From contig JAFXTB010000143.1 in assembly GCA_017525225.1 (NCBI GenBank), positions 1 to 36,769 on the forward strand: a stretch of DNA of 36,769 nt. The letters are read 5' to 3'. This DNA is from Kiritimatiellia bacterium. GTDB taxonomy: Bacteria > Verrucomicrobiota > Kiritimatiellia > RFP12 > UBA1067. This document shows positions 1 to 36,769 of this stretch, in pieces. The position numbers and the translations under genes were made by a program. Numbering within the stretch: position 1 is the first letter of the stretch; each line of letters begins with the position of its first letter. The notes below the pieces were generated by a model. It was not told the DNA's origin. It searched no databases and was given only the letters and a program-made list of their open reading frames with translations.

Positions 1-141
1 ATTTATTTAAGAACGAAGCGGAAAAGAAACGAAAAAAGAGGAAGGGAAACCCATAAAACGGGCCTTTCCAATGTTCTTGAGTCACAAATAACGCCCTGAA
101 AATCCGCGTGTCGCCGGTTCGATCCCGGCCTTGGCCACCAA
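1..141. repeat. Terminal direct repeat, left copy (circular-contig overlap)
   Basis: Bases 1-141 are identical to 36629-36769. The repeat contains about 95 bp of phage sequence followed by a tRNA-Phe 3' half. Prophage attL and attR would share only the tRNA-derived core, and one side would show the full tRNA; neither is true here. The simplest reading is a circular genome of 36,628 bp with an assembly overlap of 141 bases, a common maximum k-mer length. A genuine terminally redundant virion end is less likely because the boundary sits exactly at attP. Confidence 0.9.
96..140 (+). other. attP: attP core: 3' half of a tRNA-Phe gene
   Basis: From base 96 the sequence reads as the 3' part of a tRNA: anticodon loop CTGAAAA (anticodon GAA, Phe), 3' anticodon stem TCCGC, variable loop GTGTC, T arm GCCGG-TTCGATC-CCGGC, acceptor strand CTTGGCC, discriminator A and encoded CCA. 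The preceding bases (ATAACGCC) do not pair with TCCGC, so the 5' half is absent and this is not a tRNA gene. Carrying a tRNA 3' end beside an integrase gene is the usual attP design: integration into the host tRNA-Phe gene rebuilds an intact tRNA. The same core is repeated at 36724-36768. Confidence 0.85.
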
Positions 142-144
142 TTC

Positions 145-170
145 AAAACCCCGATATTTACGGGGTTTTT
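145..170 (+). terminator. Intrinsic terminator just downstream of the tRNA core
   Basis: A perfect 9-bp stem (AAAACCCCG, 145-153, with CGGGGTTTT, 161-169), a 7-base loop and a run of five T. It begins 5 bases after the tRNA CCA. After integration it would lie directly behind the rebuilt host tRNA-Phe gene and end its transcript, which would also insulate the integrase gene from host read-through. The A-run on the other side suggests it may work in both directions. Confidence 0.75.
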
Positions 171-185
171 CTTATTCCAGAAGGC

Positions 186-214
186 TTGCAACGTCCGGCA
201 GATTGTGGTATCAT
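186..214 (+). promoter_or_regulatory. Predicted integrase promoter
   Basis: A -35 box TTGCAA (186-191), a 17-base spacer and a -10 box TATCAT (209-214) preceded by TGG, an extended -10. Transcription would start near 221, just before the doubled GGCATTAA repeat at 225-246, so integrase bound to that repeat could repress its own gene. Prediction from sequence only. Confidence 0.5.
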
Positions 215-224
215 GGGCGGCATC

Positions 225-246
225 GGCATTAAAAAGGCATTAATTT
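225..246 (+). promoter_or_regulatory. Putative integrase arm-type sites (right arm of attP)
   Basis: Two adjacent 11-base direct repeats, GGCATTAAAAA and GGCATTAATTT. The same doubled unit occurs on the other side of the attP core at 36611-36632. The gap from core to repeat is 84 bases here and 91 bases on the other side. The integrase has a basic N-terminal extension and an arm-binding-type N-terminal region, as in lambda-like integrases. Confidence 0.6.
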
Positions 247-266
247 GCCGCCAGAAAGGGGTTGCC

Positions 267-1481
267 ATGAGTCAAAAGCGAACAAAGACGAAAAAAGGCG
301 AAACGAAACGGAAGCGCGGAAAGAAGAAGGGCCGCCTCGGAAACGGCGAGGGCACGCTCGTCTGGCGTGGCAAGTACTGGCAGGCGCGCTGGTACAAGAA
401 CGGAAAGCTGGTGTCCCGCTCGACCGGCACGGCCGATCTCGATGAAGCTAAGGACTTCCTGCAGCGCATGTCCGTGATCCGTCGCGGCCAGGACGACCGC
501 GCGGTCGTCCAGAAACTCACCCTGCTCATGTCGGCGAACCTTGCCGATGTCGATACCCGGCTGCAAACGATAGGTATCCCGGTGCGCGACCTGTTCCGCC
601 TGTACAGCGAAGCGCCGAACCGTCACCCAGTCGCCCCGCGCACGCTCGAAGTCTACGGCGGTCAGCTGAACGTGTTGAACGACTGGCTCCGCACGCGCCA
701 CCCCGAGATCACCTCCGTGCGCGACATCTCGCAGGCCGTCGCCGACGAATACATCGCCGATCGCGCAAAGGACGCCTCGCCCAGTACCGTGAATAAGGAT
801 CTGAATCTCTTCTCGGCCGTCTGGCGAACCCTCGCGCGCAAATACGGCCTCGAGTACAATCCCTGGTCTGAGGAGCATATCGCCCGAAAGCGTCTCGAGC
901 AGAAGACGCGGCGAGCTCTCACCCACGACGAGGTCCAGGCGCTCCTGGACAATTCGTCCGGAGAGCTTCGCCTCATGATCCTGCTCGGCGTGTCCACGGG
1001 CCTGCGCCTCGGCGACATCCTGAATCTCTCCTGGGACCAGGTCGATCTCGAACGCCGCCTCTTGACCATCCACCGTACCCGCAAGACCGGCGCGCCCGTA
1101 TGCCTGCCTATCGTGGACGACCTCTTCGACGCCTTGAAGGCCCAGCGCGAAGCCACGGACAGCCCGTTCGTCCTTCCCGAGCAGCATGCCCGCGCCGGCA
1201 AGTCGTCCAGTCCGTCTGTCATCTGTCAGTCGATGCGGTGGCTGTTCAAGCGCGCCGGCATCAAGTCCCAGCAGGACGGCGGCCAGGGAAACAAACGGAA
1301 GGCTCCGCTCGCCACGTTCCATTCCCTGCGCCACACGTTCGTCTCTCGCCTTATCACGCGCGGCGTGAATCCTGCGATCGTCCGCGAGGCCGTAGGCCAT
1401 TCCACAATGCTTATGACCGAGCACTACACGCACATAGACGCCGCCACGCTGCAGGCCGCGCTCGCCCCGGGCAGGGGTTAG
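267..1481 (+). CDS. int: Tyrosine recombinase integrase
   Basis: Site-specific recombinase of 404 aa that would integrate and excise the phage at tRNA-Phe. The full active-site set is visible: Arg247 (TGLRLGD), Lys273 (TRKTG), His352 and Arg355 (HSLRHTF), His378 (VGHST) and nucleophile Tyr387 (EHYTHID). Residues 1-25 are very rich in Lys/Arg and 26-60 resemble the arm-binding domain of lambda-like integrases; a core-binding SAM-like domain follows at about 105-205. The frame is open from 108, but that start would lie inside the attP core. The ATG at 267 has a purine-rich site upstream (AGAAAGGGG). The gene stands alone on the + strand beside attP and converges with the 1478-2389 gene, overlapping it by three bases at the stop codons. 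Confidence 0.95.
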   Translation: MSQKRTKTKKGETKRKRGKKKGRLGNGEGTLVWRGKYWQARWYKNGKLVSRSTGTADLDEAKDFLQRMSVIRRGQDDRAVVQKLTLLMSANLADVDTRLQTIGIPVRDLFRLYSEAPNRHPVAPRTLEVYGGQLNVLNDWLRTRHPEITSVRDISQAVADEYIADRAKDASPSTVNKDLNLFSAVWRTLARKYGLEYNPWSEEHIARKRLEQKTRRALTHDEVQALLDNSSGELRLMILLGVSTGLRLGDILNLSWDQVDLERRLLTIHRTRKTGAPVCLPIVDDLFDALKAQREATDSPFVLPEQHARAGKSSSPSVICQSMRWLFKRAGIKSQQDGGQGNKRKAPLATFHSLRHTFVSRLITRGVNPAIVREAVGHSTMLMTEHYTHIDAATLQAALAPGRG

Positions 1482-2389
1482 GGGCCAGGATGCCGGTAGT
1501 CGTCGGCGAAATGGAAGAAGCACATGTGCCAGACGCCGAGATATACCGACAGCCGGCAGTATCCGGAGCCATCCACCGCGTCCGCGCCCTCCGTGCCATA
1601 CGGCACCTCGGCGAGCCCCAGCGCCTCGAGGATGCCCGATGGATCGTAGCTCACGTCCACGCGCAGCCCTGCGGCCGTCTGCGTCATCGTCGCCGCGTCG
1701 GCAGGCACCAGCCTGCCGCTCGTGCCCGTGCTCGTGCTCGACCAATAGCCCACCCGGAGGTACGGCACGACCGAGTCGAACCATTCCGCCCGTAAATCCG
1801 GGAATACGGCCGAGGCCGTGACGTGCGTCGCGACGCACCTCGCCCAGCTGCCGCCCGACGCCCATACCCAATAATGCAGAGTGTCATCGCCGCACCATGA
1901 CCAGTTCGGCCGCTCACCGCTCCGCGTCTGCGTTACGTCGTGACTGTATGATACCAGCTCCGACGACGCCGCATACTTCACGCCGCCCGCGCCCATCCAG
2001 GCGAACATGTCCGCGACGTCCGAACGCCGCACCTCGTCGCCCTTGGCGACATCGGGCGGAACGTCCCCGAAGTGCACGCGCAGATCTGTCCATCCGCTAA
2101 CCTCGATCACGCCCGACGGGCACGCCGATAGCAGCCGCGTGGACGACGCATCCCCCTGGAGCCTCGAGGCCATCCAGCGGAGCGCGTTGGTATAGGCCGC
2201 TGATGGGCGCTCGAGCATCTCCACGCCCGAGAAACGCCTTCCCACGCTTAGCAGGTTCCACGTCTGCAGCACCTCGCCCAGCCATGCCTCGTCGATGCCG
2301 TAGATCGTCCGATCGCTCTCGTCGCGGACGGGCATGAGAGGCCGCGAAAGGTCTATCCCCGGCGGCGGCGTGACGAATTGCCAACGCAT
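1478..2389 (-). CDS. Hypothetical protein, end of the structural operon
   Basis: About 303 aa, family not recognised. It is rich in Trp, Tyr, Ser and Gly, with no signal peptide or membrane segment, which fits a soluble beta-rich virion or surface protein. It is the last gene of the long - strand operon and its TAA overlaps the integrase stop from the other side. The start lies in a GTGATG junction with the upstream gene; either the GTG at 2392 or the ATG at 2389 could be used, and both are translationally coupled. Position after the tail-fibre-like gene suggests a tail accessory or adsorption role, but nothing in the sequence proves it. Confidence 0.75.
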   Translation of the reverse strand: MRWQFVTPPPGIDLSRPLMPVRDESDRTIYGIDEAWLGEVLQTWNLLSVGRRFSGVEMLERPSAAYTNALRWMASRLQGDASSTRLLSACPSGVIEVSGWTDLRVHFGDVPPDVAKGDEVRRSDVADMFAWMGAGGVKYAASSELVSYSHDVTQTRSGERPNWSWCGDDTLHYWVWASGGSWARCVATHVTASAVFPDLRAEWFDSVVPYLRVGYWSSTSTGTSGRLVPADAATMTQTAAGLRVDVSYDPSGILEALGLAEVPYGTEGADAVDGSGYCRLSVYLGVWHMCFFHFADDYRHPGP

Positions 2390-2586
2390 CACACGTACAC
2401 CACCTTGAACTTCGGCCTGTCCTGTACCGTCATGTCGATCTTGAGTCCCGTCTCGGACCCGTCCGACTGCTGCATCGTGTTGTACATCGTAGCCGCCATC
2501 CAGTTCCAGAACGCCACAAATCCGTCGGCCGTGTCGATGAGCTTGCCCTTCTCGAGGGCCACTGCGCTAGAAGGTTTAACGTACAT
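2389..2586 (-). CDS. Small hypothetical protein downstream of a CACTAAC array
   Basis: 65 aa, not recognised. The middle holds an aromatic and Met-rich stretch (FWNWMAATMYNTM) and the C-terminus is strand-forming. There is no Shine-Dalgarno site: a tandem CACTAAC-type array runs right up to the ATG. Its TGA overlaps the start of the next gene (TGATG), so the two are coupled. Initiation at an internal Met is possible. Confidence 0.6.
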   Translation of the reverse strand: MYVKPSSAVALEKGKLIDTADGFVAFWNWMAATMYNTMQQSDGSETGLKIDMTVQDRPKFKVVYV

Positions 2587-2634
2587 TAGTGATTAGTGGT
2601 TAGTGGTTAGTGGTTAGTCGTTAGCCGTTGGTTA
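2587..2634. repeat. Tandem GGTTAGT array
   Basis: About six imperfect 7-base units (GGTTAGT with TCGTTAGC-like variants) fill the space between two genes. On the coding strand they read as CACTAAC repeats ending at the ATG at 2586, and the left end includes the TAA of the 2632-4158 gene. Similar arrays occur at 14701-14764 and 23640-23674. Confidence 0.85.
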
Positions 2635-4158
2635 GGCGAGGGGGTACTTGAGGCTGCCGGAGATGGTGGAACCGTCGTAGACGAGACGGAGGAGGCGCGG
2701 CGTGGAGGCGTCCGGCTCGTTCAAGAGGACGAGGTGCGTGGCATCGTGTCCGCTCGAAGCCAGCGCCACCGCCGACCACGTGCCGCCGCCGTCCGTGGAT
2801 TCCTCCAGTGCCATGTTCGTCACGTCGAAGTCGGCGATAGTCTGCCCGTAGAAGATGTAGGGAATCGCCGAGGGGTACATGCCGAGATGGTAGAGGGTGG
2901 TATCGTCGGCGGCGTGATACGGCGTGGCGAAGGCGCCGGAAGCCTGCACGCCGGAGTAGAAGAACTTCACGTAGCGCAGCGAAGCCGTGGACGTATCGAA
3001 GGTGCCGTAGATCTTGCCGCCCGACTCTGTGGGGGTGGTGAGGGTGAGCGCCGTCCACGTGATACCGTCGGCGGAGATCTTCGCGGTGAGGTTCGCCGCG
3101 TTGAACGAGCCCACGGTGGTGGTGAGGACATACTCATAAAAGCCATCGCCGCCGTTCGTGTTCAGGCGCGCCCCCAGCACGGTGATGGATCCATCGCCCG
3201 TGTCGGCGTCGGGGTTGTACGGCAGGTGCACCGGGTCGGAAACCGTCTCGCCGTATGCCACCTTGAACGAGCCCATCTCCCCGCCATCCGTGAGCGGGGT
3301 TATGATGCGCGTCGCCGATATGTCGCACTGCGAGGTGATGTCGACATACGTGGATCCGTCCGCCGCGTACTTCACCTCCAGCTGCGTCCGGTCGAAGTCC
3401 TCGAAGTCTGCGGAATACTGCATCCGCCACGCGCCCAGCTGCCAGTACGGGGAATAGAGAAGCAGTGCGCCGCTGTACTCCCTCGACGCCCCCGACTGCT
3501 CGGCGTTGCTCACGGTGCGCGCGCCCCAGCGCAGCCGGTACCATCCCGCCGACCAGCCGTAGTTGAAGTACACCTCGCCGTCCTTTGCGCTCGACGGCGT
3601 CACGGCCGTCCACGAGGCGCGATCGGCGGAATACTCCACGACCAGCGAGGCGTAGGCGAACGAGGGGATGTTCCGCTCGTAGCGGATGTAGAGCCGGGCG
3701 TTGCTCCGGAACATCTCCGTGATGCGCAGATACGCGCCATCGGCCGGAGATTCGTCATAGTCGAACTGCTCGAATAGCCCGTAGCCCTCCGGGTCGTAGA
3801 GGTATCCGGGGTAGTACTGCGTCTGATCCTCGTTCACGTCCACGCGCACCATCCAGAGGTCGGCCTCGTCGTAGTCCAGCGAGACGGTGGCGCAGCACGT
3901 CCGCAGCTTCGTGCAGAGATACACGCCGCTCGCCGAGTAGTACTGCGTGAACTCGCGCGTGTACTGCGCGAGCTTCGCCGCCTGGCATGCCCTGGCGGCC
4001 GCCTCCGACATGCCGAAGTAGTGATAGCTCTTCGTCGCGATGCGGTGGTATTCGTAGACGCGCCGGCCTTGGTTGTACGATCCCGTCCAGGAGGCCGCAT
4101 GCTGGATCTGCAGCCCCTTTTCGACGATCATGTTTTCGGTTGACCAGTACTCGAACAT
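2632..4158 (-). CDS. Putative tail-fibre or surface protein with repeated beta domains
   Basis: About 508 aa. The N-terminal ~140 residues are rich in Tyr and resemble a virion attachment region. After that, four repeats of a beta-sandwich-like unit can be seen by eye, each with a hydrophobic start, then S-x-DG-x-TW or a variant, and ending in a Tyr/Arg-rich strand: LVVEYSADRASWT, LEVKYAADGSTYV, LTAKISADGITWT and LEESTDGGGTWSA. The last repeat begins IADFDVTNM, and a nearly identical IADFNVANM occurs in the 5819-7045 product, so the two share a domain. The chosen ATG at 4158 follows AGGTGGGTG; a GTG at 4161 is the alternative. Located in the tail/lysis end of the late operon. Exact role unknown. 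Confidence 0.75.
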   Translation of the reverse strand: MFEYWSTENMIVEKGLQIQHAASWTGSYNQGRRVYEYHRIATKSYHYFGMSEAAARACQAAKLAQYTREFTQYYSASGVYLCTKLRTCCATVSLDYDEADLWMVRVDVNEDQTQYYPGYLYDPEGYGLFEQFDYDESPADGAYLRITEMFRSNARLYIRYERNIPSFAYASLVVEYSADRASWTAVTPSSAKDGEVYFNYGWSAGWYRLRWGARTVSNAEQSGASREYSGALLLYSPYWQLGAWRMQYSADFEDFDRTQLEVKYAADGSTYVDITSQCDISATRIITPLTDGGEMGSFKVAYGETVSDPVHLPYNPDADTGDGSITVLGARLNTNGGDGFYEYVLTTTVGSFNAANLTAKISADGITWTALTLTTPTESGGKIYGTFDTSTASLRYVKFFYSGVQASGAFATPYHAADDTTLYHLGMYPSAIPYIFYGQTIADFDVTNMALEESTDGGGTWSAVALASSGHDATHLVLLNEPDASTPRLLRLVYDGSTISGSLKYPLA

Positions 4159-4165
4159 CACCCAC

Positions 4166-4738
4166 CTACTTCGTGCCGGGTGTGCAATCCGAACAGTTGC
4201 CCGCCGAATCGCAACTCACGCAGGTCGTGCCATCCGTCACCTGTACGGTGTTGGACGCCGTATCAGTCTTGACTTCCGCCTTCGTCAGGTCGCCGCCCTT
4301 GCTGCTGAAGTAGTTGATCACCTTGCTGGCCGTTGAAAGTGCGACGTCCGCCTGCGCTCCGCCGCCGGCCACTTTGGTGTATGCCTCCGCCGCCTTCTCG
4401 ATGAGCTTCGTCAGCCCGTCCAGCGACGTGTGCACCAGCGCCGTCAGGTTCGTGGCGTCGGCTCCGCCTTCGTAGTTGTTGATGTCGAGCGAGACATCCT
4501 TCCCGGCCTTCGCGGACAGCGAATCGAAGCGCTGCCAGTTCCAGTGCTGGAAGTAGTCGACTTCCCACCCGCCGTCGAGCGTCACGGGATTGTTGTCCTT
4601 GTCGCGCACGACCGTCACCGTCCCGTCCGCGTTCTGGACCGTCGCCAGCGTCTGGGCGTGCCGTTCGACTTCTATCGACTTGCAGCCCGTCAAAACCGCC
4701 GCCGCACTCGCGGCCAACATTATCATCAGTTTCTTCAT
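4166..4738 (-). CDS. Phage-encoded lipoprotein
   Basis: 190 aa with a clear signal peptide (MKKLMIMLAASAAAV) and lipobox LTGC; Cys18 would be lipidated. No Asp follows the Cys (CKS), which in a Gram-negative host would favour the outer membrane. The mature part has no recognised domain and ends in a Cys-rich tail with two C-x-x-C-like spacings (CVSCDSAGNCSDC). It sits among holin-like and DUF1353 genes, so an outer-membrane spanin or a superinfection-exclusion role is possible; neither is shown. Confidence 0.8.
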   Translation of the reverse strand: MKKLMIMLAASAAAVLTGCKSIEVERHAQTLATVQNADGTVTVVRDKDNNPVTLDGGWEVDYFQHWNWQRFDSLSAKAGKDVSLDINNYEGGADATNLTALVHTSLDGLTKLIEKAAEAYTKVAGGGAQADVALSTASKVINYFSSKGGDLTKAEVKTDTASNTVQVTDGTTCVSCDSAGNCSDCTPGTK

Positions 4739-4756
4739 TGTTTTGTCCTTTGGGTT

Positions 4757-5089
4757 TTATCCGTTGTTGTAGTGACGCCAGCCACCCAGCCGGACGCCAA
4801 GCCATTCTATCCACGCGAACGCGCGCGGCATTCCATCCTCGATGATGTCCTCGCGGTACTGCCGATCAGCCTGCGCGCGCGGGATGAGCCCCTGCTCGTA
4901 GGCGTAGTCATGCCGCAGCGATCCGCGCACGTGCCGCTTGTCGAACGGATGGCCCAGGAGCCGCCAGAAGAATCGCGGCACGCTCGCCCCGTCGAACACG
5001 AAGCCCACAGGGATCTCGCCGTATGCGTCGAGCAGCACCTGCCGCCCGTCGTCGAGGTATTCCACCTTTATGCCCGTGCGCCGCACCAT
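4757..5089 (-). CDS. DUF1353 family protein
   Basis: About 110 aa. It carries the family signature of phage DUF1353 proteins (PF07087): VGFVFDGASVPRFFWRLLG followed by a HDYAYEQGLI segment and an R-x-x-AD-x-x-Y/F motif. Members of this family often lie in lysis or tail-end cassettes but their biochemical role is unknown. The conserved Asp, His-Asp and Arg residues look like a metal or active site. The start is in a GTGATGG junction that overlaps the upstream holin-like gene, so the two are coupled. Confidence 0.85.
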   Translation of the reverse strand: MVRRTGIKVEYLDDGRQVLLDAYGEIPVGFVFDGASVPRFFWRLLGHPFDKRHVRGSLRHDYAYEQGLIPRAQADRQYREDIIEDGMPRAFAWIEWLGVRLGGWRHYNNG

Positions 5090-5334
5090 CACTGCCCCAC
5101 GCCGAACAATGACTTGATGATCCAGCAGAACGCCGACCCGAGCGCCGACGCCACGATCGCGATGGTCGCCATGATGCCTCCGCGCCTGGCGTCCTTCAGC
5201 TCGAGATCCTTGATCCGCTTTTCCTTGTCGGCCAGCTCTTTCTCCATCCGCTGCAGGATCACCGTCTGCGCGGCCATCTCGGCCTTGATGTCGCGGACGA
5301 GTCCGTATAGTTCCTTCGCCGCCTCGTCGCTCAT
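5089..5334 (-). CDS. Holin-like small membrane protein (XhlA-type layout)
   Basis: 81 aa: an N-terminal amphipathic coiled coil (about 5-48, with many Glu/Lys/Leu) followed by one membrane span (about 53-77, GIMATIAIVASALGSAFCW). This order is that of XhlA-type haemolysin/holin proteins. The frame is open further upstream but the ATG at 5334 has a strong AAGGAG and overlaps the preceding gene by ATGA. The neighbouring DUF1353, lipoprotein and secreted genes support a lysis role. No endolysin was recognised beside it. Confidence 0.7.
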   Translation of the reverse strand: MSDEAAKELYGLVRDIKAEMAAQTVILQRMEKELADKEKRIKDLELKDARRGGIMATIAIVASALGSAFCWIIKSLFGVGQ

Positions 5335-5822
5335 CTGTCGCTCCTTCCGTTTATGCGGATGCGCGTCTTTCCGGACGGACGCGGCCTCTGCCGCCGAAGC
5401 CTCGCCGGTCGCTTGCCGAGCTTCCGCGCCTTCATGCGTTCCGCCTTCTCCTTCTTCTCGGCCTGGTAGGATTCGTACTGCGCCTTCGTCATGCCGACGT
5501 AGCCCGTCTCCGTCTGTACCACGCGGTAGCAGTCCGGACAGGCCGCCTTCGCAGCCTCCAGCCTGGCCGCGATCTCCTGGCGCCGCTTCTCGATGCTCTC
5601 CTTGCGCTGGCGTTCGCGCTCGGCCTTCCACGCTTCGCGCTCTTCCGGAGTCATGGCCTCCAGCTTGGCCTTGAGCTTCGCGCGCCGCTCCGCCCGTCTG
5701 CCGCGTACCGCCGCCCTCGAAGATTGGACGGCAGCCGTGCCGGGAGCGTCCGTGTGTATCGCATCCCCGGCAAACGCTGGGACGAATGCCGACAGGACGA
5801 TAGCGACCATTATGCGTGTCAT
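5331..5822 (-). CDS. Exported charged coiled-coil protein
   Basis: 163 aa. The first 19-20 residues form a signal peptide ending near AFA-GDA. The rest is highly charged, with a long Arg/Lys/Glu helix (about 40-95), a CPDC pair, and a very basic C-terminal tail. It overlaps the genes on both sides (ATGA at each junction). Family not recognised. An exported helical protein beside a holin and a lipoprotein could be an inner-membrane or periplasmic lysis partner, or a virion component; this is speculation. Confidence 0.7.
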   Translation of the reverse strand: MTRIMVAIVLSAFVPAFAGDAIHTDAPGTAAVQSSRAAVRGRRAERRAKLKAKLEAMTPEEREAWKAERERQRKESIEKRRQEIAARLEAAKAACPDCYRVVQTETGYVGMTKAQYESYQAEKKEKAERMKARKLGKRPARLRRQRPRPSGKTRIRINGRSDR

Positions 5823-7045
5823 AGCGTGACCTCCTCGGCGGACAGCGTGCCGCCCGTGACTTTGATCTTGTAATACTTTGAATCCGTGCCCTTGATTACC
5901 AGCACGTCCTCCACGACGACCGTCCCTCGCAGCTTGATGCGTACGCTCTGCGTTATCGCCGGGCCGTAGGCCAGCCGGTAGAACCTTGCAGACCCCTTGC
6001 ATCCGTGCGGGATCGTCACCGTGCCGGACGTGAAGCCGACGGACTGGCTGTCTACCACTGCCGTATAGTCGTCCTCCGCCAGACCCAGCCACACCGCCTC
6101 ATCCAGCGAATCCGACGTCACCACGCCCATGTTGGCGACGTTGAAATCCGCGATGTCTGTGACATAGCCCAGCACCACCTCTTCGCCCGATATGTCTATC
6201 GAAGTGATGTTGAAATACGTGTACGCCACCGCCGCCCCCGCAGGCGACGAGAACACCATCGCGTCCCGGCGCCCGACCTGTAGCACGAGGTTCGTGGTGG
6301 TGGAGACCGTCCACGTGAAGTCGCCCGCCGAGGTGACGCGCACCGGCTTGGACGCAAGATCCACCACGTGCCTCGCCTTGTACGCCGACCAGTCCTCGCC
6401 CCGGTTGCCGTTGTAGAGGTCGCGCGCCCATGTGCGCAGGTCGCGGAGGTTGTACTTGCCGATAGGATCCATGATTTCAAAGACGACCCTATCCAGATCG
6501 TTGACACATTCCTCATCGCCGAACGCCCGCACGTCCACGGCGATCTGCGACACGACGACAGAGACGCACCCTGCGCCAAGTGCCACGTCCACTCGCGCCA
6601 CGGAGCCCTCCATCGTCTTGTGGTACCATGCCTGCGGCGGCACTATCCCTTCGCCCACACCCTCCACGCGCAGGCTGATGTCGCATACATCCAGGCCGCC
6701 CTTGACCGAAATCACTATCTGGTTCGTGACGCCGGCCTGCGTCATGGTGTACGTGTCCGCCACCGCGTTATAGACAAAGGCAGGCCCGGCGGCCACCGCA
6801 TATTCCGACTTGTCCAACCGCCGCAGCCGATAGCCGCGCAGCGACGCCGGGTCCTTGACCCGCAGCTGCGTTCCCGCGATACCGCCGATGTAGGCTTCCG
6901 CGAATCCGTTGGTATTCTCGACCCAGCATAGTTCCGCGTGCTGGAGCGGCGACGCCGACATCTGCCGCACGCTCGACTTCGGCACGTACAGGCCGTACGC
7001 CGTGAATGCGGCGGCGATGGCCGTTGCCAGTATGATGCGCTTCAT
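5819..7045 (-). CDS. Exported structural-type protein sharing a domain with the fibre-like protein
   Basis: 408 aa with an N-terminal signal-like segment (MKRIILATAIAAAFTAYGL). The remainder is beta-rich. The segment IADFNVANM and the FYRLAYG strand near the C-terminus match IADFDVTNM and LLRLVYDG in the last repeat of the 2632-4158 product, so both share at least one domain. A signal peptide in the middle of a tail operon is unusual. The ATG at 7045 follows AAGGAGG and the stop of the upstream gene immediately precedes it. Function unknown. Confidence 0.75.
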   Translation of the reverse strand: MKRIILATAIAAAFTAYGLYVPKSSVRQMSASPLQHAELCWVENTNGFAEAYIGGIAGTQLRVKDPASLRGYRLRRLDKSEYAVAAGPAFVYNAVADTYTMTQAGVTNQIVISVKGGLDVCDISLRVEGVGEGIVPPQAWYHKTMEGSVARVDVALGAGCVSVVVSQIAVDVRAFGDEECVNDLDRVVFEIMDPIGKYNLRDLRTWARDLYNGNRGEDWSAYKARHVVDLASKPVRVTSAGDFTWTVSTTTNLVLQVGRRDAMVFSSPAGAAVAYTYFNITSIDISGEEVVLGYVTDIADFNVANMGVVTSDSLDEAVWLGLAEDDYTAVVDSQSVGFTSGTVTIPHGCKGSARFYRLAYGPAITQSVRIKLRGTVVVEDVLVIKGTDSKYYKIKVTGGTLSAEEVTL

Positions 7046-9316
7046 TTATTCAACCTCCTTCAAAGTGTCGCCATATTCCGCGCAAAGGGCGCGCAGCACC
7101 GGCACGGCCGCCGAGAGGCTCGGGCCGCTGCCGATGGTGGTGAACATGGAAACCATTATCCAGCGGCCCTGGCCGTCCTTGAAGTAGATGCCGCCCGAGG
7201 AATCGCCGCCGTAGATGGGCGGGAACGCACCGGCGCCGCCTTCAACATCACGCATTGTGCGCCAGCGCGCGAGGATGTCCGCACGCACCGACGAGCTCCA
7301 TGTGTAGCCCGCGCACGTCCACGTGCAGGCGCCATAGGTGGCGGTGTCGAGATTGCCGATGTTAATAATCGCCGGCGTCATGTAGTTCCCGGCGGCGATG
7401 CCGTCCGGGCCTGTGCGGCCGACGTATGTCTGCGAGAAGGCCCACCCGCCGATGTTGCCTTTGCCGCCGAAGCGCGTGCGCAGCGTATCCAGGCTCGCGA
7501 AGTACGGGATGCACGGATCCGGCAGCGTGGCGCCGTCCTTTATCGGGTATACCGCGATGTCGGATATGTTCATCGCTTCCAGCTCAGCGCGCGTCCATCC
7601 GTGCTTCAGCGCCCACATACAGAGCGGGAAGCCGTAGTCGGCCGGGACCGTGACATCATCGTACGCCGTGGCACCCGTGGCGAGTCCGCCGGTGTTGGCG
7701 GCCACGTTCGTGTTGCCGATGGGGTCGTGGAACGTTAGCCATGATGCGTTGCCGTTGTAGCCGTAGTGGCGCGCACCGATGAGCAAATGCGGCGAGAGCG
7801 CGTTGCGCGAACGGAAGCCCTGCACGGTATGGCCGCTTATCGGACGGCACGGACAGCGCAGCGTCCACCACACGTCGTAGCTTGCGCCATCCACCACACC
7901 CGTGGCGGCGTGGGCCGATGCCGTGAGATCGGCCAGGAAGGCGTCGTTTACAGGCTTGCGCCAATGCCCCGGCAGCTCCGCGTCCGCGATGTAAACGGCG
8001 GCGTTGCTGCTCACCTGCTGCCATGCGGTGAGCGGACAGTCGGCGTAGCGGGAGCCGCGTGTCGCGGATGTGGCGCGGATGCGGTAGAGGCCCGCATCCG
8101 TGGCGTAGAACACGTTGCCCGTGACAACGCCGCCGTTCGTCGGCTCGAAGGTGACGCCCAGGGCCGACGCCGTGGCCGCATCGACCGGCGAGAGCTCATC
8201 CAGCTCCTCGACGTCCAGATCCGCCGACAGCGAGTAGTAGACAGTCTCCACGATGTTGGAGGTGATGGTGGCGGTCGTATTGTTGGTGACGTAGTTCACG
8301 TTCTGGGCCGTGACCGGCACGGAGCGCGGCGTGGCCGTGGCAACCCAGTCGCCCGGGCGCGACCATGTGGCCGCCTGTGCCGCCGAGGCGGCGGCGATGG
8401 CGGCATCGGTGTAGTTGGATGCGGCGGCGATTGCCTCCGCCTTCACCGACGGCAGGTCCACCAGGCGCGCCAGGCCGAGGGTGTTCACATTCCCTTTCGC
8501 GCTCCGCGTGGCGGTGATGTGCTCTGCCGCTGCGCCATTCGCCCATTCCAGATTCGTGGATGTCACATCGCCCCTTGACGCACCCACCCTTGAACCGTCC
8601 CTCATCGGCGCCCATCCGGTTCCCCATGAGGGGTCATCTTCGATAAACTTGAGTGTATATGTAGATGGCGTGACCGTCCATTCTGTGAATGTAGGTGTCT
8701 CGTTCGTGACTATTGCCTGCACGTCATTGGTGGACATTGACGGGTGCGCGGAGATGGCGGCATCCACCTCGGCGGCGGTGTAGATGAGATTTGTGCCCGG
8801 GAGATCTTCGAGGGGCGTGGCGCCGAAGCAGCAGCAGCAGGCGACAAGGAGCGCCATGGCCGTTCCGGAGACGATGCGCGCGATCTCGTTCACCTTGTCG
8901 CGGATGTCCTTCATGCTGGATCCGTCCGGCACGCCGTCCACCTCCGTAATCGGCACGGACGGCACGCCGGTGCCCTGCGGGTCGCTCGCCGTGGCCTGCA
9001 CAACCTTCACGTCGCCCACGAAGAGGACCGTCTGCAAGGTGTCCGTGGCATCCTTGAAGGTGACGGCGACCTGCAGCCCGCGCGAAATAGCCCCGTAGGC
9101 GGCGAAATGCGAGGCCGGGAACGTGCACACCCATTCACTCCCCAGCTTGGTCGCGGAGAGCGTGGCGGCCACGCCATCGGCGTTAAAGGCCACTACAGTG
9201 ACGGCGCTTGCGCCGCCAGGCACGCCGACAAGGCAAATCGGCATGGCGCTCCCTGCGCGGATTTCGGCAGGTCCTATCGGCAGGGCGGGGTGGTCTGGAT
9301 AGATTCTGATTTTCAT
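7046..9316 (-). CDS. Tail-tip protein with C-terminal trypsin-like serine protease domain
   Basis: 756 aa. Residues 1-130 form a beta-rich domain like those starting baseplate or fibre proteins. A hydrophobic Cys-rich stretch (about 152-165, AMALLVACCCCFG) follows a charged segment and looks like an internal signal or membrane anchor. Residues 290-320 are an Ala-rich helix. The C-terminal part (about 485-750) has the ordered landmarks of a chymotrypsin-fold protease: His517 in LIGARHYG, Asp586 in ISDIAVYP and Ser706/707 in GGDSSGG. This assignment rests on motif order and spacing, not on a search. The gene directly follows the tape measure, where tail-tip proteins lie. It may cut host surface proteins or process tail proteins. 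SD AGGAG supports the start. Confidence 0.8.
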   Translation of the reverse strand: MKIRIYPDHPALPIGPAEIRAGSAMPICLVGVPGGASAVTVVAFNADGVAATLSATKLGSEWVCTFPASHFAAYGAISRGLQVAVTFKDATDTLQTVLFVGDVKVVQATASDPQGTGVPSVPITEVDGVPDGSSMKDIRDKVNEIARIVSGTAMALLVACCCCFGATPLEDLPGTNLIYTAAEVDAAISAHPSMSTNDVQAIVTNETPTFTEWTVTPSTYTLKFIEDDPSWGTGWAPMRDGSRVGASRGDVTSTNLEWANGAAAEHITATRSAKGNVNTLGLARLVDLPSVKAEAIAAASNYTDAAIAAASAAQAATWSRPGDWVATATPRSVPVTAQNVNYVTNNTTATITSNIVETVYYSLSADLDVEELDELSPVDAATASALGVTFEPTNGGVVTGNVFYATDAGLYRIRATSATRGSRYADCPLTAWQQVSSNAAVYIADAELPGHWRKPVNDAFLADLTASAHAATGVVDGASYDVWWTLRCPCRPISGHTVQGFRSRNALSPHLLIGARHYGYNGNASWLTFHDPIGNTNVAANTGGLATGATAYDDVTVPADYGFPLCMWALKHGWTRAELEAMNISDIAVYPIKDGATLPDPCIPYFASLDTLRTRFGGKGNIGGWAFSQTYVGRTGPDGIAAGNYMTPAIINIGNLDTATYGACTWTCAGYTWSSSVRADILARWRTMRDVEGGAGAFPPIYGGDSSGGIYFKDGQGRWIMVSMFTTIGSGPSLSAAVPVLRALCAEYGDTLKEVE

Positions 9317-9324
9317 TGTGGCTC

Positions 9325-11076
9325 CTATTTCAGTCCCAGCTTCTCCAGGTTCTTCTGCATCTTGACGATCGCGTCGTGCTGCTCCTTCTGCTGGGATACC
9401 GAGAGCAGCTGCGCCTTAAGCGACTTCTCCGTCATCGCGCCGAAGTCCTTCATCGTCCAGCCGTTGGCCTTCATCTTCTGCTCGAAGGCGGCGGCCACCT
9501 CCGGACTCATCTGCCCCTTGAGGTATGCCTGCATCGCCGCCGAGGACTGCTTCACGGCGTCCAGATGGTTGCGCCCCTTCCTCTGCTCGTCGCGCACGTC
9601 GTGCTGGAGCTTGCCGAGGGTGATGACCTCGTCCGACTTGTCCACGCCGTCGCCCACGCCTGCCGCGTTGACGTTCGTGATGACGGGGGTGTCCTTGATG
9701 GCGTCCTTGATGGCCTTCGTGAGGTTGGCCGTCGAGGATCCGGCCGCGCCACCCTTGCCCTCGTTCTCGGCCTTCACCTGCTCGGCGCGCTTCTTCAGCT
9801 CTTCGTTCAGCTTCTTCTGCAGGAGCGTGTTGGCCGTCTGCTGCAGCATGCCGTCCTTGATGGCGGTGGTGTAGAGCTCCACATACTCGGCGTACTCCAC
9901 ATCGTTCGCCAGGCATACGGCCTTGATTCTCTCGATCTCGTTCTGCAGGGCGCCTTCGCGCTCGGCGGCCTCGGCGGCGGCGGCGCGGGCTTCGGTCTCC
10001 TTGTCCAGGGCGGCGTTGGCGTCCTGGTACTTGGACGTGGCCTGCTGCACCATGTCGGCGGCGGCGGCGCGTGCCACCTCCTCCTTCTGCGAGGCGAGGG
10101 TGACGGCGTTGGCGGCGCTGGTCTCTTCGCGCTTCGCCGCCTCCAGGTTTTCCCTGGCCGCCGCCTCGAGCTTCGTCACCTCGTTCAGCGCGCCGATCTC
10201 TTCCTTGTGTTCTTCCTCGAACTTCGCGAGCGCGAGCGACGCCGACTTGCGCCATGCCAGCGCCTGCTCCAGCGCGAGGCCGCCTGCCATCAGCTGCTCC
10301 ACGGACTGCGACGCCTGTGCCTGCAGTTCCTCGTACCTTGCCATCCAGCCCGTGCCGAGGCTGCGGGCCTTCTCCTCGAACTCCGCGCGCCTCGCCTGCG
10401 CCTCGCCGAGCGCGGCCTCCGCCGCTTCGCGCTTCTGCCGGATCTGCGCCTCGGCGTCCACCGCGGCCTGCCTTGCGTTCGCCGCCTGTTCCGTGGCGGC
10501 AGCCGCGCGTACTTCCGCCTGCTCGAGCGCCGCCTGCGCCATGATCGCCGAGCGCGTCGCCGCCGTCATCTCGTCCGTGATGGACTGCAGGGCCTTGACG
10601 TTGATCTCGTGCACCTTCAGCTCGGCCCGCGTGGCGACCTCGCCGTTCGTGACGGCCATCAGCTCCTTCGCCTCGGCGTTCACGTTCGATATGGCCTTCG
10701 ATACGCCGCCGAAACCGTCCACCACGGACTTCATGCCGTTTACGATCTCCGTGCGGCAGAGCTCGGCATACTTCCGCGCGGCCTCCTTCGCCTCCGTCCA
10801 CTTGGCGGCGATGAACGAGATCGCCGTGTTCGCCGCTACGGACATCGCGCCCCAGATGCCGCCACGCGCCATCTCCTGGAAGAGCGAGAGCGACGTGCCG
10901 ATGGTCGAGTTGAGCTTGCCGCCGAAAGCGCCGGCGATCTCCGATGCGACGGACTTCGCCGCCTGGCCCATGTCCTTGAAGTTCTTTCCGGAGCCTTTGA
11001 TGTCCTTGTCGAGCTGGGCGAACTTCTCGCCCACCGAGTACTTGCCCCCGAACTCCAGCTCTATCCTGGAAGCCAT
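9325..11076 (-). CDS. Tape measure protein
   Basis: 583 aa. It starts with a short globular part, has a Gly/Ala-rich hydrophobic segment (about 60-95, including FQEMARGGIWGAMSVAANTAISFIA), then long Ala/Glu/Lys/Gln-rich coiled coils (about 150-400). This layout and its place between the tail-tube genes and tail-tip genes identify a tape measure that sets tail length and helps DNA entry. From the rule of about 0.15 nm per residue, tail length would be roughly 85-90 nm. It starts right after the overlapping upstream gene. Confidence 0.85.
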   Translation of the reverse strand: MASRIELEFGGKYSVGEKFAQLDKDIKGSGKNFKDMGQAAKSVASEIAGAFGGKLNSTIGTSLSLFQEMARGGIWGAMSVAANTAISFIAAKWTEAKEAARKYAELCRTEIVNGMKSVVDGFGGVSKAISNVNAEAKELMAVTNGEVATRAELKVHEINVKALQSITDEMTAATRSAIMAQAALEQAEVRAAAATEQAANARQAAVDAEAQIRQKREAAEAALGEAQARRAEFEEKARSLGTGWMARYEELQAQASQSVEQLMAGGLALEQALAWRKSASLALAKFEEEHKEEIGALNEVTKLEAAARENLEAAKREETSAANAVTLASQKEEVARAAAADMVQQATSKYQDANAALDKETEARAAAAEAAEREGALQNEIERIKAVCLANDVEYAEYVELYTTAIKDGMLQQTANTLLQKKLNEELKKRAEQVKAENEGKGGAAGSSTANLTKAIKDAIKDTPVITNVNAAGVGDGVDKSDEVITLGKLQHDVRDEQRKGRNHLDAVKQSSAAMQAYLKGQMSPEVAAAFEQKMKANGWTMKDFGAMTEKSLKAQLLSVSQQKEQHDAIVKMQKNLEKLGLK

Positions 11077-11077
11077 G

Positions 11078-11803
11078 TCATTCCCCTTTAGAGCGTTCTG
11101 CGCGTATGGCGTCGAGCGTCCGCTTGTAGTCGCCGAACGCCTCCGATACCAGCTCCGTCTTGAATTCCGCGCCCCAGCGCTTGTCGGCCTTCATCGCCTC
11201 CGTGATGAGCTCCTCGAGCTCCGTCACCGTCATGCGCCGCAGGTCGTCCGGCGAGCCGAGCCTGAGCAGGACGCCGTTGCGCAGCAACCCCACCTCGTAG
11301 CACCGCTCGCCCTCGCGGATCTGCTTCTTCGCCTTGCGTCCGCGCGCCGGCGCGGCCACAGGTATCTCGCCCGCCATCTGGTCGTTCCCGGTCTCCGCGA
11401 ACACCAGCGCCGCCGCGACCTGCCCGAGCGTGTACTCCGCGAGCCTCTTGCGCAGGAATTCCGCCACGGCCTTCTTGAGCCTCTCGCGGCCCGCGCCTGG
11501 ATCCGGCAGGTCCTCGGGAGCCGTTGCGAGACAGAAGGCGCGAACCTTCAGGAGCGTCTCGGGCTTGCCGAGGTTGAATACGTCCGCAACCTCCTGCATC
11601 CAGATCTCATGCCCGATCGTCGGCTCGCGGAACGCCACGTCGCCCAGCCACGAGAGCCGGGGCATGATCCGCAGGTCCGCGCCGGCTTTCGCGTAGTCGT
11701 GGCGAAGTGCCAGCGCATTCAGGCGGATTATGTCCTCTGGCGTCAGCTTGACGCCGGAGGACAATGCCGCGCGGATGTCCGCTATGGCCGTTGGCGAGAC
11801 CAT
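11078..11803 (-). CDS. Putative tail assembly chaperone
   Basis: 241 aa, mainly helical and charged, with no recognised domain. It lies exactly between the major tail protein and the tape measure, the slot taken by tail assembly chaperones in siphoviruses. I chose ATG 11803 because it overlaps the stop of the tail-tube gene (ATGA); the frame is open to 11983 but that part is antisense-like to the upstream gene. No second overlapping frame typical of the -1 frameshift chaperone pair was found, so it may work as a single product. Confidence 0.7.
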   Translation of the reverse strand: MVSPTAIADIRAALSSGVKLTPEDIIRLNALALRHDYAKAGADLRIMPRLSWLGDVAFREPTIGHEIWMQEVADVFNLGKPETLLKVRAFCLATAPEDLPDPGAGRERLKKAVAEFLRKRLAEYTLGQVAAALVFAETGNDQMAGEIPVAAPARGRKAKKQIREGERCYEVGLLRNGVLLRLGSPDDLRRMTVTELEELITEAMKADKRWGAEFKTELVSEAFGDYKRTLDAIRAERSKGE

Positions 11804-12519
11804 CAGGTGCTGCTGCTGGAGTCCGAGGGTACCGTCTTGGTGAGGAACCGGCGAAGCGTGGCCGTCCATGTGGGCACGTCGCTGTCCGGATTCGACGACT
11901 TGAGGCGCTGCGAGATCTGCCAGTTCTGGCCGGCGGCGAGCGTGGGCGCCGTGTTGCCGCACTGCGTTATCGTGACCTGGCACTCGATCACGCCCTGCGC
12001 CACGCCGAACGTGCGCGGCGTGCCGTTCTTGGACTTCACGGGCAGCAGGATGCTCGCCTTGTAGTTCGCACTCTGCAGGTGGCAGCCCTCGCCCGTCAGG
12101 GTAAAGGCGCTCCAGAGAATCTGCGCCGTCTCTTCGTTCTTGACGGTCTCCGCCGGGAGGGCGTAGTAGCGCGCCGTCTCGGCGTCGTCCTGCACCTGCT
12201 GGCCTGCTGCTGAAATCGCGGGCAGCTCGCCGGCGTTCGTGTTGATGTTCAGCTCCATCAACGCGAACGATTCGCCGTCCACCTCGTTCACGCCGCCCAG
12301 CTTGACGTCGCCGGCCGCGATTGTCCAGTCGTCCGTAAGAATGAGCTCGTTCGACGGGGCCTTCTTGTTCCCGAAGGCGATGCTGTCGATGAACGAGCCG
12401 TCCTGCGCGGGGTACTCCTTGTATTCGTTCGTCTCGTTCGGCTCGTCGCCGATCACCTCGAGCGGCGCGTCGTCGTCCGTGAAGCCGTACCAGTCGATCT
12501 TGTCCTGGAAGGATGCCAT
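11803..12519 (-). CDS. Putative major tail (tube) protein
   Basis: 238 aa, soluble, acidic at the N-terminus and beta-rich, ending in a Ser-rich tail. It lies between the tail-terminator-like gene (12522-12983) and the chaperone/tape-measure pair, the usual place of the tube protein. Sequence family not recognised, so the call rests on order, size and composition. Its stop overlaps the next start. Confidence 0.65.
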   Translation of the reverse strand: MASFQDKIDWYGFTDDDAPLEVIGDEPNETNEYKEYPAQDGSFIDSIAFGNKKAPSNELILTDDWTIAAGDVKLGGVNEVDGESFALMELNINTNAGELPAISAAGQQVQDDAETARYYALPAETVKNEETAQILWSAFTLTGEGCHLQSANYKASILLPVKSKNGTPRTFGVAQGVIECQVTITQCGNTAPTLAAGQNWQISQRLKSSNPDSDVPTWTATLRRFLTKTVPSDSSSST

Positions 12520-12521
12520 GA

Positions 12522-12983
12522 TTATTCTCCTTGTGTCTGTTTGATGAACCCGATGATGTCCATCGGGAAGCTAACGTACCAATTATCGCCCTCGCGGTCC
12601 GGGCCGTTGCCCTGGGTTATGTGGACGCCGCCCACCGCGACCTTGCCCGGAACGCTCAGCGCGAGCTTCGCCTCGTTCGCCTTGTTCATGTTCCAGGTGT
12701 GCAGCAGGGCGAGGATCGCCGCCGAGGCGCGTCCGAGCAGGACGCCGTGGCGGTCCGTATCCACGCGGACGGACAGCTCGAGGCTTGCCGCGAATGCCGC
12801 CTCTGAAACGGTGTAGCGCGAATAGCCGCGCGGCGAAACCTTGACGGCGAGCCGGGCATTCGTCGCGGGCGTCTCGTCCGGCGCCACGTTCCACGTACCC
12901 ACGACCTCGAGGCCGTTGATCCCCAGCGCTTTTATCGCGGCAATGATGTTCGCCTCGATGGCTTTCTCGATGCAAGTGTTCAT
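12522..12983 (-). CDS. Putative tail terminator / completion protein
   Basis: 153 aa. It starts with a helix (IEKAIEANIIAAIKALGI) and continues as a beta-rich protein (LELSVRVDTD, WYVSFPMDIIGF), consistent with gpU-like tail terminators that cap the tube. It lies just before the tail-tube gene and overlaps the upstream minor tail gene by four bases. Call by position and fold impression only. Confidence 0.6.
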   Translation of the reverse strand: MNTCIEKAIEANIIAAIKALGINGLEVVGTWNVAPDETPATNARLAVKVSPRGYSRYTVSEAAFAASLELSVRVDTDRHGVLLGRASAAILALLHTWNMNKANEAKLALSVPGKVAVGGVHITQGNGPDREGDNWYVSFPMDIIGFIKQTQGE

Positions 12984-13807
12984 CTGCGCTTCACCTCCGG
13001 AAAGGGCGTGGACAGTTTCTCTTCGAGCGGTAGGCCCGCCTTGTGGTTTATCATGCCGGTGATGCGGTTCGCGGCCCGCTTCAGGGCTTCATCGACCCCG
13101 GCATGCCCGCCCTTGACCGCATCCATCGCCCAGGAGAGATTGTCGCGTATCGCCACGCGGAACGACAGATCACCGTCGCTAACGTCGATGTCGAGCCAGC
13201 GGTTCGCGGACTTGCGCGCCGCGGCGCCGACTTCCTCCCGCGAGGGCCGCGTGGAGAGCCGCTGCATGGCGAGCGTTAGCACCTGCCTCGCCAGGCCGGA
13301 TTCGCGGTCGGCGATGTTGCGGAAGCGTTTCTCGAGGTACGAGATCGCGCCGTCCTGGGTCTCGGATACCACGTCGAATTCCACGGGCTGCATCGGCCAG
13401 CGCTCGGCCTGCTTCGACTCGAGCTTGACGTGGTAGACGTTACACCTGCGCCACGCCCGTGCGCCGGGCGGGCAGAGCTGGACGCAGTGCTCGCCCAGCG
13501 AGATGCGCGCTGCGTTCTTGTGTGCCGCGTCCCGGGGGCCGCTCCGATAGCAGCGCGCGCCGCCGCGCGTATGGCTCGTGTGCACGTCGTACCGCTGCGA
13601 TACCGATACGCGCACGCCAAGGTTCAGTCGTTTCGCTGGCTTGCGCTTCTTCGTGGCCGCGCGGATCGACTGCAGGGCCGTGATGGCCGTCGCGATGACG
13701 GCGTCGCGGTAGCCTTCGCCGAGCCATTCCTTGCGCTGCTGGACGAGCCCGTTCAGCTTCGAGAGCGGCCCGCCGGCATAGGTCATCTTCATCTCCGGCA
13801 CGATCAT
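12980..13807 (-). CDS. Putative neck or minor tail protein
   Basis: 275 aa from the ATG at 13807, which has a strong GGAGGTGG site and overlaps the upstream stop (ATGA). The middle is unusually Cys- and Arg-rich; the C-terminal ~100 residues are helical and resemble HK97 gp10-like neck proteins in composition. The position, between the head-closure-like gene and the tail terminator, agrees. Not recognised at family level. Confidence 0.6.
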   Translation of the reverse strand: MIVPEMKMTYAGGPLSKLNGLVQQRKEWLGEGYRDAVIATAITALQSIRAATKKRKPAKRLNLGVRVSVSQRYDVHTSHTRGGARCYRSGPRDAAHKNAARISLGEHCVQLCPPGARAWRRCNVYHVKLESKQAERWPMQPVEFDVVSETQDGAISYLEKRFRNIADRESGLARQVLTLAMQRLSTRPSREEVGAAARKSANRWLDIDVSDGDLSFRVAIRDNLSWAMDAVKGGHAGVDEALKRAANRITGMINHKAGLPLEEKLSTPFPEVKRR

Positions 13808-14151
13808 CGCGCCACCTCCCGCGCAGCGAGGATCCATGCGTCCCCGAAGTCTGAGACCGACGATACGGCGAATTCGTCCGAGCAGGGCTTGCCACCCCAG
13901 GAGAGCAGCGTGAGCCGGTCCCCCACCGCTGGAACCCCTTCACAGTTCCATCCGCCGTCGCCGTGCTTCGGAATGTGCACCATCACCGCACGCCGGTCGG
14001 CGGCGATGGATGCGTCCATGAGCGGATCGTCCAGGCCGTTCTCGAAGATGCACGCCTTGAAGGTGCCGCTTTGCGCGGTACCCCTTACGGCGATCTCGTC
14101 CTCGTAGAACGGCGCGAACGCGGCCGGACTCTGGAAGATGGAACGGCTCAT
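13804..14151 (-). CDS. Putative head-closure (head-tail joining) protein
   Basis: 115 aa, beta-rich, with VRGTAQSGTFKACIFENG near the N-terminus and VGDRLTLLSWGGKP later. Proteins of this type, with a loop around 'VGDRL', are common as head-closure or stopper proteins after the capsid gene. It overlaps the genes on both sides by four bases. Function inferred from position. Confidence 0.6.
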   Translation of the reverse strand: MSRSIFQSPAAFAPFYEDEIAVRGTAQSGTFKACIFENGLDDPLMDASIAADRRAVMVHIPKHGDGGWNCEGVPAVGDRLTLLSWGGKPCSDEFAVSSVSDFGDAWILAAREVAR

Positions 14152-14699
14152 TCAAATACCAGGCGGAGGAATCCGTTGGAGGTTGCGGTGCCGGAGAAGT
14201 AGAGCGTGTCCGTTCCGGAGAGGAAGGTGTCCGCTGTGGGCGCCGCGGAATAGATGCCGCCCGAGGCCGTGCCGCCCGTCACGATGGCGTTCGTCACGTA
14301 GGCCGTGCGCTCATGGACTGGCCATGTGTTGGTGGTGGCCGTGACGGTGGTGTTGGTGGCGATGTCGAGCTGCGAGCAGTAGATCTGCACGGGTATCGGC
14401 AGGGCCGTGTAGTCATTCGTGAACACGGCGTGTGATACCTGGTTCGACCATGCCACGCGGTAGGTGGTGGACGTTGCCACGGCGATGTCCACGGCGTTGG
14501 TGAAGAGGGCTGTGGAGTAGACCGCTTCCAGGTTTACGGTGCCTGTCGCGACCGTCGGCGAGACGGCGATCACGCGAACGAGCTTGCCGCCGGCCTGCGC
14601 CGAGAGGCGTCCGTCCGCCCCGATTGTGGGCTGCACCACCTGGAACGCGGAGAGCGTTGCGGCGATCATGGCCGCGATTGCGATTATCATCTTCTTCAT
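14148..14699 (-). CDS. Exported protein encoded inside the head-tail cassette
   Basis: 183 aa with a classical signal peptide (MKKMIIAIAAMIAATLSAF). The mature part is Thr/Ser/Ala/Val-rich and beta-rich and ends in GFLRLVFE, similar to the strand that closes the repeats of the 2632-4158 protein. There is no Shine-Dalgarno site; a CACTAAC array adjoins the ATG. An exported protein directly after the major capsid gene is odd: it might be a surface-modifying or exclusion protein, or a capsid decoration whose N-terminus is not a real signal. Confidence 0.7.
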   Translation of the reverse strand: MKKMIIAIAAMIAATLSAFQVVQPTIGADGRLSAQAGGKLVRVIAVSPTVATGTVNLEAVYSTALFTNAVDIAVATSTTYRVAWSNQVSHAVFTNDYTALPIPVQIYCSQLDIATNTTVTATTNTWPVHERTAYVTNAIVTGGTASGGIYSAAPTADTFLSGTDTLYFSGTATSNGFLRLVFE

Positions 14700-14700
14700 G

Positions 14701-14764
14701 GTCGTTAGTGGTTAGTGGTTAGTGGCTAGTGGTTAGTGGTTAGTGGCTAGTCGTTAGTCGCTAG
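14701..14764. repeat. Tandem GGTTAGTG array
   Basis: About eight imperfect 7-base units (GGTTAGT, GGCTAGT, TCGTTAG), read as CACTAAC/CACTAGC on the coding strand. It fills the gap between the capsid-gene hairpin and the ATG at 14699. Same family as 2587-2634 and 23640-23674. Confidence 0.85.
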
Positions 14765-14766
14765 GG

Positions 14767-14813
14767 GCTGCCCCGCCGGACCAGAAAGGTAGTAAATAAT
14801 CCGGCGGGGCAGC
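14767..14813 (-). terminator. Long perfect hairpin after the major capsid gene
   Basis: A perfect 14-bp inverted repeat, GCTGCCCCGCCGGA (14767-14780) with TCCGGCGGGGCAGC (14800-14813), around a 19-base loop, 18 bases past the capsid stop codon. There is no T-run on the - strand, so it may be a partial terminator, an RNA-stabilising 3' hairpin or a processing site that raises capsid mRNA over downstream tail mRNA. Confidence 0.65.
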
Positions 14814-14831
14814 TAAGACGGGAGGCTCGCC

Positions 14832-15764
14832 TTACGAGACGACGATCTGGTAGTAGCCGGGCGCGCCGGTGGCGTTGCCGTCGGTGTTGAGCTTCGTCAG
14901 CTTCGAGCCGAAGAGGCCCTCAGTCGTCCAGTACGCCTCGCCGCGCTTGCCGTCGACGACGACGCGCTCTGTGAGCGTGATGCCGCTGATTTCGTCCGTG
15001 AATTCGCCGTACTCGACGAGGTCGCCCACGGCGCCCTTGAGCGGCTTGACGACGCGGTTCACGATGGCGAGCGCGTTCTCGGGGACGATGAAACCCTTGC
15101 CCTTGCCGTCGCTGTCGGCAGCGCTGTCGCGGACGATCGTGGGCGCGGAATAGATGGCCTTGAAGCCGAGCGCCTGGCCGATGGCCACGCCGCGGATCAC
15201 GCCGCCGTCGCCGACGACGCTCGCCGTGAGCAGCGAGCAGAGCAGCTTGTGCGTGCTCGGCTCGAGCAGGAGGACGCAGGTGGACGGATCGATCTTGGCG
15301 GTGCCCTCGATGTAGGCGGCGAGCGCCAGGAAGTCCGCGAGCGTGGAACCGGCGAGCGTGATGGCTGCGTCGCGCGCCGTGCGCGTGAGCTTGCCCGTGA
15401 CGGACTTGACGAGCTCGACGGCAACGGCACGGCCCGAGGCGCCGCCGAACTTGTTCCAGCAGTGCGCCGTCTCGTCCTCGATGCAGTCGAGGTCGTCCAG
15501 GGCGAACGTGGACTTCTTGCGGATGTCCGTTGCGACCAGGAAGTTCTTGATCGTGTTCGTCGCATGGCCGTAGTTGGCCGAGTCCTTGTCGAACGTCTCG
15601 GCGCTGGCGGACAGCACGTCGACTGCGATACCCGTGCCGGGCTTGACGGCCTCGTCGGAGAAGTCCGTCGTGAACTGGGAGATGATTTCGAGGGCCGGAC
15701 GGGCGGCGACGATGACCTTGTCGCTCGCGGCGATCAGACCCTTCTTGGTGAGAGAGGTTGCCAT
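14832..15764 (-). CDS. Major capsid protein
   Basis: 310 aa. It directly follows the ClpP protease-scaffold gene and contains the features of an HK97-fold capsid subunit: a helical N-terminal arm, a long alpha-rich middle (SVTGKLTRTARDAAITLAGSTLADFL), a beta-rich periphery and the segment VLLLEPSTHKLLC. No coiled-coil delta domain is visible, which fits with scaffolding being supplied by the upstream fused gene. A strong hairpin follows the stop, as is common for the most highly expressed virion gene. Confidence 0.8.
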   Translation of the reverse strand: MATSLTKKGLIAASDKVIVAARPALEIISQFTTDFSDEAVKPGTGIAVDVLSASAETFDKDSANYGHATNTIKNFLVATDIRKKSTFALDDLDCIEDETAHCWNKFGGASGRAVAVELVKSVTGKLTRTARDAAITLAGSTLADFLALAAYIEGTAKIDPSTCVLLLEPSTHKLLCSLLTASVVGDGGVIRGVAIGQALGFKAIYSAPTIVRDSAADSDGKGKGFIVPENALAIVNRVVKPLKGAVGDLVEYGEFTDEISGITLTERVVVDGKRGEAYWTTEGLFGSKLTKLNTDGNATGAPGYYQIVVS

Positions 15765-15782
15765 TGTGTGGTTCCTTTTTTG

Positions 15783-16871
15783 TTACTTGGTTTTCTTGGA
15801 GGTTTTGGCGTAGTGCTTGCGGCGGATCTCTTCGCGCTGCTCAGCGGACTTGGCCGCACTGAGTTCGCTCTGGTACTCCGTCTCGGCGCTGTTGCCGTCG
15901 CCGGGGGTTAGCACGCCGCCCGTCAGCAGGGCGTGTGCCTTGTTCAGCCGGTCCAGCTGCTCGCCCTTGTCGGCGAGGTCCTTCTCGGCTTTTTCCGCGC
16001 GGGTGACGGCGCTGCTCAAGTCGGCCTTGGCCTTCTCGAGGTCGCCGCGCGCAGCGGAAAGCTGATCGTTCAAGTCCTTGATTGCCGCCTTGTGCTTCGT
16101 CTCGGCGTCGGCCAGGGCGGCGGCGGATGTCTCGCCGGCCTTGGCGAGAGCGTCCTGAAGTTCCGTAATCTTCCGGGACGCGCCCTTGTAGCGCGCTTCC
16201 CAGTCCTCGGCGGCGGGCGCCTGTGCGCCGTTCTTTTGATCCGCCGCCGGTGCAGGCGTCTTGTCCTTGTGGGCATAGAAGGCGGCGGCCGCCTCCGGAG
16301 CCTTCGCGAAGAGCATGCGCGTGTCGCACTTGGCGGCGAGCTTGCCAAAGGCGTCGTCCTCGGCAGCGAGCGCCGTGCACTTCAGGCCGTACGTCTCGGC
16401 GTCCGTGTCCGCGATCCACGTCTCGGCGTCCATGATCTCCGAGAGCTTCTCGGGGCCGCAATCAAATTTTGACTGGTAGAAAGCAATAATTGACGCCTTG
16501 ATCTGGTCGAGCGTCTCGGCCTCCTTGCGCAGGTCGTTCGCGTCGCCGAGCGCGATGGTCCAGGGGTTGTGCACCATCATGAACGCACCCTTGCCCATGC
16601 GGATCTCGTCGGCGGCGCACGCCACTACGGACGCCATGCTCGCCGCGATGCCCAGGACATTGGCCGTGACCTTGCCCTTGCTGTAGCCTTTGAAGGCGTT
16701 GGCGATGGCAAGTCCGCCCGTGACGCTGCCGCCGAGCGAGTTGATGTTGATCTCGACGTCGCCTTCCTGTTTCGCGAGCCAGCCGATCACCATGGCCGGC
16801 ACCACGTCGCTCTCGAACCAGCGGCCCGAGTCGTCCTGTACGATGTCGCCGAGTAGGTTGAACGTATTCAT
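15783..16871 (-). CDS. ClpP-type head maturation protease fused to scaffold
   Basis: 362 aa. Residues 1-170 are a ClpP/S14-like prohead protease: ININSLGGSVTGGLA (oxyanion region, 41-55), nucleophile Ser78 in GIAASMAS, His101 in MVHNP and an Asp in the TWIADTDAETYGL region (151-163). A Pro/Ala linker (about 200-220) leads to a coiled-coil C-terminal region (about 222-320) rich in Ala/Lys/Glu/Asp, typical of scaffolding. The protease would cleave the scaffold, and itself, during prohead maturation. It overlaps the portal gene by four bases. Confidence 0.9.
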   Translation of the reverse strand: MNTFNLLGDIVQDDSGRWFESDVVPAMVIGWLAKQEGDVEININSLGGSVTGGLAIANAFKGYSKGKVTANVLGIAASMASVVACAADEIRMGKGAFMMVHNPWTIALGDANDLRKEAETLDQIKASIIAFYQSKFDCGPEKLSEIMDAETWIADTDAETYGLKCTALAAEDDAFGKLAAKCDTRMLFAKAPEAAAAFYAHKDKTPAPAADQKNGAQAPAAEDWEARYKGASRKITELQDALAKAGETSAAALADAETKHKAAIKDLNDQLSAARGDLEKAKADLSSAVTRAEKAEKDLADKGEQLDRLNKAHALLTGGVLTPGDGNSAETEYQSELSAAKSAEQREEIRRKHYAKTSKKTK

Positions 16872-18625
16872 TCGTCTGTTTCCTCTTTGTTGGTGTTGGT
16901 GACGCCAGCGAGCTTGTCGTCAGTCGTCATGTTCTCGTTTATCGTCTGCCCGGATACCGTTATCAGGGCAGGATGTGGTATGCCGTTCTCACGGCAGAAG
17001 TCGAGCTCTTCCTTCAGGAGCAGGAGGCGTTCGCGCCAGTCCGGGCCGAACTTCTCCCGCAGCGAGGTCGTGCAGTTCCGGAGCGCCTGGTTGATGGCGG
17101 ACTGTTCCTTCTGCGCGTCCGGCTCGCGCTTGACGGGGAAGGAATACTCCACCGCGCGGATCCAGTCCGGCGGCAGCTTGAGCGTATGCGAGATGATGCC
17201 CTTGCGGAGCGCCCACGCCGCCCAACGGCGGACGAGCCAGTCGAGTATGCCGAGCTTGAGCCCTTGCTGTTCCTGCTCGAACTTCGGCCACGTGATGGCC
17301 TGTTCGACGAGCGAGGCGGAATAGGAGCTGTCGGCCTTGCCGGTGGCGAAGAGTCCCGCGACGCCGTTCGCCCAGGAGGCATTCTGCTTGATCCAGTTGA
17401 CCATGCCGATCACATTGCTGTTCGGATGGTTGGGATTGAGGAGCTCCATCTTGAGGCCGGGCGGCAGGATGTCGTATATCGCGCCTGCGCTCTCGAGCTC
17501 GGGAAGTTCCAGCGCGTTGTCCTCCGCGCCCTCCGTGGCCTCGGCGACTGCCGCGTCCACCTCGGCGTCCGTGGCGTTCACGTCCAGCGGCGCCCGCGCG
17601 TCAGGGTCGAGGCCGTCCGATATCGCGCCGGACGGATCCGTTTCAGGCTGCGTCACGGTGGCCAAGGTCTGCGCGGCCTTCTTCGCGCTCTGCAGCTCGT
17701 ACTTGGTGAGCGCTTCGAGGTCCATCACGCTGCCGACCGACGGCGCTATCTGGGGAACGGACGCGATCTGATTGATGCGCTTTATGTGCTGGTAGATGGC
17801 GAACGGCGAATCGAGCCACGGCGTATCCGCGTCCTTGACGAGCGCCCAGACGGCGAGCCGTCCCTTGTCGTCCACCAGCCTGGGGAAGGTCGAAACGCCG
17901 CGCTGGCTCATCGAGCAGAACGCGCCGCGCGTGCGGCCGAATTCGTCCTTGATGAGTCCCTGGTGCTGGCTCCAGCCTTCCGGGAAGCGCGCGCGGAATT
18001 CGTTCTCGGCTATGCCGGCGACGGCGTCGCCCTCGAACATGATGATCTTTCCGGAGTCGCAGACGATGCCGTCGTCGAACAGGAGGACCGCGCGGCCGGT
18101 GATGTACTTCGTCCGGATCGCGAGCTTGAGGACTTCCTGCAGCGGCATGCCGTCGATGAATTCGCACTCCCTCGCCCAGTTGCCGAAGGCCGCGCGCAGC
18201 TCGAGCGCCGAGTCCCGGTATTCGGGCGGGAAGGCGAAGGACGCCTTGCCGCCGTTCGTGCCGACGACATTCAGGTCGAGCTGGGTGAGGAAGCCGTTGA
18301 GGTGGTCGGAGTTGCGCTCGAGGTTGCGGACGAGCGCGATGAGCCGGTTGCGCTCCTCGATGGTGAGGGCGGTCTCTTCGCCTCCCTGCTCGGCGTAGAG
18401 CCGCTCGCGCAGCGAGGCGTCCTTCGTCACGGCGTCATACTTGCCCCGTCCGAGGTATCCGTGGCGGCGCAAGGTCGAGAAGATGCGCCCGGCGACCCTG
18501 CGGCGCTCCTGTGGCGTCAAGTCGGCAAAGGACGGCGGCGAAGAGGAACGGGAGGGAGCAAAGGACCTTCCGCCGCCTGTCTTGGCGGACTTCGCCGCCG
18601 TCCTTTGACGCTTGATGCTTGCCAT
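16868..18625 (-). CDS. Portal protein (lambda gpB-like)
   Basis: 585 aa from ATG 18625 (SD AGGAGAG); upstream frame extension to 18844 overlaps another gene and is rejected. Residues 1-40 are a basic, Ser-rich tail. Landmarks of the lambda-type portal family (PF05136) include LRLAFGNWARECEFIDGM-like wing residues, VMDLEALTKYELQSAKKAA, the WIKQNASWANGVAG stem region, and the C-terminal crown FGPDWRERLLLLKEELDFC. The dodecamer forms the DNA entry vertex and binds terminase. It is preceded by a gpW-like gene and followed by the protease, the lambda order. Confidence 0.9.
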   Translation of the reverse strand: MASIKRQRTAAKSAKTGGGRSFAPSRSSSPPSFADLTPQERRRVAGRIFSTLRRHGYLGRGKYDAVTKDASLRERLYAEQGGEETALTIEERNRLIALVRNLERNSDHLNGFLTQLDLNVVGTNGGKASFAFPPEYRDSALELRAAFGNWARECEFIDGMPLQEVLKLAIRTKYITGRAVLLFDDGIVCDSGKIIMFEGDAVAGIAENEFRARFPEGWSQHQGLIKDEFGRTRGAFCSMSQRGVSTFPRLVDDKGRLAVWALVKDADTPWLDSPFAIYQHIKRINQIASVPQIAPSVGSVMDLEALTKYELQSAKKAAQTLATVTQPETDPSGAISDGLDPDARAPLDVNATDAEVDAAVAEATEGAEDNALELPELESAGAIYDILPPGLKMELLNPNHPNSNVIGMVNWIKQNASWANGVAGLFATGKADSSYSASLVEQAITWPKFEQEQQGLKLGILDWLVRRWAAWALRKGIISHTLKLPPDWIRAVEYSFPVKREPDAQKEQSAINQALRNCTTSLREKFGPDWRERLLLLKEELDFCRENGIPHPALITVSGQTINENMTTDDKLAGVTNTNKEETDE

Positions 18626-18626
18626 G

Positions 18627-18902
18627 TCATGCTCTCCTGATCTGTGCGAAGCCGATGACGGCCGCAGAACGTCCCGCGAGGATGCGGGCGATGGCGCGCG
18701 CCCGTTCGGCGAATTCCATGCGCTGCGCGCGCAGTTCGGCGAGGTCGATCCGGGTGTATGTCTTGGAGCCTCCGCCGGCCGAAAGCGTGGCGGAGGACGT
18801 GCCGGACCTGGCGATCTCGGCGATCGTGCGGTCCAGCTCCGCAATGTCCTTGAGGATGCGGTTGCGCTCGTTTACCAGAGCAATCTTTCTGTCGCGTGTC
18901 AC
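18627..18902 (-). CDS. Small head-tail joining (gpW-like) protein
   Basis: 91 aa from GTG 18902: two helices (ALVNERNRILKDIAELDRT and IDLAELRAQRMEFAERARA) joined by a Ser/Gly loop ending KTYTRIDL. This helix-loop-helix with a 'YT-x-x-DL-x-x-LR' turn is typical of small gpW-like proteins placed before portal genes. The frame is open to a TTG at 18935, which is the alternative start. No Shine-Dalgarno site is seen for either. A TATAAT at 18909-18914 would make an mRNA starting at or very near the GTG, so it may be leaderless. Confidence 0.65.
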   Translation of the reverse strand: MTRDRKIALVNERNRILKDIAELDRTIAEIARSGTSSATLSAGGGSKTYTRIDLAELRAQRMEFAERARAIARILAGRSAAVIGFAQIRRA

Positions 18903-18908
18903 GCCGCC

Positions 18909-18935
18909 ATTATAAGGCGTATATATATATTTCAA
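18909..18935 (-). promoter_or_regulatory. Possible late promoter
   Basis: On the - strand, TATAAT (18914-18909) preceded by TTGAAA (18935-18930) with a short 15-base spacer, in the most AT-rich stretch between the zinc-ribbon gene and the first head gene. The position suits the start of the structural operon; the short spacer fits an activator-dependent promoter. Low certainty. Confidence 0.35.
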
Positions 18936-18953
18936 TTTCTTCGGCGCGATTTT

Positions 18954-18972
18954 ATTACCCCATTGGGGTAAT
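18954..18972. promoter_or_regulatory. Palindromic operator-like site upstream of head genes
   Basis: ATTACCCC-ATT-GGGGTAAT, a perfect inverted repeat with 8-base arms, 19-45 bases upstream of the possible late promoter boxes. This is the usual position for an activator site. It lies in the 97-base gap between the gene at 19000-19209 and the first head gene. Confidence 0.5.
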
Positions 18973-18999
18973 TATTTGCAAAGTTTGCAGAAAAATCGT

Positions 19000-19209
19000 T
19001 TAAACGGGCGTGTCGGACGAGACGTTTTCCGCTGCGGCGACGTATTGCAGAACCAGTTTACCGTGGCATGCTCGGCATCTGCCGTATAGTCGCCTGAGTC
19101 CTGTGCGCTTGTCCGTCTTGCTGTTTCCGTTCGGCCCCTTGCGGAACGGATCCCAAGCTCCGCAGTAGGGGCACGTCTCGACCTGTCGGCGGATGACCGG
19201 AACCTTCAT
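19000..19209 (-). CDS. Zinc-ribbon protein, candidate late-gene activator
   Basis: 69 aa. Two Cys pairs, CPYC (about 13-16) and CRAC (about 45-48), form one treble-clef or ribbon zinc site, with basic residues between (KTDKRTGLRRLYGRCR). The arrangement resembles P2 Ogr/Delta zinc-finger activators, which turn on late genes, but a Mu Com-like or other zinc protein is possible. It lies immediately before the head operon. ATG 19209 overlaps the upstream stop; a longer open frame to 19242 is less likely. Confidence 0.65.
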   Translation of the reverse strand: MKVPVIRRQVETCPYCGAWDPFRKGPNGNSKTDKRTGLRRLYGRCRACHGKLVLQYVAAAENVSSDTPV

Positions 19210-19523
19210 TTGTACTCCACGTGTGAATGTGCGTAGAGCCATTCCAGGAGCCGCTGCCAGTCTGCCGGATCACCGACCTCCTGCCAGAACGCCGCCTTTG
19301 CCTCTTGCCATGTGGCGAACCTGTCGCAGTTGCGCGGCGGCGCGGAGAGGGCTTCTTTGCCCTCGCGTATTGCTTCGCACATGGATTGCAGTATTCCGCC
19401 GCCATAGATGTCATTGTCTATTGCCCGTTTCGCAAGTTGCTCCAACTGCCGTATGTCCGATTCCTCGTACCTTGTGAGATTCGTTAGCGCCTCGCGCATC
19501 GCCTTCATGTCATTTGCTTCCAT
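19206..19523 (-). CDS. Hypothetical small acidic protein
   Basis: 105 aa from ATG 19523, chosen because AAGGAG lies 6 bases upstream; a further in-frame ATG at 19550 has only a G-run before it. Helical, with EALTNLTRYEESDIRQLEQLA near the N-terminus and Trp-rich C-terminus (FATWQEAKAAFWQEVGDPADW). Family not recognised. It overlaps the zinc-ribbon gene by four bases. Confidence 0.65.
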   Translation of the reverse strand: MEANDMKAMREALTNLTRYEESDIRQLEQLAKRAIDNDIYGGGILQSMCEAIREGKEALSAPPRNCDRFATWQEAKAAFWQEVGDPADWQRLLEWLYAHSHVEYK

Positions 19524-19589
19524 CGGTTTCTCCTTCGTCTCACACTTCATGGCACATGCCCCCCCCCTGTTCCGGCGTGGTCGCCGGCT

Positions 19590-20390
19590 TCATTTTCCAC
19601 CGCCTTTCGACAGCATCTTCACGATCTCCAGTTCCCTGTCTGACAGGCTCCACACTTTTGCCGCCGCGCGTTCTGCCGCCGCGCGTTCTGCCGCCGCGCG
19701 TTCTGCCGCCGCGCGTTCTGACAGCAGATAACCCGCGCCGAAGATGCCATTCGATCCCTGCGCGTCCATCTTTCGGATGAACGCGCACTCGCTGCGCTTC
19801 AGCGCGAACGGCGTGTGGTGCTTGCACATGTACCCCACCGCCGCGCTCGTTATCACGTGGTCGGGATAGACGTACTTCGGCAGCGACTTCTTCGACGCCT
19901 TCAGGTTCTCGTCGTTCGCCGCGTCTATTGCGTCCATGAGGTCTGGCGCGGAGCGGATGAAGTCCGTGCCGAGATTCGTGACGAACGCCGTCTCTACGAC
20001 CGCGCCGTTTTCGTACACCACGTCACACGGCGCGATGACGTGGTTCACACCCGCGCCGCCCGCGCCTATACCGAAATTCGTCAAGTACGGCGAGAACAGG
20101 AAGTAGTCGATTTTCTGCGCGTAGTACCATCTGACGATTTTCGCCAGGATGGAAAACGGCGGGTTGTCAATCACCACGCACCCGTCCGGGTAGTCGAACG
20201 CCTCGTAGTCCATCCCCGGCCAGAAGGGGCGCACGACCTCGCGGCCCTGCAGAGAGTATTCCCCGATCGCCCACGTCTTGACCGCCTCGTACACGTTCTT
20301 CGGCGTGTAGCAGTCGTCGGTCGTTTTCTTCGGCTTGAACTTTTCGAGGAAGCCGTCGTAGTCCATGAAGGTTTGCTGTCTCACGCCCAT
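19590..20390 (-). CDS. Putative adenine-specific DNA methyltransferase
   Basis: 266 aa. The catalytic motif DNPPFS (in CVVIDNPPFSILAK, about 88-101) is the N6-adenine/N4-cytosine methylase (D/N)PP(F/Y). Upstream, DDCYTPKNVYEAV resembles the start of phage methylases of this kind, and VVRPFWPGMDYE takes the place of the SAM-binding motif I, though the usual F-x-G-x-G is not evident. It could protect phage DNA from host restriction. Near the C-terminus, four AAAER repeats form a charged helix, from a 15-base tandem repeat. ATG 20390 lies two bases after the upstream stop codon region. Confidence 0.7.
   Translation of the reverse strand: MGVRQQTFMDYDGFLEKFKPKKTTDDCYTPKNVYEAVKTWAIGEYSLQGREVVRPFWPGMDYEAFDYPDGCVVIDNPPFSILAKIVRWYYAQKIDYFLFSPYLTNFGIGAGGAGVNHVIAPCDVVYENGAVVETAFVTNLGTDFIRSAPDLMDAIDAANDENLKASKKSLPKYVYPDHVITSAAVGYMCKHHTPFALKRSECAFIRKMDAQGSNGIFGAGYLLSERAAAERAAAERAAAERAAAKVWSLSDRELEIVKMLSKGGGK
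19660..19719. repeat. Four tandem 15-bp repeats inside the methyltransferase gene
   Basis: Four identical units of GCCGCCGCGCGTTCT, encoding AERAA-type helical repeats (ER-AAA). Perfect copy identity suggests recent expansion by slippage; unit number may vary between strains without breaking the frame. Confidence 0.9.
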
Positions 20391-20391
20391 G

Positions 20392-20640
20392 TCACATATC
20401 CCCCTGTTCCGCATTCGCCGCCTCGCTTTTCTCTTGAGACTTCGGTTGCATCGCTGAACCTATGGCGTCACGGAGAAACCCGATGGCCAATCTCTGCGCG
20501 CTCTTTTTGTTGGCGCACACGGGACACGGCTCCAGCGCGATTGGATGCTCGTCTTCGCAGATGTAGAACAATGGAGACACAAATCTGTCTGCTTGCACGA
20601 GTTCCGAACCGCAAACTGCGCAGAATATGCGGACTTTCAC
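20392..20640 (-). CDS. Small zinc-binding protein
   Basis: 82 aa from GTG 20640, preceded by AAGGAGGCGC. CAVC (about 7-10) and CPVC (about 39-42) pairs suggest a zinc ribbon; the rest is helical and ends in a Gln/Glu/Ser/Ala tail. Possible nucleic-acid binding protein. It overlaps the genes at both sides. Confidence 0.6.
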   Translation of the reverse strand: MKVRIFCAVCGSELVQADRFVSPLFYICEDEHPIALEPCPVCANKKSAQRLAIGFLRDAIGSAMQPKSQEKSEAANAEQGDM

Positions 20641-21122
20641 TTCGCGCCTCCTTCCTCCGCAGCCATCTTCTCGGCCTTTCGTGCAGCTCTCTTGCGCTTG
20701 CGCAGTTCCTTGCTTTGGCGATGCGATTTCGCCTTGTAGGCCAATATTGCATTTGCCATTGCTGTCATGCCGCGACGCATCATTTCGAAGTTCATGCCGG
20801 TTGCGATTGCCACGATGTTGCCGTCGATGCGGAAGCTCGTCATTGTGGCCGCATCCTTCCTTGTGGCGCCGATCTCATAGAGATGCAGGCTGTCGCACGC
20901 GAAGGCGTGGTAGCGGCCCGGCGCCTTGACGTAGCGAGCTGGGATGCCGCCGATCGTGAGGGCGTGTGATGCATCATCTTCGGTCGCGACGGGGCGCCCC
21001 CCCCCCGGTGCGTCAGACAAGGGCGGGTTGCATAGCACGGCGTCGATTGCGGCCTGCGGCGTGCGGTAGATGCCCGAGCCGTCGATTTCGCCGGTGGGCG
21101 GTTGTGGTGTTGTGGTGTTCAT
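20637..21122 (-). CDS. Hypothetical protein with a 10-base G tract
   Basis: 161 aa with SD AAAAGGAG. The N-terminal 60 residues are Pro/Gly-rich and disordered, the centre may be a small alpha/beta domain (YHAFACDSLHLYEIGA, SFRIDGNIVAIATGM), and the C-terminus is a long basic helix. Codons 38-41 come from a run of ten G (20997-21006 on the + strand as C), a possible slippage site that would truncate the protein. Family unknown. Its last codons EGGAK are built from the ribosome binding module of the next gene. Confidence 0.65.
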   Translation of the reverse strand: MNTTTPQPPTGEIDGSGIYRTPQAAIDAVLCNPPLSDAPGGGRPVATEDDASHALTIGGIPARYVKAPGRYHAFACDSLHLYEIGATRKDAATMTSFRIDGNIVAIATGMNFEMMRRGMTAMANAILAYKAKSHRQSKELRKRKRAARKAEKMAAEEGGAK

Positions 21123-21153
21123 CTTGCTTTCACTCCTTTTGGTTTTTTTCTTT

Positions 21154-23379
21154 TTACTTTCGCACCCACCGCTGCTTGCGGCGGATGATAAGATGTCGCT
21201 TCGGCGGTGCGGCCATGCGCGCGGCCTTCTCGCGCCTGTATTCCTCGAGCGTCTTGAGTCCGGGAGCGGCGGCCTGTGCCGTCTGCGGCTCCTGGTATCC
21301 TTCGTCGTATGGCGCGAGGTGTTCGTTGATCGCCGGATTCGCGCGCGGGTCGAAGAGGTCCGCCGGCGGCGGACGTGCCGCGCTCGCGTCGAGCACCCTC
21401 GGGAGCGCGTCGTAAAGCCGGAACCACGACGCCACCGCGAATATGCCCGTCCCGACGTCGCAGAAGTGGTTAGCGCCCATCGTCACCCAGTCCCACGCGA
21501 GCTTGCCTGAAGGATGCACGTATCGGCGGACGAGTCGTTCGGCGCAGACCTCGTTCGCAAATATCCAATGGCGCATCGGGTCGTCGCCGTAGAGCGAGCA
21601 GCTGCCCGGCATGAGCGGCGTCTCGAGGAATCCGCTCTGGAACACCTCGCGCCAGTAGGGAGCGTGCACGGCGAGGTATTCGCCGAATTCGGACCGCGTC
21701 ACGAATACATGGTCGCCCCGGCCCACGTGATCCTTGCGGCCCGTGCCGAACTGCTGCCAGCCGAAACCGCGGACTGCGCATATCTGGAATGGCAGGGCGT
21801 ATCGCTTGCGCAGGACGAAGAGCGCCCTGCAGACCGCATCCGGCATGTAGCCACGGTCGAAGCCGACGGCCTTGATCTGTACCTTGCGCCGCGTCTCGGC
21901 CATGCGCAGGTCGAGCGAGGCGAGCTTGACCGTGACGGCCCGGATCGCGGCGGCGACGGCGCGCTTCTTGGCGAGGTCCGTCGCGCCGACCGGGCAGAGC
22001 GCGCCGTTCTCGGGGTATCTGCCGTATGCGATGATGGAGACGACGCGCCCCTTGCCGAACGCGCCGAGGCCCCAGGAGAGGCCGGAACCCTTCTGGATGT
22101 TGACGTCCACGAAGCCCACGACGGAGTCCGTGCCGGGCGGCAGAATGAATTCCGGCGTGCCGGTGAGCGCGTTCGTCACGAGCTCCGGCGTGAGCGAGAT
22201 GTCCGCGCCCTGTCCGTCCACGCGCATCTGGAATTCGGCGGCGAACGCCTCCTTGCCGATTGCGGCCATCTTGTTCAGGGCGTGATGGATCGCATCGTAT
22301 TCGTTCGCCTTGTCGAAGGCCTGCGGATCCACGCAGACGGTGCCGGCGAAGCGGTGCGCGTTCTCGCGGTACCAGCGGCGGGACTCCGTGCGGGCGAAGT
22401 CGTCGTTGGCGGCGTCGAGGTGGAACGCCTCGATGAATTCGTCGGCCAGCGCCTCGAAGTTCGGGCACATCTCCAGGAGGAACGGGCACTTCGAGACGGA
22501 CCAGTTCGGGTGCAGGTTCTTGTCGGCTATGCGGCAGGCGAGGTCGCCGAAGCGCTGCGGCGTGATGGTGATGAACGCCGCCATCGTGGCCGTGTTCGCG
22601 CCGAGGTTCAGGGCGTCGCCGTGGATGTAGCGGTCGAGGCGTTCGACGGCTGTGGCGGAGCGGGCGTCCTTCTGCGTCTGCGGGTCGTCGAACAATAGGA
22701 AGTCCGGACGGTCGCCGAGCTCGTTCAGGCCGCGCACGGAAGCGCCAACGCCACGGCAGGCGAAGTGCGCGCCGCAAGCCGGCTCGAGCGGTTCGCCGAG
22801 GTCGTTCCGCAGCATGGGCAGCTTGAACATCATCTCCGAAGATTCGTATCCGACCGGGCGCCCGTGGTAGGTGATGGTGCTCGCCCGCTGGACGACGCCG
22901 CCGATCGCGCGCAGGGCCATCGGCACGGCAGGGAAGTCGGCGGCGATTGCGTCCGACGTCTCGATGATCGCCAGCACGGCGTTCTTGATGGATTTCGCGA
23001 GCGGCTTCGAGGCGGCGATGCAGACGGGGAAGTGGCGGTGCCCGTATAGGATCGCCCAGACGAACGCGATCTCCGTCCATGTCGTCTTGCCGGCGGAGCG
23101 TGTGAATTCGACGGCGAGCTGTCCGCCGGACAGGATCGCCTGCTGCATCTTCTTGATGAGTCGGAGGTCGATCTCTTCGGAGGCGCGATGGTCCAGGAGC
23201 ATGCGGCAGTAGTACCAGCCGAAGAGCTCGAGGTCGTATCGGCACCGTTCGCGCAGGCGGCGGTGGCGGACGCGCGGGATCTCGCCGAGCTCGTTCCGGC
23301 TCGCGATCATCTTCGCCTTGCGGTCGGCCCCGGACATCGGGTCCTGCCGTTCCGCTCGCTCTTTCGCCTCCTGGGCCAC
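21154..23379 (-). CDS. terL: Terminase large subunit (GpA-like)
   Basis: 741 aa from GTG 23379, which overlaps the upstream TAG and has GGGGAGG before it; ATG 23337 is a weaker alternative. ATPase: Walker A-like FTRSAGKTT (about 92-100) and Walker B RPDFLLFDDPQ (224-234). Nuclease: three Asp positions in VVGFVDVN, AVGFDRGY and NHFCDVGTG, the RNase H-like set of terminases, with the NHF-x-D form found in GpA-type enzymes. It packages DNA into proheads through the lambda-type portal. Segments of it are duplicated in the 27050-27385 gene. Confidence 0.92.
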   Translation of the reverse strand: MAQEAKERAERQDPMSGADRKAKMIASRNELGEIPRVRHRRLRERCRYDLELFGWYYCRMLLDHRASEEIDLRLIKKMQQAILSGGQLAVEFTRSAGKTTWTEIAFVWAILYGHRHFPVCIAASKPLAKSIKNAVLAIIETSDAIAADFPAVPMALRAIGGVVQRASTITYHGRPVGYESSEMMFKLPMLRNDLGEPLEPACGAHFACRGVGASVRGLNELGDRPDFLLFDDPQTQKDARSATAVERLDRYIHGDALNLGANTATMAAFITITPQRFGDLACRIADKNLHPNWSVSKCPFLLEMCPNFEALADEFIEAFHLDAANDDFARTESRRWYRENAHRFAGTVCVDPQAFDKANEYDAIHHALNKMAAIGKEAFAAEFQMRVDGQGADISLTPELVTNALTGTPEFILPPGTDSVVGFVDVNIQKGSGLSWGLGAFGKGRVVSIIAYGRYPENGALCPVGATDLAKKRAVAAAIRAVTVKLASLDLRMAETRRKVQIKAVGFDRGYMPDAVCRALFVLRKRYALPFQICAVRGFGWQQFGTGRKDHVGRGDHVFVTRSEFGEYLAVHAPYWREVFQSGFLETPLMPGSCSLYGDDPMRHWIFANEVCAERLVRRYVHPSGKLAWDWVTMGANHFCDVGTGIFAVASWFRLYDALPRVLDASAARPPPADLFDPRANPAINEHLAPYDEGYQEPQTAQAAAPGLKTLEEYRREKAARMAAPPKRHLIIRRKQRWVRK

Positions 23380-23639
23380 TACGCCACCACCTCCCCGTAC
23401 ATGGCATAATACTCCGGGTTCGCCCGGCGGCGCATCTCGATCCGGCGGCGGACGGGCGACATGCCGGAAAGTGGCGCGATCTTCGGCCGGTTGTTGTAAT
23501 ACTTCGCGGCGTTCTTTCGCGCGCGTTCGCATGCGGGGCAGAGGCGGGTCATGTACTTCGGACGGCGGGTAAACACCTTGCCGCATTGTCGGCAGGGGAC
23601 CGTGAGCGCGGAAGTCCGGCGTGGGTAGTCTCGTTTCAT
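23379..23639 (-). CDS. Zinc-finger protein in the small-terminase position
   Basis: 86 aa, very basic. CRQC (about 17-20) and CPAC (34-37) would bind one zinc, followed by an Arg/Lys-rich helix (RKNAAKYYNNRPK) and RRRIEMRRRANPEYY. Its stop overlaps the TerL start. A small DNA-binding protein directly before terL is where terS is normally found, and no other terS was seen, so it may recognise packaging DNA. There is no HNH motif. A GGTTAGTT array takes the place of a Shine-Dalgarno site. Confidence 0.6.
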   Translation of the reverse strand: MKRDYPRRTSALTVPCRQCGKVFTRRPKYMTRLCPACERARKNAAKYYNNRPKIAPLSGMSPVRRRIEMRRRANPEYYAMYGEVVA

Positions 23640-23674
23640 GTTGGTTAGTTGGTTAGTTGGTAGTTGGTTAGTTA
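23640..23674. repeat. Tandem GGTTAGTT array
   Basis: Four to five imperfect 8-base units between the ATG at 23639 and the stop codon of the 23672-24019 gene. Third member of the family also present at 2587-2634 and 14701-14764, again touching a start codon. Confidence 0.85.
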
Positions 23675-24019
23675 GTTTGCCGTCGCGACGTCAGGCCTTT
23701 CAGCTGTACAATACATGCCGTTCAGCTTTTTGTAAACCTGAAAGCGACCGGTGCAAAAGTGCTTGTTTACGATGACAATCCGTTCGTATGTGTCCTTGCC
23801 GTGACACTTCGGCTTGATATGATCCAAAATGATAAATCTATCCGGGTTGTGCTTGTCCATGTATGATATCGGCACTCCCATCGGCCCCGGATAGTCACTT
23901 GGTATCACGTCGCAGTACGGTACTTCGATTATTGGCCATATTCTCGCAATAATCGGTTGCGGTTCGTCGGTCATCGTCTGGCCGACAATGTGCCACGGTG
24001 TGGGATGTTCCGCCGACAT
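23672..24019 (-). CDS. Orphan C-terminal domain of an EcoRI-type adenine methylase
   Basis: 115 aa from ATG 24019 with GGAGG 7 bases upstream. The segment IIEVPYCDVIPSDYPGPMG followed by VPISYMDKHNP and F-x-IL corresponds to the conserved C-terminal part of EcoRI-family adenine methylases (PF13651), whose usual form is AIEV-x-K-x-x-DIP-x-DYDG-x-MGVPI-x-F-x-DKYNP. The catalytic NPPF part is missing and no upstream remnant in frame was found. It has its own ribosome binding site, so it looks like an expressed stand-alone domain and not mere debris. Confidence 0.7.
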   Translation of the reverse strand: MSAEHPTPWHIVGQTMTDEPQPIIARIWPIIEVPYCDVIPSDYPGPMGVPISYMDKHNPDRFIILDHIKPKCHGKDTYERIVIVNKHFCTGRFQVYKKLNGMYCTAERPDVATAN

Positions 24020-24020
24020 A

Positions 24021-24275
24021 TTAGAACGCCTCCGCCTTGCACAAGTCGCCGCGAAATTTCGGCCTGTTGGCCAGCCACCGCAAAAGCAGCCGGCAGGCCC
24101 GTATCGCGTCCACCTGGTCGAACTGGCACCATGCACTAACCATCTGCCGGTCGCCGTTCCACGCATGAACCGCCCAGCCGCCAATAACGCCATCTTCGCA
24201 AGTACGCGCCACGGCCGTAGCGTAATAATCGCCCATCCTAGCTCTTACCGCCTTATTTTGAATGTCCAGAATCAT
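24021..24275 (-). CDS. Hypothetical small protein
   Basis: 84 aa, Trp/Cys-containing alpha/beta protein: MGDYYATAVARTCEDGVIGGW, then a helix (VDAIRACRLLLRWLANRPKF). The layout suggests one compact domain, family not recognised. A run of seven G precedes the ATG by six bases and may serve as its ribosome binding site. It overlaps the end of the upstream gene by 23 bases. Confidence 0.6.
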   Translation of the reverse strand: MILDIQNKAVRARMGDYYATAVARTCEDGVIGGWAVHAWNGDRQMVSAWCQFDQVDAIRACRLLLRWLANRPKFRGDLCKAEAF

Positions 24276-24609
24276 TGCATACCCCCCCTATCCGCTCTTG
24301 TGAATCCGCCTGGAACCACTCGAACATACGCTTGTAATTCTGCGCCGTCTCGATCTGCCGACGCAGCACGTCCGCCCGATGACTTTCCGGATTGCACTCT
24401 TCACTCAGGCAACGCCGGAAATGCGCTATCGCCGCCGATATGAAAGCTATCGTCTGGATGAACATTTGCCGCACCAATATCGGCACGCCGCCACCGCCCA
24501 TGCCGGACGCCACCAGCGCGTTTATCCGCTTGCGTGCTTCCGCATACTTGCGCGTGGCGTGTTGCCACTCGACAAAGTAATCCTTGTGAGGGTCGCGTGT
24601 TTCCATCAT
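24253..24609 (-). CDS. Hypothetical helical protein
   Basis: 118 aa from ATG 24609 (or 24606), with GGAGGA upstream and a four-base overlap with the preceding gene. Mostly alpha-helical; a Gly-rich turn (GMGGGG) separates a charged helix from a hydrophobic one (VPILVRQMFIQTIAFISAAIA) that could be membrane-embedded. Function unknown. Confidence 0.65.
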   Translation of the reverse strand: MMETRDPHKDYFVEWQHATRKYAEARKRINALVASGMGGGGVPILVRQMFIQTIAFISAAIAHFRRCLSEECNPESHRADVLRRQIETAQNYKRMFEWFQADSQERIGGVCNDSGHSK

Positions 24610-24752
24610 CTCATCCTCCAGATTCCGCCGCCGCCTGGGTTCTTCACCGCGCGAAGCGTCGCGACGGCGACCACGCACTTGCGGCAGACGCGGCGTTCGC
24701 CTCGCTTCAGCTTGCGCCCGCAGACGGCGCACTTGGGATTCGTGTCGCTCAT
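24606..24752 (-). CDS. Mini zinc-finger protein
   Basis: 48 aa. CAVC and CRKC pairs (about 8-11 and 23-26) separated by a basic loop KRGER, a compact zinc ribbon. AAGGGACGG precedes ATG 24752, and the stop overlaps the next start. Possibly nucleic-acid binding. The frame is open further upstream, but that part would overlap the next small gene. Confidence 0.6.
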   Translation of the reverse strand: MSDTNPKCAVCGRKLKRGERRVCRKCVVAVATLRAVKNPGGGGIWRMR

Positions 24753-24895
24753 TTCGCCGTCCCTTCTATCCATGCGATATGGTCCAGGATGCGCGTGGCG
24801 GTGTCTCGGCATTCTCTGCCAAGGTCGCGTTCGCCCATGGCCTCCAGTTCGGTTGCCATTTTCAGCAACGATTCAACGTGGTCTGCTAGGCTCAC
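24749..24895 (-). CDS. Very small helical protein (48 aa)
   Basis: Starts with GTG 24895 directly after the module AAGGAGGCGCGGA and ends in ATGA overlap with the zinc-finger gene. The product is two amphipathic helices (SLADHVESLLKMATELEAMG and RDTATRILDHIAW). Strong ribosome binding site and overlaps on both ends support a real gene. Family unknown. Confidence 0.65.
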   Translation of the reverse strand: MSLADHVESLLKMATELEAMGERDLGRECRDTATRILDHIAWIEGTAK

Positions 24896-25062
24896 TCCGC
24901 GCCTCCTTCCTTCTCATCCTCGTGGTTCTGATGGGGTGTGACGACAACAACGGTTCCGTCACCGCACCATGCGTTGATTGTGTCACACAGTTCCCGCTCG
25001 TCAACACCTGGGACAAGTACGTCCAGCATGTGACGGTTCTCAATCCTCAAATCGTATTTCAC
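24892..25062 (-). CDS. Very small hypothetical protein (56 aa)
   Basis: GTG 25062 follows AAGGAGGCGCAGA; the GTGA at the end overlaps the next start. The product has a strand-helix-strand look (YDLRIENRHMLDVLV, ELCDTINAWC, GTVVVVTPH) and a charged tail ending EGGAE, made from the next gene's ribosome binding module. Not recognised. Confidence 0.65.
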   Translation of the reverse strand: MKYDLRIENRHMLDVLVPGVDERELCDTINAWCGDGTVVVVTPHQNHEDEKEGGAE

Positions 25063-25073
25063 TCTGCGCCTCC

Positions 25074-25253
25074 TTATTCCGTTTCTACGCCTATCTCGCA
25101 TCCGTTCCTGATGGCCTCTGCGATCTGCGCCTTGTTGATGGATTTAATCTTGCCTGGTAGCAGGATAACCCGCGCGCACACCTCGACCTTCGGGCGATCC
25201 GCTTCGGGATATTCGATGCTCTTGACCTCGATGTACTCTATCACTGCTTGCAT
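25074..25253 (-). CDS. Very small hypothetical protein (59 aa)
   Basis: ATG 25253 with GAGGGAAAG upstream; TAA at 25074. Sequence begins MQAVIEYIEVKSIEYPEAD and has a beta-hairpin then a helix (INKAQIAEAIRNG). Overlaps the upstream gene by 13 bases. Not recognised. Confidence 0.65.
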   Translation of the reverse strand: MQAVIEYIEVKSIEYPEADRPKVEVCARVILLPGKIKSINKAQIAEAIRNGCEIGVETE

Positions 25254-25405
25254 GGTTTCTTTCCCTCGCTTTCCTTGTTCAGGACAAAATCCATCTTTCG
25301 GACCACCTCGATGATTAGCCGGTCGAACAGCGCGCGCGTGTCGTTCGGCCTGTAGTCCGTCTCTACCGCCACAACATGGCGCTCGACATGTAGTGTGATT
25401 TTCAC
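25241..25405 (-). CDS. Very small hypothetical protein (54 aa)
   Basis: GTG 25405 (GTGA overlap with the upstream stop) with GAAAGCGAGG upstream. The product has a beta strand (VKITLHVERHVVAVETD) and a helix (RALFDRLIIEVVRKMDFVL). This start is preferred to the in-frame ATG at 25486, which lies inside the upstream gene. Function unknown. Confidence 0.6.
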   Translation of the reverse strand: MKITLHVERHVVAVETDYRPNDTRALFDRLIIEVVRKMDFVLNKESEGKKPCKQ

Positions 25406-25614
25406 TTCGTTACCTCGCTTTCCTGCCCTATGGTAATCCAGCCGTTTGTGGACATGATTAGGCTGTCGAACTGTTCCATGTGCCATTCGTGCACCTGTTG
25501 CTCGATACGATGTGGCCTAATCGGTGGGCAGCCTGCTATCACGCAGAAGCATGCCGCAATCATCCATATCGGCCACAATGCCATCGGGTCGAACTTCTTC
25601 TTCCTCCGTCTCAC
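25402..25614 (-). CDS. Small membrane protein or lipoprotein
   Basis: 70 aa from GTG 25614, with GAGGTGG upstream. A basic N-terminus (RRRKKKF) and hydrophobic stretch (MALWPIWMIAACFCVIAGC) give a type II signal with lipobox VIAGC; Cys29 could be lipidated, or the segment is a membrane anchor. The remainder is short and His-rich. It ends ESEVTK, the start of which is the next gene's ribosome binding site. Early-region membrane proteins are sometimes exclusion factors; there is no proof here. Confidence 0.6.
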   Translation of the reverse strand: MRRRKKKFDPMALWPIWMIAACFCVIAGCPPIRPHRIEQQVHEWHMEQFDSLIMSTNGWITIGQESEVTK

Positions 25615-25629
25615 TTCGCCACCTCGACT

Positions 25630-25950
25630 TCAATTTTGGGCCGTCCGGCCCGTAGTGTGTCGATGTCGGGACTCTCGTCCGTATTGCCCGACCGCCTCTT
25701 CCACTCGCCTATCGGCTTCTGCCCTAGTCTGCTCTAGCATCTGCACGGAAACCTCATGTAGAGTCTTCCATGCTTCCTTCTCCCGCTTCCACGCCGCCTC
25801 CAGGCGGTCCGCAATTCCTTCAATCGCATCGCAGACCACAAGCCCTTCAATGGTGGTAATACCTTTACTGATGGGCGTATTGCGATAACTCTGCGCCACC
25901 TTACGGATCCACGCCACGATGTCCGCAAGCGTCTCGTTCTCACTCGCCAT
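25630..25950 (-). CDS. Hypothetical coiled-coil protein
   Basis: 106 aa. N-terminal TLADIVAWIRKVA resembles the opening of phage proteins common in gut viromes; the rest is a long helix rich in Glu/Arg/Ala (about 50-95). ATG 25950 overlaps the upstream gene by 11 bases. No function assigned. Confidence 0.65.
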   Translation of the reverse strand: MASENETLADIVAWIRKVAQSYRNTPISKGITTIEGLVVCDAIEGIADRLEAAWKREKEAWKTLHEVSVQMLEQTRAEADRRVEEAVGQYGRESRHRHTTGRTAQN

Positions 25951-26284
25951 CGTCGGTCTCGCTTTCCTTGATTTTCACGATGAACGTCTCGCCTATGGAT
26001 GCCGTGTAGTATTCAACCTTGCTCGGCGGGTACGCCTTGCGGATCGTGCAGAATGGAATGTGGAGATTGCCGAGGAATATGAGCTGGATGTAGTCGCCGG
26101 TCGGCAGCGGGAAGTACTCCTTGATCTTACCCAGATTCCCGGCGTACTCGAAGTATGTCGTGTCATACTCCAGCAGTTCCTCCGGCGTGTAGCGGTCAAT
26201 GCGTAGGTGCTTGACGGCCAGCAGTTCCGCAGTTATCTGCCCGTGAAGTTTCGGGTAGTCGTGTGAGAATTTAATCGCTTTCAT
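25940..26284 (-). CDS. Hypothetical protein, possibly ASCH/PUA-like
   Basis: 114 aa from ATG 26284 with AGGAG nearby. Begins MKAIKFSHDYPKLHGQ and has a beta-barrel-like core (DYIQLIFLGNLHIPFCTIRKA, GETFIVKIKE). This alternation and the 'Y-x-KL' start loosely recall ASCH or PUA-like RNA-binding folds; a weak suggestion. Confidence 0.6.
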   Translation of the reverse strand: MKAIKFSHDYPKLHGQITAELLAVKHLRIDRYTPEELLEYDTTYFEYAGNLGKIKEYFPLPTGDYIQLIFLGNLHIPFCTIRKAYPPSKVEYYTASIGETFIVKIKESETDDGE

Positions 26285-26292
26285 TTTCGCTC

Positions 26293-26502
26293 CTAGTAGT
26301 TGTCGATTGCCCAGTCGTATATCGGACTTATTGCATCCAATGCCGCGACTACGGCCTGCCATGCCTTGCGCTCTTCTCCGGCCAATGCTTCATTGTCGGC
26401 CGCGTTTAAGGCATTGAAGGCCTTATGGGCGCTATTCAAATGACCATTTGCGATAACGATGTCCTGTGCGATGTCCTGTGCGATTTCTTTGATGTCATTC
26501 AT
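26293..26502 (-). CDS. Small helical protein
   Basis: 69 aa with AAGAGGAAAC before the ATG. Helical throughout, with a repeated IAQDIAQDI at the start (a 12-base duplication: tcctgtgcgatg twice) and an Ala-rich helix. It overlaps the stop of the next gene upstream by four bases. Not recognised. Confidence 0.6.
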   Translation of the reverse strand: MNDIKEIAQDIAQDIVIANGHLNSAHKAFNALNAADNEALAGEERKAWQAVVAALDAISPIYDWAIDNY

Positions 26503-27053
26503 TTGTTTCCTCTTTCGTAGCCGATCTGCGTGAATATCTCGGATCTCTTGATTCCTGCCGAAAGCGAGAGGGCCTCGTCGTATTCCTTCTCCTCTTTAGG
26601 CGTAGGTGGTGGGCTTTTCGGATCAAACGGCATGAGCAGGTCGTTCGCCATCAGGAACGCCGTATAGAAGGCTCGCTGCTGCCGCTTGTAGTCCGCGCAA
26701 AGCACGGAGTGTTTCGTCGTCAGTTCAAGCCATTCCATTTCGGTGCATGTCGTGTTGCACTTCAAACGGTCGCGTCTGTTTGAGTACAGGATCAGTTCGT
26801 CCGCATCCCTGCTGCCGTATTTCTCGAGCCGAAGCAGCCCCATCAGCTGGCCGAATAGTCGCCTCTGCCATACGGCTGAAAATCTGATCTCATAATGCCG
26901 TTTCGTTTCGTTGCCGAGAACGTCGAGCGAGATTCCGTACTTGGCGGCCAGCTCCTCGATCAAACGGTTTGCCGTTTCCCGTTCGCCGCCTTCGCCTCTT
27001 TCCGCCAGGGCCTTCATCTTGACGGGCTTTTCCTTCAGGTCCTCGAGGTTCAT
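26499..27053 (-). CDS. DUF2786-like protein
   Basis: 184 aa. The N-terminal half (KMKALAERGEGGERETANRL with ELAAKYGISLD) matches the pattern of DUF2786 proteins, in which a helical hairpin with E-x-x-A-A and a 'kyGi' end is followed by a second domain (RRLFGQLMGLLRLEKYG). Such proteins occur in many phages; role unknown. It overlaps genes on both sides by four bases. Confidence 0.65.
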   Translation of the reverse strand: MNLEDLKEKPVKMKALAERGEGGERETANRLIEELAAKYGISLDVLGNETKRHYEIRFSAVWQRRLFGQLMGLLRLEKYGSRDADELILYSNRRDRLKCNTTCTEMEWLELTTKHSVLCADYKRQQRAFYTAFLMANDLLMPFDPKSPPPTPKEEKEYDEALSLSAGIKRSEIFTQIGYERGNK

Positions 27054-27385
27054 TTCATCCTCTCTTCCTGTTGCGGGTCGTCGATAATGAGGAAGTCCGG
27101 ACGCGGCCAGTCCGGACGCGGCTGCATGATAGATGCGGCGAGGCCGCCGATGAATATGTCCGAGCGATCAGGGTCGCTGATCTCGTGGCAGTAGAGCCGG
27201 CCGAAGATCTTGAGGTCTATGCGGCACCGCTCGCGGCTGATGTCGATGCGTGCGTGCGGCGTGTTGTCGTCCTTGCCGATGCGGCTGATGACGACTTCCG
27301 CGAAGTCGGCCATGAATGCAGCCGAGCGGTTCGGGTAGTCGCGCGCTTCCTTGCGGATGGTTTCTATCGCTTCTTCTTTTGTCAT
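27050..27385 (-). CDS. Mini-terminase: TerL-derived fragment fusion
   Basis: 111 aa. The first ~42 residues are unrelated to TerL. Then ISRERCRIDLKIFGRLYC matches TerL LRERCRYDLELFGWYYC (about 42-58), and at the end RPDFLIIDDPQQE matches TerL RPDFLLFDDPQTQ, the Walker B. The TerL stretch between them, including Walker A, is absent. Bases around 27076-27105 are closely similar to 22678-22710 of terL. It therefore looks like a terL copy with an internal deletion, kept as a coupled gene with four-base overlap to its neighbour. It cannot be an active ATPase. A role as terminase regulator or decoy is possible, as is a decaying remnant. Confidence 0.75.
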   Translation of the reverse strand: MTKEEAIETIRKEARDYPNRSAAFMADFAEVVISRIGKDDNTPHARIDISRERCRIDLKIFGRLYCHEISDPDRSDIFIGGLAASIMQPRPDWPRPDFLIIDDPQQEERMK

Positions 27386-27389
27386 GGTT

Positions 27390-27539
27390 TTATCCTTTCA
27401 TGAATACGGTTGCCAGCGTTATCTGTCCGGCGGCGGCCCAGTACCACGACCGTGCGTAGTCGTGGTACCAGACGCAGATCACCGCTTCGACGAAGTCGAA
27501 CGCCGCCAGGCAGATCGGTATGATGTGCCGCGCGTCCAT
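27390..27539 (-). CDS. Small two-span membrane protein (49 aa)
   Basis: ATG 27539 has GAGGAGGAAGG upstream and an ATGA overlap with the PcfJ gene's stop. Two hydrophobic stretches (HIIPICLAAFDFVEAVICVW and YWAAAGQITLATVFM) surround a short WYHDYARSWYW turn. The turn is encoded by a perfect inverted repeat. Function unknown. Confidence 0.65.
   Translation of the reverse strand: MDARHIIPICLAAFDFVEAVICVWYHDYARSWYWAAAGQITLATVFMKG
27441..27468. promoter_or_regulatory. Perfect inverted repeat inside the 49-aa gene
   Basis: GTACCACGAC (27441-27450) and GTCGTGGTAC (27459-27468) with an 8-base loop. The size is fit for an RNA hairpin or protein binding site. No T-run follows, so it is not a standard terminator. 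Confidence 0.5.
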
Positions 27540-29086
27540 CAGGCCGCCTTCCTCCTCGGCACTTTGAACAGTCCGGCCTTACGATGCCGCTTGTGTTCCT
27601 CCTTAAGGAACGCCGCGATCCGAGCCGCGAACTCGCGCACTTCTTCGGGCGGTGTTGTATTGCCTTTGAGATAGCATTGGCTCACGCGCCAGTTCCTGCG
27701 GTCGATCTCGATGTCGCAGTAGCTCTTCCCTCCGAGGCCCAGCATCACGATCAGCCTGTCACCCTCGACGATGCCGCGCCCGTAGGTGCCGTTGCCGACG
27801 CAGTTGCCCATTCGCCGACCCTCGGCGCGAAGCTCCTCCTGCGTCTTCGCCAGGACGAGCGTGTAGCCGCATCCCCTGAGCGTCGCCGTGCGCCGCAGCG
27901 ACTTCTGGAACGCCTCGATCTCCTCGAAGCGCACCTTCATCGTCTTTGCGATCCATTCCCTCTCGGCCTTTTCCTTCGCCTTGCAGCGCTTCTTCTCGGC
28001 CCGTTCGCGTATTTCCTCCAGCCGCGCACACTCGCGTTCCAGCTCTTCCAAACGCGCCATGAACGCCTTGCGGCCGCCGCGCGTCGGAGGGTAGAGGGTG
28101 CCGTCGTTCTTGAGGTCAAGCCCGGCGTCGAAGGCGTGCTGGATGTATCGCCCGTACTCGTAGCCGTCCACATGCCATTTCTTCAGCAGCCCCGCGAGCC
28201 GTTCGTAGTCGAGTTTGAGCTTGACGCCGGCACGGTCATGCCTGGGATATTTAAGATGCCAGCGCATGCTGTCCAGCTCGTGGGAAAGGTTACGTACGAC
28301 GATTTCGTAATGATGGCGCGCATCTTCCAGCGTCGTGTCGTGCCGTGCCGCCCAAAGGACGTACTTGATCGGCAGATGGCTGTGTTTCCGCAGCATCGCC
28401 ATGTTGTCCTTCGCCCATTGGAATATGCGTTTTTGCTTCAGCGCCTTCAGCCCGGCCGGGTTTATGAAGCAGTAAAGCCCGCACTTCGCCAGCAGCTCGA
28501 CCTTCGGCTCCCAACGGTAGAGCGCAAGCCACTCCATCAGACCTGTGTGGCATGGCACGTCGTCGTCGTACTGGCAGTATTGGTACCGTGTTCCCTCCAG
28601 CGCCTGTGGGTTCACGGTTTCGTCGAATGTGCGGTTGAATCCAGGGCGGCCATGCTTGAAGTCCATGTGGTAGGACCGGTCGTCAACCCGCCTCCCTATC
28701 CGGAACTTCTCGCCCGCGCGCGGCTTCCGCTTGCGGTAGTCGCTTTTCGCCCACCTGACCGTCCATCCTGCAATCCCGTGATAGGACAAGTCGCGGTATT
28801 CCTGCCAGCCTGTTTCCGGACGCATCCACATGACTTCCTTGACGATCGGCACGTAGTTCACGTCCAGACGCACGGCCACGTTCACGATGCAGACCTCTTT
28901 CTTCGTCGGCTTGTCGAAACCTAACACCTCTGCAAGGCTTTTTTCCTTGCTTTCGCATGGCACGATGTAGTTGTACCTGATCGTCCGCCGGTTGAATTCC
29001 TTCAGCCGGTCGATGCGCCGGGCGCATTCCCTGTACTGGCGGTCGAACTCCACCACTTCCGCTATCTGTTCATCCGTAAGCATCAT
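27539..29086 (-). CDS. PcfJ-like protein
   Basis: 515 aa. The C-terminal ~92 residues contain the hallmark of PcfJ proteins (PF14284): RRMGNCVGNGTYG followed by DRLIVMLGLGGKSYCDIEID and an Arg/Trp strand. The N-terminal half is rich in Tyr/Arg/Trp and a coiled coil spans about 350-410. PcfJ was named in enterococcal plasmid pCF10 and is widespread in gut phages and elements; its biochemical role is not settled. Its usual partner PcfK is nearby at 29700-30260. The start at 29086 follows GAAAGCGAGGTG. Confidence 0.85.
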   Translation of the reverse strand: MMLTDEQIAEVVEFDRQYRECARRIDRLKEFNRRTIRYNYIVPCESKEKSLAEVLGFDKPTKKEVCIVNVAVRLDVNYVPIVKEVMWMRPETGWQEYRDLSYHGIAGWTVRWAKSDYRKRKPRAGEKFRIGRRVDDRSYHMDFKHGRPGFNRTFDETVNPQALEGTRYQYCQYDDDVPCHTGLMEWLALYRWEPKVELLAKCGLYCFINPAGLKALKQKRIFQWAKDNMAMLRKHSHLPIKYVLWAARHDTTLEDARHHYEIVVRNLSHELDSMRWHLKYPRHDRAGVKLKLDYERLAGLLKKWHVDGYEYGRYIQHAFDAGLDLKNDGTLYPPTRGGRKAFMARLEELERECARLEEIRERAEKKRCKAKEKAEREWIAKTMKVRFEEIEAFQKSLRRTATLRGCGYTLVLAKTQEELRAEGRRMGNCVGNGTYGRGIVEGDRLIVMLGLGGKSYCDIEIDRRNWRVSQCYLKGNTTPPEEVREFAARIAAFLKEEHKRHRKAGLFKVPRRKAA

Positions 29087-29098
29087 TCCACCTCGCTT

Positions 29099-29515
29099 TC
29101 ATCGCTGATAAAGAGCATGTGCCGGCTTCTCCGGAACCTGCTCGTTTTGAAGTACCACTCGCTCGCCGATAAACAACACATATCGGTTCTTCGGGAACTC
29201 GCCCAGCTCTTTGGCCCGCACTGGAACATTCGCTCCGAGGAACAGATATACCGCGCCCTCGTCACGACCGGCAATGAAAGCCATCCTTGGCGAGAATCTT
29301 CCATATCCGTTCTGGAACTCTATGACTGGCGTCTTGCCTTCGCACATACGCTTCTCCCAGTTCTCGATGCGCTTCTCCCAGTACGGCGTCGCCTCGCGGA
29401 ACTCGACCTTCTTCACGCCGGAGTCGATCATCCTGTACCAGTGGCTCTTCAGTCCAAGGTGCAGGACGGCGCACTCGCTTCGCTTCAGCCTTCTGTTCTG
29501 CGCCCCAGGTATCAT
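29099..29515 (-). CDS. ASCH domain-like protein
   Basis: 138 aa from ATG 29515. LHLGLKSHWYRMIDSGVKK (about 20-38), then VEFREATPYWEKRI, match the ASCH pattern in which a 'W-x-x-M-I-x-SG-x-K-x-x-E-x-R' helix leads a PUA-like barrel; a Gly-rich FQNGYG strand follows. ASCH proteins bind RNA or modified nucleotides, and phages often carry them near nucleotide or replication genes. It overlaps the upstream gene by four bases. Confidence 0.75.
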   Translation of the reverse strand: MIPGAQNRRLKRSECAVLHLGLKSHWYRMIDSGVKKVEFREATPYWEKRIENWEKRMCEGKTPVIEFQNGYGRFSPRMAFIAGRDEGAVYLFLGANVPVRAKELGEFPKNRYVLFIGERVVLQNEQVPEKPAHALYQR

Positions 29516-29703
29516 TTCCCACCGCCTTTCACTACGTCGAATCCGTCGGCCATGAAGCATCCGCCGCCGCATTCAAGCCATACCATCGGCTTTTTGCAGC
29601 TCGGAATGTTGCCGACGAACTTCACGGTTTGTACCGTCTCGCCGAATTTGCGCTGAATGTCGGCGTACTTGCCATTGCTTTTCACCTTGTCGCCTTCTTT
29701 CAT
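29512..29703 (-). CDS. Small beta-barrel-like protein
   Basis: 63 aa. Starts MKEGDKVKSNGKYADIQRKF and has a VQTVKFVGNI strand, a pattern like SH3-type barrels; includes a GGGCFM motif. Ribosome binding site GAAAGCGAGGTG lies inside the end of the upstream gene. Function unknown. Confidence 0.65.
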   Translation of the reverse strand: MKEGDKVKSNGKYADIQRKFGETVQTVKFVGNIPSCKKPMVWLECGGGCFMADGFDVVKGGGK

Positions 29704-30260
29704 CCCTGCACCTCGCTTTCCTGTTCTGTGCGCGGCGATACATCGCCGCGTCCCTCGCCGCCGACCGCCGGCGTTTCCAGCATCTCGAAGAAGAAGCCCT
29801 GCTGGAACTTCGGCTTCTTCGCCTTGGGTTTCGCTGCCTTCGCTTTAGCCTTCGCCTTCTCCTTCCGAATTTCGGACGGCGTCTCGGCTGGTTTCTTTGG
29901 CTTGGCCTTCTTCGGCTTGGGCTTGTCAATCTGCGGATTCGGTTCCTGCTTGGCGGACGTGCCGTTCCAGTCCTTCGGCACGTCCTCGAACCAGTGCATG
30001 GCGATTGCGTAGATCGCCGCCGGGTCGATATGGCCTTCCTTTCCGCCGAGCGCCTTGCGCGCCACGGCCTCGATGAACGTCCAGCATCCCTTGGCGGTCT
30101 TGCCCTCCGCCTTGACGCGCGCCTTCAGGTCGTCCGAGGCGTTCTTGTCGAAGTATGCCTGGATCGCGGCGACCGGGTCCGATGGGTCGAGGTCGGCGGC
30201 GTTCTTGATGAACGTCTCGTATGCCTCGGCCACGTAGTCCTTTCTGGTTTCGTCGGCCAT
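29700..30260 (-). CDS. PcfK-like protein with basic tail
   Basis: 186 aa from ATG 30260. CWTFIEAVARKALGG followed by AIYAIAMHWFEDV matches PcfK-like proteins (PF14058), which carry 'C-W-x-Y/F-I' and an H-x-x-x-D/E segment. Residues 110-155 form a Lys/Ala/Pro-rich, histone-H1-like tail, suggesting DNA binding. It ends ESEVQG, coded by the next gene's ribosome binding module. PcfK and PcfJ are usually found together. Confidence 0.8.
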   Translation of the reverse strand: MADETRKDYVAEAYETFIKNAADLDPSDPVAAIQAYFDKNASDDLKARVKAEGKTAKGCWTFIEAVARKALGGKEGHIDPAAIYAIAMHWFEDVPKDWNGTSAKQEPNPQIDKPKPKKAKPKKPAETPSEIRKEKAKAKAKAAKPKAKKPKFQQGFFFEMLETPAVGGEGRGDVSPRTEQESEVQG

Positions 30261-30262
30261 GG

Positions 30263-31363
30263 TTAGCACTTCCTCAGCGGCATGATTACGGCGAGCCATT
30301 GGATCGCGCACTTCAGGACGATTGCCGACGAGCCGTCATTGAATTCGGCCGTCATCTCGTCGTCGGCGATGCAGTCGAGCGCCGGCGCCAGGAGTGCCGG
30401 GTCGAGGTGGAACGTCACGGCCTCGCCTTCGTACTTGGCCACCATGTCGATCTTCGCGCGTGTCTGCTGCGACCTCGCGTCGAACGTGATCTTGCCGTTC
30501 GCGAACGTGACGGATACGCCGAGCTGTTCACCTGCGATGGCGGCGGCGGCCCGCTGCAGCTCCAGGAGGAAGGTCGCACGGTTGAAGCAGGCGCGCTTGC
30601 TGCAGGACTCCGGGACGACCTGTTTCCAGTTGGGGTATGCGGCGTCGATCCGCTTCGTCGTGACGCACCAGTCGTCCGTGACGAAACGCACGACCGGGCC
30701 GGACATGCGGATGCCGCAGTCGCCGCCGTCGTCATTCTTGGCCAGGAGGCGCGAGAGGATCGCGACCGTTGCCGATGGGATTGTCGCCTCGAAGTCCTCG
30801 CCGCCGTTCGTGCCGTACTCCACCGTCGCGAGGCTGCGGCCGCTGGTGGCGGTGGCGACGAGGCGCCCGTCCGCGTGCTTGAGGTTGACGCCCATGAGCG
30901 ACTTGCGCGTTTCGTCCGTCGAGGCGGCGAAGCGGACCTTGCGGATCATCTCGGCGAGCGTCACGCAGGGGATGAAGAGCGTCTTGACCTTGTCGTCCGT
31001 GTCGGCGGTGGCCATCGCCGGGAAGTTCGCCGGGTCTGCCGTGGCGAGGTTGTAGTTCACCTCGCCGCCGGTGATGTGCGCCATCTTGTCCTTCTCCGCC
31101 TCGATCGTGACGACACCCTCTGGCATCGCCGTGACGAAGCGGGCGAGGAAGGCGGAATCCATCAGGATGTCGCCCGTATCTTCGACCTCCGCTTTGGTGC
31201 GGTACACGACCTGCAGGTCGAGGTTCGTGGTGGTGAGGGACAGGTACCCGGCCACGGCGTCGAGGCGCATGTTCCGGAGTACTTGATGCTGCACTCCCTT
31301 GTTTATTCCTGCGACGGCGTTGATGCCGTTCAGCAGCTTTGCTCTTGTGATTTTCAGTTTCAT
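30263..31363 (-). CDS. dnaN: DNA polymerase III beta subunit (sliding clamp)
   Basis: 366 aa, close to the usual ~366-380. Three repeats of the clamp fold can be traced; landmarks are ETRKSLMGVNL (about 155), AAYPNWKQVVP (about 240) and the C-terminal WLAVIMPLR, equivalent to the YVIMPMR of bacterial clamps. It would form a ring on DNA for the host or phage polymerase; no phage polymerase is present. Phage-borne clamps of bacterial type are uncommon in genomes this small. It starts in an ATGA overlap with the upstream gene. Confidence 0.9.
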   Translation of the reverse strand: MKLKITRAKLLNGINAVAGINKGVQHQVLRNMRLDAVAGYLSLTTTNLDLQVVYRTKAEVEDTGDILMDSAFLARFVTAMPEGVVTIEAEKDKMAHITGGEVNYNLATADPANFPAMATADTDDKVKTLFIPCVTLAEMIRKVRFAASTDETRKSLMGVNLKHADGRLVATATSGRSLATVEYGTNGGEDFEATIPSATVAILSRLLAKNDDGGDCGIRMSGPVVRFVTDDWCVTTKRIDAAYPNWKQVVPESCSKRACFNRATFLLELQRAAAAIAGEQLGVSVTFANGKITFDARSQQTRAKIDMVAKYEGEAVTFHLDPALLAPALDCIADDEMTAEFNDGSSAIVLKCAIQWLAVIMPLRKC

Positions 31364-31728
31364 TGTTTTTCCTTTTCTGTGTCCCGTCCACCGCGACTTT
31401 CGATGGCGGAAATTGCGATAACGGCGGCGTCATCGACGTCCGCCAGGATGCGGCGGCGGTTCGCGCCGCCGATGAAGTCGCCCGTGCGCTCGTCGCGGAC
31501 CGCTTCGCGGAAGCGCCGCACGATGTCCATGAGGTCGGCCGATATTCCCGCGCCGCGCAGCCGTTCGCGGAGCATGGCCGCCTCTGTCCGGTAGAGGCTC
31601 ATGGTGTCGAGCTTGCCCTTGAGGCTGTCGCGCTCGGCGATCAGTTCCTTGATCGTCTGCTTCTGGCGGCGGATGCGCTCGAGCAGCATGTCGCGCGATT
31701 CGTATGTCGAGTCCTTTGAGTGTTTCAT
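31360..31728 (-). CDS. Coiled-coil protein between helicase and clamp genes
   Basis: 122 aa from ATG 31728 with AAGAGGTC upstream. Basic at the start, then a coiled coil (about 12-55, MLLERIRRQKQTIKELIAER) and a helical C-terminal part. Location between dnaB and the clamp suggests a replication accessory; no domain recognised. Confidence 0.65.
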   Translation of the reverse strand: MKHSKDSTYESRDMLLERIRRQKQTIKELIAERDSLKGKLDTMSLYRTEAAMLRERLRGAGISADLMDIVRRFREAVRDERTGDFIGGANRRRILADVDDAAVIAISAIESRGGRDTEKEKQ

Positions 31729-31729
31729 T

Positions 31730-33397
31730 CTAGACCTCTTCCTCTTCGTCGTCATCCGCTACCGTGGCGAGGTCTTGCGGCACCGGCGGAGGCGGTTGCG
31801 GCAGGACTTCCTCGATGAGCGTGCCGTTCTGGCGGAGCGCCGCCTCGAGCGGATCGTGGCGCCAGTCGGCATGCACCTTGGAATAGAGCGGCGAGTAGTC
31901 GCTTGTCGTCTTTGCTGTCACGCCGTAGCCGCTGGACTTGACGAGCGGCTGCGCTTCCCAGTTGCCCAGCATTATGCAGCAGTATTTTTTGTAGAACACG
32001 AACGGGAACCAGATGTCCGGCCCGGCCTGCCCGTTCTGGTTCTTTGCGATGATCATGCGCACGGGGTCGATGCCCTTGAATTCGACGAGCGAGCAGGATG
32101 GCGTCAGGCCGATAGGCGCGCCGAGCTTCCCGGTGGAGTCCGGCGTCATCCACGCGGTCTTGACTTCCTTCTCGCGGTGGAGGATCCAGACGGCGAAGGC
32201 GTCCTGCTCGAGCGCGCCGGATCCGCGCAGGTCGCTGGCGGTCGGCACGCGCCCGCCGTCCTTCTCGCATTCGCGATTGAGCTGCGACAGCGCGATCACG
32301 GGAATGTTGAGGTCGATTGCGATGGACTTCAGGACGCCCGAGACGTACTCGATCCGTTCCTCCGTGTTGCTGAAGCGTCGCGAGGCGCGCAGGAGCTGGA
32401 CGAAGTCCACGACGAGCACGTCGAGCTTGCCGACGGCCCGCATGGCGACGGCCCAGGCGCGCAGGCGGTCCACGTCGCGGAAGTCCACGAGCGTCAGCGG
32501 CCACTTGGCGATCTCGGCGGTGGCCCGTTCCATCGCGGCGAGGTCCTCGCGTGTCGTCGTTCCGAAGCTCGCTTTGTTGAAGCTCACCCTGGAATATTCG
32601 CCGAGCGGGCGTTTCATGAGCTGGACGACGGCCATGTCGAGCGAGTCGAAGCCGACGTTGATCCCGCGCTCGCACCAGAAGCGGATCAGGTTCAGCATGA
32701 ACGCCGTCTTGCCGACGGACGGGCGCGCGCCGACGTAGTAGAGTCCTTCCTGGACGCCGTTTGCCTTTTGGTTCACGGCCGGCCACGGCAGCGGGATGCC
32801 GGGCGTGTAGTCGAGCCGGTGTTCGTCTATGCGTATGCGGTGCGCCTCGCGATAGGTATCGAGGATACGGTCGAGAATCTTGGCGGGCGGTACCGTTTTG
32901 GCACCCATAGACGAGGCGAGGATGCTGGTAATGCGGGTATTGAGCTCCGCGATCGCGTCCGACGGATCCAGCCCGATGGAGAGCGCCTTCGTGAATTCGC
33001 CTTGTGCTTTGCTTAGGCGGCGGAGCATGACTTCGCTACGGAGGACCTGCAGGTGGTAGTCGAGGTGCGAGACCACGACCACGCCGTCCATCGCCTTCTG
33101 GATGTCGGCCGTGGAGACATCCACCTTGCCTTGTGAATCAGGCGCCATGATTATTTTTCGCACGCGGTCCAGGACGGCGAGAACGAAACCGGCGTTATCG
33201 CCATCATCGGCGGGGACGCCATGCTCGCCGAACACGTCCAGAACCGCACACCAGGCGACCTTCCACTTGTCGCTCGAGAACCAGTCGGCGGTGACTCCTG
33301 CCTCGATGCAGCGCGGCACCACATTGGCCGGCCACGTCAAGGCGCCGCCAATGATTCCGGATTCCGCCTCGGCGACAATCTCGCCCTTCTCGATCAT
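31730..33397 (-). CDS. dnaB: Replicative DNA helicase (DnaB-like)
   Basis: 555 aa. A short N-terminal DnaB domain (EAESGIIGGAL, about 10-110) is followed by the RecA-like motor: Walker A GARPSVGKTAF (223-233), Walker B LDVLVVDFVQLL (325-336), then SQLNREC and LRGSGALEQDA (the arginine-finger/H4 region). The usual SLEM motif after Walker A is SLDM here (252-255), so the conserved Glu is Asp. The C-terminus is a Pro/Glu-rich tail (EEEEV). It unwinds DNA for replication and is coupled to the putative initiator gene by ATGA. Confidence 0.92.
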   Translation of the reverse strand: MIEKGEIVAEAESGIIGGALTWPANVVPRCIEAGVTADWFSSDKWKVAWCAVLDVFGEHGVPADDGDNAGFVLAVLDRVRKIIMAPDSQGKVDVSTADIQKAMDGVVVVSHLDYHLQVLRSEVMLRRLSKAQGEFTKALSIGLDPSDAIAELNTRITSILASSMGAKTVPPAKILDRILDTYREAHRIRIDEHRLDYTPGIPLPWPAVNQKANGVQEGLYYVGARPSVGKTAFMLNLIRFWCERGINVGFDSLDMAVVQLMKRPLGEYSRVSFNKASFGTTTREDLAAMERATAEIAKWPLTLVDFRDVDRLRAWAVAMRAVGKLDVLVVDFVQLLRASRRFSNTEERIEYVSGVLKSIAIDLNIPVIALSQLNRECEKDGGRVPTASDLRGSGALEQDAFAVWILHREKEVKTAWMTPDSTGKLGAPIGLTPSCSLVEFKGIDPVRMIIAKNQNGQAGPDIWFPFVFYKKYCCIMLGNWEAQPLVKSSGYGVTAKTTSDYSPLYSKVHADWRHDPLEAALRQNGTLIEEVLPQPPPPVPQDLATVADDDEEEEV

Positions 33398-34041
33398 GAG
33401 ATCAAATCCCCTTCCCCGACAGCGGAGGGCACATCCGTCACCGTCCCTCCTCCGCTAGACGCGCGCGCCACATTTTTTTGTTTGTCGACATTCCACCATC
33501 CCCGAAGGACGGACGCGAGGCGCGACGGCGTGACCCGGAACATGGTGCCGTTACCACTTCGCGCCATCCAGCCCAGTTTTTCCATCTCGGTGGCGAAATA
33601 GCCGAGGGCGTAGTCCTCCGGGACGCCGAGAGTATGGGCCGCCATCTTCAAATCGGCAGGTGTAACGAGTGTGCCTCTCTTTATTTCTTTATTTATTTCT
33701 TTAGTGTTACATTCGTTACATTCGTTACATTCGTTACATTCGTTACATTCGTTACATTCAACGGCAATTTCACCCCTCTTCCTCGCCCTGTACTCTGCTA
33801 CCCGCTGCGCTCCGGTCTTTGCCGGTCGTTTCGGCGCGAGATTGTCCACGAGCTCTGCGGCCTCGGCGGCGATTCCTTCGACAAGGAACGCCAGCGCCGC
33901 GTGCTTCTTCGGCAGTTGGTAGTCGTTCAACCCCCGAACGCGGGCGTATGCCGCTCCGATCACGGCCGTCCGGGCGTCGGCGTCCAGCCTGTCCAGGGTC
34001 GATGTAAGCGCGACATGAACCACGAAGCCTTTACCCTTCAC
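33394..34041 (-). CDS. Putative replication initiator carrying the origin
   Basis: 215 aa. N-terminal helices (TLDRLDADARTAVIGAAYARV) and a basic segment GAQRVAEYRARKRG lead to six exact ECN tripeptide repeats (about residues 94-111), then an acidic/basic linker and a winged-helix-like C-terminus (LKMAAHTLGVPEDYALGYF, GWMARSGNGTMFRVT). The ECN repeats are the translation of six 9-bp iterons. Position immediately before dnaB with iterons inside the gene is the arrangement of lambda O. Call by organisation; no family was recognised with certainty. Confidence 0.65.
   Translation of the reverse strand: MKGKGFVVHVALTSTLDRLDADARTAVIGAAYARVRGLNDYQLPKKHAALAFLVEGIAAEAAELVDNLAPKRPAKTGAQRVAEYRARKRGEIAVECNECNECNECNECNECNTKEINKEIKRGTLVTPADLKMAAHTLGVPEDYALGYFATEMEKLGWMARSGNGTMFRVTPSRLASVLRGWWNVDKQKNVARASSGGGTVTDVPSAVGEGDLIS
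33677..33759. other. ori: Candidate replication origin: six iterons and an AT-rich stretch
   Basis: Six perfect tandem copies of GTTACATTC occupy 33706-33759. Next to them, 33677-33705 is nearly pure A/T (CTTTATTTCTTTATTTATTT core), much lower in GC than its surroundings, and could be the unwinding element. Both lie inside the putative initiator gene, just upstream of dnaB, as in lambdoid phages. Confidence 0.65.
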
Positions 34042-34370
34042 GGCAGCTCCTTCGCTTTCTCCTGCCGCCAGATCCTCACGGCCGTCCGCGATCTCGCGTA
34101 GGCTATCCGGCAGACGTCCGCCTCGCTGGCCTGCGTCCGCAGGAAGTCCGACCCGCCGACGAGGGCCGCGTAAATCATCGCCTGGAGCCTGTCTGCGCTC
34201 GCCGCCGGTGAAGGTGGTACCTTGTTCGCCGGTACCGTTGGAACGCTTCCTGTGGCTGGATTCTGCGCCTTGGCGCTTGCCTTGACGTGATTCCCTTCGT
34301 CCGTGCTGTCGCCGCCAGCCTGTTTGCCGTCGGCCTTCCGGGCTAGTTCGTTGATCTTCGCCTTGTTCAT
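34038..34370 (-). CDS. Hypothetical protein in the replication block
   Basis: 110 aa with a good GGAGGAG site. The first ~55 residues are disordered (Ala/Ser/Pro/Thr-rich); the rest is helical (ASADRLQAMIYAALVGG, EADVCRIAYARSRTAVRIW). Overlaps the putative initiator gene by four bases. May assist initiator or helicase loading by position, but is not recognised. Confidence 0.65.
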   Translation of the reverse strand: MNKAKINELARKADGKQAGGDSTDEGNHVKASAKAQNPATGSVPTVPANKVPPSPAASADRLQAMIYAALVGGSDFLRTQASEADVCRIAYARSRTAVRIWRQEKAKELP

Positions 34371-34386
34371 AACTCCTCCAGTTTCG

Positions 34387-34659
34387 TTACTCAGTCATCT
34401 CCGTCGTTTGCCGGGCGTCCGCTCTTGGCTTCGAGCTTCGCCCAGAACCTACCCCCGGGGGAGGGGTTAGAAGCCCCGGCCGCGAGACGAATACGATGGT
34501 GGACGCGCTTATTTCATTGTAATCCCACCCTTCCGCAAAAAAAGCCGCGCGCGCCCTTCTAAGATCTCGTCGCATTCGTCTAAGAAGTTGTCGCGTTTTA
34601 AAATCAAGCGCCACCCTGGGGGACGGCCTGTCTGTTTGTTCGTCATCTATCATGATCAT
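34387..34659 (-). CDS. Hypothetical small basic protein
   Basis: 90 aa starting in an ATGA overlap, with AAGGGA upstream. An Arg-rich helix (KTRQLLRRMRRDLRRARAAFF) and a short strand are followed by a disordered, Pro/Gly/Ser-rich tail. Possible DNA-binding protein; coding certainty is moderate because of the low-complexity C-terminus. Confidence 0.5.
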   Translation of the reverse strand: MIMIDDEQTDRPSPRVALDFKTRQLLRRMRRDLRRARAAFFAEGWDYNEISASTIVFVSRPGLLTPPPGVGSGRSSKPRADARQTTEMTE

Positions 34660-34964
34660 GATGATTGTCCCTTCCCAAGAGCACGCTCGAGCGACGCTCT
34701 CGTCACTCCTGCCGCGTAAGTTCTGCCTGTTGGCACATAGGCATCAAGCACCCCCTCCTTGATCCGATATAACACAGCCCTCTTGGTCTTTAACCCAAGC
34801 ATGTCGGCAGCCTCCCGGTAGGGTATCCACGGACGGGGTGGGGGGTCTATGGTAGGGGGGCGTCCATCAATGATGCGCTCGATCCTCACTATCTGTTCGG
34901 GCGACAGTCCGAGGCGTGGCATCCGCAGGACGTCCAATACTAGTGACTTGTCGGCCAGCTCCAC
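34656..34964 (-). CDS. Excisionase-like helix-turn-helix protein
   Basis: 102 aa from GTG 34964 (AGGGGGAA upstream). WIPYREAADMLGLKTKRAV then LYRIKEGVLDAYVPTGRTY is a MerR/excisionase-like winged helix: the two-helix DNA-reading unit, a wing and the final R-x-S-L-E-R-A-L helix. It could bind attP and control the direction of integrase, or act as a repressor. It lies far from int in linear view but close to it on the circle. Confidence 0.7.
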   Translation of the reverse strand: MELADKSLVLDVLRMPRLGLSPEQIVRIERIIDGRPPTIDPPPRPWIPYREAADMLGLKTKRAVLYRIKEGVLDAYVPTGRTYAAGVTRASLERALGKGQSS

Positions 34965-34966
34965 GA

Positions 34967-35092
34967 CTATTCCCCCTGGTCGCCTTCGTCCATCTGGTTG
35001 TCCAGCACCTCGAGTATCTTGGCATGCACCCAGGTCCCTATTGCGATCCCGCAGCAGAAACCCATGATTACCCCACATATCAGCTCGCGCAT
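34967..35092 (-). CDS. Single-span small membrane protein (41 aa)
   Basis: ATG 35092 with GGGAGGTG upstream; product MRELICGVIMGFCCGIAIGTW then an acidic helix ending in QGE. One Gly-rich membrane span (about 4-21). Overlaps and ribosome binding site support a real gene. Role unknown; small early membrane proteins are often anti-host or exclusion factors. Confidence 0.65.
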   Translation of the reverse strand: MRELICGVIMGFCCGIAIGTWVHAKILEVLDNQMDEGDQGE

Positions 35093-35093
35093 G

Positions 35094-35264
35094 TCACACC
35101 TCCCCACAGGCGATCTCTACGCCACCATACACCCGGGCCAGCGCATCACGCACTTCTTCGGACACCAGCCGGTCGTTCTGTGCCGCCGCCATACGGATCT
35201 TCAGCCGTAACACCTTCGGCACCTCCAGGGTCATCTTGACCTTCTCCTCGTTATCGTCATTCAT
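35094..35264 (-). CDS. Ribbon-helix-helix DNA-binding protein (56 aa)
   Basis: VKMTLEVPKVLRLKIRMAAA, then DRLVSEEVRDALARVYG, is the strand-helix-helix of an Arc/CopG-type regulator. The strand K-M-T-L-E-V would enter the DNA major groove as a dimer. ATG 35264 is the first start after the 210-base gap that separates it from the regulatory genes. Third RHH protein of the window. Confidence 0.7.
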   Translation of the reverse strand: MNDDNEEKVKMTLEVPKVLRLKIRMAAAQNDRLVSEEVRDALARVYGGVEIACGEV

Positions 35265-35474
35265 GATCTTGTCCTTTCACTAGAACCCCGCCCGGCGCCC
35301 CTAGCACGACGACGCCAAGCGGGAAATTGAAGGGGCTATAACGGGCCCCACCCGTCCCCCACGTGAAACACAACTAACCCGAGGGGGAAAGGCTAGAAGG
35401 TTCTGTCGGCATCTTCCAGGGCACCGCTGCATCTGTAAATCCTTTGGCGGGTAGGTTGAACCCAGAGGGTAAAA
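35265..35474. other. Intergenic stretch of 210 bases with one regulatory repeat
   Basis: No open frame with a ribosome binding site was found. It holds a GGTTGAACC repeat (35454-35462) followed by AGAGGGTAA, a similar but weaker ACCCGAGGGGGAAA at about 35377-35391, and a short hairpin ACGGG-CCCCA-CCCGT at about 35340-35354. It may contain the promoter of the downstream early operon, but no convincing -35/-10 pair was seen. Confidence 0.5.
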
Positions 35475-35476
35475 TT
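35450..35476. promoter_or_regulatory. GGTTGAACC repeat, site 1
   Basis: GGTAGGTTGAACC followed by CAGAGGGTAAAA. GGTT-G-AACC is a near-palindrome, and ACCC-AGA-GGGT overlaps it. It lies directly after the second ribbon-helix-helix gene. Confidence 0.55.
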
Positions 35477-35627
35477 AAACGCGCTTGGACAGTCGCACTT
35501 TCCGCAGGTAGGTTGAACCTTCAAGGTAATAAGAAATGATCTCGGCGCGGCTTGCCTTCAAAAGAGAGGCAAGCGCATCAATGTTCTCCATGACTTCTTC
35601 CGAGAGATTGAGTGTAATCCTATTCAC
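35475..35627 (-). CDS. Ribbon-helix-helix DNA-binding protein (50 aa)
   Basis: GTG 35627 with AGGAAGGGA upstream. VNRITLNLSEEVMENIDALA, then KASRAEIISYYLEG, is a CopG-like ribbon-helix-helix. Its coding sequence contains one GGTTGAACC site and another immediately follows its stop, so it may regulate its own mRNA or neighbouring promoters. Likely a phage regulator. Confidence 0.7.
   Translation of the reverse strand: MNRITLNLSEEVMENIDALASLLKASRAEIISYYLEGSTYLRKVRLSKRV
35507..35532. promoter_or_regulatory. GGTTGAACC repeat, site 2
   Basis: GGTAGGTTGAACC followed by TTCAAGGTAATAA, inside the second ribbon-helix-helix gene. It shares GGTAGGTTGAACC exactly with site 1 and includes the second palindrome ACCTT-C-AAGGT. 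Confidence 0.55.
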
Positions 35628-35629
35628 GA

Positions 35630-35854
35630 TTAGTGTCCCTTCCTTGCTTTGCGGTTGGCTTCAATTTCGGCGGCGATGCGTTCCTGCTCGGCCTGGGTGA
35701 GTTTCACCTTTGACAGCGCAGAAGCGAGAATGTACTCGGCTACTTCATTGCGCGTAGATCCATCGGCCTTCGCCCTTGCATCCATCCGTGCGATGGTTTC
35801 AATCTTCAGCGCGAGCGAAACCTTACGCTTGTAGATACTCAGCATGTTGCTCAT
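35630..35854 (-). CDS. Ribbon-helix-helix regulator, first gene of the early operon
   Basis: 74 aa from ATG 35854 with AAAGGAAAC upstream; the upstream frame to 35944 would run through the promoter and is rejected. KRKVSLALKIETIARMDARA and STRNEVAEYILASALSKV form the strand and two helices of a ribbon-helix-helix; a charged helix ends the protein. Placed directly behind a predicted promoter with an operator inside the spacer, it is a strong candidate for autoregulation and for control of lysogeny. Confidence 0.75.
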   Translation of the reverse strand: MSNMLSIYKRKVSLALKIETIARMDARAKADGSTRNEVAEYILASALSKVKLTQAEQERIAAEIEANRKARKGH

Positions 35855-35915
35855 TGTTGTGTTTCCTTTGTTGTGTTTCCTTGTCACCTCGCCCATTACG
35901 GGGTGAACGGCGCAT

Positions 35916-35944
35916 ATTCTATCATAGGTTGGTTGAACCCGCAA
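35916..35944 (-). promoter_or_regulatory. Predicted early promoter with operator in its spacer
   Basis: On the - strand, TTGCGG (35944-35939), a 17-base spacer, then TAGAAT (35921-35916). The near-palindrome GGTTCAACC lies in the spacer and abuts the -35 box, so a protein bound there would block RNA polymerase. It drives the first regulator gene and probably the whole early operon. Confidence 0.55.
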
Positions 35945-35956
35945 GAGGGAAAATAA
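35926..35956. promoter_or_regulatory. GGTTGAACC repeat, site 3
   Basis: AGGTTGGTTGAACCC followed by GCAAGAGGGAAAATAA, within the predicted early promoter. Same core and same AGGG-A-rich right flank as sites 1 and 2. Confidence 0.55.
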
Positions 35957-35989
35957 AAAAAATTTATTTTTCTATTCTGCGGTGGGGTG

Positions 35990-35998
35990 TGGTATAAT
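35990..35998 (+). promoter_or_regulatory. Extended -10 promoter of the secreted-protein gene
   Basis: TGGTATAAT: a consensus -10 box with the extended TG-N motif; no good -35 is visible. Transcription would begin at about 36005, the base before the ATG. The integrase promoter has the similar TGTGGTATCAT. Confidence 0.55.
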
Positions 35999-36005
35999 GC
36001 CCATC

Positions 36006-36560
36006 ATGAAAACACCACTAATAGCATTGATGATCGCTGTTGCCACAGTCGCTGGCGCGTATGGACAATCCGCGGAACAAAAGCAAATGCGTGACAAGTT
36101 CCCCGTTTCCATGGACGCTAAACGCCTCCGTCAAGTTGGAACGAAAGAAAACACGTGGAAAACAGACTATGGATCGTTCGACAAGGAAATCGCAACCGCC
36201 CAGGAGTTTCAGGTAAGCCTCAGATCGAGACTAAAGACCGATGAAGATTTCTCGATTGAAACGGTGTACATGGCGGTTGCGAAAAAGCGCACGTTCCCAT
36301 GGTCGAAATCCGAAACCAACATAACACTGCGCGCCGGCACAGCCATGCAAGTGAAGGTGAGAAGCCCTATCGTCAAATCCCGTGACACAAACTACGCTGC
36401 ACTCGGCGAACGCTATAAAGAAGGCGCACATATCATCGGAGCCTTCATCCGGCTAAAGAAAGACGGGGTAATAATCCGGACATGGACGTCAAACTACGCC
36501 TGGACGAAGATGTCATGGGAGCCTGAGATCAAAATCGACGATCATAGCAACTTGGAATAA
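36006..36560 (+). CDS. Secreted cargo (lysogenic-conversion-type) protein, probably leaderless
   Basis: 184 aa with a signal peptide (MKTPLIALMIAVATVAGAYG-Q). The mature part is soluble and beta-rich, Lys/Arg/Thr-rich, without cysteines or a recognised domain. The gene is on the + strand beside attP, alone with its own promoter, and has lower GC than the structural genes; these are features of a cargo (moron) gene expressed from the prophage. No Shine-Dalgarno site precedes the ATG, and the -10 box ends 7 bases before it, so the mRNA is likely leaderless. ATG 35997 (in frame) lies inside the -10 box and is unlikely. Confidence 0.75.
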   Translation: MKTPLIALMIAVATVAGAYGQSAEQKQMRDKFPVSMDAKRLRQVGTKENTWKTDYGSFDKEIATAQEFQVSLRSRLKTDEDFSIETVYMAVAKKRTFPWSKSETNITLRAGTAMQVKVRSPIVKSRDTNYAALGERYKEGAHIIGAFIRLKKDGVIIRTWTSNYAWTKMSWEPEIKIDDHSNLE

Positions 36561-36597
36561 CGCCGGAAAGTCGCCTTTTGACCTTCTTCCGGATTGA

Positions 36598-36632
36598 GGC
36601 ATCAATTCAAGGCATTAAATAGGCATTAATTT
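36598..36632 (+). promoter_or_regulatory. Putative integrase arm-type sites (left arm of attP)
   Basis: GGCATTAAATA (36611-36621) and GGCATTAATTT (36622-36632) stand in tandem, with a weaker copy GGCATCAATTC at 36598-36608. They match the pair at 225-246 in sequence and orientation and lie on the opposite side of the attP core in the circular molecule. Confidence 0.6.
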
Positions 36633-36769
36633 ATTTAAGAACGAAGCGGAAAAGAAACGAAAAAAGAGGAAGGGAAACCCATAAAACGGGCCTTTCCAAT
36701 GTTCTTGAGTCACAAATAACGCCCTGAAAATCCGCGTGTCGCCGGTTCGATCCCGGCCTTGGCCACCAA
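36629..36769. repeat. Terminal direct repeat, right copy (circular-contig overlap)
   Basis: Exact second copy of bases 1-141, ending one base after the CCA of the tRNA-Phe fragment. When the circle is closed only one copy exists, so features in it should be counted once. Confidence 0.9.

Follow-up and report, generated by a model that had tools for sequence, protein, structure and literature searches.

A predicted chymotrypsin-fold protease with a signal-like segment and a linked partner gene in the tail module of a temperate phage of Kiritimatiellae

Most of the enzymes known from phage tails cut glycans or peptidoglycan. A gene in a stretch of 36,769 nucleotides from a Kiritimatiellia bacterium, which was analysed at its full length and is here called the window, raises the questions of whether a phage tail protein may instead carry a trypsin-like protease and, if so, where such an enzyme would act. 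No trypsin-like domain in a tail protein was found in the literature searched, a body whose coverage leaves subscription journals largely outside.

The ends of the contig are an exact 141-base direct overlap (window 1-141 and 36629-36769), so that joining them gives a circular genome of 36,628 bases. Because of this circular closure and an integrase-like gene, recognised by reading its sequence, the contig is a complete temperate phage captured as a circle. Within the overlap lies the 3' portion of a tRNA-Phe gene; an intact tRNA-Phe on contig C27, from the same assembly, shares a 31-base core with the overlap (attB) and is the likely attachment site of the phage in the same bin. The late genes run on the minus strand in the order portal, head protease, capsid, small head and tail genes, tape-measure-like gene, protease gene and partner, after which come DUF1353 and lipoprotein genes. 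The principal genes are:

108-1481, integrase-like gene
16868-18844, minus strand, lambda-type portal, a late gene
15783-16871, minus strand, S14 (ClpP-type) head protease, a late gene
14832-15764, minus strand, probable major capsid protein, by position and composition
9325-11076, minus strand, tape-measure-like gene of 583 residues, assigned by size, composition and position and not by a family match
7046-9316, minus strand, tail-module protein of 756 residues with a predicted C-terminal protease, an open reading frame with a ribosome-binding site
5819-7045, minus strand, partner gene of 408 residues with an N-terminal signal-like sequence and a strong Shine-Dalgarno sequence

Elsewhere in the window, the phage encodes its own DNA polymerase sliding clamp (DnaN; 30263-31363, minus strand) and DnaB-type helicase (31730-33397, minus strand), and its early region holds a PcfJ-like protein (27539-29086, minus strand), whose family is named after a conjugative plasmid gene. 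A short in-frame tandem repeat, AAAERAAAERAAAER, is found near the end of the gene at 19590-20414 (minus strand).

The preliminary description had placed a tail protein at 7046-9316; these coordinates are correct, and the strand, which it did not give, is minus. The gene directly follows the tape-measure-like gene in the late operon, its ATG start is preceded by a TAGGAG ribosome-binding site, and residues 1-120 of its product are common to tail-region proteins of other prophages. The position and the common domains support the assignment to a tail-module protein, of the tail tip or a fibre. The predicted parts of the gene, all on the minus strand, are:

8963-9316, minus strand, N-terminal domain, residues 1-118, common to tail-region proteins in other prophages
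8813-8878, minus strand, hydrophobic segment, residues 147-168, RIVSGTAMALLVACCCCFGATP, signal-peptide-like or lipobox-like (LVAC)
8372-8812, minus strand, linker, residues 169-315, in part common with the signal-bearing tail-region gene L038
7967-8371, minus strand, beta-rich Ig-like domain, about residues 316-450, N-terminal to the protease across the family
7049-7879, minus strand, predicted chymotrypsin-fold protease domain, residues 480-756, by triad alignment, PDB profile and homologue model
7766-7768, minus strand, codon of the predicted catalytic His517, by GARHYG context and alignment
7559-7561, minus strand, codon of the predicted catalytic Asp586, by SDIAVYP context and alignment
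7199-7201, minus strand, codon (TCC) of the predicted nucleophile Ser706, followed by Ser707 (TCG) at the Gly position of the homologues

The architecture is modular. In other prophages the N-terminal domain is either fused to other C-termini or encoded as a separate open reading frame: residues 1-120 recur without the protease on the Kiritimatiellae prophage tail-region proteins L036 and L042 and as separate open reading frames in L037, L039 and L043, and in both L039 and L043 the reading frame that follows begins with a signal-like sequence. Residues 118-160, which span linker and hydrophobic segment, recur in L040 before a different C-terminus, and the counterpart of the Ig-like domain in L034 is Big_2-like. 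These arrangements suggest that the fused protein, if it were exported and cleaved, would yield a pair of products matching those of the two separate genes. A second product translated from internal start codons before the signal-like segment was also considered and was rejected, as these codons have no convincing Shine-Dalgarno sequence.

Homologues of the protease were sought in 144 related genomes, 162 genomes of the order, 388 genomes of the phylum, GTDB contigs and viral contigs. Eleven further relatives were found, in Kiritimatiellae and Verrucomicrobia MAGs, on viral contigs (the domain is encoded on two of those scanned) and in one distant family of the phylum (L034). A twelfth, protein P0002 of podovirus MW202510.1, is the one match in the phage collection and was reached with L034 as the query; the window protein and the G104 protein as queries matched nothing in that collection. 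The podovirus is unrelated to the window phage and also has its protease relative in the virion module. Over the protease region these 12 proteins are mostly 18-36% identical to their window counterpart, and the alignment of all 13 has four invariant columns, namely one Ala and the His, Asp and Ser of the triad, whose order is conserved in 13/13. Judged from this alignment, the conserved triad is more than chance. The motifs of the relatives are near textbook (TAAHW, DIWV and GGDSGRP), those of P0002 read HILSVAHT and AGDSGSP, and most members have an insertion of about 16-20 residues (LxxWAxxxGxxxxE) before the Asp.

The window protein departs from this pattern after the nucleophile. Its triad had been put at His517 in GARHYG, Asp586 in SDIAVYP and either Ser706 or Ser707 in GGDSSGG, and all of these residues are where they were said to be. 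Because Ser706 aligns gap-free with the GDSG serine of the other members, it is the predicted nucleophile, whereas the other candidate, Ser707, sits at the position of the usual Gly. GDSG is found at the nucleophile in 11 of the 13 proteins, with WESG in L033 and GDSS in the window; the broader motif (G/W)(D/E)SGxP holds in 12/13, and GDSSGG occurs in the window alone, the sole copy with Ser after the nucleophile. Since GDSS replaces GDSG, the predicted activity of the window copy is uncertain and could be weak or absent.

Pfam, PHROGs, PADLOC and NCBIfam returned nothing for the 756-residue protein, a direct PDB sequence search with it gave no match, and no known protease family in Pfam, NCBIfam, PHROGs or PDB was matched significantly by sequence. 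The domain appears to be an undescribed relative of trypsin that lies outside the Pfam, PHROGs and NCBIfam families. When the family profile was compared with PDB at E<=10, 7 of the 8 matches were PA-clan proteases of three families (norovirus NS6, represented by five near-identical entries, the Pet autotransporter and enteropeptidase); with a best E of 0.1 these sub-threshold matches are supportive, short of significance. For the window's 441 residues, an AlphaFold model built with six sequences had a pLDDT of 42 and matched no protease, while that of the L018 protease part had a pLDDT of 49 and a pTM of 0.50, with block means of about 54-90 over residues 80-160. With the L018 model, Foldseek gave S1 proteases in all of the best 50 rows (best E 1.1e-3, probability up to 0.99), and VIA-align gave Z values up to 7.1, placing residues 69-270 on trypsin 38-245 with an offset of 31, by which L018 His88 falls on trypsin His57. 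A Z below 8 is by itself weak fold evidence; because the VIA match of L018 is joined by a triad in register, a chymotrypsin fold is likely for the protease family, as modelled at low confidence. The chymotrypsin-fold domain of the preliminary description thus gains support from triad conservation, the sub-threshold PDB profile and the homologue fold matches, and the structural comparison that it proposed gave a divided result, with no trypsin match for the window model and a favourable, low-confidence one for L018. A profile-profile alignment against the trypsin and HtrA proteins of the relatives was dropped, as its probability was 2.5% and wrong-frame sequences were among the templates.

Residues 147-168 are the most hydrophobic stretch of the window protein and lie internally. 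By a hydropathy rule and inspection by eye, as opposed to a trained predictor, a Sec-signal-like segment precedes the protease in 11/11 Kiritimatiellae family members; it is at the extreme N-terminus in L045, L047 and L033 and after 57-155 residues in the others, where the position in L044 depends on an uncertain start. Many segments end in AxA-type sites (AQA before E or D, and VFA before T), and that of the window ends in LVAC, which is compatible with a lipobox too. The hydrophobic stretch of L034 is only weak and podovirus P0002 has no signal segment on reading, so predicted export does not extend to every member of the family.

Signal-like starts are not confined to the protease gene. Further tail-region genes of Kiritimatiellae prophages (L046 734-6619, L038, L039 and L043) open with such sequences, and L046 734-6619 has three of these genes consecutively. 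In the window, the gene at 14148-14699 (minus strand), which adjoins the probable capsid gene, has a clear signal-peptide-like start, MKKMIIAIAAMIAATLSAF, which is odd for a head-region gene, and a similar gene is found in a comparable place at L037 6407-6943. The absence of signal sequences has been taken as support for phage origin (PMC6199706), and signal-like sequences on tail genes contradict the usual rule that virion proteins are without them.

The start of the partner gene adjoins the stop of the protease gene. A homologous partner is present in 10/10 loci examined, a set outside which the distant L034 and podovirus MW202510.1 lie, with 21-28% identity to that of the window. The partners begin with a hydrophobic stretch, which is short in L035, L046 and L047. 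Among the 162 genomes, full-length partners of about 400 residues occur only beside the protease (9/9 copies), a tenth and partial copy stands beside the diverged L033, and no protease copy without a partner was found. One further partner match, in G096 (E 3.6e-5), was not counted, because it lies in a glycine-rich open frame where a contig begins. The phage backbones that carry the pair differ, with a lambda-type portal and S14 protease in the window, an SU10-type capsid in L044 and a T4-type terminase near L017. Since the linked pair is found on these differing backbones, at least three in number, the protease and its partner appear to move between phages as one cassette. Neither the libraries nor the literature searched yielded another tail cassette that pairs a chymotrypsin-fold protease with an obligate partner. 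As a separate observation, the distant homologue L034 is adjoined by a GDSL-lipase-like protein (L048 9591-11138, minus strand), which would place two putative hydrolases in one virion module.

Based on these results, we propose that the C-terminal 277 residues fold as a chymotrypsin-type (PA-clan) serine endopeptidase with His517, Asp586 and Ser706 as its triad, and that this protease is the exchangeable effector part with which a modular protein of the tail tip or fibre ends in a temperate phage. It would act outside the cytoplasm: the hydrophobic segment would take the protease through Sec, possibly with cleavage at that point, and the protease and its partner would meet outside the cytoplasm, after which they may be incorporated into virions set free by lysis or stay at the envelope of the cell; there the protease would cut host surface proteins during adsorption or release. 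Taken as a whole, the probable explanation is, in our judgement, an exported chymotrypsin-fold protease that forms the effector part of a modular tail protein, and this explanation suggests that phages of Kiritimatiellae gut bacteria cut proteins outside the cytoplasm. The interpretation offered earlier, of a tail protease directed at a protein-covered host surface such as an S-layer or at the tail itself, is borne out in part; it had missed the signal-like segment, the obligate partner and the replacement of Gly by Ser next to the nucleophile, and the S-layer as target is an unsupported guess.

A classic virion-borne tail-tip protease would be assembled in the cytoplasm as the 756-residue protein and clear surface protein at infection, its hydrophobic segment being buried in the tail or entering the host membrane at DNA ejection. 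Such an enzyme agrees with the late tail operon position and the common tail N-domain, as well as with the relatives outside the order that have no signal segment and are still in virion modules; we nonetheless regard it as doubtful, for L045, L047 and L033 open directly with an ordinary-looking N-terminal signal sequence, AxA-like sites end many of the segments, and Sec export is to be expected in a diderm host. The signal-like sequences on both genes of the pair, and the strict linkage with which the pair moves between phage backbones, would also suit an exported protease that never enters the virion, a moron-like protease on the surface of the lysogen or infected cell that, together with its partner, would strip off receptors and so serve superinfection exclusion or progeny release. 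That the tail N-domain is fused to the protease in the window and that the gene stands among late structural genes make this unlikely. Loss of catalysis in the window copy, with the fold kept as a receptor-binding module, is suggested by the missing Gly after the nucleophile and by the WESG of L033, but all three catalytic residues are kept even in diverged copies, and we hold such a binding-only domain to be improbable. An enzyme that cleaves its own tail protein or its partner in tail maturation, for which the obligate adjacent partner could be the substrate or a pro-region, is quite unlikely, given that head maturation is already served by the S14-type protease and that the partner alignment shows no obvious conserved cleavage site on inspection. 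A role of the 7046-9316 protease in head maturation is unlikely, because the S14 head protease is encoded separately at 15783-16871.

The exported effector that we prefer could be taken one step further, in that phages of Kiritimatiellae might route tail proteins through the host Sec system, so that the tail domain would stay cytoplasmic, the protease and partner would be released into the periplasm, and the cleaved protease with its partner would join virions only at or after lysis. This extension is speculative and seems to us rather unlikely; if true, it would keep a trypsin-like enzyme away from the cytoplasm.

Among known systems, the chymotrypsin/trypsin-like proteases (PA clan, S1) share with the family the His-Asp-Ser order, the TAAH, DIxV and GDSGxP motifs of the homologues and the fold match of L018, whereas the family differs from them by having no significant sequence match, by the insertion before the Asp and, in the window, by Ser for Gly. 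An alphaproteobacterial phage cluster, cluster N, encodes a trypsin-like serine protease (PMC10783043), and is alike in having a phage-encoded trypsin-like protein. SAR and secretory endolysins are phage enzymes with Sec signals that act outside the cytoplasm (PMC6116005), but they are cell-wall hydrolases of the lysis cassette, unlike the tail-gene protease here. A thaumarchaeal provirus has a capsid protein with a fused PA-clan protease, which has been proposed to act in capsid maturation (PMC6563490); the two cases are alike in having a PA-type protease in a tailed-virus structural module and are set apart, by description, by the placement of the protease on a tail protein here. The window protease also falls outside the Caudoviricetes head maturation proteases, the S14 enzyme of the head being separate. 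Tailspike and fibre depolymerases are exchangeable C-terminal enzymes on modular tail proteins that act on glycans. The protease described here is likewise an exchangeable C-terminal enzyme, but it is a predicted endopeptidase and not glycan-acting, and a mobile cassette of a protease and its obligate partner, carried on several backbones within one bacterial class, may represent a different answer to a protein-covered host surface.
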